Assembly: GCF_014656075.1 (NCBI RefSeq)
Contig: NZ_BNBS01000005.1
Span: 63,217-127,216, forward strand
Reading direction: 5' to 3'
DNA: 64,000 bases
From: Streptomyces hydrogenans
GTDB taxonomy: Bacteria; Actinomycetota; Actinomycetes; Streptomycetales; Streptomycetaceae
Each line of letters opens with the position of its first letter. The first letter of the stretch is position 1. The notes under the pieces were generated by a model. The model saw nothing but the letters and a program-made list of their open reading frames with translations, had not been told where the DNA came from and searched no databases. Made by a program: the position numbers and the translations under genes. This document shows, piece after piece, positions 1 to 64,000 of the stretch.

Positions 1-784
1 TGGAGTTCGCGCGGACCTCGTCGCTGTACTTGGACTCGGTCGCCCACCAGCGCATCATGCCGCGGACGTTGCGGTCGGCGATGTTGCCGTAGTGGATCTC
101 GTAGTCGACCCGCGCGCTCAGTACCGCCCCGACACCGGCCGGCAGGACGGCGAGCAGGAGCAGTGGCAGCATCAGAGGGTTCAGCACGGACAGCACGCCA
201 CCGGCGGTGACCATGCGGATCACCGCCGACACGAACCGCTGGGCGTCGGTCACCATCACGTGGGTGCGCATCACCCCCATCTCCGCGGCCTCGCGCCGGT
301 CCGCGAACCCGTCCTCCGCGTACGCCACCGCCTCCACCCGGCACACCGCCTCGACCAGTGCCGAGTCCGTCTCCGTCGTCAGCCTCGGCGTGATCCGCCG
401 CTCCGCGTACGCGGTCACCGCCCCGGCCGTACGGGCCAGCGCGGCGGCGAGGGCCACCACCAGCAACGCCGGCAGCGCGCCCCGCAGCCGCTCCGCGGCG
501 GAACCGGCTCCGAGGACGGGCCCCATGGCCCGGGCGGTGGCCGTCAGCAGTACGGCGGCGGAGGCGCCGGTGATCAGCTGGCAGCCGACGAGCAGCCGCA
601 CGGCGCGCGGGTCGGTCCGCCACGAAAGCCTCGCGATGCGGCCCAGGACGGCGGGGATCTGCGCGCACATGCGCCGGAAGGAGACTTCGGCGAGCGGGTT
701 GATGGCGTACTGCCCGCTGTAGGTGATCTCAGCGGGCGGGGGTGGCGGCGGGGTCTGCTGCTCGTTCATGCGCGTCGAGGTCAA
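1..784 (-). CDS. ABC exporter, N-terminal membrane part (cut by window edge)
   Basis: The first 261 residues of a membrane protein are visible; the rest lies beyond position 1. After a Pro-rich cytoplasmic start (five consecutive Pro), hydrophobic segments lie near residues 65-90, 100-120 and 185-210, the layout of the transmembrane half of a fused ABC exporter. The ATPase half is not in the window, so the ABC assignment rests on the layout of the N-terminal part. An ATG exists at 769, but AGGAGG sits 8 nt before an in-frame TTG at 784, so TTG is the better start. No substrate can be inferred. Confidence 0.7.
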   Translation of the reverse strand, partial: MTSTRMNEQQTPPPPPPAEITYSGQYAINPLAEVSFRRMCAQIPAVLGRIARLSWRTDPRAVRLLVGCQLITGASAAVLLTATARAMGPVLGAGSAAERLRGALPALLVVALAAALARTAGAVTAYAERRITPRLTTETDSALVEAVCRVEAVAYAEDGFADRREAAEMGVMRTHVMVTDAQRFVSAVIRMVTAGGVLSVLNPLMLPLLLLAVLPAGVGAVLSARVDYEIHYGNIADRNVRGMMRWWATESKYSDEVRANS

Positions 785-1206
785 CGGCGGGTCCTCCTGA
801 ACGGTCGTCCGGCGGGGGTTGTGAGGCTCAACGACCGCACCGAGATATCGAACTGGTGTCTTTCGGCCTCCGTCGTATCCCCGGGAATCAGCGCGTGTCG
901 GAGCGTGGAGGGTGCATCGATCCGCGTATCCCAACGGAGGTGCGCCGTACGGTGGTTGGCCGAAACGCCGAGGGCGACGTCGTGGGGGGTGGGTCCGGGC
1001 GCGTGGGTGAACCTCGGTCTCGGCCGGACTTGCAGGGTGCGAGCCTCCCGGAAGGCCCCTGGACTCTCGGATTCCCGGAACGTGACGAGACCGCCGTGGC
1101 CGTTCAGGCATGCGTGACGGTGGCGAGCCGTCCTGGCGCGGAAGGAACGGCCGCATACGCGGCGTTGCGGGAATCATCTGCCGGCGACGGTGAAGGGGTC
1201 GGTAGC
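785..1206. other. 422-bp divergent intergenic region
   Basis: This lies between the leftward ABC gene and the rightward hypothetical gene at 1207. A reading frame is open through it on the plus strand but has no convincing start or coding-like composition. No clear operator or hairpin was recognised; promoters for both flanking genes are expected here. Confidence 0.4.
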
Positions 1207-1650
1207 GTGGTCGACCGAGAGCTTCGAGCTGCGTGGAGCGCATTGCGGAGGGATGAACCTGTGTCGCACGGCATGGCGAGGGCGAGCGAGCTGGTCACCG
1301 AGTCCGAGGTCGCACTGCTGAGCCGTGCGCTCCTGGAATGGGGCGGCCCCGCACGCTGCAGTGATCGACTCGCGGCGGGCATGGGGTTCGCCGACGAGCA
1401 GGATCTGCTCCGGCAATGCCAAAGGCTCCGGAACGCGCTCGCCCAGGACGCCCCGCTCGGCGCAGCAGACTGGGCACGGACCCTGCTGGCCACGGAGATC
1501 GTCTTCGTCAGCGACCTCGCCGGCTCGGGCGTCGAGTGGCGAACGACCACGGGACGCGACGACGAGACGACGATCAGGACGCTACGGGTCATCCAGCGGA
1601 AACTGGCGCGGATCGTCAGTCCCTACTACGGAAAGGCGCCCAGCGAGTAG
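1207..1650 (+). CDS. Hypothetical protein, 147 aa
   Basis: The gene starts at GTG 1207, with a GAAGGGG ribosome-binding-like stretch about 8 nt upstream. The product is mostly soluble and alpha-helical, with no signal peptide or membrane segment. The middle (residues 20-110) has the regular amphipathic pattern of a small helical bundle and ends in a basic segment, KLARIVSPYYGK. The frame stays open upstream to 742, but that extension is low-complexity and probably not translated. I do not recognise a named family. Confidence 0.6.
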   Translation: MVDRELRAAWSALRRDEPVSHGMARASELVTESEVALLSRALLEWGGPARCSDRLAAGMGFADEQDLLRQCQRLRNALAQDAPLGAADWARTLLATEIVFVSDLAGSGVEWRTTTGRDDETTIRTLRVIQRKLARIVSPYYGKAPSE

Positions 1651-1894
1651 CTCGAAGGGCCGCCTCCGCCGGCTTCCACGCATCGCGGCACTCTCACGGG
1701 CTTCGCTCTGGCGGTTCGGGCGCATCGGCGCCTCTCGCGACGCCGGCCCCGGGGCTGGGGGTTGCGGCCTCCCCGGAGAAGGGCGGGCGGACGGCATGCT
1801 CCCGGCGCCCTCACCACTCCTCGGCTGCCCTCACGCCCGCGACCAGGTGGCGGAGGGCGTCCAACAACGGCCGATGACAGTCCTCTTCCACCAC

Positions 1895-2398
1895 TTACGC
1901 GTCGGGATGCCGCGGCAGGGCGAGCCAGTCCGACCAGGAGACCTCACGGCCGAGGAAGCGCGGCTGCTCGAACGGCCAGTCGGCGGCGATCCACTGCGGC
2001 ACCAGAGCGTCGAGGGTCTGCTCGACCTCGCCGCCGACCAGCTCGTCCACCACCCACCAGGAGATCTCGCCGTCCGCGCCGGCCCGCTCGGGCGGGTCGA
2101 TGTAGACACAGCCGAGCAGAGCCGTCTCCGCCGCGTCGAACAGCGCGTAGTTGAAGGACTGGTGCGCGGCGATCTCCTTCTCGTGCCGCAACAGGTCGGC
2201 CTGGTCGGCCTCGTAGGTCATGGTGGCCGCGGGCCAGCCCCAGGCCGGGCCGAAGATGGTCCACAGCCGCTCGCGCGAACCCATCACGGCCGGATAGTCG
2301 AGCGGGGTGTCCGCCTCCCGGATCGGCCGCAGGTGATGGCCACCGCCCGGCAGCGGTACCAGGACGGGGTGGACGAAGTCGTCGGGAAGCCAGCTCAT
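1895..2398 (-). CDS. GNAT-like acetyltransferase, 167 aa
   Basis: The product starts at MSWLPDD (ATG 2398) and contains HHLRPIREADTPLDYPAV, typical of the beta1-alpha1 part of the GNAT fold. ALLGCVYIDPPE then corresponds to beta4, and a C-terminal segment EVEQTLDALVPQWIAADWPF follows. It would transfer an acyl group from acyl-CoA to an unknown amine. The classical Q/RxxGxG/A acetyl-CoA loop is poorly conserved, so it may be a divergent or non-catalytic member. A longer frame reaches 2494, but the extra 32 residues look like upstream sequence. It is a single gene ending in TAA. Confidence 0.7.
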   Translation of the reverse strand: MSWLPDDFVHPVLVPLPGGGHHLRPIREADTPLDYPAVMGSRERLWTIFGPAWGWPAATMTYEADQADLLRHEKEIAAHQSFNYALFDAAETALLGCVYIDPPERAGADGEISWWVVDELVGGEVEQTLDALVPQWIAADWPFEQPRFLGREVSWSDWLALPRHPDA

Positions 2399-2794
2399 GA
2401 CGCCCGACCGTAGCAGCGCACGGCCGGCGGCTCCGCCGAGTTTTCCCGCGTACCGCCAGGCTCTGCCCTCATGCCGGGCATCACCCGCGATCACCCGATC
2501 GAAACGACCGTTCGAACGATTCTCTACCGACTACGAGTTGACCTCCGCCTCGCACTACTCACGCCCTCCGCAGCATCCTCGGCTTGAGACGATTCCGAAT
2601 CCGAAACGACCAGGAAGAAGCCCGCCACCCAAGGTGGTCGCTGTACTCGGACAGGGCGACTTGCCCTTCGAAGGGCAGCCCCTCGATCAGTTCCATCGCG
2701 TGGGGGCTTCGGCTGAACTGCCAGTTCACGCCGCGTCGTGTCCTTGACGGCGTGGGGCGTCGACGCGGGCCTTGAGCTCTTCGTACCGCCGGGT
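2399..2794. other. Intergenic, lower-GC stretch with a doubtful small ORF
   Basis: This region is less GC-rich than its surroundings and has no confident gene. A minus-strand frame from GTG 2729 to 2559 would encode 56 aa (containing MELIEGLPFEGQVALSEY), but it has no good ribosome-binding site and I recognise no family. It may be a decayed gene or a small protein. Confidence 0.35.
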
Positions 2795-3106
2795 TCAGGG
2801 GTTCGACCGTCGGCCTACGGAGCGCCACGGGGCGTCAGGGCGGGTGGCCAGCGCACCGGCGACGAGCCGCAGGGCATAGACGGGCCGGCCCTCCGGGTCC
2901 GGGACGGGACCGAGGTAGTCGTGGCCGGTCATGTGGCACCAGGCGGGCAGGTCCAAGGGGGCGGCGGGGTCGGTGGCCACGACGTGGACCACGGTGTCCG
3001 GGGCCCTGTCGTCGATCTCCTTGCGCAGGCGGAGCAGGAGGGTGACGCAGAGCAGCCCGGTGCCGTCGACGACGAGGTCCGGCGTGGGGACGGGAGGCAC
3101 GGTCAC
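2795..3106 (-). CDS. TusA/SirA-like sulfur-carrier family protein
   Basis: This 103-residue protein starts with GTG. It has the TusA layout: LVVDGTGLLCVTLLLRLRKEI at residues 10-30, then a VVHVVATDPAAPLDLPAWC strand-helix unit and a C-terminal strand. TusA proteins relay persulfide sulfur on the Cys of a CPxP motif. Here the Cys is kept but the following Pro is Val (LCVT), so carrier chemistry may be altered. It lies 91 bp downstream of the ArsR-rhodanese gene in the same direction and near an MFS exporter, suggesting a small sulfur-handling group. Confidence 0.75.
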   Translation of the reverse strand: MTVPPVPTPDLVVDGTGLLCVTLLLRLRKEIDDRAPDTVVHVVATDPAAPLDLPAWCHMTGHDYLGPVPDPEGRPVYALRLVAGALATRPDAPWRSVGRRSNP

Positions 3107-3197
3107 AGCGCGGCAGTCCCCTCGGCGAGAGCAGGGGCCGCCCTCTCGGTCTCCCCGGCGAGTCCCGGGGGCGGAGCGAGGGGGGCCTGCGCCGGGC

Positions 3198-3875
3198 TCA
3201 CGAGGGGTCCGTCGTGTCGACGGGGAGTTCGGCGAGGCGCCATTCCACCATGCCGTCGTGGAGGCGGACCGCCTGCCGTCCCCGCTCCGTCAGCATGCGT
3301 ACGGCGTCGTAGGCCAGGACGCAGTATTCGCCTCGGCAGTAGACGACGATCTCGGTCTGCTCGGGCAGCTCGTGGACGCGTGAGGCGAGTTCGTCGACGG
3401 GGATCGACACGGCTCCGGGGATGTGTCCGGCGAGGTACTCCTCCACGGGGCGTACGTCGAGGACCACGACGCTCCCGGCCGCCACCCGTGCGCGCAGCTC
3501 TTCGCGGGTCAGCTCGGCGCCGGCGTCAGGGCCGAGGTAGGCGTCGCGGGCGGCGGGGACGGCGGCCTGGTGGCGGTCGGCGACCTTGCGCAGCAGGGCG
3601 AGGAGCTGGGCCACGTCCTCGCCGGCGAGCCGGTAGTGGATGCGTACGCCCTCACGACGGGTGGCGACGAATCCGGCCTGCTTGAGGGTCTGCAGGTGCG
3701 CGGACGCGGTGGTCAGGTTCAGTCCGGCCGCCTTCGCGAGCGCGTCGACGGTGCGCTCGCCCTGGGCGAGCAGGTCGAGCAGTTCCAGACGCTTTCCGCT
3801 GGCCAGCGCCTTGCCGCTGACCGCGAAGGCGTCGTAGAGGGCGGCCTTGGTGCCGCCGGTGAGGGCATCCCGCAT
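3198..3875 (-). CDS. ArsR-type regulator fused to a rhodanese domain
   Basis: The 225-residue protein starts at ATG 3875, with GGAGG 5 nt upstream; the frame also opens at TTG 3887. Residues about 15-95 form an ArsR winged helix (LLDLLAQGERTVDALAKAAG, then LTTASAHLQTLKQAG). Residues about 125-215 are a rhodanese domain with VLDVRPVEEYLAGHIPGA and an active-site loop starting at Cys (YCRGEYC). Such fusions sense sulfane sulfur or persulfides and repress nearby genes; that role here is inferred. It diverges from the MFS gene at 4051 and precedes the TusA-like gene. Confidence 0.88.
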   Translation of the reverse strand: MRDALTGGTKAALYDAFAVSGKALASGKRLELLDLLAQGERTVDALAKAAGLNLTTASAHLQTLKQAGFVATRREGVRIHYRLAGEDVAQLLALLRKVADRHQAAVPAARDAYLGPDAGAELTREELRARVAAGSVVVLDVRPVEEYLAGHIPGAVSIPVDELASRVHELPEQTEIVVYCRGEYCVLAYDAVRMLTERGRQAVRLHDGMVEWRLAELPVDTTDPS

Positions 3876-4050
3876 TGCTTCCTCCAAACATCTATGGATT
3901 ACTGTAACTCATGGGTGGGTGATGAGTCCGCCTCGTGGGCTCCCGCTCCGGCCGTTCGCTTCGGCCGTCGCTCCGGAAGGACACATGACGAGCCTCGCCG
4001 ACGACCGCCCACGACCGGAAGCTCGTCCAGGGAACCGAAGGATCCACCGC

Positions 4051-5328
4051 GTGAACACCACCACCCCGACCGCGCCACCGGTCGACGCTCACGGACGTCC
4101 CGTACGCCTCGGACTGCGCGAGAACCGCCTTCAGTTCACGCTGCTCGTCATCGTCAACGTCTGTGTCGGCGGGCTCGTCGGCCTCGAACGCACCACCGTG
4201 CCCCTCATCGGGTCCGAGACCTTCCGACTGACCAGCGACCTGGCCGTCTTCTCCTTCATCATCGCCTTCGGCCTGACCAAGGCCCTCACCAACCTGGCCG
4301 CCGGGGCCCTGACGGCCCGCTTCCGCCGCAAGCAGCTCCTCGTCGCGGGCTGGCTGATCGGCGTCCCCGTACCGTTCGTCCTCGCGTACGCGCCCTCCTG
4401 GGGCTGGATCGTGGCGGCCAACGTGCTGCTCGGCCTGAACCAGGGCCTGACCTGGTCGATGACGGTCAACATGAAGATCGACCTCGTCGGGCCCGCCCGC
4501 CGCGGCCTGGCCACCGGCCTGAACGAGGCCGCCGGGTACACCGCCGTCGGCGTCACGGCACTGCTCACCGGCTACCTCGCGACCAGCTACGGCCTGCGGC
4601 CGGTACCGGAGCTGATCGGCGTCGTGTTCGTCGTCGCGGGCCTCGCCCTCGCCCTTGTCGTCCGCGACACCGCCGCGCACGTCGCCCTCGAACTCGCCCA
4701 GCACACCGTGCCGTTGCCCTCCGGAGAGGACACCGGCCTCAAGGCCACCTTCGCCCGCACCTCCTGGCACCACCGGTCCTTGCGCGGCGTCAGCCAGGCC
4801 GGACTGGTCAACAACCTCAACGACGGCCTCACCTGGGGCGTCTTCCCGCTCCTCTTCACCGACCACGGACTCGGCCTCGCCGCCGTCGGCCTCATCAAGG
4901 GCCTGTACCCGATCCTCTGGGGCATCGGCCAGATCCCCACCGGTCACCTCGCCGACCGCGTCGGCCGCAAACCCCTCATCGTCACGGGCATGCTCGTCCA
5001 GGCAGGAGGCTTCGTCCTCGCCCTCGCCCTGCTCGACAGCCCCATGCTCGCCGGTGTCCTCTCCGCCGTGGCCCTCGGCCTCGGCACCGCCATGGTCTAC
5101 CCGGCCCTCATCGCCTCCGTCTCCGACCACGCCCACCCCGCCTGGCGCGCCAACGCCCTGGGCACCTACCGCTTCTGGCGCGACATCGGCTACGCCGCCG
5201 GAGCGCTCCTCGCCGGCCTCCTCGCCGACCGGCTCGGACTGAACGCCACCGTCATCGCGGCCGCCGTCCTCACCGCCGCCTCCGGCCTCCTCGCCGCCCG
5301 CTGGATCACCGAGAACAAGGCGGACTGA
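4051..5328 (+). CDS. MFS transporter, 425 aa
   Basis: This is a major facilitator protein with about 12 membrane helices. The loop LTARFRRKQLL near residue 90 and DRVGRKPLI near residue 305 match the conserved loop-2/loop-8 motif of the family. GTG 4051 is chosen because GAAGGA lies 8 nt upstream; an in-frame ATG at 3985 would add 22 non-membrane residues. It is divergent from the ArsR-rhodanese gene, so export of a sulfur-related or other toxic compound under that repressor is plausible but not shown. A 9-bp hairpin lies about 70 bp downstream. Confidence 0.85.
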   Translation: MNTTTPTAPPVDAHGRPVRLGLRENRLQFTLLVIVNVCVGGLVGLERTTVPLIGSETFRLTSDLAVFSFIIAFGLTKALTNLAAGALTARFRRKQLLVAGWLIGVPVPFVLAYAPSWGWIVAANVLLGLNQGLTWSMTVNMKIDLVGPARRGLATGLNEAAGYTAVGVTALLTGYLATSYGLRPVPELIGVVFVVAGLALALVVRDTAAHVALELAQHTVPLPSGEDTGLKATFARTSWHHRSLRGVSQAGLVNNLNDGLTWGVFPLLFTDHGLGLAAVGLIKGLYPILWGIGQIPTGHLADRVGRKPLIVTGMLVQAGGFVLALALLDSPMLAGVLSAVALGLGTAMVYPALIASVSDHAHPAWRANALGTYRFWRDIGYAAGALLAGLLADRLGLNATVIAAAVLTAASGLLAARWITENKAD

Positions 5329-5398
5329 CACCCGGCGAAACCCCGGCCCGCGGGCGCGGGAGGCAGGGCCCGTCGGTGGTGGTGTCCGTCGGCGACCG

Positions 5399-5426
5399 GG
5401 CTCCGACCTCCGCTCGTGTCGGAGCC
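5399..5426 (+). terminator. Hairpin after MFS gene
   Basis: A perfect 9-bp inverted repeat, GGCTCCGAC / GTCGGAGCC, has a 10-nt loop. It sits between the MFS stop and the next gene. There is no T-tract, which is common for actinobacterial terminators. Confidence 0.55.
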
Positions 5427-5544
5427 GGGACGCGCCTCTTCCGGCGACCGCTCGGTCGGGGGGCACGCAGACCCAGGTCCGGTCGGCGCCGGCCGGGGTG
5501 CCTAGAGTGGCCCGCCTGTGTTCGATCCCGCTCTGGAGGTCTTC

Positions 5545-6015
5545 GTGTCCGATGCACGTGCCGTGCCGTCTTCCGCCGCCCGTCCCGGGGCCTCTCCGGA
5601 GGATGCCGAGGCGGTCTGGGCGGTGATCACCGGGATGTACGAGGCGTACGAGGCGGGGGACCGGGCGCGGATCGACGCGGCGCTCGATCCGGAGGCGACG
5701 ATCTGGGACTCGGCCGCCGAGCCGCTGCTGTTCGGGAAGCCTGACCTGGACCGGGTTCGCGACGAGCGGCCGGCGGCGGGGGAAGGGCCGGAGGAGAGCG
5801 GGCTGTACGCCTCCGAGCCGGTCGTCGACGTCTTCGGTGACCTCGCCGTGCTGCGGTACCTGCTGCGGGTCGAGTTCGCCCCGGGGCCGGACGGACGGGA
5901 GACGAGGCCGGAGCTCGTCCGCAACACGGTGGTCCTGCGGCAGGGCGGGGACGGCGCGTGGCGGATCGTGCACCTCCACGAGGACGTCCGGCAGACGGGC
6001 GGAGTGCCCGCCTGA
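5545..6015 (+). CDS. SnoaL-like / NTF2-fold protein, 156 aa
   Basis: The product has the NTF2-like alpha+beta cone pattern: VWAVITGMYEAYEAGDRARI, DPEATIWDS, then VFGDLAVLRYLLRVEF and WRIVHLHEDV. Members act as small isomerases or hydrolases, or only bind ligands; no activity can be assigned. The GTG at 5545 has GGAGG 5 nt upstream. An alternative GTG at 5518 lies 9 nt after a TAGAGT -10-like hexamer (5503-5508) and could be used on a leaderless transcript. The last codons and stop fall inside the first unit of a 28-bp tandem repeat. Confidence 0.75.
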   Translation: MSDARAVPSSAARPGASPEDAEAVWAVITGMYEAYEAGDRARIDAALDPEATIWDSAAEPLLFGKPDLDRVRDERPAAGEGPEESGLYASEPVVDVFGDLAVLRYLLRVEFAPGPDGRETRPELVRNTVVLRQGGDGAWRIVHLHEDVRQTGGVPA

Positions 6016-6223
6016 CCCCGGCGGGGCGAGGGCCCGGCCGCCCCGGCCACGGGGTGAGGGCTCATCTGGCCCGGCCGCAGTGCGAGGACCCGCCTGACCC
6101 GGCCGCGGGGCCAGGAGCCGCCCGCCCCGGCCATGGGGCGGGGCTCACCCGACCCGGTCACGCAGCCAGGACCCGTCCGACGGGCCACCGCGCGGGGACC
6201 CGCCCCGACCCGGCCCCCTGCGT
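6002..6223. repeat. Eight degenerate 26-30 bp tandem repeats
   Basis: The units begin near 6002, 6028, 6056, 6084, 6113, 6140, 6168 and 6194. The approximate pattern is GAGGRCCC, then RYCYGRCC, then CGGCCRCGGGGC. The first unit contains the stop codon of the SnoaL-like gene. The array fills most of the gap before hyuA. Variation between units suggests an old array. Confidence 0.7.
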
Positions 6224-6333
6224 GGGTGTGCCGCATGCACAGCCGGTCTCCTCCGTCTGTGCGCCGCGCACGGGAGCCGCTCCCCCGCCTCTCGTTAGCG
6301 TCCGGGCATTCCCCGAGACAGCCGGGAGGCGGC

Positions 6334-8379
6334 ATGACATACCGGGTGGCCATGGACATCGGTGGGACGTTCACCGATGTCGTCGCCTATGACGAGACGA
6401 GCGGCACCTACCGCGCGGCGAAGGCGCCGACGACGCCGGGAGACCTGGCGGAGGGCGTCTTCGCCTCGCTGGAGCGGGCGGTGGAGGATCCCGCGGCGAT
6501 CTCCTTCTTCGTCCACGGCACGACCCAGGGCCTGAACGCCCTGCTGGAGCGCAAGGGCGCCCGTGTCCTGCTCCTCATGTCCGAGGGCATGCGGGACGTC
6601 TACCACATCGCCCGGGGCAACCGGGACCGGATGTTCGACCTGCACTACCGCAAGCCGGTGCCACTGGTGGAGCGGTACGCCACGGCCGAGGTCGGCGGGC
6701 GGCTCGACTGGCGCGGTGAGGAACTGCGTCCGCTCGACGAGGAGGCGGTGCGGGCCGCGGCCCGGCGGGCGAAGGACGAGGGTTTCACGGCGGTCGCCGT
6801 CTCCTTCCTCTTCAGCTACGTCGAACCGGCGCACGAGCGGCGGGCCGGGGAGATCCTCGCGGAGGAGCTGGGCGAGGACGTGATGGTCGTCCTCTCGCAC
6901 CGCGTGGCGGGCGAGTGGCGCGAGTACGAGCGGACGTCGTCGGCCGTCCTCGACGCGTACACCGGGCCCGTCGTGCGCCGGTACCTCGGCCGGATCGAGG
7001 AGCGGTTCGCCGAGCGCGGTCTCGGTGTGCCGGTACAGGTCATGCAGTCCTCGGGCGGGGTCGTCAACGCCGCCTTCGCCCGCCGCCACCCGCTCCAGAC
7101 GCTGCTGTCCGGGCCGGTCGGCGGCACCATGGGCGGTGTCGCGGCGGCCGCCCTGCTCGGCCGGCCGAACGCGATCTGCGTCGACATGGGCGGCACGTCG
7201 TTCGACGTCTCCCTCGTCCTCGACGGGCGGCCCGACATCTCCAACGAGGGTGCGGCGGACGGTTTTCCGGTCCTGATGCCGCTGGTCAACCTGCACACGA
7301 TCGGCGCGGGCGGCGGCTCGATCGCCTACGCGGAGGCGGGCGGCCTGCGGGTCGGCCCCGAGTCCGCGGGGGCCGCTCCCGGACCGGCCTGCTACGGGCG
7401 CGGCGGTACCCGGCCGACCGTGACGGACGCGAACGCGGTCCTCGGCCGGGTCGACCCGGAGTGGTTCGCCGGCGGTCACATGACCCTCGACACGGGCGCG
7501 GCGCAGCGGGCCGTGGAGGGGCTCGCCACCGAACTCGGGCTCTCCGCCGTCGCGCTGGCCGGCGGCATCTGCGGGGTCGCCAACGCCAAGATGGCGCAGG
7601 CGATCCGCACCCTCACCGTGGAACACGGCCTGGAGCCGCGCGAGTTCACCCTCCTCGCCTTCGGCGGAGCCGGCCCGATGCACGCGGTGGAGATCGCCCG
7701 TGAGCTCGGGGTGGCGGAGGTCGTCGTGCCGCGCTTCCCCGGCGCGTTCTCCGCGTGGGGCATGCTCGGCACCGAGGTCCGCCGCGACCTGACCCGACAG
7801 TTCTTCACCTCCGGTGACGCCCTCGACGGCGCCGCCATGGCGTCGGCGCTGGACGCGCTGGGCATCGAGGGGCGCGCCGTCCTCGGCGAGCAGGGCGTGC
7901 CCGTCGGGCTGCGGCGGGTCGAGCACGCCGTCGACATGCGGTACGAGGGCCAGGACTACACCCTCACCGTGCCGCTCGACGACTCCGCCGAGCCCGCCGC
8001 CGAGGGGTTCCTCGCCCGGGTGTCGGCGCGCTTCGCCGGTCTGCACGAGCGGCGGTACGGCCACGCCACCCCGGGGGCCCCGGTCGAGTTCGTGACGCTG
8101 CGCACCACGGCGCTCGGCGGATCACCGGACCTCGCCCCGGCCGGGTACGCCCCGGAGGCCGGGGAGAACCCGTGGGCCGGTCGCGTCAAGCCGGTCTTCT
8201 TCGACGGCGCAAGCCACGAGACGCCCGTCCTGCGCCGCGAACACCTGGCCGCGGGCGAGGAGTTCAGCGGTCCGGCGATCGTCGTCGAGGCCACCTCCAC
8301 CACCGTCGTACCGCCGGACGCCCACGTCACCGTCGACGCGAACGGCTTCCTCGTCATCAAGCTCGGAGGCACCGCGTGA
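6334..8379 (+). CDS. hyuA: Hydantoinase/oxoprolinase subunit A (HyuA family)
   Basis: This 681-residue protein has the Hydant_A_N start (DIGGTFTDVVAYD, residues 8-20), a HGTTQGLNALLERKG segment, and a second actin-like ATPase motif DMGGTSFDVSL near residue 285. It ends in the usual C-terminal domain, and the length is normal. Family members use ATP to open hydantoin, N-methylhydantoin or 5-oxoproline rings together with subunit B. ATG 6334 has GGGAGG 4 nt upstream. It overlaps hyuB by GTGA, indicating translational coupling. The substrate is unknown; the nearby DUF917 operon suggests a hydantoin-like compound. Confidence 0.92.
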   Translation: MTYRVAMDIGGTFTDVVAYDETSGTYRAAKAPTTPGDLAEGVFASLERAVEDPAAISFFVHGTTQGLNALLERKGARVLLLMSEGMRDVYHIARGNRDRMFDLHYRKPVPLVERYATAEVGGRLDWRGEELRPLDEEAVRAAARRAKDEGFTAVAVSFLFSYVEPAHERRAGEILAEELGEDVMVVLSHRVAGEWREYERTSSAVLDAYTGPVVRRYLGRIEERFAERGLGVPVQVMQSSGGVVNAAFARRHPLQTLLSGPVGGTMGGVAAAALLGRPNAICVDMGGTSFDVSLVLDGRPDISNEGAADGFPVLMPLVNLHTIGAGGGSIAYAEAGGLRVGPESAGAAPGPACYGRGGTRPTVTDANAVLGRVDPEWFAGGHMTLDTGAAQRAVEGLATELGLSAVALAGGICGVANAKMAQAIRTLTVEHGLEPREFTLLAFGGAGPMHAVEIARELGVAEVVVPRFPGAFSAWGMLGTEVRRDLTRQFFTSGDALDGAAMASALDALGIEGRAVLGEQGVPVGLRRVEHAVDMRYEGQDYTLTVPLDDSAEPAAEGFLARVSARFAGLHERRYGHATPGAPVEFVTLRTTALGGSPDLAPAGYAPEAGENPWAGRVKPVFFDGASHETPVLRREHLAAGEEFSGPAIVVEATSTTVVPPDAHVTVDANGFLVIKLGGTA

Positions 8380-10085
8380 GCACCCCCACCCCGGCGGACC
8401 GGACCGCTGTCGACCCGGTCACCACGGAGATCATCCGCTGCGCCCTGCTCCAGGCCGCGGAGGACATGAACACCACCCTGATCCGCTCGGCGTACACCCC
8501 GACCATCTACGAGGCCAAGGACTGCGCGGTCGCCCTCCTCGACCGCGACCACCACGTCCTCGGCCAGTCCTCGGGGCTGCCGATCTTCCTCGGCAACCTG
8601 GAGGAGTGCACCCGGGCCACGGAGCGGATGTACGGCTCCGACGTGTGGCGCGAGGGCGACGTGTGGGTGCTGAACGACTCGTACATCGGCGGGACCCACC
8701 TCAACGACGTGACCGTCTACGCCCCCATCCACGTCCGGGGCGAGCTCGTCGGCTTCGCCGCCTCGCGGGCCCACTGGATCGACATGGGGTCGAAGGACCC
8801 GGGGGGTTCGATGGACTCCACCTCGATCCACCAGGAGGGTCTGCGGATGGGTCCGCTGAAGATCTACGAGGGTGGTGAACCGTGCGTGCTCGTACACGAT
8901 CTGATCGCCCGCCAGGTGCGTTTCCCGCAGCCCACGCTCGGTGACATGCGCGCCCAGGTGGCCTGCGCCCTGACCGGCGCCCGGCGGCTGGCGGAGATCG
9001 TGGAGCGCTGGGGCACGGACACGCTGCTGGCGGCGCGCGACGCCATCTTCGCGCAGACCGAGCGCCTGGAGCGCGAGCAGATCGCGGCCGTCCCCGACGG
9101 GGTGTACGAGGCGACCGGTCGGCTCGACAACGACGGCATCGACCTGGACGTGCCACTCTCCGTCACCGTCCGCGTGACGATCGACGGCGACCGGATGACG
9201 ATGGACCTCACCGAGTGCGCCGACCAGGCGACCGGGCCCGTCAACTGCGGCGCCGCGCAGACCGTCGCCGCGTGCCGGGTCGGCTACAAGCTCCTCGTCA
9301 GTGGCGAAGTGCCGCTCAACGGCGGGTCGTTCAAGCCGCTCGACGTCGTCACCCGTCCTGGTTCCATGCTGGCCGCGATCGAACCCGCCGCCTGCCAGTA
9401 CTACTACTCCCACCTCGGTCTCGTCATCGACCTCGTCGTCCGCGCGCTCGCCCCGGCCGTGCCGGAGCGGGCCGCGGCCGCCTCCTACGGCGACTCGATG
9501 ATCGTGCAGTTCACCGGCCTCGACCCGCGGACGGGCAAGCTGTTCGTCTCCCAGGAGGCGACCGTCGGCGGCTGGGGCGCCTGGGAGACCGGCGACGGCG
9601 AGTCCTGCCTGATCAACAACGTCAACGGCTCGCTCCGCGACATGCCCGTGGAGGTCCTGGAGACCCTCTTCCCCGTGCGGGTCGAGGAGTACGCCGTACG
9701 GGCCGACTCCGCGGGCACCGGCCGCACCCGGGGCGGCAACGGCGTGGTGCGCCAGTACCGCTTCACCGCCGACCAGGACCTCTCCCTGTGGTGGGAGCGG
9801 TCGGACACGCCGGCGTGGGGCCTGTTCGACGGCGGGGCCGGCGCCCCGCCGCGCGTCACCCTCAACCCCGGCCGCGCCGAAGCCCGTTCCCTGCTCAAGG
9901 TGAACGCGCTGCCCGTCCGCGCGGGCGACGTCCTGCGCTGCGAGAGCGGCGGGGGCGGCGGCTTCGGCCCCGCCGCCGAGCGGGACCCCGCGGCGGTCGC
10001 CGAGGACGTCCGGCAGGGCCTGCTGAGCCCCGGCCGCGCCGCGGCCGACTACCCGGCCGGCTCCCCTTCCGGGGGCTCCGCCTGA
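8376..10085 (+). CDS. hyuB: Hydantoinase/oxoprolinase subunit B (HyuB family)
   Basis: This 569-residue protein covers the full Hydantoinase_B family. It opens with DPVTTEIIRCALLQAAEDMN, followed by WVLNDSYIGGTHLNDV and a Gly-rich end (GGGGGFGP) typical of the family. It forms the catalytic complex with HyuA for ATP-dependent imide or lactam ring opening. The GTG start overlaps the hyuA stop. Its last 37 bp overlap the 3' end of the convergent PucR gene, so the two transcripts would be antisense at their ends. Confidence 0.92.
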   Translation: MSTPTPADRTAVDPVTTEIIRCALLQAAEDMNTTLIRSAYTPTIYEAKDCAVALLDRDHHVLGQSSGLPIFLGNLEECTRATERMYGSDVWREGDVWVLNDSYIGGTHLNDVTVYAPIHVRGELVGFAASRAHWIDMGSKDPGGSMDSTSIHQEGLRMGPLKIYEGGEPCVLVHDLIARQVRFPQPTLGDMRAQVACALTGARRLAEIVERWGTDTLLAARDAIFAQTERLEREQIAAVPDGVYEATGRLDNDGIDLDVPLSVTVRVTIDGDRMTMDLTECADQATGPVNCGAAQTVAACRVGYKLLVSGEVPLNGGSFKPLDVVTRPGSMLAAIEPAACQYYYSHLGLVIDLVVRALAPAVPERAAAASYGDSMIVQFTGLDPRTGKLFVSQEATVGGWGAWETGDGESCLINNVNGSLRDMPVEVLETLFPVRVEEYAVRADSAGTGRTRGGNGVVRQYRFTADQDLSLWWERSDTPAWGLFDGGAGAPPRVTLNPGRAEARSLLKVNALPVRAGDVLRCESGGGGGFGPAAERDPAAVAEDVRQGLLSPGRAAADYPAGSPSGGSA

Positions 10086-11803
10086 TCCTCCGGCACCTCG
10101 GGCTCCGTCGCGTCCAGCTGCACCCGGCACGCCAGGTGCAGCGGCAGGCGGAGCCCCGGGTCGTCCGGATCGCAGCCGAGGGCGCGGAGCCGTTCGAGGC
10201 GGGCGCTCACGGTGTTGCGGTGCACCCCGAGCCGGGCCGCCGCGACCGACGGCGCCCCGCCGACGTCGAGCAGCACCGCCAGGGTCCGCAGCAGCGACCC
10301 GTCGCGGTCCACCGCGAGGAGGGGCGCGAGCAGGGCCCGCGCGGGGGCCCGCAGCGCCTCGCGGGGCAGCGCGGTGAGCAGGTGGGCCGGGCCGACCCGG
10401 TCCGCGCGCACGACGGTGCCCGGCCGGGCCACCCCGACCGCGGCCACCGCGTCGGCGAGGGCCTGCCCGAGACCTCCGAGGGAGGCGACCGGTCCAGCGA
10501 CCGCACCCGCGGAGGGCGCCGGCAGGCCGGGCTCGGAGCAGGCGGCGCGCAACCGGCGTTCGGCGCGGGCCAGGGGGTCGCGCCCTGCGCCGTCCGGGTC
10601 CGCCACGGACTCCCAGGCCACCCACACGCCCTCGTACGCGATCAGGGGTCCGGCCCCCGTGCCGGCCCGGGCCCAGCGGGCCGCGAGCAGCGGCCCGGTC
10701 TCCGGCCCGGGCGGCCCCGAGTCCGGGGCGGCCGGGCCGAACGGCCGGACGGCGTGGACGACGAAGGGCCCGCGCAGCGGCCAGCCGAGGGCGACCGCCG
10801 CGGCGAGCAGCGGATCGTGCGGGTCGGCGGCGCCGGTCTCCGGCGGGTTCGGCTCGGCCCGGCCCAGGGCCCGCCGCTCGTCCCCCGTCGGGTCCTCCAG
10901 CACGTCCCGTGGTGCGTCTGCCCCGGGGCTCCGCCGCTCGTTCCCGACCGGGGCACGCCGCTCCCCCGGGTCCCGTCGCGCGCCGTCGGGCTCGGCGGTG
11001 GTGTCGTCGCCGTAGCGGGCGAGGAGTTCCGCCAGCAGGCCCGAGGCGCGGCGCCCGTCCCGTTCGGCGGCGAGGCGTTCGGTCGCCGCCCAGGCGGTCA
11101 GGGGCGCGACGGCGAGCCCGAGGACCTCGCGCACGGTGGCCTCCCAGCCGGCCGGGCGGTCCCGGAAGCCCGCCGTCAGGACGGCGAGCGGTTCTCCGCC
11201 GGGCCCGGCGACCTCCACCGTCACCCGCGCGGTCCGGTCCGTGGGGTCGAGCGCCCCGGCGCGACCCGCGAGCAGCTCCCCCGCCGGGCCGGTGAGCGCC
11301 ACGGAGGTGGCGGGGAGGACCGCGTGGAGCGCGGAGAGGAGCCGTGCGGGGCGGATGCCGGCCCCGGCGATCTGCCGGGCCGCGCCCGCGATCAGGGCGG
11401 TGCGCCCGGCCTCGGGGCGGGCGACGGCGGAGGCGATCCGCACGGCAGCGTCCAGCGGGTCGCCCGGCACGACCAGGAACGGGATGCCGAGCCGCCCCGC
11501 GAGCTCGGCGACCGAGCCGGGCAGGCCGGCCTCGCGTGAGACGACCACGCAGGCGGCCGCCTGCTCCCACGCCTTGCGCAGCGCCATCTCGACCGTCCAG
11601 GCGGCGGCCGCCGCCCCGGCGGTGAGGACGACGGCGCTGCGCGGGCGCACCTCGTCCAGCGCGGCGAGCCGGTCCACGATGCGTACCGCGGTGACGGGCA
11701 CGGCGGCGCCGACCGGCCCGTGGACCTCGATGTCCGCGAGGGGGCCGTCCTGGAGCAGTTCGGTGAGGGTCAGGGGACGGAAGCCCGGGTCGGGTCCGCT
11801 CAT
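10049..11803 (-). CDS. PucR-type helix-turn-helix regulator
   Basis: The 584-residue regulator has an N-terminal PucR domain (LTLTELLQDGPLADIEVHG; VVLTAGAAAAAWTVEMAL) and a low-complexity Arg/Glu/Pro linker at about 265-335. The C-terminal PucR HTH at about 520-550 contains VAAARLGVHRNTVSARLERL. PucR proteins usually activate purine, allantoin or related catabolic genes, which fits hydantoin chemistry. ATG 11803 overlaps the upstream DUF917 stop as ATGA, and GGAGG lies 6 nt before it. It is the last gene of the leftward operon and probably the local regulator. Confidence 0.88.
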   Translation of the reverse strand: MSGPDPGFRPLTLTELLQDGPLADIEVHGPVGAAVPVTAVRIVDRLAALDEVRPRSAVVLTAGAAAAAWTVEMALRKAWEQAAACVVVSREAGLPGSVAELAGRLGIPFLVVPGDPLDAAVRIASAVARPEAGRTALIAGAARQIAGAGIRPARLLSALHAVLPATSVALTGPAGELLAGRAGALDPTDRTARVTVEVAGPGGEPLAVLTAGFRDRPAGWEATVREVLGLAVAPLTAWAATERLAAERDGRRASGLLAELLARYGDDTTAEPDGARRDPGERRAPVGNERRSPGADAPRDVLEDPTGDERRALGRAEPNPPETGAADPHDPLLAAAVALGWPLRGPFVVHAVRPFGPAAPDSGPPGPETGPLLAARWARAGTGAGPLIAYEGVWVAWESVADPDGAGRDPLARAERRLRAACSEPGLPAPSAGAVAGPVASLGGLGQALADAVAAVGVARPGTVVRADRVGPAHLLTALPREALRAPARALLAPLLAVDRDGSLLRTLAVLLDVGGAPSVAAARLGVHRNTVSARLERLRALGCDPDDPGLRLPLHLACRVQLDATEPEVPEDQAEPPEGEPAG

Positions 11804-12963
11804 CGGGTTCCTCCGCTTCCGGTGCGGGCGAGGGCCCGTCCTTCCGGGGTGTACCAGGCCGCCGGGGCCTCGATGACGACCACCTCGACGGCCGTTCCCG
11901 GCACGGCGCGCTCCACGTCCAGGACTCTGCGGTCGGTTCTGGAGAGCATGAGGATCTGGTCGGGCAGGGAGGCGGCCGGCGCGCCGTCCGCGAGGACGAG
12001 CAGGATCTCGTTGTGGGCCTCCAGCCGGAACCTCCGCCGCAGTCCCTCGTCCTCCTCGACGAGCACGCTGGTCGGGCGGGACGGCAGGGGCACGCGGTCG
12101 GGGACGCCGCCGAGCGTGCCGTGGGGCACCGCTGCGGCCGTACCGCCCGCCGGTCCGCCGGGCAGGCCGGTGAGGGGTCCGGCGGCGCCGTTCTCGTGGT
12201 TCTCGTACGCGCCCGCCGACTGTTCGACCGCCACGATCCGCCCGCGGCACAGGCTGCGGGGGCGCCAGGGCGCGAAGCGCGCCCGGCCGGTGGCCGCGCC
12301 GGCGGCGACGGCCCTGCTGACGGTTCCGGGGACGAGGCACGAGGCGAGCCGGGCACCGTCCATCGGGTACGCGGCGGCCACCGCCCAACCGCCGGAGGCG
12401 AGCACGAGGGGGCGGACGAGGTCCTCCACCCGGCCCCGCGCCGACTCCACGGCCACGACGTCGCCGCTCGGGGTGGCGAGGGCGAGCGGGGCGGGGGCGA
12501 CGCCGGCGAGCGTGAAGAGGGTCTGTTCCAGGAGGGGCAGCACGCGTCCGCACCCGTCCCCGTCGACGAGCGGGAGGCCGCAGCGGGCGGCGGTCGCGAG
12601 GGCGATGAGGGCGTTCTCCGCGGCGGCGTTGAGCGGCACGACGGCCTCGGCGGCCCGGCCGGCGACCCGCTCGACGGCGCGCACGGCCCGGACCGGCTCC
12701 TCTCCCGTGGGCAGCTGCTCGGCGAGGGCGGCCGAGGCCCCGGCCAGGGTGACCGCCACGCAGAGCCCGGTGCCGGGCAGCCGGTCCACGGGGAGCAGCG
12801 GGACGGGTCCGTGCGCGGCGAGTTCCGCGGCGGCCCAGTCGAGTGCCACGTGGTAGGCGGACTCCTCGGTCCCCGCGGCGAGGACGCGTGCGCCGACGGC
12901 GAGGTCTTCCAGGTCGTCGACGGTCAGCGCGCGGACCGGGCGGCCGGCGGCCGGCGCGGTCAT
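11800..12963 (-). CDS. DUF917 family protein (S-methyl thiohydantoin desulfurase-like)
   Basis: This 387-residue protein has the DUF917 hallmarks: LTVDDLEDLAVGARVLAAGT at the start, PLLPVDRLPGTGLCVAVTLAG, and LVDGDGCGR near residue 140. The C-terminal domain includes RTDRRVLDVERAVPGTAVEV and a CRGRIVAVEQS segment. The family includes enzymes that remove the sulfur group of S-methyl thiohydantoins to yield hydantoins. That reaction is known for some members and only inferred here. It is coupled by ATGA overlaps to the HyuA-like gene upstream and PucR downstream. Confidence 0.85.
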   Translation of the reverse strand: MTAPAAGRPVRALTVDDLEDLAVGARVLAAGTEESAYHVALDWAAAELAAHGPVPLLPVDRLPGTGLCVAVTLAGASAALAEQLPTGEEPVRAVRAVERVAGRAAEAVVPLNAAAENALIALATAARCGLPLVDGDGCGRVLPLLEQTLFTLAGVAPAPLALATPSGDVVAVESARGRVEDLVRPLVLASGGWAVAAAYPMDGARLASCLVPGTVSRAVAAGAATGRARFAPWRPRSLCRGRIVAVEQSAGAYENHENGAAGPLTGLPGGPAGGTAAAVPHGTLGGVPDRVPLPSRPTSVLVEEDEGLRRRFRLEAHNEILLVLADGAPAASLPDQILMLSRTDRRVLDVERAVPGTAVEVVVIEAPAAWYTPEGRALARTGSGGTR

Positions 12964-14453
12964 GGCGTCGCGCCCGGGGCAGGGGCGCCCGCCGCCCGTA
13001 CCGTCACGCGGTGCACCCCCGCGGGCAGATACGCGACGGGGGCGTGGGCCAGGCTCTCGATCCGTACGGAACCGGGGGCCGCCCCGGCCGCGACGCACCG
13101 CGAGAGGGCGTGGTCGCGGACGGCGGCGAGCGCCTGGTCGAGCTCGGCGCGGCCCGCGGCGGAGATCACCTGCTCCACTTCGATCCGGCAGTCCGCCCGC
13201 GCGGCGTAACGGGCGGCGTCGGTGAGCCGGGGGTACCGGCCGTGGAGGGCGGGGTCTGCGTCGGCCCCGGCGCCGGTCCGGACGTCCGTGCGGGCGTCCG
13301 TCCGGGCGTCCGTCCGCGCGTCGGCTCCCGCGCCGGTCCGGCCAGTGGTTCGGGTGTCGGCCCGGGTCACGTTTCTGCCGGTCCCCCGCTCCCGGTCTCC
13401 GGCCGGGGGCTCCCCCGGTCCGACCGGAGCGCCGAACGCCTCGGCCCGGCCGCCCGTGTACAGCACGCCGGCACCGGGGACCCGTTCCAGCAGCCGGGCG
13501 ACCGTCGCCGGAACCTCGGCCGCCTCCGCGCCGTCGGTCTCCACGACCTCCGGGGCGCCGAGCGCGAGGCGTACCCCGAAGGGGCCCGGAAGCAGCCGCG
13601 TGGAGCGTTCCGGCTCGCCGTCGCGCACGACGAGACACCGGACAGAGCGGGCGCCCGCGTCGACGACGACCGCCTGGTCGAGTCCGGTACGGGCGAGGGC
13701 GCCCCGGGCGGCGCAGGCCGAGGCGGGGGCGGTGGCGATCACGGGGTGCCGGGCGAAGTACTCGGCCGACACGAGCCCTCCGTCGTCCCGGGCGAAGCAG
13801 AGGGGTGCCGCGATCCGCGCGGACCGCAGCGCGGCACGGCAGTCGGCGACGAGCTCCTCGGCCCAGCCGCCGAGGGCGGCGTTGACGGCGGTGGCGTTCT
13901 CGCGCTCGCGCAGGCCGGCGGCGCCGGTCTCGTACGAGAGGCTGAGCGACGCCCCGGGCACCGTGGCCGCGAGGACCGCCGCCGCGTCCAGTTCGGGTCC
14001 CGGCCGGGCGGGGGCACCGGCCGCGCACACGGCGAAGACCCGGACGCCCGCGTCCCGGGCCCGGCCGGCGAAGGCCGCGGCGCCGTCCCGGTCGAGCGGG
14101 CCGAGCGACCCGCCGGTGACGGCGCTGCCGCCGGCGACGACGCCCGTCAGCCCTCCGAGCGCGGTGTGCGCCGCCTCGGGCCGGTCGGCGAGCGGCGCGA
14201 GCGCGGCATGGCTCCCGGGGGCGATGCGCAGGACGGCGACGGGCCGGGGGCGGGGCGGCCGGCGGGCCAGGTCGGTGACGACGGCGACCGCCCCGACCGG
14301 TCCGGGGAGCGGGCCGAGCGCGGCGAGCGCCCGCCGGACGCAGAGTCCGGTGCGGGGAGCGCTGTCGACGACGGCCTCGGCGAGCACCCGGCCCGCCGCG
14401 TCGACGAGCACGGCGGTGCTGGTGGCGCGCCCCACGTCGATTCCGATCCGCAT
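12960..14453 (-). CDS. HyuA-like hydantoinase/oxoprolinase N-terminal family protein
   Basis: This 497-residue protein starts MRIGIDVGRATSTAVLVDAAG and has a second ATPase-like segment VVVDAGARSVRCLVV near 255. It is a shorter relative of HyuA; in fungi similar domains are fused to DUF917, matching the adjacency here. Residues about 360-400 contain a repetitive insert (DARTDARTDARTDVRTGAG) encoded by near-identical 12-bp units. GGAAGGA is 7 nt before the ATG. It overlaps the DUF917 gene by ATGA. It may act with DUF917 rather than with HyuB. Confidence 0.82.
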   Translation of the reverse strand: MRIGIDVGRATSTAVLVDAAGRVLAEAVVDSAPRTGLCVRRALAALGPLPGPVGAVAVVTDLARRPPRPRPVAVLRIAPGSHAALAPLADRPEAAHTALGGLTGVVAGGSAVTGGSLGPLDRDGAAAFAGRARDAGVRVFAVCAAGAPARPGPELDAAAVLAATVPGASLSLSYETGAAGLRERENATAVNAALGGWAEELVADCRAALRSARIAAPLCFARDDGGLVSAEYFARHPVIATAPASACAARGALARTGLDQAVVVDAGARSVRCLVVRDGEPERSTRLLPGPFGVRLALGAPEVVETDGAEAAEVPATVARLLERVPGAGVLYTGGRAEAFGAPVGPGEPPAGDRERGTGRNVTRADTRTTGRTGAGADARTDARTDARTDVRTGAGADADPALHGRYPRLTDAARYAARADCRIEVEQVISAAGRAELDQALAAVRDHALSRCVAAGAAPGSVRIESLAHAPVAYLPAGVHRVTVRAAGAPAPGATP

Positions 14454-14566
14454 GTCCCCATCCTTCCACCGGCCGCGATCACGGGTGTCGGCTCGCGACC
14501 CCGGCCCCCGGGAGGGTCGGCCGCCCGGCCCCGGAAAGGTCCGCCACCCGCCTCTCGGAGGTTCGG

Positions 14567-15928
14567 CTATTCCAGGTCCTTGCCCTCGGTCTCCGGGAGC
14601 GGGGCCGCGCACAGGAGGGCGACGGCGAGGAAGGCCATGATGAAGAGGACCGTCGAGGAGTGTCCGGTGGCCCGGGCCAGCAGGTAGCCGACCACGGACG
14701 GGGCGAGGGAGGTGGCGCCGAGCTGGGCGGCCGTCGCCCACGAGTACCCGGTGGCGCGCAGGGCGGTCGGGTAGAACTCGCCGTTCCAGGTGTTCCAGAC
14801 GCCCCAGGCGCCCAGGCAGAAGAACGAGAGGGCGAAGTTCGCCACGTACATGCTGGTCAGCGTGTCCGCGTAGGCGAAGGCCACTCCGGAGACGGCGGCG
14901 AGTCCGACGTACGGCAGGAAGACCTTCTTGCGGCCGTAGCGGCCGGTCAGCAGCGACGCGGAGACGTAGCCGGGGATCATGAAGACCGCGCTGAGGGCGA
15001 CGAACCCCAGGCTGGCGGACATGCTGAGGCCCTTGTCCTGCAGGAGCGTCGGCAGCCAGGTCTGGAGGCCCCAGTAGCCCCAGTTGAAGGCGAAGTTCAC
15101 GACGAGCATGAGGACCGTGACGCGCAGCAGGCGGCCGCGGAACAGGTCGAGCGGCTGCCCCGCGCGCTCCTTGCCCTCCGCCGAGGAGGCGAAGACCGTG
15201 CCTTCCGGCACGTCCGCCCCCAGCTTCCGGAGGACGGCGGCGGCCTCGGCGTGACGGCCGCGCTCCGCCAGCCAGTACGGGGACTCGGGCACCCACGCGC
15301 GGATCGCGAAGACCCAGGCGCCGGCCAGACCGCTGGCGACGGCGACGACGTGCCAGCCGAGACCGCCGAGGAGCTGGGTGACGCCGACGGCGAGGAGGAC
15401 GCCGATCGGCCAGCCGACCGAGAGGTAGACCGCGGCCCGGCCCCGCAGCCGCGACGGCAGCAGTTCCAGGAAGTAGGGGAAGGTGACGGTGTAGATGCCG
15501 GCGAGGGCGAGGCCGGACAGGAACCGTGTGACCATCAGGACGGTGAAGTTCGGCGAGAACGCGCTGACCAGGGCGATGACGCCGTAGGCCGCCAGCGACC
15601 ACAGGCAGACCGCGCGCCGGCCGATCCGGTCCGAGACCGGACCCCAGACGAGGCTGCCCGGGATCATGCCGAGCGCGACGGCGGACAGGGCCCAGCCGAT
15701 GGCCCCCTCGTCGATGCCGAAGGAGCTCCCGAGGTCACCGGAGACGTAGACGAGGGCGAGCTGCTCCCACGACTCGATCACGAAGGCCATGAAGAGGGCC
15801 GTCGCGGCCAGCAGGTGGGCCCTCCGGAAGGGCATGTCCTCGAACCAGTACCCCACGGACCGGACCGGACCGGCCTCTCCGACCATGCCTTCCTCGCCTC
15901 TTGGTGCTGTTTCTCTCATGGCGCTCAT
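14567..15928 (-). CDS. MFS transporter of the hydantoin-type locus
   Basis: The 453-residue MFS permease has 12 predicted helices, WGPVSDRIGRRAVCLWSLAAYG in loop 2 and GRYGRKKVFLPY in loop 8. A central hydrophilic stretch carries PESPYWLAERGRHAEAAAVL, the sugar/aromatic-acid importer signature. ATG 15928 is chosen because GGAAGGA lies 6 nt upstream. It is first in the leftward operon, 113 bp before the HyuA-like gene, and is probably the uptake system for the compound that the operon degrades. Confidence 0.87.
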   Translation of the reverse strand: MSAMRETAPRGEEGMVGEAGPVRSVGYWFEDMPFRRAHLLAATALFMAFVIESWEQLALVYVSGDLGSSFGIDEGAIGWALSAVALGMIPGSLVWGPVSDRIGRRAVCLWSLAAYGVIALVSAFSPNFTVLMVTRFLSGLALAGIYTVTFPYFLELLPSRLRGRAAVYLSVGWPIGVLLAVGVTQLLGGLGWHVVAVASGLAGAWVFAIRAWVPESPYWLAERGRHAEAAAVLRKLGADVPEGTVFASSAEGKERAGQPLDLFRGRLLRVTVLMLVVNFAFNWGYWGLQTWLPTLLQDKGLSMSASLGFVALSAVFMIPGYVSASLLTGRYGRKKVFLPYVGLAAVSGVAFAYADTLTSMYVANFALSFFCLGAWGVWNTWNGEFYPTALRATGYSWATAAQLGATSLAPSVVGYLLARATGHSSTVLFIMAFLAVALLCAAPLPETEGKDLE

Positions 15929-16149
15929 CGACTGTCCTTCCGGGCCTCGGCACAGGCTACGCATCCCTCGACGTGAGGAGTGGCGGCACCCTAGGCGGAC
16001 CCGCCCGGCACCGGATGTGCGCGGCGCACGGGGAACGGCCCCGGCGCCGTGCTCCCCGCACAGCCCGAGTGCCGCGACGGTCCTCCATGGAGGGTGCGGC
16101 GCCCGAAAACCGGTGGTGGGTCCGGCCGGCCCGTGGGGAGGATCGCGGC

Positions 16150-16707
16150 ATGTCCACCTTCCTGAAGACCGACCGGCTCGTCCTGCGCGCGTTCACGACG
16201 GCCGACACCGACCACCTGTTCGCGCTGGACAACGATCCCGAGGTCATGCGTTTCCTCAACGGCGGTCGCCCGACCAGCCGCGAGGCGGTCGAGACGCGGG
16301 TCCTGCCGCGGCTCCTGCACGACCACCCGTGCTGGGGGACCCGCGGCTACTGGGCCGCCCAGGAGAAGGACACCGGCACCTTCCTGGGCTGGTTCGAGTT
16401 CCGGCCGCTGGACGAGGGCAGCCCCGCCGTGGTCGAACTCGGCTACCGGTTGAACCGGGCGGCGTGGGGGCACGGCTACGCCACCGAAGGCTCCCGGGCC
16501 CTGATCCACAAGGGGTTCACCGACCTGGAGGTCGAGCGGGTCACGGCGAACACGATGGCCGTGAACACCCGCTCCCGCCGCGTCATGGAGAAGTCGGGCC
16601 TGGTCCTCGTCCGGCACTTCACCGGGGACTGGCCGGAGGCGATCGGGGGCTCCGAGCACGGTGAAGTCGAGTACGCGCTGACCCGGACCGAGTGGGACCG
16701 GCGGTAG
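16150..16707 (+). CDS. RimJ/RimL-type GNAT acetyltransferase
   Basis: This 185-residue protein begins LKTDRLVLRAFTTADTDHLFAL, typical of the Acetyltransf_3 group. It carries the acetyl-CoA loop region LNRAAWGHGYATEGSRALI and the VERVTANTMAVNTRSRRVMEKSG segment. It would acetylate an amine or protein N-terminus. GGGGAGGA precedes the ATG. It is divergent from the MFS gene with about 220 bp between, and monocistronic before the tRNA. Confidence 0.9.
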   Translation: MSTFLKTDRLVLRAFTTADTDHLFALDNDPEVMRFLNGGRPTSREAVETRVLPRLLHDHPCWGTRGYWAAQEKDTGTFLGWFEFRPLDEGSPAVVELGYRLNRAAWGHGYATEGSRALIHKGFTDLEVERVTANTMAVNTRSRRVMEKSGLVLVRHFTGDWPEAIGGSEHGEVEYALTRTEWDRR

Positions 16708-16844
16708 ACGTCGACGGCCCGGTCCACGGCTCGGGCGGATCGCCTGACGCGAACCGCCTACCGCGTGTCCCCCGGGCCAGGGGGTCTGCGGGGACGGCTT
16801 TGGTCTGAGAGGCCTCGCGGATGGCGTAGGGTGGTGTTCACCGA

Positions 16845-16918
16845 CGCGGGGTGGAGCAGCTCGGTAGCTCGCTGGGCTCATAACCCAGAGGTCGCAGGTT
16901 CAAATCCTGTCCCCGCTA
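16845..16918 (+). tRNA. tRNA-fMet (CAT), initiator
   Basis: A full cloverleaf can be drawn: acceptor CGCGGGG with CCCCGCT, an unpaired first position (C1/T72), and GCTCATAA as the anticodon loop with CAT at 16879-16881. The anticodon stem carries three G:C pairs (CTGGG/CCCAG). The mismatch at 1-72 and the GGG/CCC stem mark the initiator type. CCA is not encoded. Confidence 0.95.
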
Positions 16919-16924
16919 CTGATG

Positions 16925-16961
16925 ACGTGAGGCCCGGATCCACAGGATCCGGGCCTCACGT
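16925..16961 (+). terminator. Strong hairpin after tRNA-fMet
   Basis: A perfect 17-bp stem (ACGTGAGGCCCGGATCC and its complement) with a 3-nt loop starts 6 nt after the tRNA. This is the clearest terminator in the window. Confidence 0.92.
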
Positions 16962-17143
16962 GTGTGGATACCCGCCCGCCGGCCCCGGCCCCTCACGAAC
17001 ACCCTGGATGCGATCCGCGGCGGACGTCGCGGACGTCGCACCGGCAGCCGGGGGCGGGCGCGGCTCAGGGACCCGCGACGCCGTCTGCCGTTGGTCGCGG
17101 TCGAGACGGCTCGTCGTGCGACCGCACGGACGATTCGCGGTCC

Positions 17144-17190
17144 TTCGTACAACCTTCCGACCCCACCCCCTGTCTGATCGGGCACGGCAC
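17144..17190 (+). promoter_or_regulatory. ECF-sigma-like promoter block of FG-GAP gene 1
   Basis: AACC (17151-17154), a 17-nt spacer and GTCTGA (17172-17177) resemble ECF (SigE-type) promoters. TTCGTACAACC and the downstream 19-mer GTCTGATCGGGCACGGCAC recur upstream of the next paralog at the same 28-nt offset, with one base change in the 19-mer. Confidence 0.55.
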
Positions 17191-17221
17191 ATCGGTGCTT
17201 CGTTCTTCCCTGGGGGTCTCT

Positions 17222-19039
17222 TTGCAGTACCGCACCACCACCGCCACCACCCGTCTCGCCGCCGCCGTCGCGGCCGTTCTCGCGTTGACCGTCGGCACGG
17301 GCGCGGTCGTCGCGCCTTCGGCGGCCGCCGCCACCACCACCGAGACGTCCGACGACCCCTTCCGCTCCCTGCTGCCGGGGACCGTGCTGCTCGGCGCGGG
17401 GGCGCAGGGCTACGTCCTCGACGTCCCCACCGGGGATCAGGACTACAGGAAGCTGCGCTGGGTACCGTACGCGGGCGGCCCGCACCGCGACTTCGACGAC
17501 TACCGGTTCGACTACGACACCTGGCACGACGTGTCCGGGGAGATGCTGGCCGGGTCGTCAGAGGGCTACTACGGCATGGGCTACGACCTGAGGACCGGGG
17601 AGACCTGGCGCGCGGACCCGGTGCCCGGTGTCCTCGACGCCCTCTACGCGGGCACCGCCGGGTCGGCCGTCGCCCTGAGGCCCGACGACAGCCAAGGGGA
17701 GAAGAGTCCCCTGTGGCTGGACACGAAGGACGCGGCGCCTCGCGAGATCCGGGGGCTGCCCGCGGGGACCAGCTATCTGAAGGTGCGTCCGGCCACCGCG
17801 ACGGTGGGCCTGCTGGATTTCCGCACCGCCGAGGGCGAACAGCGGGTGGGGCTGATCGACCTGGCCACCGTCACGGTGTCGGAGACGTACCCGAGAGTGC
17901 AGGCGGTCTCGGCGACCCGGGTGGCGTGGGCCGAGGAGGCGAGCTCGGCCTCCGGTCGTCACGTGGTGGTCCGCGAGCGGACGACCGGCAAGCACGTGGT
18001 CGTCCCGGTGGCGGGCACCGGCCCCCTCGCCGTGGAACTGCTCGGTGACTGGCTGCTGTTCGGGGGTCAGGCACGGCACCTGGTGACCGGGACGACGGTC
18101 ACTCTCTTCGATCGGGTCGACGCCCTGTCCACCGTCGTCGATGGAACAGCCGTCGTCGCGCAGGGCGCCCGGGAAGGAGACGTCGGCATCCACCGCGTCG
18201 CGCTCGGTGCCGACGACAAGCCCGTCGTGACGTTCATGGCCCGCAGCACCACCCCGGCCGGCCTCGCCCACGACATCGACGCCGACGGGTACCCCGACCT
18301 CCTGGGCCGGGACGCCTCGGGGACGCTGTGGCGGGACAGCGCCGCGGACGGCCGCCCCCGGGCGTCGGCCGGCACCGGCTGGCAGGGCTACGACAAGATC
18401 GAGGTCGTCGGCGACGCCATCGTCTCGGGCGGGTCCGACAACTACGCGGCGGACGTGGTCGCGCGGGACGCGGCCGGCGTCCTCTGGCTCCACCAGGGCG
18501 ACGGCAAGGGCGGTTTCCTCCCCCGGACCCGCATCGGCGGCGGCTGGCAGACGTACGACAGGATCGCCGGCGGCAGCGACTTCACCGGCGACGGCCGAGC
18601 GGACCTCGTCGGCAGCGACAAGACCGGCGCGCTCTACCTCTACGAGGCCACCGGGGACATCGGCTACCCCTACGAGACCCGCAAGAAGATCGGCGACGGC
18701 TGGGGCGTCTACAACCAGCTCACCGCGGTCGGCGACATCGGCGGCGCGGCGGGCGGGGACCTCGTCGCCCGCGACAAGGACGGCCTCCTGTGGCTCTACC
18801 TCGGCAAGGGGGACGGCACCTTCACGGCCCGCAAGCCCATCGGGGGCGGCTGGCAGGTCTACGGGCAGCTCACCGGGGCCGGGGACGTGAACCACGACGG
18901 ACGGGCCGACCTCTTCGCCCACGAGTCCGCGACGGGCCGGGTCTACCTCTACACCGGGACCGGCGACTGGCACGCGCCCTTCGCCAAGAAGGCCGTCTCG
19001 GACGTCCATGTGGGTTTCTCCTACGACCACTTGGCCTGA
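17222..19039 (+). CDS. Secreted FG-GAP/VCBS repeat protein, paralog 1
   Basis: This is a 605-residue secreted protein. From TTG 17222 (after GGGGGTCTC) it starts LQYRTTTATTRLAAAVAAVL with a classical signal peptide and AAA cleavage region near residue 38. A first half rich in beta strands (propeller-like) is followed by five or so C-terminal FG-GAP units with repeated IGGGWQ(T/V)Y and DxDGxxDLLGRD-type calcium-binding loops (DIDADGYPDLL, DFTGDGRADLV, DVNHDGRADLF). The frame is open to 16964, but only the shorter start gives a signal peptide. Function is unknown; the fold suggests ligand or carbohydrate binding outside the cell. Unlike its two neighbours it lacks the FlgD-like Ig segment. Confidence 0.85.
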   Translation: MQYRTTTATTRLAAAVAAVLALTVGTGAVVAPSAAAATTTETSDDPFRSLLPGTVLLGAGAQGYVLDVPTGDQDYRKLRWVPYAGGPHRDFDDYRFDYDTWHDVSGEMLAGSSEGYYGMGYDLRTGETWRADPVPGVLDALYAGTAGSAVALRPDDSQGEKSPLWLDTKDAAPREIRGLPAGTSYLKVRPATATVGLLDFRTAEGEQRVGLIDLATVTVSETYPRVQAVSATRVAWAEEASSASGRHVVVRERTTGKHVVVPVAGTGPLAVELLGDWLLFGGQARHLVTGTTVTLFDRVDALSTVVDGTAVVAQGAREGDVGIHRVALGADDKPVVTFMARSTTPAGLAHDIDADGYPDLLGRDASGTLWRDSAADGRPRASAGTGWQGYDKIEVVGDAIVSGGSDNYAADVVARDAAGVLWLHQGDGKGGFLPRTRIGGGWQTYDRIAGGSDFTGDGRADLVGSDKTGALYLYEATGDIGYPYETRKKIGDGWGVYNQLTAVGDIGGAAGGDLVARDKDGLLWLYLGKGDGTFTARKPIGGGWQVYGQLTGAGDVNHDGRADLFAHESATGRVYLYTGTGDWHAPFAKKAVSDVHVGFSYDHLA

Positions 19040-19043
19040 TCCG

Positions 19044-19090
19044 TTCGTACAACCATGTGATCCACTCGTGAGTCTGACCGGGCACGGCAC
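19044..19090 (+). promoter_or_regulatory. ECF-sigma-like promoter block of FG-GAP gene 2
   Basis: AACC (19051-19054), a 17-nt spacer and GTCTGA (19072-19077), with GTCTGACCGGGCACGGCAC, match the block before paralog 1 at identical spacing. The spacer sequence itself is not conserved. The block begins right after the paralog 1 stop. Confidence 0.55.
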
Positions 19091-19131
19091 GTGAACGCGT
19101 GCCGAGCCAGGTCTTCTCATGGGGGTCTCAC

Positions 19132-21351
19132 TTGCAGCACCGCACCGCCGGCACCGCCCGTCTCGCCACCGCCGTCGCGACCGTCCTCGCCGTGACGTCC
19201 CTCGGGGCCGGAGTCCTCGCCACCGCCCCGGCCGCCTTCGCGGCCACGCCGGCCGCCGTGTCCGCCGGCTCCGCGGCGGAGGCGGACTCCCCCGCCGTCC
19301 TTCCGGAGGGCGCCGACCTCGGCGGCATCTCGCCCTCGGGCTTCCTCACCTACTCCTTCGAGCGGGACGGCAGCCGGAAGCTGCTCTGGACGCCGTTCGA
19401 CGGCGGTGCCCCGACCCCGCTCGGCGAGCCGGAGGGCTGGGCCCTCGGCGGCGGTGACGTGGTCGTCCTCGGCGACGCCGGGTGGACCGCCCGGATGACC
19501 GCGCTCAGCCTGCGGAACATGGCCGACCCGTCCGCCCCGGCCGTGGACATCGACCTCGGCCCGCTCGACGGCACCTACGTCACGGTGCTCGGCCCCGACA
19601 GCGTGCTCGCGCAGCTCAGGAACGGCGACGGGACGACGGAACTGCACGTGGTCACCAAGGCCGGTGCCGAGACGACCCACCGCAAGGTCGAGGGGCTGCC
19701 GGCGGACGCCGCCGACTTCTTCGGCTCGGACGTCCAGGACGGCACCGTGCTCGTCGGCTACGCGACGGGCCCCGCCGACGCGCGGACCGGCGGCCGGGCC
19801 GTCGTCGACGTGGCGACCGGAACGGTCTCGGAGACGTACGCGTCCGCCGAGGGCGGCTACGACTTCAGCGGGCTGCAGTTCTCCGACTCGCACGTGGCCT
19901 GGACCGACTACGACAGCGCGTCCGGCCTGTACATCACCTCCGTCGACCGCACGACGAAGGAACGGAAGAAGACCGTCCTGGGTGCCCGCGACAGCGAAGC
20001 CTACGCGGCCCTGATGGGCTCGTGGCTGGTGCACGGCGACCCGACGACCGCCGTGAAGGCCCTCGACCTGACCACCGGCGAGACCCGCGAGCTCGCCCCC
20101 AGGGCGACCGCCGCCGCCTCCGTCGGCGACGGCACCGTGGTGTTCCAGGGCGAGACGGCCGCCGACGGCAAGGGCCTGTTCCGGATCGCCGAGGCGGCCG
20201 ACGGCGGCTTCTCGCTCACCAAGGTGGCGAGCCCGGCATCGGCGGTGCCGCTGACCTTCGAGCAGACCCAGGTGCCCGAGACGGTGAACCTGGACGAGTC
20301 CGGCGGCTCCGTCACCCTCAACTGGACGCTGTCGCGCCCCGACGCCTCCGTGGTCGTCACGCTCACGCACACGGCCACCGGCAAGGAGGTCACCGAGGCC
20401 GCGTACTCCCCCGCCGAGGACGGGCACTTCGCCTTCGCCTGGGACGGCACCATCGACGGCGTGGACGCGCCGAACGGCGCCTACACCGTGGAGGCCCGCG
20501 CGGAGCTCCACAACGGCGCCGTCGAGCCCGTGACCCGGACCTCGCCGGTCACCGTCACCCGCACGGCCAACCCGCACGACTTCACGGACAACGGCTCCAC
20601 CGACGTCCTCGCCCGCGACGCCTCCGGCGTGCTCTGGCGCGACGACCTGCGCGACCGCCCGGTCGACGGCCGGGTCGAGAGCGCCCAGCGCGCCCAGATC
20701 GGCGCCGGGTGGAACACGTACACGCACATCGAGGCCGCCGGGAACATCGCCGGCGCCGCGCACGGCGACCTCGTGGCCGTCGACGGCTCCGGCACGATGT
20801 GGCACTACCTCGGCAAGGGCGACGGCACCTTCACCGCCCGCCGCCAGGTCGGCGGCGGCTGGCAGGTCTACGACAAGCTCGCCGGCGGCTCCGACCTGAA
20901 CGCCGACGGACGCGCCGACCTCCTCGCCACCGACACGTCCGGCGGCCTGTGGTTCTACGCGGGCACCGGCGACGCCGCCCAGCCCTACAAGCCGCGCGTG
21001 AAGGTCGGCAGCGGCTGGCAGATCTACAACCAGATCACCGCCGTCGGGAACATCGCCGGAGCGTCCGGCGGCGACCTCGTCGCCCGCGACAAGGACGGCG
21101 TCCTGTGGCTGTACCTCGGCAAGGAGGACGGAACCTTCGCCGCCCGCCGCGAGATCGGCGGCGGCTGGCAGGCCTTCTCCCAGCTCGTGGGCGCCGGAGA
21201 CGTCGACAGCGACGGGCGCCCGGACCTCGTCGCCTACGGGGCCGGCGGCACCTACGTCTACCGGTCCACCGGGTCCCTCACCTCCCCCCTCACCCGCACG
21301 GACACCGCCCTCTACGCGGGTGAGGGAACGAAGTTCACCAGCGTCTCCTGA
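19132..21351 (+). CDS. Secreted FG-GAP/VCBS repeat protein, paralog 2
   Basis: The 739-residue protein starts at TTG 19132 (LQHRTAGTARLATAVATVL), giving a signal peptide ending near AAFAA. It has an N-terminal beta-propeller-like half, then a FlgD-type Ig-like segment around residues 385-480 (LNWTLSRPDASVVVTLTHTA, then WDGTIDGVDAPNGAYTVEAR). The C-terminal FG-GAP units have IGGGWQ motifs and DLNADGRADLL-type loops. The organisation is close to paralog 3. A 12-bp hairpin follows the gene. The role is unknown; extracellular and calcium-stabilised is likely. Confidence 0.86.
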   Translation: MQHRTAGTARLATAVATVLAVTSLGAGVLATAPAAFAATPAAVSAGSAAEADSPAVLPEGADLGGISPSGFLTYSFERDGSRKLLWTPFDGGAPTPLGEPEGWALGGGDVVVLGDAGWTARMTALSLRNMADPSAPAVDIDLGPLDGTYVTVLGPDSVLAQLRNGDGTTELHVVTKAGAETTHRKVEGLPADAADFFGSDVQDGTVLVGYATGPADARTGGRAVVDVATGTVSETYASAEGGYDFSGLQFSDSHVAWTDYDSASGLYITSVDRTTKERKKTVLGARDSEAYAALMGSWLVHGDPTTAVKALDLTTGETRELAPRATAAASVGDGTVVFQGETAADGKGLFRIAEAADGGFSLTKVASPASAVPLTFEQTQVPETVNLDESGGSVTLNWTLSRPDASVVVTLTHTATGKEVTEAAYSPAEDGHFAFAWDGTIDGVDAPNGAYTVEARAELHNGAVEPVTRTSPVTVTRTANPHDFTDNGSTDVLARDASGVLWRDDLRDRPVDGRVESAQRAQIGAGWNTYTHIEAAGNIAGAAHGDLVAVDGSGTMWHYLGKGDGTFTARRQVGGGWQVYDKLAGGSDLNADGRADLLATDTSGGLWFYAGTGDAAQPYKPRVKVGSGWQIYNQITAVGNIAGASGGDLVARDKDGVLWLYLGKEDGTFAARREIGGGWQAFSQLVGAGDVDSDGRPDLVAYGAGGTYVYRSTGSLTSPLTRTDTALYAGEGTKFTSVS

Positions 21352-21400
21352 CGCACCGGGGCTTCGGCCCGCAGCCCCGTTCGCTCTCCTCGCGAGTCCT

Positions 21401-21429
21401 CCGGGTGCGGCCTTCACGGCCGCACCCGG
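21401..21429 (+). terminator. Hairpin after FG-GAP paralog 2
   Basis: A perfect 12-bp stem CCGGGTGCGGCC / GGCCGCACCCGG has a 5-nt loop. It lies 50 bp after the stop and 28 bp before the start of paralog 3, so it may limit read-through between the paralogs. Confidence 0.75.
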
Positions 21430-21457
21430 GCGACCCCGTCCGACCGGAGGACCCCAC

Positions 21458-23566
21458 GTGTCCCGTACCCGCCCGTCCAGGCCGCTGCTGACCGCCGCCG
21501 TCCTCACCGCCGGGGCCGTCACCGGCACCCTCGCGGCCGCCCCGGCCACCGTCGCCGCGCCCCTGACCGCGCCCGTGACCGCGCCCCTGGCCGCCGCGGA
21601 GGACGTCGCGCCCTTCCCCAAGGGCGGCACGCTCCTCAGCGGCGGGAGGACCGGATTCCTCGCACGGGCGGGAACGGGCACGGCGCCGTACTTCTGGACG
21701 TCGTACGACGGCACCGTCACCGCCCTGCCCGGCGCCCGCCACCTCGGCGCCGACGGGTCCGACACGGTCGTGCAGGACTCCGGCGACGGCACGTACACCC
21801 TGCGCGACATGGGGTCGGACGCCCCGCCCGTCGTCATCACCACGCCCGGCCGGCTGGTCGCCGTCGTGGACACGACGCTCGTGATCCAGGACGCGGGCGA
21901 CATCCACCTGGTGGACAAGGTGGGCGACCGGGTGCTCCGCCGGACGGTGACCGGCCTGCCGGCGAGCGGGGCGGACGTCGTCAGCACGGCGCCGGGGGCG
22001 CTCGCCGTGCGGACGGGCACTCCCTCCGCGCAGTACCTCTCCCTGGTGCACCTCTCCTCGGCCTCGGTGGTCAAGACCGTCCAGGCCCGCAACTCCATCC
22101 TGGGATTCGAGTCCGTCGCCGTCTCGAAGACCCACCTCACCTGGTACGACTACACGGCCGCGGACGACGGCGCGTCGTACTGGCTGTACGACACCGGGAG
22201 CGGCCGGACCCGGGAGCTGGGCGGTTACGGCGGCGGCGAGTGGGCCGCCCTCTCGGCGGACTGGCGGGCTCTCGGCGGCACCGGAGGGCTCAGCCTCCAC
22301 TCCCTCACCGACAACCGGGCGCTGACCGTCCTGGACCGCGTCCGCGGCGTGCGCCCCGGAGCGGACGGCGCCTTCCTCGTGGACGGCACCCTCGACCGGG
22401 TGGAGGGGATCTACCGGGTCACCGTCGGCGCCGACGGCAAGGCCGCCGCGGAGCTCGTGGCGAGCAGCGGACGCCTCCCGGACCTCGTCGTGACGACCGA
22501 ACAGGTTCCGTCGGTCGTCGACTTCGACGCGACGGAGCGCTGGGTGGAATTCGCCTGGGACTTCAACCACCCCGTGGACCCCGTTCTCACCCTGACCCAC
22601 AAGGCCACCGGCCGGCAGTGGTCCTTCTCCTCCGGTCACCACTCGCCGCCGCCCACCTACCGTTTCACGCTGGGCAGCCGGGGCTCCTGGGGCGACATCG
22701 CCGTCTACGACGGCGAGTACTCCTGGAAGATGACGGCCACGGAGGTGCTGAACGTCGGCCCGAGCCTGGAGCGGACCGGCACCCTGACCGTCAACCGCAC
22801 CGCGGCCCACCGCGACCACGACGAGAACGGCAACCCGGACCTCCTGGTCCGCGACGGCGCCGGCGTGCTGTCCGCGTACGAGACCAAGCTGGTGCGCGAG
22901 GCGGAGTACGCCCTGGACCCGGTGGCGCCGACGGTGCTGGGCACCGGGTGGAACACGTACACGCTGATGGCCTCGCCGTCCGAGCGCACCCTCGTGGGCC
23001 GCGACCGCGACGGCGTCCTCTGGCTCCACAAGGGCGTGGACCAGAAGCTGCTCCCGCGCACGAAGGTCGGCGGTGGCTGGCAGGTCTACGACAAGATCAC
23101 CGGCGGGTCGGACCTCAATGGCGACGGACGCGGCGACCTGCTCGCCACCGACACCTCTGGGGTGCTGTGGCTCTACGTCTCCACCGGCGACACCAGGACC
23201 CCCTTCAAGCCCCGCGTCAGGATCGGCGGCGGCTGGCAGACCTACAACCTCCTCCTCGCCCCGGGCGACATCGCCGGAGCCTCCGGCGGCGACCTCCTCG
23301 CCCGCGACAAGGACGGCGTCCTCTGGCTCTACCTCGGCAAGGGCGACGGCACCTTCACCGCCCGCCGCCAGATCGGCGGCGGCTGGCAGCAGTTCACCCA
23401 CCTCGCCCCCTTCGGCGACCGGAACGAGGACGGCCGGATCGACCTGTACGCCATCGGGACCAAGGGCTCCCGGATCTACCCGACCACAGGCACGGTGGAC
23501 CAGCCGTACGGAACCCCCGAAACCCTGCGCCGCACGTCCGACACCACCTTCAAGACCGTGTTCTGA
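21458..23566 (+). CDS. Secreted FG-GAP/VCBS repeat protein, paralog 3
   Basis: The 702-residue protein starts at GTG 21458, with GGAGG 8 nt upstream, and has a signal peptide (RPLLTAAVLTAGAVTGTLAA). Like paralog 2 it has a propeller-like half, a FlgD-like Ig region (residues about 355-450, WVEFAWDFNHPVDPVLTLTH) and C-terminal FG-GAP units (DLNGDGRGDLL; IGGGWQTYNLL). It lacks the ECF-like promoter block of paralogs 1 and 2. The 3' end overlaps the convergent hypothetical gene by 17 bp. Confidence 0.85.
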   Translation: MSRTRPSRPLLTAAVLTAGAVTGTLAAAPATVAAPLTAPVTAPLAAAEDVAPFPKGGTLLSGGRTGFLARAGTGTAPYFWTSYDGTVTALPGARHLGADGSDTVVQDSGDGTYTLRDMGSDAPPVVITTPGRLVAVVDTTLVIQDAGDIHLVDKVGDRVLRRTVTGLPASGADVVSTAPGALAVRTGTPSAQYLSLVHLSSASVVKTVQARNSILGFESVAVSKTHLTWYDYTAADDGASYWLYDTGSGRTRELGGYGGGEWAALSADWRALGGTGGLSLHSLTDNRALTVLDRVRGVRPGADGAFLVDGTLDRVEGIYRVTVGADGKAAAELVASSGRLPDLVVTTEQVPSVVDFDATERWVEFAWDFNHPVDPVLTLTHKATGRQWSFSSGHHSPPPTYRFTLGSRGSWGDIAVYDGEYSWKMTATEVLNVGPSLERTGTLTVNRTAAHRDHDENGNPDLLVRDGAGVLSAYETKLVREAEYALDPVAPTVLGTGWNTYTLMASPSERTLVGRDRDGVLWLHKGVDQKLLPRTKVGGGWQVYDKITGGSDLNGDGRGDLLATDTSGVLWLYVSTGDTRTPFKPRVRIGGGWQTYNLLLAPGDIAGASGGDLLARDKDGVLWLYLGKGDGTFTARRQIGGGWQQFTHLAPFGDRNEDGRIDLYAIGTKGSRIYPTTGTVDQPYGTPETLRRTSDTTFKTVF

Positions 23567-23999
23567 CCATGCCTCCGGTCCCGTCCGGAAGCCCGTGCCG
23601 GTCCTCCGCCCCGCCGCTGGTTCGCGTTCCGTCCGCTGCGTCCACCAAGGCGGTCAGTTCGGGCCGGGTGGTCCCGGCCGGCACACGCACGTCGAAGGTG
23701 TAGCCCCCGTCGCAGAAGACCAGGTCCAGGTGCGCGGGTGCGAGCGTACGAAAGGCGATCGCCAACCAGATCGCCTCCTCCTCCCCCACATCCATGTACA
23801 GACAGGTGCCGTCCTCGTGCAGGTACGCCTCACCCGGGCCGTACGCGGTCTCGAGCTCCCAGATGAGACTGCGCACCGCGCTGTGGGCCGACGCGTCGAT
23901 CTCGGCATCGGTCCACCGAGCGAGGACGGCCTCGGTCAGCGCACCCCGATCCACATGCCACCCGCCCGCATCACCCTCCACCATGACCACGAATCTCAT
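23550..23999 (-). CDS. Hypothetical protein, 149 aa
   Basis: This soluble protein starts MRFVVMVEGDAGGWHVDRGALTEAVLARW. The composition is alternating helix and strand, with an acidic centre (DVGEEEAIWLAIAF) and a C-terminal disordered tail. It is well conserved in style with actinobacterial small cytosolic proteins, but I do not recognise a family. It is convergent with FG-GAP paralog 3 and overlaps its 3' end by 17 bp. Confidence 0.65.
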   Translation of the reverse strand: MRFVVMVEGDAGGWHVDRGALTEAVLARWTDAEIDASAHSAVRSLIWELETAYGPGEAYLHEDGTCLYMDVGEEEAIWLAIAFRTLAPAHLDLVFCDGGYTFDVRVPAGTTRPELTALVDAADGTRTSGGAEDRHGLPDGTGGMVRTRS

Positions 24000-24101
24000 G
24001 GGCAGGGTGTATCAGACCCCGACCGCCGGATGCGGCCATCGAGGCGGTGCCGCCCGTCACCCCGCCCGGCGGGGCCCCGACCCGGGCGTCAGCCTCGGCG
24101 G

Positions 24102-24389
24102 ATGACTCCTGCGCGACCTCCGAGGGCGATCACCCGCCAGGACGGCGGGCGGCTCCACGCCGACGTGATCGATTCCCGTGCCTCCACGGACGTCGGGGTC
24201 GGCGAAGAGTGGTTCCGCTCCCGTCTGATCGACGTGCGCACCGGCGCGGTCGGCGGCGAGCTCGCCGCCGGGGCGGTCCACCCGTACGACCTCGTGCCCC
24301 TGGGTGACGGCTCCTGGCTCACCGACGGACCCGTCCGTCGGCGGTGGGGTCCTTCGCCGTCCTCGCCCGTCCACCCGGCGGGGGTCTGA
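24102..24389 (+). CDS. Small hypothetical protein coupled to HIT gene
   Basis: The 95-residue frame starts at ATG 24102. It includes VGEEWFRSRLIDVRTGAVGGEL and VHPYDLVPLGDGSWLTDGPVRRRW, which look like normal coding sequence rather than a shadow. Its TGA overlaps the HIT ATG (TGATG), suggesting translational coupling. No family is recognised, and the N-terminus is uncertain. Confidence 0.5.
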   Translation: MTPARPPRAITRQDGGRLHADVIDSRASTDVGVGEEWFRSRLIDVRTGAVGGELAAGAVHPYDLVPLGDGSWLTDGPVRRRWGPSPSSPVHPAGV

Positions 24390-24814
24390 TGGACTGCGTC
24401 TTCTGCCGGCTCCTGCGCGAGGACACCGGGCGGTGGGTGGCGCGCGAGGCGGACGTGTGCGCCTTCACTCCGCTGAACCCGCTCGCGCCCGGCCACACGC
24501 TGGTCGTTCCCACCCGTCACTACGCGGGCGTGCTCGACACGCCGCCCGAGGTGCTGGCCGCGTCGATGTCGCTGGTCCAGCGCCTGGCGGCGGCCATGCG
24601 GGCCGCGCTGGCCGCCCCGGGTGTCAACGTCCTGAGTGCCAGCGGACCCGGTTCGGAACAGTCGGTGCCCCACCTGCACTTCCACGTCGTCCCCCGGTGG
24701 GTGGACGACGGGATCTCCACGTGGCCGACGGGCACGTCCCGTCACCGGCTGGTCGGCGACCCGGGCGAGATGCTGGCCGACGCGCTCCTCCGCCTCGACC
24801 GGACCCAGACGTGA
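24389..24814 (+). CDS. HIT family nucleotide hydrolase/transferase
   Basis: The 141-residue protein starts MDCVFCRLLRED, with the usual N-terminal Cys pair. It has PLAPGHTLVVPTRHY and the histidine triad HLHFHVV (His95, His97, His99) that gives the family its name. HIT proteins hydrolyse or transfer nucleoside phosphate linkages such as AMP-lysine or dinucleoside polyphosphates. The start is fixed by overlap with the preceding small gene; a longer frame adds only 15 non-conserved residues. Confidence 0.92.
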   Translation: MDCVFCRLLREDTGRWVAREADVCAFTPLNPLAPGHTLVVPTRHYAGVLDTPPEVLAASMSLVQRLAAAMRAALAAPGVNVLSASGPGSEQSVPHLHFHVVPRWVDDGISTWPTGTSRHRLVGDPGEMLADALLRLDRTQT

Positions 24815-24853
24815 GCCGGAGCGCCTTCGGGGACAGTGGTGGCGCGCGCCCGG

Positions 24854-24898
24854 GGCGTCGCCGGCCCGTCCGGCCCCGCTCCCAGGTGCGGCGACGCC
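24854..24898. terminator. Inverted repeat between convergent HIT and HTH genes
   Basis: A 10-bp perfect stem (GGCGTCGCCG / CGGCGACGCC) with a 25-nt GC-rich loop lies in the convergent gap and could end transcription from both sides. Confidence 0.45.
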
Positions 24899-24916
24899 GG
24901 CGCGGACCGGCCGCCG

Positions 24917-25984
24917 TCACGTCGAGCGGCGCCGCGCCGGAAGGCCGTACCGGCGGTCGACGGCGAGGGCCGTCCCCAGGTCGGTCCTGGCGTAGCGGAC
25001 GACGCGGCCTCTGCGGTGGCGGTCGACCAGTCCGGCGCGCAGCAGGATGCCGAGGTGGTACGACACGGTCGCGTTGCTCCAGCCGGTCCTGCGGCTCAAC
25101 TCGACGGTGGAGGCGGGTGCGTCGAGCGTGGTCAGCAGCGCGGCCCTGGTCACGCCCACGAGTCCTGTCAGGGCAGATTCGGCCGGGCCCGCCGGGCGCT
25201 CCCCCAGGGCGCCGATGCCGCGCGCACGATAGAACAGGACCGGCGTGTGGGGGCGTTCGGCGGCGAACAGCACCGGGCCGGTGTGCGTCGTGACCGGCAC
25301 GAAGAGCACTCCTTCGTCGGCCCAGTCGATGATCCCGGAGTAGGCGCGCTCCAGTACGAGTTCGGTGCCCGTCCACCGCATCCGCTCGCCGAGATCGTCG
25401 AGCACCGCCGCCGCGCCGTGCGCGGCCATCCGGTCGGCGCGGTTGCCGATGTCGGCGTCCAGTACCGCGCGGACCCGTGGCCAGTCCGGCGCCAGTACGG
25501 ACGCGAACAGGGCCTCCATCGCCGTGGCGGCGGCGGTCGCGACGGCGGCTCCGCCCTCGCGTGCCACGGTCGCGAGCGCGGGGGGCATGGGTCGCCGCCA
25601 CCGCTCGTAGGCCGCCTCGCTCCGGTGGAGCGCGAGGACGTCGGGCCACACCCGGCGGCCTCGGATCGCGATGTCGAGCTGGTAGTCGACCTCCTCTTCC
25701 GGGGTCGCCGCGATACGGGCGGCCACCTCCGGCATCGACTCGCCGGGGCGCGGCACGGGGGTCAGGAAGTCCGGGGTGTAGCTGTGGTCGGCGGGCACCA
25801 GGGCCTCCAGCAGCGCCCGTTGTCCCGGCGAGAGGGCCCGCAGGGCACGAGCGTGCCATTCCCGTGCGTGAGCGGCGGGATGCCGGCCGCGGTGCCGCAG
25901 CACGCCGAGGACCTCCATGGCCGCGGACGTGGCGAACCGCGACCTGCTCCACGCCCGTGCGTCCAGTCGCAGCCTCATCGCCAT
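24917..25984 (-). CDS. DUF5937-type protein with ArsR-like winged helix
   Basis: This 355-residue protein has an alpha-helical N-terminal part (ARSRFATSAAMEVLGVLRHRG). The C-terminal winged helix at about 265-340 contains LLTTLDAPASTVELSRRTGW and SNATVSYHLGILLRAGLVDRHRRGR. The layout matches actinobacterial DUF5937/ArsR proteins of unknown ligand. Starts at 25984 or 25978 are both possible; neither has a strong ribosome-binding site. It is divergent from the Tat-secreted gene with about 120 bp between. Confidence 0.75.
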   Translation of the reverse strand: MAMRLRLDARAWSRSRFATSAAMEVLGVLRHRGRHPAAHAREWHARALRALSPGQRALLEALVPADHSYTPDFLTPVPRPGESMPEVAARIAATPEEEVDYQLDIAIRGRRVWPDVLALHRSEAAYERWRRPMPPALATVAREGGAAVATAAATAMEALFASVLAPDWPRVRAVLDADIGNRADRMAAHGAAAVLDDLGERMRWTGTELVLERAYSGIIDWADEGVLFVPVTTHTGPVLFAAERPHTPVLFYRARGIGALGERPAGPAESALTGLVGVTRAALLTTLDAPASTVELSRRTGWSNATVSYHLGILLRAGLVDRHRRGRVVRYARTDLGTALAVDRRYGLPARRRST

Positions 25985-26108
25985 GCCGAGAGTGTCCCAT
26001 CGGCGCCGGGTCGGGCCGATGGATTCGAAGGGCCTCGAATGCGTGGAGGCCACCGCCGCCCCGCTCGATGGTGGTTCGCGACCGTGTCACCACGACCGAG
26101 GAGACGCC

Positions 26109-26813
26109 TTGAGTTCTCACCGAACGACTACGAACTCCGACCGCGGTCGGGCTTCCGCCGCCGTCAGCCGACGCGGCATCGTCCGCATGGGCACCGCGCT
26201 CGGCGCGATGGGGTTCCTGGCCGCCGCCACGCCGGCGGCGGCGGCGGCCGATGCGCTGGTGGACGATCCCGCACCGCGCAAGCCGATCCTGGTCGGGGCC
26301 AATCCGGGCCTCCAGCTGTTCGACGGGGCGGGCTCGTGCACGGCCTACGTCTCCACCTGGCAGGTGGAGTGGTCCACCCACGGCGCGGGGAACGCCTTCG
26401 TGCTCTGGCGGCCGGACGGAGTGAGGGCCGTCGGGGAGGACCCGCACCTCACGCTCTGGCTGGCCGAGCACTTCGTCCGTCACTTCCCCGAACTCGACGG
26501 CCTGCCGTGGTCCGCCCCGCGGTTCCACCGGTCGGCGGTCCAGGTGCGGCTCGACCTCGCCTCCGGGTTGCGGGCCTGGGGCGGAGGCATCGACGTGAGC
26601 ATGGCCGAGGTGCTCGACCGGCGTGCCTTCGCCACCGACCGGTTCCCGCTGGCCGGCGTGGACCACAGTCTCAGCCTGGTGTTCGGCCCGTGCGGACGGG
26701 CCCGCGCGCGCGTCGACGGCCGGGTCCAGCCCGGCGGGATCAGTCGGGGAGGGACTCCGAACCGCCCGTCGTCGTCGGCGTTCCTCGCCGCGGCCGAGGT
26801 GTGGCGCGCCTGA
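26109..26813 (+). CDS. Tat-secreted hypothetical protein, 234 aa
   Basis: TTG 26109 has GAGGAG 5 nt upstream. The N-terminus contains a twin-arginine signal (SRRGIVRMGTALGAMGFLAA, residues about 21-40) ending in an Ala-rich cleavage region. The mature part is soluble, with one Cys pair (GSCTAY and FGPCGR). No family is recognised. The Tat route suggests a folded, perhaps cofactor-containing, extracellular protein. Confidence 0.72.
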   Translation: MSSHRTTTNSDRGRASAAVSRRGIVRMGTALGAMGFLAAATPAAAAADALVDDPAPRKPILVGANPGLQLFDGAGSCTAYVSTWQVEWSTHGAGNAFVLWRPDGVRAVGEDPHLTLWLAEHFVRHFPELDGLPWSAPRFHRSAVQVRLDLASGLRAWGGGIDVSMAEVLDRRAFATDRFPLAGVDHSLSLVFGPCGRARARVDGRVQPGGISRGGTPNRPSSSAFLAAAEVWRA

Positions 26814-26936
26814 GGACAAGCGATGAGGGATCCAGGTCCCGGATCCGGCAGCTTCGACCGCTCCGGGGGGCGGCGGGATGGTCGCAGCTCGTCGAGGCCA
26901 TGGTCGGTCCGCGGTGTCGTGTGTCAGGGTGGCGGG

Positions 26937-27521
26937 ATGGATTGGCAGTCCGAAAGCCCGGAACTGTGGGCGTACTTGGAGTCCCTGCGCTGCGGCGACA
27001 TCCTGTCCGGCACCGTCGCGGCGGTCGAGCGGTTCGGGGTCTTCGTGGCACTCGACGAGGGGCCCGCTCACCCCCTCTTCCCCGGCGTCGGGTTCATCGT
27101 CGGCCCCGAACTGTCCTGGCGGCACATCAGCGCGCCCTCCGACGTCGTACGGGTGGGTCAGCGCGTCTCGTGCGAGTTCCTTCAGTTCGACACGTACAAC
27201 GCGGAGGCCAGACTGTCCTTGAAGGCACTGGAGCCCGACCCCCTCCGGGCCTTCGCCGACCGCACCTCGGTGGGCCGGGAACTCCGCGGGACGGTGCAGG
27301 AGGTGGTTTCGTTCGGCGTCTTCGTCGACCTCGGGGACGGCGTTGCGGGACTGCTCCCCTCCAGAGATCTCCACGGCCGTCCTGCGGTGAGCCCGGTCGA
27401 GGAATTCGAGGCCGGGGAGACGATCACCGTCGTCGTCACGGACATCGACCTGCCGACCCGACGGGTTCGCCTCTCCCGGCCGCAGCACAGCCGGCACGAA
27501 GGAGCCGTGCCGGCCGGCTGA
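26937..27521 (+). CDS. Protein with two S1 RNA-binding domains
   Basis: The 194-residue protein starts MDWQSESPELWAYLESL. Two S1-like OB folds follow: GDILSGTVAAVERFGVFVALDE (residues 18-90) and GRELRGTVQEVVSFGVFVDL (about 100-180). The IDLPTRRVRLS strand closes the second. Such small double-S1 proteins bind RNA or the ribosome. ATG 26937 follows CAGGGT plus six bases, so the message may be leaderless or weakly led. Confidence 0.8.
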   Translation: MDWQSESPELWAYLESLRCGDILSGTVAAVERFGVFVALDEGPAHPLFPGVGFIVGPELSWRHISAPSDVVRVGQRVSCEFLQFDTYNAEARLSLKALEPDPLRAFADRTSVGRELRGTVQEVVSFGVFVDLGDGVAGLLPSRDLHGRPAVSPVEEFEAGETITVVVTDIDLPTRRVRLSRPQHSRHEGAVPAG

Positions 27522-27629
27522 CGTGGTCGAGGGAGGCCGCACCGGGCGCGGACCGGGGTTCCGTGCTCCAGCACCGCCCGCGCGTATCCGGACGGACCAC
27601 GGTGGCGGAGCACCCTCTCGCCCGTCCGG

Positions 27630-28514
27630 TCAGCGTCGGCCAGAACCGCGTGCGCTCCGTGGCACGGGCCGTCCCGCCCGCCAGAGGTCCGGCCAGGCGA
27701 TGTCGTCGATCGCCAGCCACGGTGCGGCGGCGACGGCGGTCGGGGTGAGTCCGGTGAACGCCTTGGTCTCGCGGTGCAGATGGGACTGGTCGACGTAGCC
27801 GCTCTCGGCCGCGACCCCGGCCGGGGGAAGTCCCGCCGCGAGCAGGTGGGCCGCGTGGTCGAACCGCACCAGCCGGGCGGCTCGCTTCGGGGTGGGGCCG
27901 AGCTGCGCCCGGAAGCAGGCCCACAGGCGCTTGCGGCTCCAGCCGACCTCGTCCGCCAGGTTGTCGACACGCACCCGGCCTCCGCCCGCGACGATCCGCC
28001 GCCAGATGTACGCGACCTCCGGATCGACGCGCGGGCCGCCGTCGCCGATCCGCCGGCGCACCAGGTCCGTCGCCATCGCGAACCGTTCGTCCCACGACCC
28101 GGCGGTACGCAGCCGCTCCTCGAAGCGTCCGGTGTCGAGGCCCCAGACGTCGGCCAGGGACTCCGCGCCCGCGTCGGCGCCTGCCGGCGAGCCGAGCGCC
28201 GCGGCCGCCACAGCCGGCCGCAGCCGGATCTGCAGGCACTCGCCCACCAGGCCGGACGCCCGCAGCGCGCCGGGGGCCAGGCCGATCACGACGCTGCCGC
28301 GTCCGCGCCGGACTCCCGTCTCGTAGACCAGGCCGTCCTCGCCGCTCAGGTCGATGAGCAGGGTGACGGACGGATGCGCGACCATCGCGATGTCGACGGG
28401 CGCGGGGAGAGCCTGACGGAATCCGGCCATGCTGACGCCCGGCAGCCGGTGCGCGGGCGGGGGCACCGCTATGTCGACGCCCGACCACGTGGAGGGCGCG
28501 TCCTTGGACGACAT
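27630..28514 (-). CDS. AraC family regulator
   Basis: The 294-residue regulator has an N-terminal ligand-type domain and a C-terminal double HTH (VDNLADEVGWSRKRLWACFRAQL; VAAESGYVDQSHLHRETKAFTG). It starts 9 bp after the stop of the alpha/beta hydrolase gene in the same direction, so the two form an operon. It probably regulates that operon. Confidence 0.9.
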   Translation of the reverse strand: MSSKDAPSTWSGVDIAVPPPAHRLPGVSMAGFRQALPAPVDIAMVAHPSVTLLIDLSGEDGLVYETGVRRGRGSVVIGLAPGALRASGLVGECLQIRLRPAVAAAALGSPAGADAGAESLADVWGLDTGRFEERLRTAGSWDERFAMATDLVRRRIGDGGPRVDPEVAYIWRRIVAGGGRVRVDNLADEVGWSRKRLWACFRAQLGPTPKRAARLVRFDHAAHLLAAGLPPAGVAAESGYVDQSHLHRETKAFTGLTPTAVAAAPWLAIDDIAWPDLWRAGRPVPRSARGSGRR

Positions 28515-28523
28515 GACGCCAGT

Positions 28524-29357
28524 CTAGGCAGGGCCCGCCGTCGCGGTCCCGGCGCGAGGGGCCGCGAAGTCCAGCAGCAGTCGGCCCGTCGGTTCGGGCG
28601 CTTCCAGCATGGGCATGTGCCCGACGCCCGGCAGCATCTCGATCCGCGCGTCCGGCACGGCGTCGTACAGGCGCGCCGACGCCGGATCCCACCGGGGATC
28701 GGCGGTGCCGAAGACCACGAGCAGGGGACGTCCGAGTACGGCGAGCCGCTCGGGCACGGACCGCTCGGCGAGGTAGGCGGTGTTCTCGCGCAGCACCGTG
28801 CGGAAGGCCCGGTAGGTGGTGTTCCGCAGGTCGGCGACCATGCCGGGCGGGATGGCCGCCGGGGCGGCGAACGTGGCACCGATGGCCTTGCGGATCATCG
28901 CGTCCGAACGCCGCCGCCACAGCAGCGGCCCGAACGGGGGCGCCAGCAGGGCCCGGAGGACGGCCGGCTGCGGCGACAGCGCGTCGAGGCGCGGGCCGGT
29001 GCCGACCAGTGCCAGCGAACCCACCAGGTCGGGTCGCCGTTCCGCCAGCGCCGTGGCGACGTACCCGCCGCTGGAGTGACCGACCACGGTGACCGCGCTC
29101 AGCGCGAGTTCGTCGAGCAGCGCGGCCACCCGGTCCGCCTGCGCCCGAACGTCGTAGGACGCGGCGGGTGGGGACTGGCCGCACCCCGGAAGGTCGACCC
29201 GGATCACGTGGTGCCGGGCGGCCAGCGCCGGGACCACCGGCCCCCAAGAGGCGCCCGAGGCCCCGGATCCGTGGATGAGCAGCAGCGGAGGAGCGTCCCG
29301 CGGTCCGTCGTGGTCCACATGCGTCGGCTGCGCGTGTCGTACGCCGTGAGGGTTCAT
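28524..29357 (-). CDS. Alpha/beta-fold hydrolase
   Basis: The 277-residue enzyme has the oxyanion-hole motif HGSG (residues 29-32), the nucleophile elbow GHSSG with Ser95, an acid candidate in VFGTADPRWDP and the catalytic His in GVGHMPML near the C-terminus. It is probably an ester or amide hydrolase of small molecules. It is cotranscribed with AraC, which suggests induction by its substrate. Confidence 0.88.
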   Translation of the reverse strand: MNPHGVRHAQPTHVDHDGPRDAPPLLLIHGSGASGASWGPVVPALAARHHVIRVDLPGCGQSPPAASYDVRAQADRVAALLDELALSAVTVVGHSSGGYVATALAERRPDLVGSLALVGTGPRLDALSPQPAVLRALLAPPFGPLLWRRRSDAMIRKAIGATFAAPAAIPPGMVADLRNTTYRAFRTVLRENTAYLAERSVPERLAVLGRPLLVVFGTADPRWDPASARLYDAVPDARIEMLPGVGHMPMLEAPEPTGRLLLDFAAPRAGTATAGPA

Positions 29358-29433
29358 ACGGGCGATGGTCCGCGGCCGGCGGCCGGGCGTCTTGTACGAA
29401 TGTCCCGGGCGGCCCGCGGCGAGCGCGGTCGGG

Positions 29434-30036
29434 TCAGGCGCGGCGGCTCCGCCAGAGCCACGTGGACGTGGCGGCCAGGAGGGCGAGCGTCACGAGGTTG
29501 GCGACGAGGGCCGGCTCGTCGCCCGCCGGGGCGATCGTGGTCGCCTCCCAGATGATGTTGGCGGTGGTCGGCAGGACGAGGGTGAGCAGGACGCCCACCG
29601 TCTTCTGGACCGGGGTCCAGAAGACCGAGGTGCAGAGGAACACCGCGCCGATGATGCGGAGCGTCCCGACGCAGAGCTGGAGGGCGGGGGCGTCGGGGAC
29701 GACGGTCGCGAGGAGGAAGGGGAGGGTGATCAGCAGGAGCGGGACCGAGGGGTGCACCTTGGCGCGCGGGGCGGGTGCGCCGACGTGGTCACGGCCCCAG
29801 GCCGCGCCCCCGGTCCCGATGCCCGCCTCGGCCAGTGCCGTCCCCGCGATGGTGCGGGGGTCCCCCAGCCTCGCCAGGACCTCGCCGGGTCCGGCGTCGG
29901 GGTGCTCGGCGCGGGTCACCTCGATGTGTTCGGCGAGGTCGGCGAGGAGCTCCTGGCGGCGGTCGGCGGGGAGCGCGGACGCCTCGCGTTCGACGGCCGA
30001 CAGGTAGTCGCGTACGGGGTCGGCGGGGGTCTTCAT
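29434..30036 (-). CDS. HAAS-domain (DUF1700-like) membrane protein
   Basis: The 200-residue protein has a cytosolic N-terminal HAAS-type helical domain (VRDYLSAVEREASALPADRRQ; LLADLAEHIEV). Three or four membrane helices follow from about residue 95 and the protein ends in WLWRSRRA. HAAS proteins are commonly paired with PadR repressors and affect an envelope or signalling process. The ATG overlaps the PadR stop (ATGA). Confidence 0.82.
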   Translation of the reverse strand: MKTPADPVRDYLSAVEREASALPADRRQELLADLAEHIEVTRAEHPDAGPGEVLARLGDPRTIAGTALAEAGIGTGGAAWGRDHVGAPAPRAKVHPSVPLLLITLPFLLATVVPDAPALQLCVGTLRIIGAVFLCTSVFWTPVQKTVGVLLTLVLPTTANIIWEATTIAPAGDEPALVANLVTLALLAATSTWLWRSRRA

Positions 30037-30410
30037 GCGGGGTCTCCGGGAGGGGCGGTCGGGGGCGTGAGGAAGGCGTCGACGGTGTCGCGGAAGGCGG
30101 GCCAGACGCGGGTGAACTCGTCGAGCGCGGCCCGGCCGCCGTCGGTGAGCGCGTAGTAGCGGCGGGGCGGTCCGGAGGTGGACTCCTGCCAGGTGGTGGT
30201 GACCAGGTCGTCGCGGCGGAGCCGGGAGAGCAGCGGGTAGACCGTGCCCTGGCTGGTGGCCAGGACGCCGGATTCCTCCAGGGCGTGGACGAGTTCCACC
30301 CCGTAGCGGGAGCGGTCCCTCATCAGGGCGAGCACGCAGTACTCCAGTACGCCCTTGCGCAGCTGCACGGCTGCCCGTGCCTGTTTGGCCGCCGCCTCAC
30401 CTGGTGTCAT
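30033..30410 (-). CDS. PadR family repressor
   Basis: The 125-residue PadR winged helix has LRKGVLEYCVLALMRDRSRY, GVLATSQGTVYPLLSRLRRD and PPRRYYALTDGGRAAL. ATG 30410 is preceded by TACCTT 7 nt upstream (positions 30418-30423 on the plus strand), a spacing typical of a leaderless transcript. TTGACC lies further upstream. It is coupled to the HAAS gene and probably autoregulated. Confidence 0.88.
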   Translation of the reverse strand: MTPGEAAAKQARAAVQLRKGVLEYCVLALMRDRSRYGVELVHALEESGVLATSQGTVYPLLSRLRRDDLVTTTWQESTSGPPRRYYALTDGGRAALDEFTRVWPAFRDTVDAFLTPPTAPPGDPA

Positions 30411-30554
30411 GCGATACAAGGTACCTGGCGCGCCAAGGGTCAAGGAAGGCGGGGTTCCGTTTCATGGGCGCGGGCTCCGGATCTCTTTGCTTGGGGATCC
30501 GGATTCCTGGGCTCGGGGGGTCCGGCTTGTTCGTGTACGCGGTCCGGAACCGCG

Positions 30555-31622
30555 TCAGGGGCCGAGGCTGATGCGTGCGGCCACGGGGAGGTGATCGCTC
30601 GTCGTCGCGGGGAGGGACCAGGCCGAGGTGGCCCGCACGCCCTTCAGGAGGATCTGGTCGATGCGGACGACGGGGAAGCGTGCCGGCCAGGTGAAGCCCA
30701 GGCCCTCGCCGGCGGTGGACTGGGCCGAGGCCATGTGCCGGGTCAGCGGGCGCAGCGAGCGGTCGTCGGCGGAGCCGTTCAGGTCGCCCACCACGACCAC
30801 GCGTCGGGCGCGTTCGGACCGAAGGTCCTCGGCCAGGCGGCCGAGGGCCTCGTCGCGCGTGCCGACGGTGAACCCGGCGGGGGTGACGCGGACCGAGGGG
30901 AGGTGGGCGACGTAGACGGCGAGCGGGCCCCGGGGGGTGTCCACCGTCGCGCGCAGGGCCCGCGTCCACGGCATGATCGGCAGGGGGCGCGCGTCACGGA
31001 GGGGGTACCGGCTCCACAGGCCCACCGTGCCCTGGTAGAAGTGGTGCGGATACGTGGCCGCGAGGGCCTGCTCATAGGCGGGTGCCGTGTCGGGGCTCAG
31101 CTCCTGGAGGGCCAGGACGTCCGCCCGGGACGCGATCAGGCTCTGTGCGGTGCCGTGCGGGTCCGGGTTCTCCTGCCGGACGTTGTGACTGACGACGGTG
31201 AGGTCCCCGCCGGGCGAGGACTTGTCCGCGAACCTGCCGCCGAAGACGGCGAGCCAGGCGGTGACCGGGATCAGCAGAGCGGCCGTCGCCGTCCGTGATC
31301 TGCGCAGCAGTCCGGCGGCGAGCAGCGCGGGCAGGGCGAGCGCGGTCCAGGGGAGCAGCGTCTCGACCAGGCTGCCGAGGTGGCCCGGGCCGTCGGGGAT
31401 CAGGCGGTGGCCCGCGATGACCAGCGCGAGGAGGACGGAACAGGCCGTGGTGATCGTGCCCCCGCGTCGCGACCGGGCTGCCCGCCACGACCGCCACCAC
31501 CGCCCCGGTTCCGTGCTCCGGCCCTGCGGCGTGCTTCCGGCTTCCGTCGTCGTGCCGTCCGAGGGATCGTCGCGCTCCGCGCCGTGGACAGGGGCGCCGG
31601 ACACCGTTCGTGCGGTCGTCAT
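30555..31622 (-). CDS. Endonuclease/exonuclease/phosphatase family membrane protein
   Basis: The 355-residue protein has three N-terminal membrane helices (residues about 55-125) and then an EEP domain. Visible motifs are VVSHNVRQENPDP, LALQELSPD (metal-binding Glu), VVVGDLNGSADD and the end TSDHLPVAARI with the catalytic Asp-His. The active domain would face outside. The family cleaves phosphodiesters, including lipid or nucleic acid substrates. It starts 6 bp after the carboxypeptidase gene in a cell-envelope operon. Confidence 0.87.
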   Translation of the reverse strand: MTTARTVSGAPVHGAERDDPSDGTTTEAGSTPQGRSTEPGRWWRSWRAARSRRGGTITTACSVLLALVIAGHRLIPDGPGHLGSLVETLLPWTALALPALLAAGLLRRSRTATAALLIPVTAWLAVFGGRFADKSSPGGDLTVVSHNVRQENPDPHGTAQSLIASRADVLALQELSPDTAPAYEQALAATYPHHFYQGTVGLWSRYPLRDARPLPIMPWTRALRATVDTPRGPLAVYVAHLPSVRVTPAGFTVGTRDEALGRLAEDLRSERARRVVVVGDLNGSADDRSLRPLTRHMASAQSTAGEGLGFTWPARFPVVRIDQILLKGVRATSAWSLPATTSDHLPVAARISLGP

Positions 31623-31628
31623 CGTGGT

Positions 31629-32588
31629 TCAGCGCTCCGTCCGTGCCGAGGACAGTCGGTCGCGGAGGCCGGTGATCAGCCGGCGGCCGCTCTCCAGGGC
31701 CGCTTGGATTCCCTCGCTGGGCGTGGTGTTCGCCCGCTGGTGCAGGACGGCGCCCAGGAGCAGTCGGGTGGTGCCGCCGGAAGGGACCTCGCAGGCCCAC
31801 AGGAGGTTGCCGCCCGCCGGGGTGCTGGAGCCGGTCTTGATGCCGACGACGCCCGGGGTGTCCAGCAGGGAGTTGGTGTTCGTGATCGGGCCGATGTCGG
31901 GCACGGTGACGCTCCGGCTGGCCACGATCTCGCGGAAGACGGGGTCCTTCATCGCCTCCCGTGCCAGTTTCACCTGGTCCACGGCCGTGCTCGTGGTCGT
32001 GGGTTCGATCCCGCTGGCACCCGTGTACGTCGACCGGTCCATGCCCAGCTCGTCCGCGGTGCGCTCCATCTTCCGTACGAAGGCGTCCTGGCTGCCGGAG
32101 TCCCAGCGCGCCAGAAGGCGGGCGGCGTTGTTCCCCGAGGGGATCAGCGTCAGTTCGAGGAGCTGGCGCTGGGAGTACGTCCGGCCGGCCTGGAGCGGCA
32201 CCGTCGACTCGCCGCCGACCCCCGCCTCGTGGGCGGCCTGCCGGTCCACCTCGATCAGCGGGCCCGGTTCGCCCGGCCGCAGCGGATGCTCCTTGAGGAT
32301 GACGTGGGCGGTCATCACCTTCGCCAGGCTCGCGATGGGAACCGGCCGCTGCTCGCCTCGCGCCTCCGGGGCGCCGGTGCCCACCAGCTCGACGGCGCTC
32401 TGGCCGTCCTCGGGCCACGGGATCGTGCTTCCGTCGAGGACGGAAACCGGGCCGGGGGCGGTCGTCCGGCCGCCGGACGCGGACGAGGGGTCCGCCGCGC
32501 TCTCCACCACGACGGTCGTGATGCCCAGGACGAGCAGGGCCAGCGCGCCGCCTGCGACGCGGTGACGACGGGCGGGGGAAAGGGACAT
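31629..32588 (-). CDS. D-alanyl-D-alanine carboxypeptidase (PBP5/DacA-like)
   Basis: The 319-residue serine DD-peptidase has a signal anchor at residues 10-30 and the catalytic motifs SLAK (Ser87-Lys90), SGN (Ser151-Asn153) and KTG (Lys251). It trims pentapeptide stems outside the membrane. ATG 32588 is chosen over GTG 32597 because GGAGG lies 8 nt upstream. It follows the sensor kinase by 98 bp, so the two-component system probably controls it. Confidence 0.92.
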   Translation of the reverse strand: MSLSPARRHRVAGGALALLVLGITTVVVESAADPSSASGGRTTAPGPVSVLDGSTIPWPEDGQSAVELVGTGAPEARGEQRPVPIASLAKVMTAHVILKEHPLRPGEPGPLIEVDRQAAHEAGVGGESTVPLQAGRTYSQRQLLELTLIPSGNNAARLLARWDSGSQDAFVRKMERTADELGMDRSTYTGASGIEPTTTSTAVDQVKLAREAMKDPVFREIVASRSVTVPDIGPITNTNSLLDTPGVVGIKTGSSTPAGGNLLWACEVPSGGTTRLLLGAVLHQRANTTPSEGIQAALESGRRLITGLRDRLSSARTER

Positions 32589-32686
32589 GGAGGCCACCTC
32601 CGGGGGCTGCCGTGCGGGTCGGGGTACGCCTGCAAGGCTGCCGGGGTGGTGTGTCGGGGCCTGGGCCGCGACCGCGCCGGGGACGC

Positions 32687-34048
32687 TCAGGAATGCATCG
32701 GCCGTGTATCGGTCCGTGCCCGGTCGGGCAGGCCGGTACGGGGCGCGTCCTCGGCCCGGGCCGCCGCCGCTCCGCCGGGATCGTCCTCTCCCCCGTGGTC
32801 CTCGGGAAGGCCGCCGGCCGTCTCGGGAAGGCGCAGCACCGCCACCGCCCCTCCGTCCTCGGGATGGTTCGCGAAGTCCAGCTCCGCTCCGATCACCTGG
32901 GCCTGGCCCCGTGCGATCGTGAGGCCCAGACCGTGGCCGCGGCCCCGTTCGACCGCGCCGGTGCGGAACCGGCGGGGCCCGTGGGCGAGGAGGTCCGCGG
33001 GGAAACCGGGGCCGTGGTCCCGGACGGTGATCGTCGTGCCGGAGACGGTGATCTCCACGGGACCCGCGCCGTGGCGGTGGGCGTTGACCACGAGGTTGGC
33101 GACGATGCGGTCCAGGCGCCGGGGGTCGGTCCGGGCCACCGCCGGCGCGTCCCGGGTGGTCACCCGCGCGGTGAGACCGGTCCTGGCCACCGACTCCTCG
33201 ACGAGTTCGGCGAGATCGACCGGGCGCGGCAGCGGCTGCTCGGCGCCGGCGTCGAGGCGGGAGATCTCCAGGAGGTCCTCGACCAGGTCGCGCAGGACCT
33301 GGACGCGGTCCCGTACGAGGTCGGTGACCTCGCCCTCGGGGAGCAGGCCGGCCGAGGTGAGCAGGCCCATCAGCGGGGTGCGCAGTTCATGCGCGACGTC
33401 GGCGGTGAAGCGCTGCTCGTCCGCGATGCGCCGCTGCAGGCTGTCGGCCATCGAGTCGACGGTGGCGGCGATCTCGGTGATCTCGTCACCACCGCGCCCG
33501 CCCATGTCCGTGCGGGCGTCGAGGTCGCCCGCCGTGATGCTGCGGGCCGTACGGGCCACCCGGCGGAGCCGCCGGGCCGGAAGTGCCGTGGCCAGGGCCG
33601 TGGCCGGGACGACGACGGCCAGGGTGAGCAGGGAGTACTTCCACAGGTGCCGGTCGAGTGCCTGGCGGGTGAGCAGATCGGTGGTCATGTCGACCTCGAC
33701 CGCGTACAGCCGCCCGCCTTCCTGCCGTGCGGCCCAGTAGACGGGTGCGGGGGGACCGTTCTCGTAGAGGGTGCCCTCGCCGTGCTGGTCGAGCTGCCGC
33801 AGCAGGGCGTCCGGGAGTTCGCCGGGGGTGGCGAGGGGCGGTTCCTGGCCCGTGGCGTGGGCGTCGCGCACCGCGCTGTCCAGGCTGCTGCGGGCCTTGG
33901 CCGCGCCGTCGTTCATCGACCGCCTGAGGGTCGAGTCGTGCACGAGCAGCCCGATGGTGACCGCCATCGAGGAGCACGCCACGGCCACCAGGAAGATGGT
34001 CTTCCAGCGCATCGAGCGGGGGTTCAGCAGCGAGCGGACGACCGTCAT
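32687..34048 (-). CDS. Sensor histidine kinase (CseC/VanS-like)
   Basis: The 453-residue kinase has membrane helices near residues 14-35 and 150-172 flanking an extracellular sensor loop. A HAMP domain, the H-box FTADVAHELRTPL, the N-box NLVVNAHRHG and nucleotide motifs DHGPGFP and GRGHGLGL follow. The start is set by ACGGAG 8 nt before ATG 34048, 14 bp after the response-regulator stop. The carboxypeptidase neighbour supports a cell-wall signal. Confidence 0.93.
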   Translation of the reverse strand: MTVVRSLLNPRSMRWKTIFLVAVACSSMAVTIGLLVHDSTLRRSMNDGAAKARSSLDSAVRDAHATGQEPPLATPGELPDALLRQLDQHGEGTLYENGPPAPVYWAARQEGGRLYAVEVDMTTDLLTRQALDRHLWKYSLLTLAVVVPATALATALPARRLRRVARTARSITAGDLDARTDMGGRGGDEITEIAATVDSMADSLQRRIADEQRFTADVAHELRTPLMGLLTSAGLLPEGEVTDLVRDRVQVLRDLVEDLLEISRLDAGAEQPLPRPVDLAELVEESVARTGLTARVTTRDAPAVARTDPRRLDRIVANLVVNAHRHGAGPVEITVSGTTITVRDHGPGFPADLLAHGPRRFRTGAVERGRGHGLGLTIARGQAQVIGAELDFANHPEDGGAVAVLRLPETAGGLPEDHGGEDDPGGAAAARAEDAPRTGLPDRARTDTRPMHS

Positions 34049-34062
34049 GTCCGTGACTCCGT

Positions 34063-34770
34063 TCAGCGCCGCAGCTTGTAGCCGAAGCCGCGGACCGTCT
34101 CGACGCGGTCGGCGCCGATCTTCTTCCGCAGCCGCTGTACGCACAGGTCGACGACTCTCGTGTCACCGTCCCAGCCGTAGTCCCAGACCTGGCGCAGCAG
34201 GGTCTGGCGGTCCAGCACGATCCCCGGCTGAGCCGCGAACTCCAGCAGCAGCCGCAGTTCCGTCGGTGTCAGGGTGAGCTCCCGGCCGTCCCTGAACACC
34301 TCCAGGGCGGCGGGGTCGATCGCCAGATCGCCGAAGACCAGCCGGCCGGCCGGCGCCTCCCGTCCGGTCTCCCCGGCCCGAGCCGGGGCGGCGAACGTGG
34401 CCCGGCGCAGCAGCGAACGGATCCGGGCCACCAGGACGGAGGTGTCGACGGGTTTGACCACGTAGTCGTCGGCTCCGGCCTCCAGCCCGGAGACCACGTC
34501 CAGGGCATCGCCGCGCGCGGACATCATCAGGATCGGGTCGGTGCTCGACTCCCTGATGCGGCGGCACAGCCCGATGCCGTCCAGCCCGGGGAGCATGACG
34601 TCGAGCAGCAGGAGGTCGTGTCGGCCCTCCCTGAACAGTTCGAGCCCGGTCAGCCCGTCGCCGGCGACGGTCACGCCGTAGCCGTAGCGTTCCAGGGCGA
34701 TCGCGACGGATCTCCGGATCACCTCGTCGTCCTCGACGAGCAGGATCTTCACGGGAGTGGCTTCAGACAT
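34063..34770 (-). CDS. OmpR-family response regulator (CseB/VanR-like)
   Basis: The 235-residue regulator has a receiver domain with acidic residues Asp14/Asp15, the phospho-acceptor Asp57 (LLLLDVMLPG), Ser83 and Lys105. A C-terminal winged helix (LTPTELRLLLEFAAQPG; RVVDLCVQRLRKKIG) follows. It is first in the four-gene operon regulator-kinase-carboxypeptidase-EEP. No sigma factor gene accompanies it here, unlike the sigE-cseABC locus. Confidence 0.93.
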   Translation of the reverse strand: MSEATPVKILLVEDDEVIRRSVAIALERYGYGVTVAGDGLTGLELFREGRHDLLLLDVMLPGLDGIGLCRRIRESSTDPILMMSARGDALDVVSGLEAGADDYVVKPVDTSVLVARIRSLLRRATFAAPARAGETGREAPAGRLVFGDLAIDPAALEVFRDGRELTLTPTELRLLLEFAAQPGIVLDRQTLLRQVWDYGWDGDTRVVDLCVQRLRKKIGADRVETVRGFGYKLRR

Positions 34771-35044
34771 GCGCATCCATCGGGCGGTGTGGTCATCGGG
34801 CTCCCCATCATGCCCCTTCCTCACGACCCGCCACGCACCCGGCGGTCTGGTGCCGTCGGTCGACGCATAGGGCTGACCAGCGATGATGCACGACTGATAC
34901 ACGACCGCGCGGCGACGGAGGCAGAGTCGAGCGTCCCCGGTGACGTCCCTGGAGTCCGGCCCGCCCTTCCGGAGGACGGGCCGGCGGGCCCGGCGTCGGG
35001 CGCGGTCCGCCCCGTGGGTCGGGGACCGTCGGGCGCGTCCGCCG

Positions 35045-35773
35045 TCAGCGCCGGTCGGCGGGGGTCAGTTCGCGCGTGAGGGCGGTCATGGCGAACGCGT
35101 GGGGGGAGGCGTGCTGCCAGCGGGAGCGTCCGAACATGACGTCCTCGGCGAGGCCGCTGAGCATCGCCACGGCCCGGATGGTGAACTCGGGAAGGTCGAC
35201 GTCGGCGAAGTGTCCCAGGTCCCGGCCCTCGCGGACGATGGCCTCCAGGCGCTGGTCCCATCCGTCGAGCAGCTCGGTGAGGATCTTGCGGCCCGCTTCG
35301 TCGTGGCGCTGGGCCAGCACCTGCGTCCACAGCGCGTAGCGGTCGTCGTCCTGGTGGACGGGCAGGTAGAAGCGGACGAAGAGGTCCAGCTTCTCGGCGG
35401 GGGACGCCGCCCGGTCGACGGCGTGCCGGAAGCGTGCCCAGAGGTCCTCCTGGCTCCACGCGAGGACTTCCAGCAGGAGCCGGTCCTTCTTGCCGAAGTG
35501 GTAGAGGATGTGGCCGGTGCTCATGCCGGCCCGGGCGGCGATGTCCGACATCCGCAGGGCCGCGGTGCCCTTCTCGGCTATGACGCTGATGGCGGCCCGC
35601 ATGGCGCGCTCCCGCGCCTCGTCCCCGCTGGGCTGGCGCTTCCTGTCGATCGGAACCCGGGCCGCGGGCCGTGAGGCGGTGCCGCCGGTGCCGCCACCGG
35701 CCGCCTCGGTCACGCCTTCCGACGGCGCGGGGAGGCGGTGGGGCAGCGAGGGCCCGGTCTCTGACGTCGGCAT
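35045..35773 (-). CDS. TetR family regulator of the amidase
   Basis: The 242-residue protein has a 45-residue disordered N-terminus and then the TetR HTH (ISVIAEKGTAALRMSDIAAR; AGMSTGHILYHFGKKDRLL). The C-terminal ligand domain ends ALTRELTPADRR. It is divergent from the amidase gene, and the 176-bp gap contains two palindromic operators, so it very likely represses itself and the amidase. Confidence 0.9.
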   Translation of the reverse strand: MPTSETGPSLPHRLPAPSEGVTEAAGGGTGGTASRPAARVPIDRKRQPSGDEARERAMRAAISVIAEKGTAALRMSDIAARAGMSTGHILYHFGKKDRLLLEVLAWSQEDLWARFRHAVDRAASPAEKLDLFVRFYLPVHQDDDRYALWTQVLAQRHDEAGRKILTELLDGWDQRLEAIVREGRDLGHFADVDLPEFTIRAVAMLSGLAEDVMFGRSRWQHASPHAFAMTALTRELTPADRR

Positions 35774-35811
35774 GAGCTCTCACTTCCCGGTCCGGAAATT
35801 CAGGTGCCCAG

Positions 35812-35857
35812 TCTAGGTTCCACAAACCTAGATCCTTAGTCTAGATTGAAAATCTAG
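35812..35857. promoter_or_regulatory. Two palindromic TetR operators
   Basis: The first, TCTAGGTT-N5-AACCTAGA, spans 35812-35832. The second, CTAGATT-GAA-AATCTAG, spans 35841-35857. The half-site is CTAGRTT and the dyad centres are 27 bp apart. They lie in the divergent TetR/amidase region and are the only AT-rich stretch there. Confidence 0.82.
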
Positions 35858-35949
35858 TCAGTGCGATGGACGAAGGACGACCGACCGTGCGCGGTCGCCC
35901 CGACGGCCGGCGGCCCGCCCGCCCCGCTCACCCTCAGGAGACCCCCCTC

Positions 35950-37686
35950 ATGACGCGTGGATTCGATGTCGTGGAGACCTGTATCGCCGACCTGCGCGCA
36001 GCGCTGGAGAAGGGCGAGACGACCGCGGTCGGGCTGCTCGACGCCTACCTCGCGCGGATCGAGGCGTACGACCGGCCCGGTACGGCCACCGCTCTGAACG
36101 CGATGGTCGTGATGAACCCGCGCGCCCGGGCGGAGGCGGAGGCGTCCGACGCCCGACGCGCCCGCGGCGAGACGCTCGGCCCGCTGGACGGCATCCCCTA
36201 CACCGCCAAGGACAGCTACCTCGCCGAGGGGCTCACGGCCGCGTCCGGCTCCCCGGCGTTCGAGCACCTCGTCGCCCAGCGCGACGCCTTCGCCATCGAG
36301 CGGCTGCGCGCGGGCGGCGCGGTCCTCATCGGCCTGACCAACATGCCGCCGATGGCGAACGGCGGCATGCAGCGCGGCGTCTACGGGCGTGCGGAGAGCC
36401 CGTACAGCGCCGAGTGGCTCACCAGCGCCTACGGCTCCGGCTCCTCCAACGGCTCCGGCACGGCGACGGCGGCGTCCTTCGGCGCGTTCGGCCTCGGCGA
36501 GGAGACCTGGTCCTCGGGCCGCGCGCCCGCGTCGAACAACGCGCTGTGCGCCTACACCCCCAGCCGCGGCGTGATCTCGGTCCGCGGCAACTGGCCGCTC
36601 GTCCCCACCATGGACGTCGTGGTCCCGCACACCCGCACCATGGCCGACCTGCTGGAACTGCTCGACGTCATCGTCGCCGACGACCCGGACCCGCGCGGTG
36701 ACCTGTGGCGCGCCCAGCCGTGGCTGGAGCTGCCCCCGCCGTCGCGGGTGCGGCCCTCCTCGTACCCGGCCCTCGCACCCGCCGACGCCGGGGCCGCCGC
36801 CTCCGTGCTCGCCGGGAAGCGCGTCGGCGTGCCCCGGATGTACGTCAACGCCGACCCCGACGCCGGAACGAACCCCGACGGGGGCATCGGCGGCCAGACC
36901 GGGCAGCGGGTCGACACGCGCCCGTCGGTGATCGCCCTGTGGGAGGCCGCCCGCCGCGATCTGGAGGCCGCCGGCGCCGAGGTGGTCGAGGTCGACTTCC
37001 CCGTGGTGTCGAACTACGAGTCCGACCGCCCCGGAGCGCCCTCCCTGCTCACCCGCGGGCTGGTCAGCCGGGAGTACCTGACCTTCGAGATCGAGGACCT
37101 GTCCGCCTGGGCCTGGGACGACTTCCTGCGCGCCAACGGCGACCCGGCGCTCCCCTCCCTGGCCGACGTCGACGGCGACCGGATCTGGCCCAAGCAGGAG
37201 GGCGAGCTGCCCGACCGGTACGAGGGCTTCGACGACACGATCGGCGCGTACCCCCGCTTCGTGCGCGAGCGCCCGTACGCGTCCCTCGCCGACATGCCGC
37301 TCCTGGAGGCGGGACTGCGCGGACTCGAGGAGACGCGCCGCGTCGACCTGGAGGAGTGGATGGACGGGCTGGGCCTGGACGCGGTCGTCTTCCCCGCCGT
37401 GGCCGACGTGGGCCCCGCGGACATGGACGTGAACGTGGCGTCCGCCGACCTCGGCTGGCGCAACGGCGTCTGGGTCGCCAACGGCAACCTGGTCCCCCGG
37501 CACCTCGGCATCCCGACCGTCACCGTCCCCATGGGCACCATGACGGACACCGACATGCCCGTCGGCCTGACCTTCGCGGGCCGCGCCTACGACGACAACG
37601 CCCTGCTGTCCCTGGCCGCGGCCTTCGAGCGGACCGGCAGCCGGCGCACTGTCCCGCCGCGCACGCCGCGCCTGCCCGCCGAGTGA
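35950..37686 (+). CDS. Amidase signature family enzyme
   Basis: The 578-residue enzyme has the amidase signature triad region. Lys87 lies in PYTAKDSYL, the cis-Ser region in GSGSSNGSG (162-170), and the nucleophile Ser189 in ETWSSGRAPAS, where most relatives have DTGGSIRxPA. GLTNMPPMANGG and the C-terminal IPTVTVPMGTM also fit. It hydrolyses amides such as small aryl or peptide amides; the substrate is unknown. CAGGAG is 9 nt before the ATG. The altered nucleophile loop (WSSG for GGSI) puts it in a divergent subgroup. Confidence 0.88.
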   Translation: MTRGFDVVETCIADLRAALEKGETTAVGLLDAYLARIEAYDRPGTATALNAMVVMNPRARAEAEASDARRARGETLGPLDGIPYTAKDSYLAEGLTAASGSPAFEHLVAQRDAFAIERLRAGGAVLIGLTNMPPMANGGMQRGVYGRAESPYSAEWLTSAYGSGSSNGSGTATAASFGAFGLGEETWSSGRAPASNNALCAYTPSRGVISVRGNWPLVPTMDVVVPHTRTMADLLELLDVIVADDPDPRGDLWRAQPWLELPPPSRVRPSSYPALAPADAGAAASVLAGKRVGVPRMYVNADPDAGTNPDGGIGGQTGQRVDTRPSVIALWEAARRDLEAAGAEVVEVDFPVVSNYESDRPGAPSLLTRGLVSREYLTFEIEDLSAWAWDDFLRANGDPALPSLADVDGDRIWPKQEGELPDRYEGFDDTIGAYPRFVRERPYASLADMPLLEAGLRGLEETRRVDLEEWMDGLGLDAVVFPAVADVGPADMDVNVASADLGWRNGVWVANGNLVPRHLGIPTVTVPMGTMTDTDMPVGLTFAGRAYDDNALLSLAAAFERTGSRRTVPPRTPRLPAE

Positions 37687-37690
37687 CCTG

Positions 37691-37775
37691 ACGCCCCGGG
37701 GACGGGGCGTGACGCACCGCCACGCCCCACCCCCTCCCCGGAGACGCGGGTGGCCGGAGCCGCCCACGTCTCCGG
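37691..37775. terminator. Two hairpins after amidase, convergent gap
   Basis: ACGCCCC/GGGGCGT (37691-37710) and CCGGAGACG/CGTCTCCGG (arms 37738-37746 and 37767-37775) lie between the convergent amidase and AraC genes and could stop both transcripts. Confidence 0.5.
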
Positions 37776-37849
37776 CGAGGCCCCATGCCCACGCCCCGCC
37801 ACCGGAGCGGGGACGGGACCCGGCACGATTCCGTGGTGCGTTCCGGGAC

Positions 37850-38581
37850 TCAGGCGGTGCACGGCGTCGCGGCCGGCCGCGCCCCCGCGGCGAACGCGGC
37901 CGGGGGGACGCCCATGAAACGGCGGAACTCGCCCGTCATGTGGGACTGGTCGTAGTAGCCGGCGGACGCGGCGATGTCCGCCCACCGACCGGTGCCGGCC
38001 GCGAGCACGGCGCGTACGCGCTCGATGCGCGCGAAGTGCTTGGGGGACAGACCGGTGCCGTCGGTGAACAGGACGTGCAGACGCCGCTCGCCGATCCCCA
38101 GCCGGGACGCGGTCTCGCCGATCGTCGAACCGGCCAGCAGACGCGCCGCCTCATCGAGGCGCCGCGAGGGCTCGGGCCGGTCGGCGAGCGCCGCCCCGAG
38201 GGCGGCGACGGGATCGGCGGCGAGCAGGTCGAGGTCCAGGCCCGGCAGTTCGCCGAGCGGCAGGACCCGGTCGGCGAGCCCGCTCACCGGACGGCCGAGC
38301 AGAGCCTGGGCACGCCCCGGCCGCATCCGGATCCGCACGCACGAACGGCCGGGCGGCGCGAGGTGGTACGCGGCCCGGGTGCGCGGGCCCATGAAGACCA
38401 GCGCGCGCTCGTCGGTCCGCAGGAGGAGCGTGGTGGCGTGATCGGGCACGTCGGCCACCGGGCGCCCTTCCGCCGGACTTTCCGCCGAATCCTCCGCCGC
38501 GTCCTCCGCCGTGGCGACGTCGATCCCGGCCACCCAGGGCCGCAAGCCGGCCGGAACGAGGAGTGAGGTCACGCGGCTCAC
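37850..38581 (-). CDS. AraC family regulator
   Basis: The 243-residue regulator has an N-terminal cupin-like part (TTLLLRTDERALVFMGPRTR) and a C-terminal double HTH (IGETASRLGIGERRLHVLFTD; WADIAASAGYYDQSHMTGEFRRF). GTG 38581 is preferred; the frame continues upstream into the divergent gene. It is divergent from the NmrA-like gene with only 54 bp between, so it probably regulates it. Confidence 0.87.
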   Translation of the reverse strand: MSRVTSLLVPAGLRPWVAGIDVATAEDAAEDSAESPAEGRPVADVPDHATTLLLRTDERALVFMGPRTRAAYHLAPPGRSCVRIRMRPGRAQALLGRPVSGLADRVLPLGELPGLDLDLLAADPVAALGAALADRPEPSRRLDEAARLLAGSTIGETASRLGIGERRLHVLFTDGTGLSPKHFARIERVRAVLAAGTGRWADIAASAGYYDQSHMTGEFRRFMGVPPAAFAAGARPAATPCTA

Positions 38582-38635
38582 GATAGTGCCGAAACTTCCT
38601 AGAGAACGGTGCGCGGGCGCTGCGATCGTCAGGAC

Positions 38636-39442
38636 ATGATCCTCATCACCGGTGCCACCGGCACCATCGGCAGCCACGTCGCCCGCCTGCTCACCGAGCA
38701 GGGGGTGCCCTTCCGGGCGATGTCCCGCCGAGCGCAACCCGGCGGAGTACAGGCCGACTTCGACGACCCCGCGTCACTGGCGCGCGCGGTCGCCGGCGTC
38801 GACGCCGTCTTTCTCGTCACCGTGCCGCCCGTCCCGACCGCGGCCCACGACCTCGCCCTGCTGGAGGCCGCCCGGGCCGCTGGCGTCCGCAAGATCGTCA
38901 AACTGTCCGCCATCGGCAGCGGCGAGACGTTCGACGGGGCGACCGTCGGCGCCTGGCACGTCGACGCGGAGCGGGCGATCGAAGCCGGCGGGTTCGCGTG
39001 GACGGTCCTCCGCCCGCCGAGCTTCGCCTCGAACCTCCTGCGCTTCGCACCGCTGATCCGGGCCGGTGAGCCGCTCCCGAACCTGGCCGGAGACTCCCGC
39101 CAGGCCGTCATCGACCCGAGGGACGTGGCCGCCGTCGCCGTCGCCGCCCTGACCGGCGATGCCCACGACGGGCGTCGGTACGACCTGAGCGGACCGGAAC
39201 TGCTGACGTTCGCGGACCAGGCGGCGATCCTGGAGGGCGTACTGGCACGCCCGGTCGACGTCACCGACGTCCCCACCCTCGACCAGGTGCCGGCCGCGAT
39301 GGCCACCGGCGTCGCCTGGGCACGCGCCGGCGGCGCGGCCTACCTCACCGACCACGTGCCGCGGATCCTCGGCCGCCCCGCCGGCACCTTCGAGCAGTGG
39401 GCCCACGACCACCGGGAGGCCTTCACGAACCCGCGGGAGTGA
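38636..39442 (+). CDS. NmrA-like NAD(P)-binding (atypical SDR) protein
   Basis: The 268-residue Rossmann protein starts MILITGATGTIGSHVARLL with the GxxGxxG dinucleotide motif. VKLSAIGSGETFDGATVGAWH and TVLRPPSFASNLL follow the NmrA/quinone-oxidoreductase-like pattern. It lacks the YxxxK catalytic pair of classical SDRs, so it may be a redox sensor or an NAD(P)H-dependent reductase. It is divergent from AraC. Confidence 0.88.
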   Translation: MILITGATGTIGSHVARLLTEQGVPFRAMSRRAQPGGVQADFDDPASLARAVAGVDAVFLVTVPPVPTAAHDLALLEAARAAGVRKIVKLSAIGSGETFDGATVGAWHVDAERAIEAGGFAWTVLRPPSFASNLLRFAPLIRAGEPLPNLAGDSRQAVIDPRDVAAVAVAALTGDAHDGRRYDLSGPELLTFADQAAILEGVLARPVDVTDVPTLDQVPAAMATGVAWARAGGAAYLTDHVPRILGRPAGTFEQWAHDHREAFTNPRE

Positions 39443-39517
39443 TCCGGCTCCTCGACGGGCCGGGCACCGCCTCGACCCGCCCCCGGTCCCGGTCCTCGCG
39501 ACAGGTCCGTCACGCGG

Positions 39518-40336
39518 TCACCGCAGGACCACGCGCGCGCCCCGTTCCCCGAGGATCTCCAGGAGCAGATCGAACAGCGCGACGTCACGGTCGGCGGTCT
39601 GCACGACCTCGGTCAACCGTGCCCGTGATGCGGCCGAGAAGTCCCAGTGCAGGGTGAACGGAGTCGTGGCGCCCCAGCCGCCGCGGAGGCAGTCGTCCAG
39701 AGCATCGAGGTTCCAGCCGAAGTATCCGCCGGGTCCGTCGACCGCCTCACCGAGCGCGCAGTAGAAGCTGTCCTCGTCGACGATGTGCCGGCCGTCCAGG
39801 GTGAACACCCGGCCCGCGGGCGCATCGGGTCGTCCCTTGCGGCGGTATCCACGAGACATCAACGCCACCGACAGCCAGGCGTGCCGGTCCGCGGGCACGA
39901 GCTCGTGCCACATGCCCGGACGGTTCAGGCGACCCGTGCGGACCAGGTCCCACACGCGTTCCGCCCCGGGCAGGCCGCCCTCGCACCACAACGTGACCGT
40001 CAGGTCCACGAGGTCGGCTCCCCGGGCGGAAGGCGTGACGTCGACGACGGTGACCTCTCCCACGAAGTAGGTCCCCATGGCGGCACCGTCAGCGTCGAGG
40101 CAGGTGAGATGGCCGTTCCCCGCCACGGCGCGACGACTGCCGACATGGTCGGCGCTCTTCAGGAGGCCACCCTGGGGCAGGCACCCTTCGAGGCGCACTC
40201 GAAGCAGGTCCTCCCCCTCCGGCAGCGGCGTGAAGAACCCCTCGGCATCGTGAGCGAAGCCCCAGAAGTCGCTGTCGTCCTCGTCCGAAGTCAGCGCGTA
40301 CCTCTGACCCTCGCCGCCCCATCGAGACGTTCCCAT
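39518..40336 (-). CDS. Barstar-domain protein (orphan barnase inhibitor-like)
   Basis: The 272-residue protein has an N-terminal domain of unknown function (residues 1-170). The C-terminal barstar domain contains FTLDGRHIVDEDSFYCALG, GPGGYFGWNLDALDDCLRG and an acidic helix. Barstar folds bind and block barnase-type ribonucleases. No ribonuclease gene is visible nearby, so this is an orphan inhibitor or a fold reused for another partner. Confidence 0.85.
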   Translation of the reverse strand: MGTSRWGGEGQRYALTSDEDDSDFWGFAHDAEGFFTPLPEGEDLLRVRLEGCLPQGGLLKSADHVGSRRAVAGNGHLTCLDADGAAMGTYFVGEVTVVDVTPSARGADLVDLTVTLWCEGGLPGAERVWDLVRTGRLNRPGMWHELVPADRHAWLSVALMSRGYRRKGRPDAPAGRVFTLDGRHIVDEDSFYCALGEAVDGPGGYFGWNLDALDDCLRGGWGATTPFTLHWDFSAASRARLTEVVQTADRDVALFDLLLEILGERGARVVLR

Positions 40337-40473
40337 CGCACCCCCACGAAAGCACTCAGCCTACCGACGTCCGGGCTCCGACCGGCCGAGGTGGGCCCGC
40401 AAAGGTGGGGGGGCTCTCACGCGAACAGCCCTCCCTCCTTCTCCAGCACCCGCGCCCCGTAGGGTGTGGCGGC

Positions 40474-40965
40474 GTGAGCGCATGGCAGATATCCGATGAA
40501 GAGGGCGGCGTCCTCGCCGCCCGCTGGTGGCAGTGGGCCCTGTCGGCCCCCGACGACGTGAGCCCGGTGGCGGACACCACCGGCGCACACGCCGCGTGGC
40601 GGCAGCCGGACGACCTGTGGTTCCTGGCGGGCACCTACGGCGGCCGGGTGGTCCGCCACTGCGAGATGCCGGCCGGACGTCCCGTGTTCTTCCCCGTGCT
40701 CAACGTCCAGCACACCAAGCTCCACTCCCGCAAACCCCTCTCCCTCGACGTGACCCGGGCCGAGGCGTACCTCAACGGCGCCCCTCTCCCCCTCCGCGAG
40801 TTCGTCGCCCCGCCCTTCCGCGTGGGCCTGCGCATGCATCTCGCCTGGGGCCTCTGGTCCGCCGTCACCCCGCTGCTCCCCGGTCAGTACGTCCTTGAGA
40901 TCAAGGGCGAGACGGCGGGGGGCTTCCAGGTCGACACGACCTATCACCTCACCGCCACCGGCTGA
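40474..40965 (+). CDS. Hypothetical protein, 163 aa
   Basis: The protein starts VSAWQISDEEGGVLAARWWQWAL, with clustered Trp residues (DDLWFLAGTYGG; LAWGLWSAV). Then come alternating strands ending in YVLEIKGETAGGFQVDTTYHL, suggesting a beta-sandwich or ligand-binding domain. No signal peptide is seen. TAGGGT (40460-40465) is 8 nt before the GTG, so the transcript is probably leaderless. No family is recognised. Confidence 0.7.
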   Translation: MSAWQISDEEGGVLAARWWQWALSAPDDVSPVADTTGAHAAWRQPDDLWFLAGTYGGRVVRHCEMPAGRPVFFPVLNVQHTKLHSRKPLSLDVTRAEAYLNGAPLPLREFVAPPFRVGLRMHLAWGLWSAVTPLLPGQYVLEIKGETAGGFQVDTTYHLTATG

Positions 40966-40999
40966 ACCGACGACGGGGCATCGGGGCGGCCATGGGCGG

Positions 41000-41160
41000 C
41001 CTCGCCGGAGAACATACGGCCGCCGGCCGCGACTTCGGTGGCGCCGAGGGGCACGACCGAACCGTCGGAGGTCGCAGTCCTCGGTCTCTTCGAACACGAC
41101 ACCGCGCCGACGCATGGCCTCGACGTCCCGTCGCAGTTCGTCGGATGTCAGGACCGGCGG
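41000..41160 (-). pseudogene. Possible VOC/glyoxalase-like remnant
   Basis: The minus-strand frame at 41077-41154 reads LTSDELRRDVEAMRRRGVVF followed by EETED, resembling the helix-strand unit of VOC-fold proteins. Downstream it loses frame. There is no start or full domain, so it is at best a decayed fragment. Confidence 0.25.
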
Positions 41161-41241
41161 ACCGGGTAGACCGGCCGTCCCCGCCCGCGCGGGCCCCAGG
41201 ATGTGACTCCCGATGCCCGCCTGCGGCGGGGCCGGCTTCGG

Positions 41242-41481
41242 TCAGGGGAGGGTGACGTTGTTGAGGGCGTCGTGGGTGGGCAGCGTGTCGGCGGCCTTGC
41301 CGGATTCGGACGCGTGGTCCGCGGGGGCCCGCTGGTCTCCGTTGCCGAAGGTCTGGGACAGGAGTCCGACCCCGGGCAGGTGGTTGCCGACGCTGTCCGC
41401 CGCAGCCGCTCCCGCCGAGGCGAGGACGGCGGTGGCGGCGACGGTGGCGGCGGCGAGAACGCGGTGGTTGAAGATCGTCAT
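41242..41481 (-). CDS. Small secreted protein, 79 aa
   Basis: MTIFNHRVLAAATVAATAVL begins a clear signal peptide cleaved near AAAADS, leaving a 50-residue mature protein rich in Gly, Asn, His and Asp. It has no Cys, so it is not a typical long-form chaplin. Function is unknown; small secreted or surface proteins of this type are common in Streptomyces. Confidence 0.7.
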   Translation of the reverse strand: MTIFNHRVLAAATVAATAVLASAGAAAADSVGNHLPGVGLLSQTFGNGDQRAPADHASESGKAADTLPTHDALNNVTLP

Positions 41482-41745
41482 GCCTGGCTCAACGACGTGA
41501 GTCCCGGCAGGGCACGGCGCTCGGTCAACCTGGCGCCACCTCGACAAAGGTGACTCTCAGGAGCACTCCGCGCTCGGTCTGCCCGGGTTCCCGGGACTCG
41601 TACGGCGGACGAGCGGACGCGATCGCTCACCAAGCGTGATCGATACGTTACTTTATGTGTCGGCAGGGTCCTGTGTCCGCGTCCAGCGGACGACTCCGGC
41701 CCTCGCCACCCCTCTTCGCGCGACTCCCACCTAAGGACTTACGAC

Positions 41746-42285
41746 ATGACCACCTCCGTGCAGCTCGACCGCGTCCAGAAGCGCTTCGACCTCTGGGACG
41801 TCAACGGTGACGGCCAGATCGACCGCGCCGACTGGCAGGCCGAGGCCCAGCGCATCCTCCAGGCGTTCGGCGAGGCTCCGGTCTCCCCGGCCGGCCGGCA
41901 GCTGACCGACGCCTACCTCGGCATGTGGAGCTTCTTCGCCGACAAGGCGGGCATCGACGAGCAGACCGGTGCTCTGACCCCCGAGCAGTTCAGCCACATC
42001 GCCGAGGAGCACGTCCTGGAGAACGGCGGCGCGGGCTTCGGCCGGGTCGTCAAGCCGACCATCCAGGCCATTGTCGAGCTCGTGGACGTGGACGGCGACG
42101 GCCAGGTCAACCCGGCCGAGTTCAAGACCTGGCTGGACGCCATCGGCGTGGAGGGCGTGCAGCCGGCCGAGGCGTTCCGTCAGATCGACACGGACGGCGA
42201 CGGCCAGCTCTCGGTCGAGGAGCTGGTCCAGGCCGTGCGCGCCTTCCACCTGGGCGACATCGACGTGCCGCTGCTCGGCCGCTGA
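41746..42285 (+). CDS. EF-hand calcium-binding protein (calerythrin-like)
   Basis: The 179-residue protein has three good EF-hand loops (DVNGDGQIDRAD at 18-29, DVDGDGQVNPAE near 111-122 and DTDGDGQLSVEE near 147-158) and one degenerate second hand (DEQTGALTPEQF). This four-hand layout matches calerythrin-type bacterial calcium buffers or sensors in the cytosol. AAGGA lies 8 nt before the ATG. A strong hairpin follows. Confidence 0.93.
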   Translation: MTTSVQLDRVQKRFDLWDVNGDGQIDRADWQAEAQRILQAFGEAPVSPAGRQLTDAYLGMWSFFADKAGIDEQTGALTPEQFSHIAEEHVLENGGAGFGRVVKPTIQAIVELVDVDGDGQVNPAEFKTWLDAIGVEGVQPAEAFRQIDTDGDGQLSVEELVQAVRAFHLGDIDVPLLGR

Positions 42286-42322
42286 TCTCCAGGAACGACC
42301 CGCCGGCCCTCCGGCGCTGACC

Positions 42323-42363
42323 AGGGTCCCGCGACAGGGGTGACGCCCCCGTCGCGGGACCCT
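42323..42363 (+). terminator. Hairpin after EF-hand gene
   Basis: A 13-bp perfect arm AGGGTCCCGCGAC and its complement, with an inner GGGG/CCCC pairing, lies 38 bp after the stop. It sits between convergent genes and can serve both. Confidence 0.85.
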
Positions 42364-42437
42364 CGCCATGCCCTCCCTCACTACTGGGTTCGTCACCGGT
42401 GGACCGGCCGGGGGAAGGGCCGTACTACGAGGGCCGG

Positions 42438-43340
42438 TTACGGCTCCGCGCGGTCCGCCGGGTGGAAGTTGACGCGCTCACGGACGACGGGGAAGCCCGC
42501 CTTGGCGAAGTTCGCGGCCATGGGGAAGTTGCCCCGGTCCGTGGCTCCACTGATGGACTCCGCGCCCTGTTCGACGAGGAAGTGGGTGCATTCCGCGAGC
42601 AGGTCGTAGGCGTAGCCGCGTCCGCGCTGTTCGGGGAGGACCCCGATGAAGCCGATGGTCGGGCCGGAGGGGTTGTGGGCCGGGATGTGGATGCCGGCCA
42701 GTTCGCCCTCCGGCGTGTGCGCGAGCTGCCACCACTCGCGTGGGGACGGGCACCAGTGGAAGAAGTCGAGTTCCTCCTGGGCGGCCCGGTCGAGACCGCC
42801 CTCCTCGATGGCCCTGAGCGCGTGGGCGTCGAGGGTCGCGGAGTGGATGCGCCGCAACGCGTCGAGGAACACGGTGTCGTCGGGTTCGGAGCGGAAGCGG
42901 AGGCGTTCCGGCCGCTCGGGCAGACCGCGTTCCGAGGTCCACTGGTACAGGAAGCGTTCCACCAGGAGCTCGTACCCCGCGGCTCGTGCGGCGGTGAAGC
43001 GTGCTTCGGCGGCGGCGCGGCGGTCCGGCTCGTCCCGCCAGCCGCCGGGCAGGTTGATCTCGAGTTCGACCTGCCAGGGGGCGGAGCGCAGGAGTGCGGC
43101 CCCGGCCTCCTCCTCCCCCTCGGCCACGTCGAACCAGTTGATGTTGACGGGCTCCGGGTCTTCGGGGCCGCCCCACCAGGCGCCGCGTGCGACGACCTCG
43201 CCGTCGCGCAGGGCGACGCGCTTCCACTCGGGGCGGAAGTGCGTACGCCGATGGCTTTCTCGGGCGCCCAGGGGGTCGGGAAGGGCGTCGAAGAGAGTCG
43301 CGTCGCTCGCCGAGAGCGCGCGGATGACCGGATCGGTCAT
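42438..43340 (-). CDS. GNAT acetyltransferase, 300 aa
   Basis: The protein has a C-terminal GNAT domain with GPTIGFIGVLPEQRGRGYAYDLL, the acetyl-CoA pyrophosphate loop (QRGRGYA), and ATDRGNFPMAANFAKAGF. The N-terminal half is a variable extension. GGAGG is 5 nt before the ATG. It probably acetylates a small amine; the substrate is unknown. Confidence 0.88.
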   Translation of the reverse strand: MTDPVIRALSASDATLFDALPDPLGARESHRRTHFRPEWKRVALRDGEVVARGAWWGGPEDPEPVNINWFDVAEGEEEAGAALLRSAPWQVELEINLPGGWRDEPDRRAAAEARFTAARAAGYELLVERFLYQWTSERGLPERPERLRFRSEPDDTVFLDALRRIHSATLDAHALRAIEEGGLDRAAQEELDFFHWCPSPREWWQLAHTPEGELAGIHIPAHNPSGPTIGFIGVLPEQRGRGYAYDLLAECTHFLVEQGAESISGATDRGNFPMAANFAKAGFPVVRERVNFHPADRAEP

Positions 43341-43537
43341 GGATTCCTCCGGGATGCAGGCTGCTTGGAGCGCTCCCGGTCAGATCTCGTGCACCACGCC
43401 GGGGCAGCGGAAAGGGGAGCGCTGGAAAGGTGTGAACTGCACGGCACTCGCCTCCTTCCGTCCGTCTCAGGGCGTGGAGCCACAGGTTAGGCGATCTTCC
43501 GCGGTGCCGTCCATGCATTTCCGCCGCCCTGGTGGCG

Positions 43538-43556
43538 AGGGGGCCGCCAGCCCCCT
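43538..43556 (-). terminator. Hairpin after LLM gene
   Basis: A 7-bp stem AGGGGGC/GCCCCCT with a 5-nt loop lies 10 bp beyond the stop of the leftward LLM gene. Confidence 0.55.
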
Positions 43557-43565
43557 GAGACGGGG

Positions 43566-44519
43566 TCATCTCACGTCGGCCGGCCCGATGTCCGATGTCG
43601 GCGCGGGCGCGATGAGGGCCGACGCGAGTTCGCGCCACTCCCGCTCCGGCAGTGCGGTCGGATCGGCGGTCAGCACCTGCAGGCACACGTGGTCGGCGCC
43701 CGCGTCGAGGTGCTCGCGCACACGGCGGCTGATCGTCTCCGTGTCTCCGTACGCGACGATCGCGTCCACCAGCCGGCGGCTGGGTCCGCCCGTGACGTCC
43801 TCGTCGCCGAATCCGAGCCTGCGGACGTTGGCCTGTTGGTGGGGCGCCATGGCGACGTAGCCGGCGACGTGTGCGGTGGCCACCTCCCGGGCCCGGCCGA
43901 GGTCGGTGTCCAGGACGACGGCCTGCTCGACGCCGAGGAAGGCGTCCGGTCCCATGATCGTCCGGGCCCGCGCGGTGTGCTCGACGGGTACGAAGTAGGG
44001 GTGCGCGCCCCAGGTGCGTTCGGCGGCCAGCCGGAGCATCTTGGGGCCGAGGGCGGCCAGGACGCGCCGGGGGGCCGGATCCGGGACGGGGCCGTGGGAG
44101 GGGGTGGCGTCCATGGCGTGGAGGTAGGCGCGCATCGTGGCGAGCGCCTTGCCCCGGGCCGGGACGGGGTAGCCGTCCACCTCGTGCACGGTGTCGTCGA
44201 CCCGGTGCCCGCCCAGGCCGAGCAGGTAGCGCCCGGGGAAGGCCTCGCCGAGGGTGCGGGTGGCGTTGGCCATGGCGATCGGGTCCCGGAAGGCGATGTT
44301 GGCGATGCCGGACGCGACGGTGATCCGGCGGGTCGCCGACAGGAGTAACCACGCCTGGCCCACCGTGTCGCGACCGAACGCCTCACCGTGCCAGATGGCT
44401 CCGTACCCCAACTCCTCCAGTTCCGCCGCCGATTCCCTCACGCGTGCCGCGGGCTGCCCCTCGTAGGCGAAGGTCCAGATCCCGACCCGGCCGAGCCGGG
44501 TCCGTGCGTCGTCCGTCAT
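43566..44519 (-). CDS. LLM-class (F420/flavin) oxidoreductase with a TTA codon
   Basis: The 317-residue luciferase-like barrel has GIWTFAYEGQPAARVRESAAEL, YGAIWHGEAFG, ITVASGIANIAFRDPIAMAN and LGLGGHRVDD, typical of actinobacterial F420-dependent LLM enzymes. Residue Leu in QAWLLLSATRR is encoded by TTA (44346-44348), the only TTA codon I saw in an annotated gene here. That makes translation potentially bldA-dependent. GAGGAGT precedes ATG 44519. It is divergent from TetR with palindromic operators between. Confidence 0.88.
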   Translation of the reverse strand: MTDDARTRLGRVGIWTFAYEGQPAARVRESAAELEELGYGAIWHGEAFGRDTVGQAWLLLSATRRITVASGIANIAFRDPIAMANATRTLGEAFPGRYLLGLGGHRVDDTVHEVDGYPVPARGKALATMRAYLHAMDATPSHGPVPDPAPRRVLAALGPKMLRLAAERTWGAHPYFVPVEHTARARTIMGPDAFLGVEQAVVLDTDLGRAREVATAHVAGYVAMAPHQQANVRRLGFGDEDVTGGPSRRLVDAIVAYGDTETISRRVREHLDAGADHVCLQVLTADPTALPEREWRELASALIAPAPTSDIGPADVR

Positions 44520-44542
44520 CGGTACTCCTCGAAGCCACAAAA

Positions 44543-44593
44543 CGGAGAGGTTCTCCGCTTCCTCTTCCGGCTACCATACGGAGAACCTCTCCG
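44543..44593. promoter_or_regulatory. Paired TetR operators
   Basis: CGGAGA-GGT-TCTCCG (44543-44557) and CGGAGA-ACC-TCTCCG (44579-44593) are 15-bp palindromes. Each is the exact reverse complement of the other, and they are 36 bp apart. They lie between the divergent LLM and TetR genes. Confidence 0.88.
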
Positions 44594-44629
44594 GTTTGCC
44601 AGGCCGGGAGTCGACCGAAGGGCGGGACG

Positions 44630-45223
44630 ATGACGAACGGACGGGCAGGGGCCGCGGCCGAGCCTCCGCGGCGCACGGACGCCCGCCTCAATCGGGAACG
44701 GCTGGTGGCGGCGGCACGAGAGGTGTTCGCCGAGGCCGGGCCCGGCGCCTCCCTCAACGAGATCGCCCGCCGGGCGGGGGTGGGCCCCGGCACCCTCTAC
44801 CGCCACTTTCCCGACCGCTCCGCCCTGTTGAGCGCGGTCCTCTCCGACCGGATCGAGAGGCTGGGCGCGCAGGCGGAGCGGCTGCTGGTGTCGGAGGACG
44901 CCGACGAGGCCCTGGAGCAATGGCTGCGCGCCTTCCTCGCCCACGCCCGCGTGAACCAGGGCATGGGCAGCGCCCTGCTGGTCGAACCGGCCGGCGAGTC
45001 GGGCCCGGACTGCCACCGGCGCATCCTGGACATGGCGACCGGCCTCCTGGACCGGGCCCAGCTGCACGGATCGGCCCGCGCCGACCTGACCGCCGACGAC
45101 CTCCTCCACCTCGTCATCGGGATCGCGCTGTCCACCACCCAGGACGACCGGCCCGGCCGGCCCGAGTTCCTCCTGGACCTGGCCCTGGACGCCGTCCACG
45201 GGTCGCCCCGCCGGAAGGGGTGA
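44630..45223 (+). CDS. TetR family regulator of the LLM gene
   Basis: The 197-residue protein has a TetR HTH (LVAAAREVFAEAGPGASLNEI; GVGPGTLYRHFPDRSALLSAV) and a helical ligand domain. It is divergent from the LLM oxidoreductase with two palindromes in between. Autorepression and repression of the LLM gene are likely. Confidence 0.92.
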   Translation: MTNGRAGAAAEPPRRTDARLNRERLVAAAREVFAEAGPGASLNEIARRAGVGPGTLYRHFPDRSALLSAVLSDRIERLGAQAERLLVSEDADEALEQWLRAFLAHARVNQGMGSALLVEPAGESGPDCHRRILDMATGLLDRAQLHGSARADLTADDLLHLVIGIALSTTQDDRPGRPEFLLDLALDAVHGSPRRKG

Positions 45224-45391
45224 CGGCTCCTGGAACTCGCCGACGGCGGTCCGCGCACGTCCCTCCGTCCCCGCCCCGCTCGCCCCTCCCCCGGTGCAAC
45301 AACGCTCCGGCATCGGTGGCCAGCTCTGCGAGTGGGAGGACACGGGTCCCGCCCGGGGCGGTATCGGAACCCGTCGCTAGGCTCCCGCTCC

Positions 45392-45928
45392 ATGACCAGT
45401 GACCACGCCTTCACCTGCGCCTGCTGCGGTGCCCGGCATTCCGAGCTGCCGATGAACTACACGGCCGAGGCCCCCGCGGTGTGGGACGCGGCCTTCGCCG
45501 ACGCCGAGGACTGCCTGCTCTCGGCGGACCAGTGCGTGGTCCTCGGGCAGCACTACTTCGTCAAGGGCCTGATCGAGATTCCGGTGATCGGCGGCGACGA
45601 GGTGTTCTCCTGGGGCGTCTGGGTCTCGCTCAGCCGGGAGAACTTCGCCCGGGCGGCGGAGCTGTGGGACACGCCCGGCCGGGAGACCGAGCGGCCGTAC
45701 TTCGGCTGGCTCACCACCGACCTGTCCGTCTACCCGTCCCCGACGCTCAACCTGAAGACGCACGTGCACACCCGCCCGGTCGGCGAACGGCCCCGCGTCG
45801 AGCTGGAGCCCATCGACCACCCTCTCGCCGTCGAGCAGCGCACGGGAATCAGCCTGGAGCGCGTACGGGAGATCGCGGCGGCCGTGCTCCATCCGGGCGG
45901 CGGGGAGGCGGCCGTGGCCGCGCGGTGA
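45392..45928 (+). CDS. DUF2199 domain protein
   Basis: The 178-residue protein has an N-terminal CxxC (FTCACCGARHSELP), then LSADQCVVLGQHYFVKGLIE and FSWGVWVSLSRENFARA, the DUF2199 pattern. Function is unknown. TAGGCT (45378-45383) is 8 nt before the ATG with no ribosome-binding site, suggesting leaderless mRNA. Confidence 0.88.
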   Translation: MTSDHAFTCACCGARHSELPMNYTAEAPAVWDAAFADAEDCLLSADQCVVLGQHYFVKGLIEIPVIGGDEVFSWGVWVSLSRENFARAAELWDTPGRETERPYFGWLTTDLSVYPSPTLNLKTHVHTRPVGERPRVELEPIDHPLAVEQRTGISLERVREIAAAVLHPGGGEAAVAAR

Positions 45929-46023
45929 GCCATCGAGGGTGCGGGTGCCTCGGGACGGCCGGAGAAGGCGATGCCTGCCCGGGGCTGTCGCGGGTGAGGG
46001 CCGACGCCCCACCGTTCCCGGAG

Positions 46024-46836
46024 CTATGAGCGGTCGGCGCGGGGCGGTGGCGCGTCCTCCGGGGGGCGGCGCTGGGTCGGGGGGAGGAGGAGCACTTCGA
46101 GTGCCCGGGCGCAGGAGCGGGCCTGGGTGAGGAACCAGTCGAGTCTCGCGTCCGTGATGACCTCCGGTGTCGCGCGGACCGCGAGGGCGAAGCGTGCGTG
46201 GCCCGCGCGTTCCAGGACGGGCACGGCCACCGTGCGGACTCCGGGGGCGGACTCCTCGTCGTTGAGGGCGTGGCCCGCGTCCCGGACCCTTGCCAGTTCG
46301 GCCGCGAGTGCGGTGGGTTCGACGATGGTGCGGTCGGTGAACGCGTACAGGGACGGCAGGGCGAGCGGACCCGCCTCGCCGGCACGGGGCCAGGCGAGCA
46401 GGACCTTGCCCAGTGCCGTCGAGTGCAGGGGGCGGCGCAGCCCCACCTTGGGGGTGACCGAACCGCCCGCGACGATGACGGCGTACGGGCCGCTGCGCAG
46501 GGCCAGGTCGGCGGTGGCGCCGGTCCGTTCGGCCAGGTCGGCCAGTTCCGGTGCGGCGAGGTGCAGTCCTCGCTGGTGGTAGGAGAGCCGGCCCAGTTCG
46601 GTCACCGCGGGGCCGAGGCGGTAGCGGGCGGTGCGGGCGTCCTGTTCCAGGAAGTCCGCCGAGAGCAGGGTCCGGACCAGCCGGTGGGCGGTGGAGGTGG
46701 AGAGGCCCAGCCGGCGCGCCAGGTCGGAGACGCTGAGGTCGGGCCGGTTGTCGTGGAAGCTGTGCAGGACGTCCAGGGCGCGGCGGACGGCCTGGGCGCC
46801 CGCCGGGGGACGTACGGGCTCGGCCTCGGTGGTCAT
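46024..46836 (-). CDS. IclR family regulator of the organosulfur operon
   Basis: The 270-residue IclR protein has an N-terminal winged helix (AVRRALDVLHSFHDNRPDLS; SVSDLARRLGLSTSTAHRLV) and an effector domain (LHSTALGKVLLAWPRAG). ATG 46836 has a GGGGGAG site upstream. It is divergent from the leader peptide and sulfur operon; a palindrome sits in the gap. It is a likely local regulator. Confidence 0.9.
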   Translation of the reverse strand: MTTEAEPVRPPAGAQAVRRALDVLHSFHDNRPDLSVSDLARRLGLSTSTAHRLVRTLLSADFLEQDARTARYRLGPAVTELGRLSYHQRGLHLAAPELADLAERTGATADLALRSGPYAVIVAGGSVTPKVGLRRPLHSTALGKVLLAWPRAGEAGPLALPSLYAFTDRTIVEPTALAAELARVRDAGHALNDEESAPGVRTVAVPVLERAGHARFALAVRATPEVITDARLDWFLTQARSCARALEVLLLPPTQRRPPEDAPPPRADRS

Positions 46837-46927
46837 GGTGCTCGCTCCCCCTCGGTGATCGACACCTCCTACGCTCCCACATCGCGGTACCCGGAACGGC
46901 TCCGCGGCCCGGGAGGAAACATGCCGT

Positions 46928-46947
46928 TCATGTGCAATCCCACATGA
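46928..46947. promoter_or_regulatory. Palindrome between IclR and sulfur operon
   Basis: TCATGTG-N6-CACATGA has 7-bp perfect arms. It lies 92 bp upstream of the iclR-type start and 119 bp before the leader peptide. It is a candidate IclR operator. Confidence 0.55.
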
Positions 46948-47065
46948 TGGGAAGCGAGTTGTGGCGGGCCGGATCGTCGTGTCATGGTTCCGGCCAACAC
47001 CCCAGGAGGACACCGCCCCGGGACGCCACGTCCCGGGACCATCGCACGGAGGGAGCAGGTCCGCC

Positions 47066-47197
47066 ATGAGCATGTGCCGCACGGCGTCGTACGCCGCTCC
47101 CGCCGTTCCCGCCGTCCCCCACCTCCTGCTCGGGCTCACCCGCCGCCGTCACATCGACCTGGCGCGGGTCACCGGTACCGGCTGTCGCCGCGGCTGA
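47066..47197 (+). CDS. Putative cysteine leader peptide, 43 aa
   Basis: The short ORF encodes a peptide ending LLLGLTRRRHIDLARVTGTGC plus RRG. The RRHIDLxRV...C tail matches the actinobacterial leader peptides found upstream of sulfur-assimilation genes (for example RRHVDLLRVSSALC types), where Cys codons near the end are thought to sense cysteine supply. GGAGGGAG lies upstream. An internal ATG at 47072 would drop two residues. It ends 160 bp before the first structural gene. Attenuation is inferred; I saw no unambiguous terminator/antiterminator pair in the gap. Confidence 0.75.
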   Translation: MSMCRTASYAAPAVPAVPHLLLGLTRRRHIDLARVTGTGCRRG

Positions 47198-47357
47198 CGC
47201 CGTTCCCGTCCCCTCTGCCGTACCGGCCCCCCTTCCTTACGGGGCGCCGCGCCTCGCAGGCCGTGCCCGGTGCGCTCCGTGTGCCGACGTGCCCGGGGGC
47301 GCCGTGGCCCGTCCCGCGCGGCCTCCGCCCCGCCTCCCTTCACCCCAGGACTCCTCC

Positions 47358-48380
47358 ATGACCGCTGCCCGTCTGCCCGAGACTCTCTGGTTCACCCGCT
47401 GCCCCGTCCCCACCGCCACCGGCGTGGCCGCCGACCGCGGCTGGCTCGCCGCGGAGTTCGCGCCGGACGGGATCGCCGTCCGCTCCCTCCAGGACGCCGA
47501 TCCCGGTGCCGACCGCGCCGCGCACTACACCCACGACCTCCCGGGTCTCTTCCGCGAGGGCGGCAACGTCCCCGCCCTGTGGGCCCGTTCGCGCGGCCAG
47601 GACACCCGGCTCGTCGGGCTCACCTGGATCGAGGAGCGCCAGGCGGTGCTCGTCGCCCCCGGTTCCCCGGTCCGCGATGCCGGCGCCCTGCGCGGGCTCC
47701 GGCTCGCCGTGCCCCGGCACGACGTGCCGATCGACTTCTGGCGGGCCATGGCGCTCCGCGGCTTCGAGGGCGCCCTCGCCTCCGCCGGTCTCGGACTCGG
47801 CGACGCCCGGCTCGTCGACGTCCCCGCGGCCGGGCACACCGGGCAGTGGGCCGCCGAGCTCGACGCGCTGCGCCGGGGCGAGGTCGACGCCGTGTACGTG
47901 AAGGGCGCCCTGGCCGTCGAGTCGGCCCGCCGCGCCGGCGCCGAGGTGGCCGTCGAACTCGACGCGCTCCCCGACCCCGCGCACCGCGTCAACAACGGCA
48001 CCCCCCGCCCCCTCACCGTCCACCAGGACCTCCTCGACCGCCACCCCGACCTGGTGGCCCGCTTCCTCGCCGTCCTGCTCCGGGCCGCCGACTGGGCCGC
48101 CGGGGAGCCTGCGGAGGTCGCCCGCATCCTCGGTGCGGAGACCGGCGCGGGCGCGGAGGGCGTCGCGGGCGCCTACCGCGACGGCACCCACCGCACCCTG
48201 CACCCCGACCTCTCCGACCCGCGGCTCGACCTGCTGGCCCGGCAGGAGGCGGCGCTGCGCGCCCACGGCTTCCTTCCCGAGGCCGTCGACATCCGGGCCT
48301 GGGCCGACCCCGAGCCGCTGCGCCGGGCCCACCGGATCCTCGCCGGCACGCCGTCACCGAGCCACGCGCCCGTCGCGTAA
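47358..48380 (+). CDS. DszB-type sulfinate desulfinase candidate (PBP fold)
   Basis: The 340-residue protein lacks a signal peptide. It aligns by eye to DszB (2'-hydroxybiphenyl-2-sulfinate desulfinase). LWFTRCPVPTATG carries Cys15 in a CPVP context, like the catalytic Cys27 of DszB. HYTHDLPGLFREGG carries His56 and Arg66, with the same 10-residue gap as His60/Arg70. It is therefore more likely a cytosolic desulfinase than an uptake protein, although automated tools may call it an ABC binding protein. It is first in the Ssu-type operon after the leader peptide. Confidence 0.72.
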   Translation: MTAARLPETLWFTRCPVPTATGVAADRGWLAAEFAPDGIAVRSLQDADPGADRAAHYTHDLPGLFREGGNVPALWARSRGQDTRLVGLTWIEERQAVLVAPGSPVRDAGALRGLRLAVPRHDVPIDFWRAMALRGFEGALASAGLGLGDARLVDVPAAGHTGQWAAELDALRRGEVDAVYVKGALAVESARRAGAEVAVELDALPDPAHRVNNGTPRPLTVHQDLLDRHPDLVARFLAVLLRAADWAAGEPAEVARILGAETGAGAEGVAGAYRDGTHRTLHPDLSDPRLDLLARQEAALRAHGFLPEAVDIRAWADPEPLRRAHRILAGTPSPSHAPVA

Positions 48381-48496
48381 CCCGGTCCCCCGGTCACCGG
48401 CACGCCGTTCGCCTCTCGCCGTTGCCGCCCCTTCCGACAGTTCCTCCCCCCGCCCCCGCACTCCTTTCCCTTCTCCGCCCAGCAAGGACGACCGCC

Positions 48497-49513
48497 ATGC
48501 GCCCACTCGCCTCCCTCACCGCTCTGGCGGCTCTCACCGCCCTCGCCACCCTGACCGCCTGCGGCGCCGACCCGGCGGCCGACTCCGCCACCGGCGGGAG
48601 CGGCGCGGCCGAGGGCGGTACCGTCACCGTCCGCATCCCCGACCCCGGAAACGCCGGGGTCCTCGCCCGGGGCAAGCAGGACGGGAGCCTGGACGAGGCG
48701 CTCGCCGCCGTCGGCGCCAAGGTCGCCTGGACCGGCAGCGCCGGTCCCTTCGCACCCGCCGCACAGGCGATGAACGCCGACCAGCTCGACTTCGCCACCG
48801 GCTCCATCACCTCCGGCATCACCTCGCTCGCCCAGAACCCCGGCTTCGCCTTCTTCACGGCGACCGACCCCGACCCCGTCGGCGAGGGCATCCTCGTCCG
48901 CGAGGGGTCCGACATCGCCTCCGTGAAGGACCTCGTCGGCCGGAAGGTCGCCGTCAACAAGGGCGGCACCGGCGAGTACCTGCTCCTCAAGGCCCTCGCG
49001 AAGGAGGGCATCCCGGCCGACGAGGTGGAGCGCGTCTACCTCCGGCCCGACCAGACCGCCGCCGTCTTCAACGCCGGACAGGTCGACGCCTGGGCCGTCT
49101 GGTCCACCTACGCGGTCGCCGAGATCGGCAGCGGCAAGGCGCGCTTCCTCGCCGACGGCGCGGCCATCGGGTCGGACAACTACAGCCTCAACGCCGTCCG
49201 TTCGGACTTCGTGAAGGAGCACCCCGCGATCGTCGAGGCGCTCTACCGCTACCTCCACGACAACAGCGCCAAGGAGCGCCGGGACCCGGCCGCCTATCTC
49301 AACGTCTTCACCGACGCCGGCCCCACCGCCGTCACCGGCAAGGCCAAGGACGTCCAGATCGAGTTCACCCGCAAGGGCGGGACCGTCGACCCCATCGGCC
49401 CCGAGGACATCGAGCGGTTCAGGACCGTGGCCCGCTTCTACGCCGACCAGAAGGTCACGCCCGGCACGGTCGACATCGCCGCCCACCTCCTCGACGTGGA
49501 GTCCCTCTCGTGA
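48497..49513 (+). CDS. ssuA: Sulfonate/taurine-type ABC binding lipoprotein (SsuA-like)
   Basis: The 338-residue lipoprotein has a hydrophobic start and lipobox LTAC near Cys22. A type II periplasmic-binding fold follows: VTVRIPDPGNAGVLARGKQD; LDFATGSITSGITSLAQNPG; VNKGGTGEYLLLKALAKEGI. It would deliver an organosulfonate or similar anion to the permease. It overlaps the permease gene by GTGA. Confidence 0.88.
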   Translation: MRPLASLTALAALTALATLTACGADPAADSATGGSGAAEGGTVTVRIPDPGNAGVLARGKQDGSLDEALAAVGAKVAWTGSAGPFAPAAQAMNADQLDFATGSITSGITSLAQNPGFAFFTATDPDPVGEGILVREGSDIASVKDLVGRKVAVNKGGTGEYLLLKALAKEGIPADEVERVYLRPDQTAAVFNAGQVDAWAVWSTYAVAEIGSGKARFLADGAAIGSDNYSLNAVRSDFVKEHPAIVEALYRYLHDNSAKERRDPAAYLNVFTDAGPTAVTGKAKDVQIEFTRKGGTVDPIGPEDIERFRTVARFYADQKVTPGTVDIAAHLLDVESLS

Positions 49514-50343
49514 CGGCGCCCCCGGCCCCCGGCCTGGTCACCCCCCGCCCCTCCGTCCACCGCCCCCGCTCCCGGGCCCACGGCCTCACCGTCCGCGCCC
49601 TGGGGCCGGTCGCCCTGCTCGTCCTGTGGTGGGTCTCGTCCGCCACCGGGCTCCTCACCCCCGACGTGCTCGCATCTCCCTCCCAAGTGCTGGACGCGGT
49701 AGCCGAGTTGTGGGGGAACGGGCAGCTGCCCGACGCGCTCGCGACCTCTCTCACCCGCTCCGGGATCGGGCTGGTCATCGGTCTCGCCGTCGGGCTCACG
49801 CTCGGGATCACCACCGGCTTCACCCGGCTCGGCGACGAGCTCCTCGACTCCTCGCTCCAGACCCTGCGCACCATCCCCTTCCTCTCCCTGGTACCGCTCT
49901 TCATGGTCTGGTTCGGCATCAACGAGACCGCGAAGATCCTGCTCATCGCCGTCGCCACCACCTTCCCCATGTACGTCTCCACCAGCGGCGGCGTCCGCAA
50001 CACCGACCGCAAGCTCGTCGAGGCCATGCGCAGCTTCGGCCTCGGCCGGCTCGCGATCGTCCGCCAGGTCGTCCTCCCCGGGGCCCTGCCGTCGCTGCTC
50101 GCCGGACTGCGCCTGTCGATGACGCTCAGCGTCATCGCGCTCATCGCCGCCGAGGAGATCAACGCGACCGCGGGCATCGGCTATCTGATGTCGCAGGCCC
50201 AGAGCTACGCCCGCACCGACATCCTCGCGGTCTGCATCCTCGTCTACGGACTCCTCGGCCTCACCGCCGACGTGCTGGTCCGCGGCCTGGAGCGGATCCT
50301 CATGCCCTGGCGCACCGCAGGACCCGGAGGGACGACACGATGA
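49510..50343 (+). CDS. ssuC: ABC transporter permease (SsuC-like)
   Basis: The 277-residue integral membrane protein has six helices and the EAA loop EAMRSFGLGRLAIVRQVVLP (residues about 173-192). It is typical of nitrate/sulfonate/taurine importers. It is coupled by overlaps with the binding-protein gene (GTGA) and the ATPase gene (ATGA). Confidence 0.92.
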   Translation: MTAPPAPGLVTPRPSVHRPRSRAHGLTVRALGPVALLVLWWVSSATGLLTPDVLASPSQVLDAVAELWGNGQLPDALATSLTRSGIGLVIGLAVGLTLGITTGFTRLGDELLDSSLQTLRTIPFLSLVPLFMVWFGINETAKILLIAVATTFPMYVSTSGGVRNTDRKLVEAMRSFGLGRLAIVRQVVLPGALPSLLAGLRLSMTLSVIALIAAEEINATAGIGYLMSQAQSYARTDILAVCILVYGLLGLTADVLVRGLERILMPWRTAGPGGTTR

Positions 50344-51104
50344 CCGCCGTACGCGTACGCGCCCTGCGCCGGGTCTTCGGGGACCGTGCCGTCCTCGACG
50401 ACCTCGACCTCACCATCGGACGCGGCGAGTTCGTCGCCCTGCTCGGCGCGAGCGGCAGCGGGAAGACCACCCTGCTGCGCATCCTCGGCGCCCTCGACGG
50501 CGCCGACGGAGGAGAGGTCCTCGTCCCCGAGGCCCGCACGATCGTCTTCCAGGAGCCCCGGCTCATCCCCTCGACCAGGGTCCTCGCCAACGTGACCGTC
50601 GGGCTGCCGCGCGGCGCCGCCACCCGCGAGACGGGCCTGCGGGCCCTCGCGGAGGTCGGCCTGGAGCAGCACGCCGACGCCTGGCCGGCGACGCTCTCCG
50701 GCGGTGAGGCGCAGCGGGTCGCCCTGGCCCGGGCGCTGGTGCGCGAGCCGGAACTCCTGCTGCTCGACGAGCCGTTCGCCGCTCTCGACGCGCTGACCCG
50801 GCTCCGGATGCAGGACCTCGTGGGCGAACTGCGCCGGATCCACCGCCCCGCCGTCCTGCTCGTCACCCACGACGTCGACGAGGCCGTACGGCTCGCCGAC
50901 CGGGTCGCGGTCCTGCGCGACGGCCGGCTCGTCACCGACGAGCCCGTGACCGTCCCCCACCCCCGGGACCCCGGCGACCCCGAGGTCGTCGCCCTGCGCC
51001 GCAGGCTCCTCGCGGACCTCGGCGTCCATGCCACCACACCCGCCGGCGCACCGACCCCCGCGCCCTCCACCACCCGCGCCCCGCAGAAGGAGTTCTCCGC
51101 ATGA
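50340..51104 (+). CDS. ssuB: ABC transporter ATPase (SsuB-like)
   Basis: The 254-residue ATPase has Walker A GASGSGKTT (36-44), a Q-loop in VFQEPRLIP, signature LSGGEAQRVALARAL near 119, Walker B LLLLDEPFAALDA and the switch His in LLVTHDVDEA. It powers sulfonate-type uptake with SsuC. It has ATGA overlaps on both sides. Confidence 0.94.
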   Translation: MTAVRVRALRRVFGDRAVLDDLDLTIGRGEFVALLGASGSGKTTLLRILGALDGADGGEVLVPEARTIVFQEPRLIPSTRVLANVTVGLPRGAATRETGLRALAEVGLEQHADAWPATLSGGEAQRVALARALVREPELLLLDEPFAALDALTRLRMQDLVGELRRIHRPAVLLVTHDVDEAVRLADRVAVLRDGRLVTDEPVTVPHPRDPGDPEVVALRRRLLADLGVHATTPAGAPTPAPSTTRAPQKEFSA

Positions 51105-51964
51105 CCGTCACCCTCGGCGTCCACCGCAGCAACCCGACCCTCTTCCACCTCTCCCGCCTCGGCTACGCGGAGGAGGAGCTCGCCGCCCTCGGCGAGACCG
51201 CGCGCTGGCACGCGTACACCGACGGCGTGCGCACCGGCGCCCTCCTCGCCGACGGCACCATCGACTTCGGCGGCACCGGCTCCACCCCGCCCGTCACCGC
51301 CCAGGCGGCCGGCCACGACATCGTCTACACGGCGATCTCGGCACCCCGCCCCGACCACGGCGCCCTCCTCGTCCCCGAGGACAGCCCGGTGCGCACCGTC
51401 GCCGACCTCAAGGGCGGCACCGTCCACCTCGCCATCGGCTCCTGGCAGACCCACCTCGTCGCCCAGGCCTTGGACGACGCGGGCCTCTCCTACGCCACCG
51501 ACATCACCCCCGTGCGCGGCGGCGCCGACAGCGAGGCGAAGCTCCGCTCCGGTGAGATCACCGCCTGGGTCGCCCAGGGTGCCGAACTCGCCGCGGCCCG
51601 CCGCACGGGCGGGCTGCGCACCCTGGTCCGCACCGGGGACGTGATCTCCGACCGGTCCGTCTTCTTCACCCGCCGGGACCTGGCCGAGCAGCGGCCCGAG
51701 CTCGTCGAGGCGCTGGTCCGCGCGCTCCGCCGGGCCGACGCGTGGGCCGCCGAACACCCCGGGGAGGCCGCCGCCCTCGCCGCCGCCGACCAGGGCGGCG
51801 CCGCCGAGGACTGGGAGACGGCACTGCGTGCCCTGCCGTGGACGATCGAAGAGGTCACCGAGGAGTTCGTCGCCGAGCAGCAGCGGGCGGCCGACGTCTT
51901 CCACCGCACCGGATTCATCGACCGCGCGGTCACCGTCGCGGACGCGCTCCCCCGGAAGGTCTGA
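51101..51964 (+). CDS. SsuA-like protein without signal peptide
   Basis: The 287-residue PBP-fold protein starts MTVTLGVHRSNPTLFHLSRLG. It has IDFGGTGSTPPVTAQAAGHDI and AIGSWQTHLVAQALDDAGLS, typical of sulfonate binding proteins. There is no signal peptide or lipobox, and its ATG overlaps the ATPase stop (ATGA), so no upstream leader is possible without invading that gene. It is either cytosolic, perhaps an enzyme like DszB, or secreted by an unknown route. It lacks the Cys/His/Arg pattern of the first gene. Confidence 0.82.
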   Translation: MTVTLGVHRSNPTLFHLSRLGYAEEELAALGETARWHAYTDGVRTGALLADGTIDFGGTGSTPPVTAQAAGHDIVYTAISAPRPDHGALLVPEDSPVRTVADLKGGTVHLAIGSWQTHLVAQALDDAGLSYATDITPVRGGADSEAKLRSGEITAWVAQGAELAAARRTGGLRTLVRTGDVISDRSVFFTRRDLAEQRPELVEALVRALRRADAWAAEHPGEAAALAAADQGGAAEDWETALRALPWTIEEVTEEFVAEQQRAADVFHRTGFIDRAVTVADALPRKV

Positions 51965-51968
51965 TCCC

Positions 51969-53051
51969 GTGACGACCCCGGCACCGGAAGTCCTCTGGTA
52001 CATCATCCCGCGCGAAGGCGCCTACCCCTGGGAGCCGGAGGGCCGCAGGCCCGTCGACCTCGGCTACCTCCAGCACCTGGCCGGCACCGTCGAACGCCTC
52101 GGCTACACGGGCGCGCTGCTCGCCACGGACCTCTACGACGTCTGGCCGCTGGGCTCGGCGCTCGCGGCCGCCACCAGCACCCGCTTCAAGCCGCTGCTCG
52201 CGGTCCACCCCGGCCTGATCTCGCCGACCCTGCTCGCCAAGACGGCGCTCACCTTCGACAACCTCTTCGGCGGCCGGCTCCGCTTCAACGTCGTCAACGG
52301 CTCGACCGCCTCCCTCCGTGAGTACGGACTGCACGTCGACCACGACGAGCGGTACGAACTGAGCGCCGAGTACTGGTCGATCGTGAAGCGGCTCACCGCG
52401 GGCGAGGTCTTCGACCACAAGGGGAAGTTCTACGACCTCAAGAACGCGGGTGCCTCCTTCCGGGACCTGCGCCCGGTCCAGGCACCGCACGTGCCGCTCT
52501 GGTTCGGCGGTTCCTCCGCCCCCGGCATCGAGATGGCCGCCGAACACGTCGACGTCTACCTGACCTGGGGCGAGCCGCCGCACCTGCTGAAGGAGAAGCT
52601 CGACCACGTACGGGCCAGGGCGGCCGCCCACGGCCGCACCCTCCGCATCGGCCTGCGGCTCCACCTCATCGTCCGCGACACGGAGGACGAGGCGTGGGCC
52701 GCCGCCGACCGGCTCCTCGACGTGACCAGCGAGGCGACGTACGCCCGTCAGCTCGGCGAACGGTCCGGGGAGGAGGGCGTCGGCTGGCAGCGCCAGTTCC
52801 GCCAGCACGGCGGCCGGGTGCCGGCCCGCGCGCGGGAGCTGGAGACGTACCCCAACCTGTGGCCGGGGATGAGCCTCTTCCGGCCCGGGCCGGGTACGGC
52901 GCTCGTGGGCTCCACGGCGCAGGTGGTGGACCGGCTCCAGGAGTTCCGGGACCTGGGCGTGGACACCTTCATCCTGTCCGGGAACCCGCTCCTGGAGGAG
53001 GCGTACCGCGTCGCCGAGACGGTGCTGCCGGCGCTCGGGGTACGACGCTGA
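51969..53051 (+). CDS. ssuD: SsuD-like flavin-dependent alkanesulfonate monooxygenase
   Basis: The 360-residue LLM protein starts EVLWYIIPREGAYPWEPEG. It has LGYTGALLATDLYDVWPLGS, FNVVNGSTASLREYGLHVDH, YWSIVKRLTAGEVFDHKG and a C-terminal DTFILSGNPLLEEAYRVAE, the SsuD pattern. It would use FMNH2 and oxygen to cleave C-S bonds and release sulfite. No flavin reductase gene (SsuE) is in the window, so reduced flavin must come from elsewhere. It is last in the operon; its 3' end overlaps the convergent EamA gene by 83 bp. Confidence 0.88.
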   Translation: MTTPAPEVLWYIIPREGAYPWEPEGRRPVDLGYLQHLAGTVERLGYTGALLATDLYDVWPLGSALAAATSTRFKPLLAVHPGLISPTLLAKTALTFDNLFGGRLRFNVVNGSTASLREYGLHVDHDERYELSAEYWSIVKRLTAGEVFDHKGKFYDLKNAGASFRDLRPVQAPHVPLWFGGSSAPGIEMAAEHVDVYLTWGEPPHLLKEKLDHVRARAAAHGRTLRIGLRLHLIVRDTEDEAWAAADRLLDVTSEATYARQLGERSGEEGVGWQRQFRQHGGRVPARARELETYPNLWPGMSLFRPGPGTALVGSTAQVVDRLQEFRDLGVDTFILSGNPLLEEAYRVAETVLPALGVRR

Positions 53052-54039
53052 CCACTGGTGCCGGTGCCGACGCCGGTTCCGGTGTCGGTGCCGGTTCCGG
53101 TGTCGGTGCCGGTTCCGGTGTCGGTGCCGGTTCCGGTGCCGTCTCCGGCTCGGGCGGTCGTACCTGTCGGCGGACCAGGCCGACCCCGAACAGGACGACC
53201 GCCATCCCGAGGGCGATCCGAAGGCTGAAGTCCTCGTCGAGGACGACGACGCCCAGGGCCACGGAGACCACCGGCAGCAGGTAGCCGACCGTCGCCGTGT
53301 TCGTGGCGCCTTCGGCGGCGATGTTCCGGTAGGTGAGGTGGAAGGTGACTCCGGTGGAGACGACGCCCAGGATCACGACGGCGATCAGCGTGATCGGGCC
53401 GATCTCGACCGGGGTCAGACCTCCGGCCGGCAGGGTCGGCGCGGTCAGCGCGGTCGCCGCGACGAGCTGTGCCGCGGAGAGCGAGAGGGTGGGGGCGCCC
53501 CTGCCGACCAGGTAGCGGCCCATGAACACGAAGCCGACGGCGTAACTCGCCGCCGCGACGAGGATGGCCAGGGCGGCCCAGCCGCCTGATTCCGTCGCCC
53601 GCCACGGGGCGAAGATCAGCACGACCCCCGTGAAGCCGAGCACCAGCCCACCCAGCCGGGCGGGACGGAGTCCGCGCTCGGATCCGACGACGACGCCGAT
53701 CACCAGCGACCACAGCGGGGTCGTCGCGCTCAGGACCCCGGCGACGCCCGAGTCGACGCTCTGCTGGCCGAAGCTGAACAGGGCGAAGGGCAAGGCGTTG
53801 CAGAAGAAGGCGGCCACGAGGACACGACCCCAGACCCGCCGGTCCCTCGGCAGGCGCAGACGCGAACTCCAGCAGGCGACCAACAGCGCGGCCGACCCGA
53901 GGACGCAGCGGCTGAACGTCACCTGCACCGGGCTCAGCGCGTCCAGCGCCAGCTCGATCCAGAGGAACGTCGATCCCCACAGCAGGGCGAGTACGCCGAT
54001 CCGCGCCCATCCCGACGCCCTGCCCGCGACCCCGTTCAT
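52969..54039 (-). CDS. EamA/DMT-family exporter with repeat-encoded tail
   Basis: The 356-residue membrane protein has ten predicted helices (IGVLALLWGSTFLWIELAL to IALGMAVVLFGVGLVRRQV). A hydrophilic tail of PEPAPT repeats (residues about 305-330) is encoded by an 18-bp tandem repeat. The last 28 codons read antisense through the SsuD 3' end. EamA proteins export amino acids or metabolites. It is divergent from LysR, its probable regulator. Confidence 0.87.
   Translation of the reverse strand: MNGVAGRASGWARIGVLALLWGSTFLWIELALDALSPVQVTFSRCVLGSAALLVACWSSRLRLPRDRRVWGRVLVAAFFCNALPFALFSFGQQSVDSGVAGVLSATTPLWSLVIGVVVGSERGLRPARLGGLVLGFTGVVLIFAPWRATESGGWAALAILVAAASYAVGFVFMGRYLVGRGAPTLSLSAAQLVAATALTAPTLPAGGLTPVEIGPITLIAVVILGVVSTGVTFHLTYRNIAAEGATNTATVGYLLPVVSVALGVVVLDEDFSLRIALGMAVVLFGVGLVRRQVRPPEPETAPEPAPTPEPAPTPEPAPTPEPASAPAPVVSVVPRAPAAPSRRRGTPPPGAGSRTG
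53072..53125. repeat. 18-bp tandem repeat in EamA tail
   Basis: Three perfect copies of GCCGGTTCCGGTGTCGGT are flanked by degenerate copies on both sides (about 53060-53143). It encodes the PEPAPT tail on the minus strand. Confidence 0.9.
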
Positions 54040-54129
54040 CCGCGCCTCCTCCGGTCGACTGGTCGGCCGGCCGGCGAGTCGGCCGGCCTGCTGCGATGAA
54101 CGATCCCGTGAGGCATCAGGAAGGACAAG

Positions 54130-54156
54130 CAAAAGATTCTGCACTTTTGTTAAGTT
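54130..54156. promoter_or_regulatory. LysR operator/promoter region
   Basis: The inverted repeat CAAAAG-N8-CTTTTG (54130-54149) is followed by TAAGTT (54151-54156), 7 nt before the lysR-type ATG. The divergent EamA promoter would overlap. Confidence 0.6.
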
Positions 54157-54163
54157 GGGCTAC

Positions 54164-55057
54164 ATGCTCGATGTGAGACGTATGCAGGTGCTGCACGCGG
54201 TGACCACCACCGGATCGGTGACCGCGGCGGCGGCCCGCCTCGGGTACACGCCCTCGGCCGTCAGCCAGCAGGTGGCGGCCCTGGAGAAGGAGGCCGGGAC
54301 GGCACTGCTGGAACGGGTCGGCCGCGGCGTGCGGCCGACGGCCGCGGGCCTGCTGCTCTCCCGGTACGCCGCCGACATCGGCGCACGACTGGCCGAAGCC
54401 GAGACCGCGCTGGCCGATCTGCGCGCGGGACGCACGGGCCGGCTGACCCTGCACTACTTCGCCTCGGTCGGACCGACCCTGCTGGCACCCGCGCTCGCCC
54501 GAGTCCGCCAGGCGCACCCGGGCGTCGCCATCGATCCCCGGCTGACCGAGCCGGACGACGCGCTCTCCGAGGTGGAGCACGGTCGTGCCGACCTCGCCCT
54601 CGTCGTCCGCCGGCCGACCGGCGAACAACAGCAGGGCATCCGTGTCGTCCACCTGCTCGACGACGCCTACCAGGTGGTCCTTCCGGCCGGGCATCCGCTC
54701 GCCGCCCACCGGGCGATCGACCTGGGCGACCTCGCCGACCAGCACTGGGTCGGGAGCGAACCGCCCGGACCGTGCCGCGCCCCGATCGCGGACGCCTGCG
54801 CCGCGGCCGGCTTCAGCCCGCGCTTCGTGGCGAAGTCCGAGGACTACGCCACCGCTCAGGGCTTCGTGGCCGCCGGTCTCGGCATCAGCCTGATCCCCCG
54901 ACTGGGACTGGGCGCCCGCCATCCCGGCGTCGTCGTCCGCAGGGTCCGCACCCCGGAACCGTTCAGGTCGATCCACGCCGTGGTCCGGGAGAGCTCCCTC
55001 GACCAGCCCGCCCTGCGCGCCCTGCTCAAGGCCCTCAAGGCTCCGTCGGGAGCATGA
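54164..55057 (+). CDS. LysR family regulator
   Basis: The 297-residue LysR has an N-terminal HTH (LDVRRMQVLHAVTTTGSVTA; AAARLGYTPSAVSQQVAALE) and a substrate-binding domain. It is divergent from the EamA exporter, a common LysR-exporter pairing. The start lies 7 nt after a TAAGTT -10-like box, suggesting leaderless mRNA. Confidence 0.92.
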   Translation: MLDVRRMQVLHAVTTTGSVTAAAARLGYTPSAVSQQVAALEKEAGTALLERVGRGVRPTAAGLLLSRYAADIGARLAEAETALADLRAGRTGRLTLHYFASVGPTLLAPALARVRQAHPGVAIDPRLTEPDDALSEVEHGRADLALVVRRPTGEQQQGIRVVHLLDDAYQVVLPAGHPLAAHRAIDLGDLADQHWVGSEPPGPCRAPIADACAAAGFSPRFVAKSEDYATAQGFVAAGLGISLIPRLGLGARHPGVVVRRVRTPEPFRSIHAVVRESSLDQPALRALLKALKAPSGA

Positions 55058-55183
55058 CGCCGGGGACCGTCGCCCCTCCGGCGCCCGGACCGGAACCGGG
55101 AGTGGAACCTGGACCTCGACCTGAACCGGGTCCAGGTCCGCTTCCGGTAGCCGTGCCCGCAGGCCGGCAAGGCTCCGCGGGGC

Positions 55184-58100
55184 TCACGCGAGGTCGCGCG
55201 TCGCGGGCGGGTCGCCCGCTCCGAGGGCCCAGTCGAGCTGCCAGACCCTCAAGGTTCCGTCCATGGTGCGGTCGACGGCGAGCTGGCCGTCCGGGGTCAT
55301 GGCGAGGCCCACCACGGACGGGCGTCCGGCGTGGGTGTCGAGGGCCCGCAGCCGTCGGCCGGTCGGCACGTCCCAGGCCAGCACGTGCGAGCCCGTGCCG
55401 CCGGACAGGGCGAAGTCGCCGTCGGCGGTGACGGCGAGGCTCGTACAGGCGCCGGGGGCGGCGAACTCGTGGAGCGCCGTACCGGTGGTCACGTCCCACA
55501 CGCGGACGACGTCGGCGCCCACGCCCATGCCCCCCGCGACGAGCAGTCGGCGCCCACCCTCCGTGAAGCACAGCCGTGCCGGGTTCTCGTGGAGGAGGGA
55601 GTCCCGGGCCCGTGGGTCGGTCAGCGTGTGCAGGACCGTGCCGTCCGCGGCGTCGAGGAGCCGGACGCCGCCCCGGCCGCCGACCGCGACGGTGCGGCCG
55701 TCGGGCGCGACCGCGAGGACCTTCTCCCCGCGATGGGCGACGGGCTCCTCCAGCGTCCGCTCGACGCCGCCGTCCCGCAGGTTCCACCACCGCATGGAGT
55801 ACGACGTGGCGACGACCGCCCGCTCGCCCCCGGGCAGTGGACAGACGGCGGCGGGCCGCGGCGTGCCGGCGGGGGCACGCCGGTCGGAGGCCAGCGTGCG
55901 GAGGCAGGCACCCGTGTCCGTCCGCCAGAGGCGGACCGTTCCCGCGCTGTCGGCGGTCAGCAGCCGGTCGCCGTCCTCGCCCAGGCGGACCTCGGGCACG
56001 TGGTCCGCGTGGCCGGTGAACTCGCGCAGCAGGGCTCCGGTGTCGACGTCCCACAGCCGTGCCGTGTCGTCCCAGCTGCCGGTGGCGGCCAGCCGCCCGT
56101 CGTCGGACAGGACGACCGGACCGCTCTTCCCACCGGGATGCGTGAACTCGCGGACGGGCCAGGCCGTCCGCAGGCCGGTGCGGCGCGTGTGCCGGGCGAG
56201 GCCGCGCCAGGCGGTCATCACCCGGGGCGTCCGCTCGTAGCCAGGCGTGGCCCTGGCCGCTTCGAGCCGTTCGAGGGCGAGGTCGTACCGCTGGACCGTC
56301 CGCGCCTCCTCCGCCTCCGCCAGCAGGGCGTCCACCCGGGCCCCGGCCCCGCTCACCTCCGCGTGGTGGTGCGGCACGCTCAGTCGGGGCGCGCTGACGT
56401 AGCCGCCCGGCAGCGACCAGGCGCGGACGGTCCGGTCGGCGGCGGCCGACACCAGGGTCCGGCCGGCGTCGGTGAACGTCACCGAGGTGACGTCGCCGTC
56501 GTGCCCGCGATAGGTGCGCAGGCAGCGGCCGGTCTCCGTCTCCCACAGCCGGACGCCGGCGGACGCCGAACCGGACGAGGCGAGGAACCTGCCGTCCGGT
56601 GAGAGGACGGCGGCCCGGGCACCGTGCCCGCCGGTGAAGGTCCGCAGGCGTTGCCCGGACCGCGGGTCCCACAGCACCAGCTCGTCGAACGTGCTCGTGA
56701 CGGCCCGGCGGCCGTCCGGCGAGACGTACAGGACCTGCGGCATGACGGCGTGGCCGTCCAAGGCGTGCAGGCGCCGCCCCGAGTCCACGTCCCAGACCAG
56801 GGCGGCGAAGTCCCTTCGCTCCACGGGCAGATGGACGGCGTCCTTCTCCCAGAAGGTGGCGATCACCCGGGCGCCGTCGGCGGTCACCGCCACTCCCCCG
56901 CCGTCCAGGTGGTCGGGGAGGGTGCACCGCAGCCGTCCGTCGCCGGTGTCCCAGACCCGCACCGTGCCGCGCGCGTCCACGGCCACGGCGGTACGACCGT
57001 CCGGGGTGAGCCGGACCGACCGCCGGTGCGGGGCGCTCGACACCCGCTCGACCCCGGACAGGTCCTGGAGCCGCGGCTCGCCCCGGTACAACGCGGTGCC
57101 GCCGGACAGGCGCGTCAGGAACCCGCCCGACAGGTTCCAGAAGCGCACGACCCCGTCGGCGCCCTGCGACAGCGCGTGGAGGCCGTCCGGGGTGAGGTCG
57201 ACCGCCTCCACCTCGCGGCGATGCCCCCGGAGCGTCTTCACGCACCGCCCGCGCCGCACGTCCCACAGGCGCAGCGCACCGTCCGGACATCCGCTCAGCG
57301 CGAGGCGGGCCTCCTCGGCGAGTGCCACGGGCAGCGATTCGTACGCGCCGAATCCCTCCGACCGCGGGTGCCACAGGTCGTTCAGCGGCCGGGCCGGCCA
57401 GGGGACGTTCCAGACCGCGGTGAGGCGCGCGTGACCGGCCGCCGCGGATCCGGTCGACCGCAGCGCCGCCTCGACACCCTGCTCGTCGGGCAGTTCGCGG
57501 TCGACGTGCGCCAACAGCTCGCGGGCCGCGCGCAGTTCACCGCGTTCCAACTGGACCTGGGCGAGCAGTCGGCGCGCCTCCGGGGTGTCACCGGTGTCCT
57601 GCCGGGCACGTTCGACACGCGTGATCACCTCCTCGTCCGTGCGCGCGCCGCGACGCCAGCGCAGCAGTTCGTCGTTGTAGACGACGCGGATGTTCCGGGG
57701 GTCGGCGCGCAGCGCCTCCGCGAGCGCCGCGGCCGCGTCGTCCTCGCGGCCCAGGTCGAGCAGGGACAGGGCCCGGTTGTTCAGCTCGTCGGCGCGCAGT
57801 CGCGCCTCGCGCGGAACGGGACGGCGGTACGGGGAGCCGGTCGCCGTCTCGTGGATCCCGCTGATCACCTCGGCGATGTCCGCCATGGAAGCGGGCCGTC
57901 CCGCCGCGTGCGGGCGCAGGCACCGACGCAACAGGGCGCCGAGTTCCGGTGGAGCGGTGACCGGGTTCGAAGGGTCCGCCAGGAACTCGTCCAGGACGGA
58001 CCCGGCGACCGATCCGTACCGCCAGCGCACACCGCCGGTGACCATCTCCAGGACCGAGACCGCGAAACTGTGGACGTCGCTGCGCCGGCCCACGGGCTCT

Positions 58101-58738
58101 CCGGCGAGTTGCTCCGGAGAGGCGTAGGCGAGCGTCATGCCACCCGTCGGCACCAGGACGCTGGCTTCCCGCGCCCCGTCGAGGACGGCCGACCCCGCCG
58201 GGGGCATGGCGCGTCCGGACCGGGCGAGTCCGAAGTCGGTGATCTTCGCGGTCCCCGCGCCGTCGAGCAGCACGTTGGCCGGCTTCACGTCCTGGTGCAC
58301 CAGGCCCTTGTCGTGAGCGTGCTCGAGCCCCCGGGCCATCTGTGCCGCGACGTCGAGGACCCGCGCGAGGGCCTCACGGGCGTCCCCGGCGTAGAGGCGG
58401 CCGTCACGGATCCACTCGGCGAGGCTGCCGCCGTCCACGTACTCGACGAACACGCGGGGGACGCCCTCGATCACGCGCACGTAGTGACAGGCGCAGACGT
58501 TCGGATGCAGTCCGAGCGCCACCCAGGTCTCGGCCTCCCTGACGAACAGCGCTTCCTCGTCCGGGACTTGGAACAGCTCGGGCCGCGGGCTCTTGACCGC
58601 CAGGTCGATGCCCCAGGCCAGATGCCGGACCCGATGGACGACGCCCATGCCGCCGCGCCCCAGCTCCCCGATCACCCGATAGCGGCCGTCGACGGTCTGG
58701 CCGGGAGCCCAAAGGGTGGGCGACACAGGCTCCTCCAC
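55184..58738 (-). CDS. Ser/Thr protein kinase with TPR and WD40 propellers
   Basis: The 1184-residue protein starts at GTG 58738, with GGAGG 5 nt upstream. The kinase domain (about 20-290) has GRGGMG (27-32), ATP Lys48, HQDVKPANVLLD with Asp149 and Lys151 (His-Gln-Asp instead of His-Arg-Asp), DFG at 167-169 and ASPEQ. Then comes a TPR-like segment (ADELNNRALSLLDLGREDDA) and two blocks of WD40 repeats from about 440 to the end (CVKTLRGHRREVEAVDLTPDG; GSWDDTARLWDVDTGALLRE). No membrane helix is present. It probably acts as a soluble kinase-scaffold. Confidence 0.92.
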   Translation of the reverse strand: MEEPVSPTLWAPGQTVDGRYRVIGELGRGGMGVVHRVRHLAWGIDLAVKSPRPELFQVPDEEALFVREAETWVALGLHPNVCACHYVRVIEGVPRVFVEYVDGGSLAEWIRDGRLYAGDAREALARVLDVAAQMARGLEHAHDKGLVHQDVKPANVLLDGAGTAKITDFGLARSGRAMPPAGSAVLDGAREASVLVPTGGMTLAYASPEQLAGEPVGRRSDVHSFAVSVLEMVTGGVRWRYGSVAGSVLDEFLADPSNPVTAPPELGALLRRCLRPHAAGRPASMADIAEVISGIHETATGSPYRRPVPREARLRADELNNRALSLLDLGREDDAAAALAEALRADPRNIRVVYNDELLRWRRGARTDEEVITRVERARQDTGDTPEARRLLAQVQLERGELRAARELLAHVDRELPDEQGVEAALRSTGSAAAGHARLTAVWNVPWPARPLNDLWHPRSEGFGAYESLPVALAEEARLALSGCPDGALRLWDVRRGRCVKTLRGHRREVEAVDLTPDGLHALSQGADGVVRFWNLSGGFLTRLSGGTALYRGEPRLQDLSGVERVSSAPHRRSVRLTPDGRTAVAVDARGTVRVWDTGDGRLRCTLPDHLDGGGVAVTADGARVIATFWEKDAVHLPVERRDFAALVWDVDSGRRLHALDGHAVMPQVLYVSPDGRRAVTSTFDELVLWDPRSGQRLRTFTGGHGARAAVLSPDGRFLASSGSASAGVRLWETETGRCLRTYRGHDGDVTSVTFTDAGRTLVSAAADRTVRAWSLPGGYVSAPRLSVPHHHAEVSGAGARVDALLAEAEEARTVQRYDLALERLEAARATPGYERTPRVMTAWRGLARHTRRTGLRTAWPVREFTHPGGKSGPVVLSDDGRLAATGSWDDTARLWDVDTGALLREFTGHADHVPEVRLGEDGDRLLTADSAGTVRLWRTDTGACLRTLASDRRAPAGTPRPAAVCPLPGGERAVVATSYSMRWWNLRDGGVERTLEEPVAHRGEKVLAVAPDGRTVAVGGRGGVRLLDAADGTVLHTLTDPRARDSLLHENPARLCFTEGGRRLLVAGGMGVGADVVRVWDVTTGTALHEFAAPGACTSLAVTADGDFALSGGTGSHVLAWDVPTGRRLRALDTHAGRPSVVGLAMTPDGQLAVDRTMDGTLRVWQLDWALGAGDPPATRDLA

Positions 58739-59403
58739 CCCGACCTCCGTCCCGTCTCCCGCGATCGAACCGACGCCGGGCCGCGCCGCCGGGCGGCGGT
58801 CCGACGCGGCACCTGCCCCGCGCTCGCCGCGCACGGCTCCGCGCTCACCGCTCTATGCTCTCTGCTCTCTGCCGCGCGCCCAAGACTCCCATGTTTCCCC
58901 GCGCCCCGCAGGGCATCCCCCGACCGGCGAGCAGCACGCTCACCGACCGCTCCGGGGGCCTGACGCACTCTTCCGGCCTTCGCCTCCAGCGCGCTGGGCT
59001 GAGCGCCGAAGAGGCCGCCCGCATGGGCGGGGCGAAGACCGCGTGCCAGAGCCAGAGGGCCCCCGGCCCCGCTACAAGGCGCGGGGCCGCACCGGGCGCC
59101 CGATGAATCAAGGCGCGTTCTTCGTCACCTCCCCGGCGGGCATGGTGCCGGCACGGCGGAGAGCGGCGAACGTCGACCGCCGGGGTCCGCATCACGCCGC
59201 CTTTCGGTGCGCGACTCTCACCAACAGGCTTTATCCGCACTGCTGTTGACACAGCCCTGCGTAGTCTTGACCTTCGCGCACGCGCCGGCCCGCCGGGCTT
59301 CGCGATCCGGTCCCCACCCAGCAAGGAGTTCGGTCACCACAGCCGGCGGCTCAACCCGCCCGTCACTCTGCCCCATCGGCACTTCCCACGATCAGGAGAG
59401 CCC
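58739..59403. other. 665-bp divergent intergenic region
   Basis: No confident gene lies between the leftward kinase and the rightward hypothetical. A TTGACA hexamer occurs at 59246-59251, but without a well-spaced -10. Open frames on both strands lack coding-like composition. Confidence 0.4.
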
Positions 59404-60096
59404 GTGTCCCAGCACCCCATCCCGCCGGGCGAGCCGCCGTGGACGGAATTCGACGAGTACCTGTGGCACACCTGCGACATCATCGCCGACCTCATCCAAG
59501 GACGCATCGCCCAACGCCCCCTCGTGGCGACGCCCGCACCGCTCCCCGCGGGCGACCGCCCGCTGGTCACCGGGCCCGTGTGGCCGGCACGCTGGCGCGC
59601 CCTGGGCGACGGCAGCTATCACCACAGCCAGATGATGGCCATGGGCAGTACGTCGTTCGTGATCGGCAGCATGCTCGGCAACGCGGCCGGCAACGCCGCA
59701 CGGCGCAGAGAAGCCACCCGCAACGCCCAGCCGCGCTGGGTTCCGGGTGATCCCGGCATGGTCACCGTCAGCAAGCTGGGCGCCTTCGTCATCCACCCCA
59801 CCAGTCACTCCGACTCGATCATGCTGTACTGGTCCGGTCTGGACTCCGTCGACCTGGTCGCACCCGACATCTTCCAGACCCAGTACGTCAGCACCACGCA
59901 GGTCCCCGTCACGATGCGTCTCGCCACCCCCTGGGCCTCGCTGATCTTCGCCCTCGCCGCGTACCACCGCTTCCCCCACCATCCCCGCATCCTCACGCGG
60001 GGCTGGCTCCCACCCGGCTTCGAACAGCGCGCCGCCGCCGCGGGAAAGCCGTGTCAGCCCGCCGCCCAACTCCTGCTGGGCGGGGGCTCGTCGTGA
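59404..60096 (+). CDS. Hypothetical protein, 230 aa
   Basis: The GTG start has CAGGAG just upstream. The product starts SQHPIPPGEPPWTEFDEYLW and contains MGSTSFVIGSMLGNAAGNAA (a Gly/Ala-rich helix, possibly membrane-associated) and a PH-like segment (WVPGDPGMVTVSKLGAFVIH). It resembles small actinobacterial proteins with PH-like folds, but no family is certain. Its neighbour at 60199 is a membrane protein; the two may be cotranscribed. Confidence 0.65.
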   Translation: MSQHPIPPGEPPWTEFDEYLWHTCDIIADLIQGRIAQRPLVATPAPLPAGDRPLVTGPVWPARWRALGDGSYHHSQMMAMGSTSFVIGSMLGNAAGNAARRREATRNAQPRWVPGDPGMVTVSKLGAFVIHPTSHSDSIMLYWSGLDSVDLVAPDIFQTQYVSTTQVPVTMRLATPWASLIFALAAYHRFPHHPRILTRGWLPPGFEQRAAAAGKPCQPAAQLLLGGGSS

Positions 60097-60198
60097 CGCG
60101 TACGTCCACGCCACGGGTCGTACGCACCGTCAGTTCGCCCGACCCCGGTCCCGGGAGCCGCCCCGGGCCGTCAGCTTCGGATGCCCGAGGGGGATGAG

Positions 60199-60510
60199 AT
60201 GCGCTTCGACGAGAACGAACCGCAGTCCGTACGAGAGGAACGCTTCGCCGCGGAACGCGCCAGACGCGGGGAGTCCCGCAGGACCGCGCGCCTGGACTCC
60301 GGTGGAGCCCACATCGGAGCGGCCGTCGTGGCCGCCCTCCTCGCGCTCCTCGGCTGGAACCACCAGACGGTCGCCCTGTGCGTCCTGGGCGGAATCTTCC
60401 TGCTCTGGTTCTCCGCAGCACTGGCGTGGGCCTACGCCGACAAGGACCGCGGCCGGCACGCCCTCCAGCGCGCCTACAACCTCACCTTCGGATGGGGCAA
60501 CGGATTCTGA
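60199..60510 (+). CDS. Small membrane protein, 103 aa
   Basis: ATG 60199 is preceded by GAGGGG. There is a charged N-terminus (residues 1-35), two membrane helices (AAVVAALLALLGW and VALCVLGGIFLLWFSAAL), and a basic C-terminus. No family is recognised. Confidence 0.65.
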   Translation: MRFDENEPQSVREERFAAERARRGESRRTARLDSGGAHIGAAVVAALLALLGWNHQTVALCVLGGIFLLWFSAALAWAYADKDRGRHALQRAYNLTFGWGNGF

Positions 60511-60660
60511 TCCAGGGCGGGGCGCCGGCGCGCAGGTAGGCGGACGCAGCTGGCCTCCTCGCTCGACGAGGCTCGTCTCTCCCTGCACGGGAGCAGTCGC
60601 GGCGTCGCGGCCGATCGGCAGTGTGGTGAACCGGCCGTCCCCGAGGGCCATCCGAACAGG

Positions 60661-60735
60661 CGGAGCCGACCGGATTCGAACCGGCGTCCTCGCGATTTTG
60701 GAGACCGCGCGCGACAACCTCTGCGCTACGGCCCG
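60661..60735 (-). tRNA. tRNA-Trp (CCA)-like gene
   Basis: On the minus strand a cloverleaf can be drawn. The acceptor is CGGGCCG with CGGCTCC (mismatch at 1-72, one G-T pair), and the D arm is GCGC/GCGC. The anticodon stem GCGGT/ATCGC has loop CTCCAAA (anticodon CCA), and the T arm is GCCGG-TTCGAAT-CCGGT with discriminator G. No nucleotide separates the D stem and anticodon stem, and CCA is not encoded. It may be functional or a degenerate tRNA-like element. Confidence 0.6.
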
Positions 60736-60992
60736 CCCGCCCGCGACTCTACGACACCCGCCACAGAACCGACCCCGCGGGCCGCGGACGGGCTCGCCGG
60801 GTCTGTAGCAGGATTCGCCCAGGCAGCAGGGCTCCTGTTCCGTTCCTGGCGCTCCTCCAGGCTGAAGCTGAAGGGCACCGTCCGAGGAGTGGCAGGAGCG
60901 GGCAGGGTTGCCGGTGCACGGCCGTCCCGGGGCATGGCGTGCCGGCCAGCCCTGTCCGGCCCGGTCTCGTGGCTGACCTAGCATCTCGTGCC

Positions 60993-61304
60993 ATGAACGG
61001 CGACGAGAACGTCCTGGACTGGCTGCAGGGTTGGTACGCCGCCCAGTGCGATGAGGACTGGGAGCACGAGTGGGGCGTCAAGATCGAGACGCTCGACAAC
61101 CCGGGCTGGGCGGTCCGCATCGACCTGGAGGAGACCGATCTCGAAGAGCACGCGTTCCCCCGCCTGGACATCGAGCGCGGCAAGGACGACTGGCTCATGG
61201 CCTGGACCTCCGACATGGCCTTCCGCGCCGCGTGCGGACCGGGCAACCTCACCGAGGTACTCGGCCTCTTCCGCCGCTGGGCGATGGAGAACGCCCCGCT
61301 GTAG
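60993..61304 (+). CDS. Imm53-family immunity protein (orphan)
   Basis: The 103-residue protein reads DWLQGWYAAQCDEDWEHEWG, then VKIETLDNPGWAVRIDLEET, then ERGKDDWLMAW. This is the pattern of Immunity protein 53, an inhibitor of polymorphic toxins. No toxin gene is seen in the window, so it is an orphan. TAGCAT (60979-60984) is 8 nt before the ATG, suggesting leaderless mRNA. Confidence 0.85.
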   Translation: MNGDENVLDWLQGWYAAQCDEDWEHEWGVKIETLDNPGWAVRIDLEETDLEEHAFPRLDIERGKDDWLMAWTSDMAFRAACGPGNLTEVLGLFRRWAMENAPL

Positions 61305-61815
61305 GGAGTACGCCGCGGGGCGACACCTCCAGCCCCACTGAGCACGGGCGAAGCGGCCCGACCGCTGCGGCCGCGCTCGCTGGTTCGCGTGGTCACCGAG
61401 CCGGAGCCGAGCCCCGGAGCGGAGCTGCTGGAAGACGGCTTCACCGCTTTCGTGGCCCTCTGCCGCACGGCGAACCGGCCCACCGGAACCACCCCGGCGG
61501 GGCCGACGCACTCGCCGAGGTCACGGATGGCGGTTTCTCCCTCGTGCCGGCCGATGCGTCGCTGGGCGACTGTGCGCCGTCGTACCGGACGCGGACGGGG
61601 TGGCCAGGGGGCAGCGGGAGACGTGATCCACGGCTCGCGCTTGCGGGTGGTGGCCTTCTCCCCGCCCGCCGAGCCGTCCGCGAGCGCGGCAGAAAGCCGG
61701 TGCAGGCCGCCGTCATCCGCCGCTTTCGCCCGGTGCTGAGCTTCGCGGTCCTCGGGCCGGCGGATCGCGGGGCGGGCGCGTGTCCTCGGTTCCGGGCCGT
61801 GGGTGGGGGTGTCGC
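61305..61815 (+). pseudogene. Gap with possible decayed coding fragment
   Basis: Plus-strand sequence near 61395-61495 encodes EPEPSPGAELLEDGFTAFVA followed by LCRTANRP in one frame. The next segment, to about 61600, continues as DALAEVTDGGFSLVPADASL in another frame, as if a small gene were frameshifted. No start or intact domain is visible. The rest of the gap shows no gene. Confidence 0.3.
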
Positions 61816-62673
61816 TCAGACCGCGGTGCCGTCCGGTTCCGTCTCCAGGGTCATGCGGGCGACGTGGAGCGCCAGGTAGGAGACCTCGTCCTCGCTCAGG
61901 TGGGTGCCCAGGCGGAGCTCGACGACCGTCGCCAGCTGCTGTGCGGTGCGGGTCGCCTCCGGGTAGTGGCGGCGGATGCCCTGGCCGATCGTGGACTCGT
62001 GGCCCTTCAGCTGCCGGTGCTGCTGGATCCGCACGAAGAGGTAGCGCACGTGGGTGATGAACCGCGCCGCGCTCATGGACTCCTGGGAGACCGACAGGCC
62101 GTGCCGTTCCCGGACGACGGCCAGCATCTGCTGGATGACGCCGGTCATCGTGTACGTGAAGGACAGGTCGCCCTTGGCGAAGCCCGCGTTCACCAGGTGC
62201 AGCGCCAGCGCGATCGCCTCGGGGGGCTCCAGTCGCGGGTCCACGCGCTCGTTGATGGCCGCGAGGAGGCGCTGGGCCTGGGCGTACTCGGTGGCGTACA
62301 GGGCCTGGACCTCGGCGAGCAGCGGGTACTCGACGACGATGCCCCGCGCGGCCCGGTCCAGCGCGCCGGCGACGTGGTCGGCGACGGCGATGGCGAGGGT
62401 CGGCCGGGTGGACTCGCGTCCCTCGATGCCGGTCTCGTCGAGGGCGATCACGACGGCCCTGAGGACCTGCTCGTCGATGAGGGCGAGGGCTTCGCTCAGG
62501 TGGTCGGGGTCACGCCCGTCCGCCGGGACGAAGACGCGGACGATCAGCGCCGGGTCGACCGGCTTGCCCTGGCGCGAGCTGAAGCCGATGCCGCGCCCCG
62601 TGAGGATGACCTCCTGGCCCTTGTCGTCGCGCGCGAGGACCACATTGTTGTTGAGGACACGCAGCGCCTTCAA
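61816..62673 (-). CDS. BglG/LicT-family transcription antiterminator
   Basis: The 285-residue protein starts at TTG 62673, with GAAGGAG 8 nt upstream. It has an N-terminal CAT RNA-binding domain (ALRVLNNNVVLARDDKGQEV; GRGIGFSSRQGKPVD). Two PRD domains follow with His-containing motifs (AIAVADHVAGAL, IALALHLVNAGF, RFITHVRYLFVR, YLALHVARM) that are phosphorylated by PTS proteins in the family. It lies downstream of the PTS permease and probably controls it through RNA hairpins. Confidence 0.93.
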   Translation of the reverse strand: MKALRVLNNNVVLARDDKGQEVILTGRGIGFSSRQGKPVDPALIVRVFVPADGRDPDHLSEALALIDEQVLRAVVIALDETGIEGRESTRPTLAIAVADHVAGALDRAARGIVVEYPLLAEVQALYATEYAQAQRLLAAINERVDPRLEPPEAIALALHLVNAGFAKGDLSFTYTMTGVIQQMLAVVRERHGLSVSQESMSAARFITHVRYLFVRIQQHRQLKGHESTIGQGIRRHYPEATRTAQQLATVVELRLGTHLSEDEVSYLALHVARMTLETEPDGTAV

Positions 62674-62753
62674 CGCCTGCTCTCCTTCTCGTCCGCGGTC
62701 CGTTTCTCCCCCAATGATCCCGCATGGTCCGCGGCTGCCGTGCCGGAGCCGTG

Positions 62754-62830
62754 CGGACCGGTCCGATGCGGACCGGTCCGCTGCGGGCCGTGCCCGTGCG
62801 GGTACGCGCTCCGCGGGGTGCGCGTACCCG
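62754..62830 (-). promoter_or_regulatory. RNA hairpins between PTS and antiterminator genes
   Basis: Two copies of the palindrome CGGACCGGTCCG (62754-62765 and 62769-62780) can pair into a 12-bp hairpin. A separate 11-bp hairpin CGGGTACGCGC/GCGCGTACCCG (arms 62799-62809 and 62820-62830) lies nearer the PTS stop. They are candidate terminator/antiterminator structures. Confidence 0.55.
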
Positions 62831-62851
62831 TGTCGGGCCGGTGGCCGCTCG

Positions 62852-64000
62852 TCACCGGCGTACGGTCACCACGGGTGCGCCGACGGCGACGTCCTGCCCG
62901 GTGTGCGGCTCGACCGAGGCGAGCTCCGCGGTGTTGGTGACGGTCATCAGGGTGACCGTCGGGTGCTGGGCCGCGCGCACGGCGTCGAGGTCGACCTCGA
63001 CGAGGAGGTCGCCGGCGCGGACCTGTCGGCCGGCCTCGGCCCGGACGTCGAAGCCCTCGCCCCGCATCTGCACCGTGTCGATGCCGACGTGGATGAGGAC
63101 CTCGACGCCCTCGGCGGTGCGGATGCCGAAGGCGTGGCCGGTGTCGGCGACGACCATCAGCTCTCCGTCGACCGGCGCGACGACGCGGCCGTCGGCCGGT
63201 TCGACGCCCACGCCCTCGCCGAGCGCGCGGGAGGCGAAGACCGGGTCACCGACCTCGTCGAGGTCGACCACGCGGCCCGCGACCGGGGCGCCGAGCTCGA
63301 TGCCCTTCCCGGCGGAGACGACCGGGGTGGTCTCGGCCGGCGTGGTGGGGGCGGGGGTGGGAGTGGAGGTGGTGGGCTTCGTGGCCCCGGCGGCGGTCTC
63401 GGCACTCACGGGGGCGCCGACGGTGACGAGCTCGCGGTCGTCGGCCGCGGCGGTCTCCTGGGCGACCGTCTCGGCCTCCAGGGCGTCGCGCTCGGCGTTG
63501 GCCCGGGCGCGGTCCTGCGGGGTGCGGAAGTCGGAGAAGTACACGAGGGCCATGGCGGTGAAGAAGGACGCCGTGATCGCGATGACGTACACCAGCATCG
63601 GGTCGAAGACCGGGATGGTGAGCAGCGAGGTGAAGGCGAAGGCGTTGGTGTCCACGCCGCCCAGGACGCCGACGATGACGCCGCCGACGAGGCAGCCGAC
63701 CAGCATGCGCGGGTAGATCCGCTTGAAGCGCAGGTGGATGCCGTACAGCGAGGGCTCGGAGATGCCGCCGAAGAGTCCGGCGGCCAGGGCTCCGGTCGCG
63801 GTCTGGCGCATCTCCTTCTCGCGGTGGCGCAGCGAGAGCAGGAGGACACCGGCGGTGGCGCCGAAGCAGGCGAAGTTCCACGCGCCCATGGGGCCCTGGA
63901 TGAAGTCGTAGCCGAGGGTGTTGATGTTCTGCAGCATGAGCGCGTTCAGCGGCCAGTGCAGGCCCAGCGGCACCAGGAACGGGTACAGCAGCGGGATCAT
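62852..64000 (-). CDS. PTS beta-glucoside-type permease, EIIC-EIIA end (partial)
   Basis: At least 382 C-terminal residues are visible; the gene continues past 64000. EIIC helices (LGYDFIQGPMGAWNFACFGA; FGGISEPSLYGIHLRF) lead, through a Thr/Pro-rich linker, to a Glc-type EIIA domain. That domain has active-site histidines in VADTGHAFGIRTAEG and EVLIHVGIDTVQMRG. It imports and phosphorylates a sugar, probably a beta-glucoside, with regulation by the antiterminator 178 bp downstream. Confidence 0.9.
   Translation of the reverse strand: MIPLLYPFLVPLGLHWPLNALMLQNINTLGYDFIQGPMGAWNFACFGATAGVLLLSLRHREKEMRQTATGALAAGLFGGISEPSLYGIHLRFKRIYPRMLVGCLVGGVIVGVLGGVDTNAFAFTSLLTIPVFDPMLVYVIAITASFFTAMALVYFSDFRTPQDRARANAERDALEAETVAQETAAADDRELVTVGAPVSAETAAGATKPTTSTPTPAPTTPAETTPVVSAGKGIELGAPVAGRVVDLDEVGDPVFASRALGEGVGVEPADGRVVAPVDGELMVVADTGHAFGIRTAEGVEVLIHVGIDTVQMRGEGFDVRAEAGRQVRAGDLLVEVDLDAVRAAQHPTVTLMTVTNTAELASVEPHTGQDVAVGAPVVTVRR

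Follow-up and report, generated by a model that had tools for sequence, protein, structure and literature searches.

The locus and its genes

The window analysed here, a 64,000-nucleotide stretch of Streptomyces hydrogenans DNA, carries a compact island in which hyuA and hyuB converge on an operon encoding an MFS importer, a short HyuA-like protein, a DUF917 protein and a PucR-type regulator. These six genes, proposed in a sequence-only reading of the same DNA, were confirmed by open frames, codon-position G+C and Pfam, and a small SnoaL/DUF4440 gene ahead of hyuA is part of the unit as well:

5623-6015, plus strand: SnoaL/DUF4440-like small protein, 130 aa (Pfam DUF4440, 32 bits; SnoaL_3, 30 bits)
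6334-8379, plus strand: hyuA, ATP-dependent cyclic-amidase alpha subunit (Pfam Hydantoinase_A, 320.5 bits; ATP motifs intact)
8376-10085, plus strand: hyuB, metal-binding beta subunit (Pfam Hydantoinase_B, 545 bits; D-H-D-H metal tetrad intact)
10049-11803, minus strand: PucR-type regulator (HTH_30, 58.1 bits)
11800-12963, minus strand: DUF917/S-Me-THD-fold protein, proposed sensor partner (S-Me-THD_N/C, 121.7 + 86.0 bits; family motifs lost)
12960-14453, minus strand: short HyuA-like ASKHA-fold protein, proposed sensor partner (33.5 bits to Hydantoinase_A; ATP motifs lost)
14567-15928, minus strand: MFS importer, TIGR00895-like (MFS_1, 140.1 bits)

The MFS gene is taken to begin at the start codon that relatives share by alignment (ATG; in two of them GTG). 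On the plus strand, hyuA and hyuB overlap by 4 nt (GTGA, 8376-8379), and the convergent hyuB and pucR share 37 bases (10049-10085). ATGA overlaps had been proposed to couple the importer operon; they are present between short HyuA and DUF917 (12960-12963) and between DUF917 and PucR (11800-11803), but the MFS gene stops 113 bases before the start of short HyuA, so this pair is not overlap-coupled.

HyuAB appears to be an intact enzyme. The window HyuA contains a P1 motif (DIGGTFTD), a P2 motif (DMGGT) and an adenosine motif (GAAPGP), the corresponding definitions in the available part of PMC8453981 being DxGGTxTD, DxGGT and GxxPGP. These ATP motifs are kept in 19 of 20 HyuA proteins from loci of the same type, the remaining one having GGS in P1. 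Alignment with the caprolactamase subunit CapB located the Asp-His-Asp-His metal ligands of HyuB, a tetrad found in all 21 HyuB proteins examined. With ATP motifs and metal tetrad intact, the proposal of an ATP-dependent HyuAB and an importer beside a PucR-type regulator is supported, and the island probably serves to take up a cyclic amide compound and open its ring. Iprodione was considered as a lead to this compound and rejected: plasmid pYJN5-3 of strain YJN-5 carries the locus, yet no link between locus and iprodione was found. The strain degrades iprodione, whose hydantoin ring is opened by ddaH, according to the accessible portion of PMC9869045.

Conservation of the locus type

The locus type comprises 22 loci, window included, and is defined by a DUF917 that is without E..G.N and carries PL in place of the PE seen in most family members; because both features define the type, neither is counted as a finding. 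Most of the 22 loci were identified through their similarity to the window, and two routes were independent of the window's DUF917 sequence, namely a HyuB-first search and a Pfam survey of 394 class genomes. The HyuB-first search of 297 genomes yielded a HyuB of at least 63% identity in six, all of which hold the degenerate trio of short HyuA, DUF917 and PucR (once on a second contig); the next-best HyuB reached 39% identity. One locus was dropped as belonging to an already included genome (L041, same genome as L009), as were ORF pieces below 230 aa, and L109, where HyuAB stands alone at a contig end, was counted solely in the upstream-site survey described below.

All seven genes, SnoaL included, recur in nine of nine fetched relatives (eight Streptomyces and one Arthrobacter), indicating that the gene set is more than chance. 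The SnoaL gene lies near hyuA in each of these nine loci, inverted in L012, and is present in L039 too. For three tested flank genes of the window (3198-3887, 4051-5328 and 16150-16707), no match was found in the nine related loci, whose own flanks differ among themselves, with the exception of L008 and L011, which have one side in common. Between pucR and hyuB, L012 carries additional genes and L013 racemase-like pieces. One genome counts against the explanation that we favour: in G959, the trio is accompanied by a ribose-type ABC transporter and by no HyuAB of this kind.

Loss of family motifs in the short HyuA and DUF917

In the short HyuA of the window, GRA and GAR replace the GGT of P1 and P2 and the adenosine block is absent; an alignment-free check found no D.GG[TS] in the entire protein. 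A GPLPGP string occurs near the N-terminus, away from the place of the adenosine motif. Throughout the type, P1 GGT, P2 GGT and the GGGS..TATD block are lost in 22 of 22 short HyuA proteins, with P1 unaligned in L121 and L202, whose matched proteins are without the N-terminal part; the L121 gene seems split between two frames. The comparison set of 55 other short-HyuA rows, which includes two of true HyuAB (L116_11165 and L117_3003) that were left out of the tree, contains 45 that keep all ATP motifs, 4 that are partly changed and 6 that are motif-less. In a quick HyuA tree, the 22 rows of the type form one group (SH-aLRT 99), and the remaining six rows without the motifs fall into two further ones; since this grouping comes with long-branch warnings, an independent, repeated motif loss is not shown by it. 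The structural model of the short HyuA has the acetophenone carboxylase alpha subunit as its best match (Z 24.6) and also matches CapA (6yra, Z 22.4). Further down, at rank 37 (Z 12.1) and amid many kinases, comes 5f7r, a ROK repressor with bound inducer.

The DUF917 protein has likewise kept its fold signature, with both domains above the Pfam gathering score (121.7 and 86.0 versus 27 bits) and a model resembling 2o3i (Z 24.9; matches with Z below 8 were disregarded). It is without GGGG, E..G.N and FPE, motifs that are defined by family conservation and kept by most of the fold family. By an alignment-free count, GGGG is lost in 20 of the 22 DUF917 proteins of the type (L108 and L174 retain it), and all 76 others have it; E..G.N is retained in 69 of these 76. 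The assignment of this protein as an (S-methyl) thiohydantoin desulfurase is not supported. Compared with NF058532 and NF058529, the S-methyl thiohydantoin / thiohydantoin desulfurase equivalogs, it reaches 34.4 bits for the S-methyl thiohydantoin desulfurase (cut-off 450) and 20.2 bits for the second (cut-off 440), three family motifs are lost, and its partner is without ATP-binding motifs. Six motif-bearing DUF917 proteins from other loci reach just 75-111 bits against the S-methyl desulfurase model; the desulfurase name may therefore be unsuited to the wider family.

Linkage to pucR and selection

The window PucR is recognized by its HTH_30 domain (58.1 bits versus a threshold of 27); the N-terminal PucR domain PF07905 was not detected in it at E 0.01 and is present in the L043 PucR. 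pucR lies directly downstream of DUF917 and co-directional with it in 22 of 22 loci of the type versus 10 of 76 other DUF917 genes (L123, whose genes overlap by a few bases, is counted although labelled 'same_up'). Beyond the type, pucR lies within 400 bases in 37 of 55 other DUF917 loci and is thus common beside such cassettes, meaning that PucR linkage alone is no proof of a sensor role. In the titles and abstract openings of the open-access papers surveyed, no HyuA/DUF917 pair acting with PucR is described.

Rates of substitution indicate that short HyuA (dN/dS 0.22-0.33), DUF917 (0.24-0.29) and PucR (0.15-0.36) are under purifying selection, HyuB lying at 0.10-0.14. The SnoaL gene, which encodes no regulator, also evolves fast (0.23-0.40), which makes evolutionary pace weak evidence.

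Palindromes before the two operons

Putative regulatory sites precede both operons in the form of paired palindromes:

6227-6241, plus strand: TGTGC-CGCAT-GCACA, perfect, distal site before hyuA
6258-6272, plus strand: TGTGC-GCCGC-GCACG, one mismatch, proximal site before hyuA, 31 bases on
16016-16030, minus strand: palindrome before the MFS operon, one mismatch
16048-16062, minus strand: second palindrome before the MFS operon, one mismatch, 32 bases on

The tandem TGTGC-N5-GCACA pattern occurs at two places in the 9.0-Mb genome, the hyuA and MFS-operon promoters, and by being common to both it ties the hyuAB and MFS operons together. Allowing at most one mismatch, the 400 bases ahead of hyuA contain a site in 15 of 21 loci (missing in 6), and the 1000 bases ahead of the trio operon contain one in 16 of 20 (missing in 4). 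L122 and L123 were assigned no trio start in this survey, and L123, L202 and L109 have no site where tested. The 55 other DUF917 loci contain nine perfect copies, all 66-103 bases upstream of DUF917; six of these loci (L044, L164, L177, L189, L196 and L199) have a motif-less short HyuA, and three of the nine copies are found there.

As a locus finder, the tandem pattern was rejected: it matches 13 of 392 Streptomyces genomes and its reversed control nearly as many, 10 among the matches listed, so it is no specific finder. When the 3-kb stretches at all matches were scanned, a locus gene was found just in the window and in G1077, a decayed relic with an MFS fragment behind the tandem site and transposase-like genes near. 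The stretch at the L214 match holds an unrelated ArsR-like gene, and the region of the G1189 match, when read, held nothing related to the locus. The single perfect palindrome occurs at 4 places in the window's own genome versus 9 for the reversed control; at the other three places, nothing matching the locus proteins or HMMs was found.

Discussion

What could be the role of two enzyme-like proteins that have lost the signatures of enzymes? In the reading that we favour, and on which our confidence is evenly balanced, the locus forms one PucR regulon through which a cyclic amide is imported and its ring opened at the expense of ATP, the ex-enzyme pair acting as sensor or co-regulator. The MFS protein would bring in the compound (a hydantoin, lactam or imide), HyuA would use ATP to phosphorylate its amide, and HyuB would open the ring at its metal site. 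Short HyuA and DUF917 descend from an enzyme pair in this reading. Having lost the ATP-binding and conserved DUF917 motifs, they may be retained next to PucR in a non-catalytic role, as its partners, and help to sense the compound, most likely by binding the ligand and signalling to PucR when to act. PucR, in turn, would act at the putative TGTGC-N5-GCACA sites ahead of hyuA and of the MFS-shortHyuA-DUF917-pucR operon. What points this way in the sequences is the combination of motif loss with retention, conserved linkage, purifying selection and palindromes common to both operons. More tentatively, we propose a three-part sensory system: the cyclic amide of the pathway would be detected jointly by an ex-ATPase of ASKHA fold and an ex-enzyme of the DUF917 family, and these two would govern PucR, itself a separate protein, at the palindrome pairs. 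An entire enzyme cassette would thereby have become the sensor for another enzyme that carries out the same chemistry and is still active.

Possible, if doubtful, is that short HyuA and DUF917 remain an enzyme, changed and ATP-independent, whose action on the same compound precedes or follows that of HyuAB, perhaps through Cys138 and His317, residues peculiar to the clade. Neither residue varies among the 10 closest members, the models retain the folds, the pair is under purifying selection, and racemase-like genes or pieces near the locus in L013, L122 and L123 make extra steps plausible. However, Cys138 is missing in the other 12 of 22, His317 is replaced by Gln in 8 of 9 others aligned, the segment 138-156 is modelled at pLDDT below 50, and in dN/dS the pair's pace is closer to that of PucR than to that of HyuAB. 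We think it improbable that HyuAB incorporates the pair as a structural or allosteric subunit. Acetophenone carboxylase, whose alpha subunit the short HyuA resembles best, contains two HyuA-like subunits according to the available portion of PMC5214803, and could be a model for such an arrangement; yet the pair is encoded with PucR in the operon opposite hyuAB, its dN/dS is twofold to threefold the HyuB value, and the trio is retained in G959 without HyuAB of this kind. Quite unlikely is a decaying pair without function, for which the motif loss, the seemingly broken short HyuA of L121 and the short matches in L121 and L202 could be taken as signs, whereas DUF917 is open in 22 of 22 loci, short HyuA is open and of full or near full length in most, across several families, and its dN/dS of 0.22-0.33 is well below 1. 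The route first proposed, in which an ergothioneine-type thiohydantoin is imported, desulfurated by DUF917 and ring-opened by HyuAB, is very improbable: DUF917 does belong to the Pfam S-Me-THD fold family and HyuAB is intact, but the desulfurase scores (34.4/450 and 20.2/440 bits) and the lost family motifs speak against it, as does a genome with one urocanase-family gene and one DUF917 gene, and we found no positive evidence for it.

If the ex-enzyme pair does serve as sensor or co-regulator of PucR, some annotated hydantoinase and DUF917 (thiohydantoin desulfurase-like) genes beside pucR are non-enzymes, and pathway predictions resting on such annotations are wrong. The locus would then be a case of enzyme-to-sensor evolution in which motif-bearing relatives survive for comparison, and the palindrome would offer a direct handle on the regulon and hence on the substrate of this HyuAB type in Streptomyces and related soil bacteria.

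Finally, we would like to set the locus beside known systems. CapAB (6yra) and N-methylhydantoinase (7hk5/9h03), which compare with the window HyuA at 379-433 bits, are likewise a HyuAB pair or fusion with ATP motifs and metal tetrad; unlike these, the window HyuAB adjoins a PucR-linked ex-enzyme pair. Against the caprolactamase equivalogs (NF050156/NF050157), the window proteins score 481.1 and 258.6 bits, below the 1000-bit cut-offs. The S-methyl thiohydantoin and thiohydantoin desulfurases share the S-Me-THD_N and S-Me-THD_C domains and a 2o3i-like fold with the window DUF917, which differs in lying far below both cut-offs and in having lost GGGG, E..G.N and FPE. Other HyuA-DUF917 cassettes consist of the same gene families, often with pucR near and with a perfect palindrome copy in 9 of 55, but all ATP motifs are present in 45 of their 55 short-HyuA rows, unlike in the window type. 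An NCS1-type permease accompanies them in 3 of 3 tested, and HyuB is found in the fetched stretch for just 6 of 76 DUF917 genes. A fold precedent for the short HyuA is provided by the ROK-family repressors (e.g. 5f7r), in which the ASKHA sugar-kinase fold serves as an inducer sensor. ROK repressors combine sensor and DNA-binding domain in a single chain, whereas this locus has its DNA-binding protein, PucR, as a chain of its own.

Results

All six genes of the sequence-only reading were found where it had placed them, in two convergent operons of a 9.0-Mb genome comprising 332 contigs.

Features of the locus (window coordinates)
5623-6015, SnoaL/DUF4440 gene, upstream of hyuA
6227 and 6258, palindromes before hyuA (perfect; one mismatch), 31 bases apart
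6334-8379, + strand, hyuA, sharing GTGA with hyuB
8376-10085, + strand, hyuB, sharing GTGA with hyuA
10049-11803, - strand, pucR, ATGA coupling to the DUF917 gene
11800-12963, - strand, DUF917 gene, ATGA coupling to the short HyuA-like gene and pucR
12960-14453, - strand, short HyuA-like gene, ATGA coupling to the DUF917 gene
14567-15928, - strand, MFS gene, 113 bases from the short HyuA-like gene that follows
16016 and 16048, palindromes before the MFS operon (one mismatch each), 32 bases apart

The tail-to-tail overlap of hyuB and pucR is 37 bases. A tRNA-Met gene (16845-16919), about 0.9 kb past the MFS end of the island, could mark its insertion point. Elsewhere in the window, a rhodanese domain is fused to an ArsR-type DNA-binding domain (3198-3887), and a gene run at 48497-53051 resembles, by eye and from first residues only, a nitrate/taurine-type ABC transporter with flavin-linked enzymes.

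With the DUF917 protein as query, a search of GTDB species genomes returned nine loci, eight from Streptomyces and one from Arthrobacter, all with the seven genes. Their outer flanks differ, except for one side common to two of them (L008 and L011), and none of the nine contains any of the three window flank genes examined. Over the best piece, identity to the window is 73-90% for HyuB, 66-86% for HyuA, 59-86% for MFS, 42-72% for DUF917, 39-63% for PucR and 35-59% for short HyuA. More distant members occur in further genomes (G031, G089, G574, G606, G505, G593, G516, G929, G959), in Nonomuraea gerenzanensis, and on plasmids p232 of Arthrobacter sp. Rue61a and pYJN5-3 of Paenarthrobacter sp. 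YJN-5. The constant core is the trio of short HyuA, DUF917 and PucR plus HyuAB; the transporter varies between MFS and a ribose-type ABC transporter (loci L111, L112), and no MFS match adjoins the trio in L039, L040, L108 and L110. A ~165-176 aa protein without a Pfam match takes the MFS position before short HyuA in L040 (7519-8016), L108 (4392-4889) and L110 (4566-5096). Asp/Glu/hydantoin-racemase genes or pieces are found in L013, L122 and L123; the latter two are the Micrococcaceae plasmids pYJN5-3 and p232, where the locus is joined by the racemase, a GAF protein and an amidohydrolase, which in L122 scores 229 of 500 bits to Xaa-Pro dipeptidase. In Nonomuraea (L121, 20990-21978), short HyuA is apparently split across two reading frames.

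Short HyuA and DUF917 of 22 window-like loci, window included, were aligned with those of other cassettes, and key strings were rechecked alignment-free. These 22 were defined through DUF917, by the absence of E..G.N and by PL versus PE in most of the family. All 22 short HyuA proteins lack the P1 GGT, the P2 GGT and the GGGS..TATD block, while of 55 other short HyuA rows scored, 45 retain everything, six lost everything and four are partly changed. DUF917 has lost GGGG in 20 of the 22 (it is present in L108 and L174) versus none of 76 other DUF917 genes, 69 of which retain E..G.N. The folds are predicted to be kept: the AlphaFold DUF917 model matches 2o3i (Z 24.9, 301 residues, 4.3 Å), and that of short HyuA matches CapA (Z 22.4) and acetophenone carboxylase alpha (Z 24.6), at mean pLDDT of 75 and 78, respectively, with DUF917 residues 138-156 below 50. 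A quick tree, flagged for long branches, places the 22 in a single group (SH-aLRT 99) and does not show repeated motif loss in short HyuA.

In all 22 loci, pucR lies downstream of DUF917 on the same strand, no more than 350 bases away, an arrangement seen for 10 of the 76 other DUF917 genes. Of the 55 other loci, 37 have a pucR gene at a distance of at most 400 bases, mostly divergent, and each of the six other motif-less short HyuA genes lies within ~1.2 kb of one. Judging by dN/dS over six pairs, short HyuA (0.22-0.33) and DUF917 (0.24-0.29) remain under selection. Their pace is closer to that of PucR (0.15-0.36) than to that of HyuA (0.14-0.21), HyuB (0.10-0.14) or MFS (0.09-0.16), which supports a tie to PucR weakly, since the SnoaL gene is equally fast (0.23-0.40).

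HyuAB, by its motifs, is intact. The caprolactamase study (PMC8453981) gives the ATP motifs as DxGGTxTD (P1), DxGGT (P2) and GxxPGP (adenosine) and the CapB metal ligands as Asp41, His99, Asp102 and His124; in that work, substituting a metal ligand, or the first Asp of either P1 or P2, left little or no activity. HyuA of the window reads DIGGTFTD, DMGGT and GAAPGP; all scored motifs are kept in 19 of 20 HyuA proteins of the type, the remaining one having GGS in P1, and the metal tetrad in 21/21 HyuB. At 481.1 and 258.6 of 1000 bits, HyuAB falls under the caprolactamase cut-offs; family membership suggests 'cyclic amide' as its substrate class.

Seen from HyuB, six of 297 family genomes, window included, match at ≥63% identity before the next drops to 39%, and all six carry the trio. 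The trio and hyuAB are linked in G593 without the convergent arrangement; in G516 they lie near the ends of two contigs, and we infer their linkage. HyuB lies within the fetched stretch in 20 of the 22 loci. Counting against the linkage is G959, where the trio comes with a ribose-type ABC transporter and HyuAB of this kind is absent (best HyuB match 32%). This is locus L202 (G959:C57), taken with L204 and L205, in which the degenerate trio stands behind the transporter. In L225 (G1077, ~16340-16960), an MFS gene fragment with an upstream tandem palindrome and transposase-like genes nearby is probably an island relic.

The palindrome TGTGC-N5-GCACA was found by aligning upstream regions. The 64-kb window holds one perfect site versus 0.05 expected and five with at most one mismatch versus 1.41, and the tandem form occurs genome-wide at exactly the two window promoter places (reversed control, 0). 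Allowing up to one mismatch, 15/21 loci show a site in the 400 bases before hyuA and 16/20 show one in the 1000 bases before the trio operon; overall, such a site is present in 20 of 23 loci. Among 30 arm permutations over the 23 loci, TGTGC is the top perfect palindrome with 24 versus 13 for the next, GTCGT, which we interpret as conserved coding sequence at the beginning of hyuA because it matches sequence in the aligned upstream regions. Two results count against the site: single perfect copies show no excess across the genome (4 versus 9 in the control), and across 392 Streptomyces genomes the tandem form does not pick out such loci specifically. Perfect TGTGC copies are not remarkably numerous in the 55 other loci (9, versus 11 for GTCGT and 8 for TGTCG). 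All nine lie 66-103 bases upstream of DUF917, and in eight cases the site is flanked on its other side by a divergent pucR; three of the nine are at loci with motif-less short HyuA (L044, L164, L189). This consistent placement is the strongest evidence for assigning the site to this PucR group. L044 (9358-10698) and L164 (8724-10052) encode an additional short HyuA that lacks ATP motifs, beside DUF917 and divergent pucR, in cassettes that also contain motif-bearing short HyuA and DUF917, with the perfect palindrome between pucR and DUF917.

Discussion

Most likely, the MFS protein would import a cyclic amide, HyuAB would open its ring at the expense of ATP, and PucR would switch both operons via the paired putative sites. 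The pair of short HyuA and DUF917 is coupled to pucR by codon overlap and has been stripped of its ATP motifs; the preferred reading makes it a candidate ligand-binding partner of PucR. The main rival is an enzyme role that would not require ATP.

The sequence-only reading had observed the locus correctly, and its description is extended here; its thiohydantoin interpretation finds no support, as the window DUF917 scores 34.4 of 450 and 20.2 of 440 bits against the two desulfurase equivalogs and its motifs are lost. Six motif-bearing DUF917 proteins from other loci themselves reach just 75-111 bits for the S-methyl desulfurase.

As far as our literature searches go, an ex-enzyme pair fixed beside PucR, together with a palindrome joining two operons, is new. 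HyuAB on its own is a typical representative of an established kind of enzyme, its closest solved relative by sequence being an N-methylhydantoinase. ROK repressors, such as 5f7r, illustrate that the fold family of short HyuA can act as an inducer sensor.
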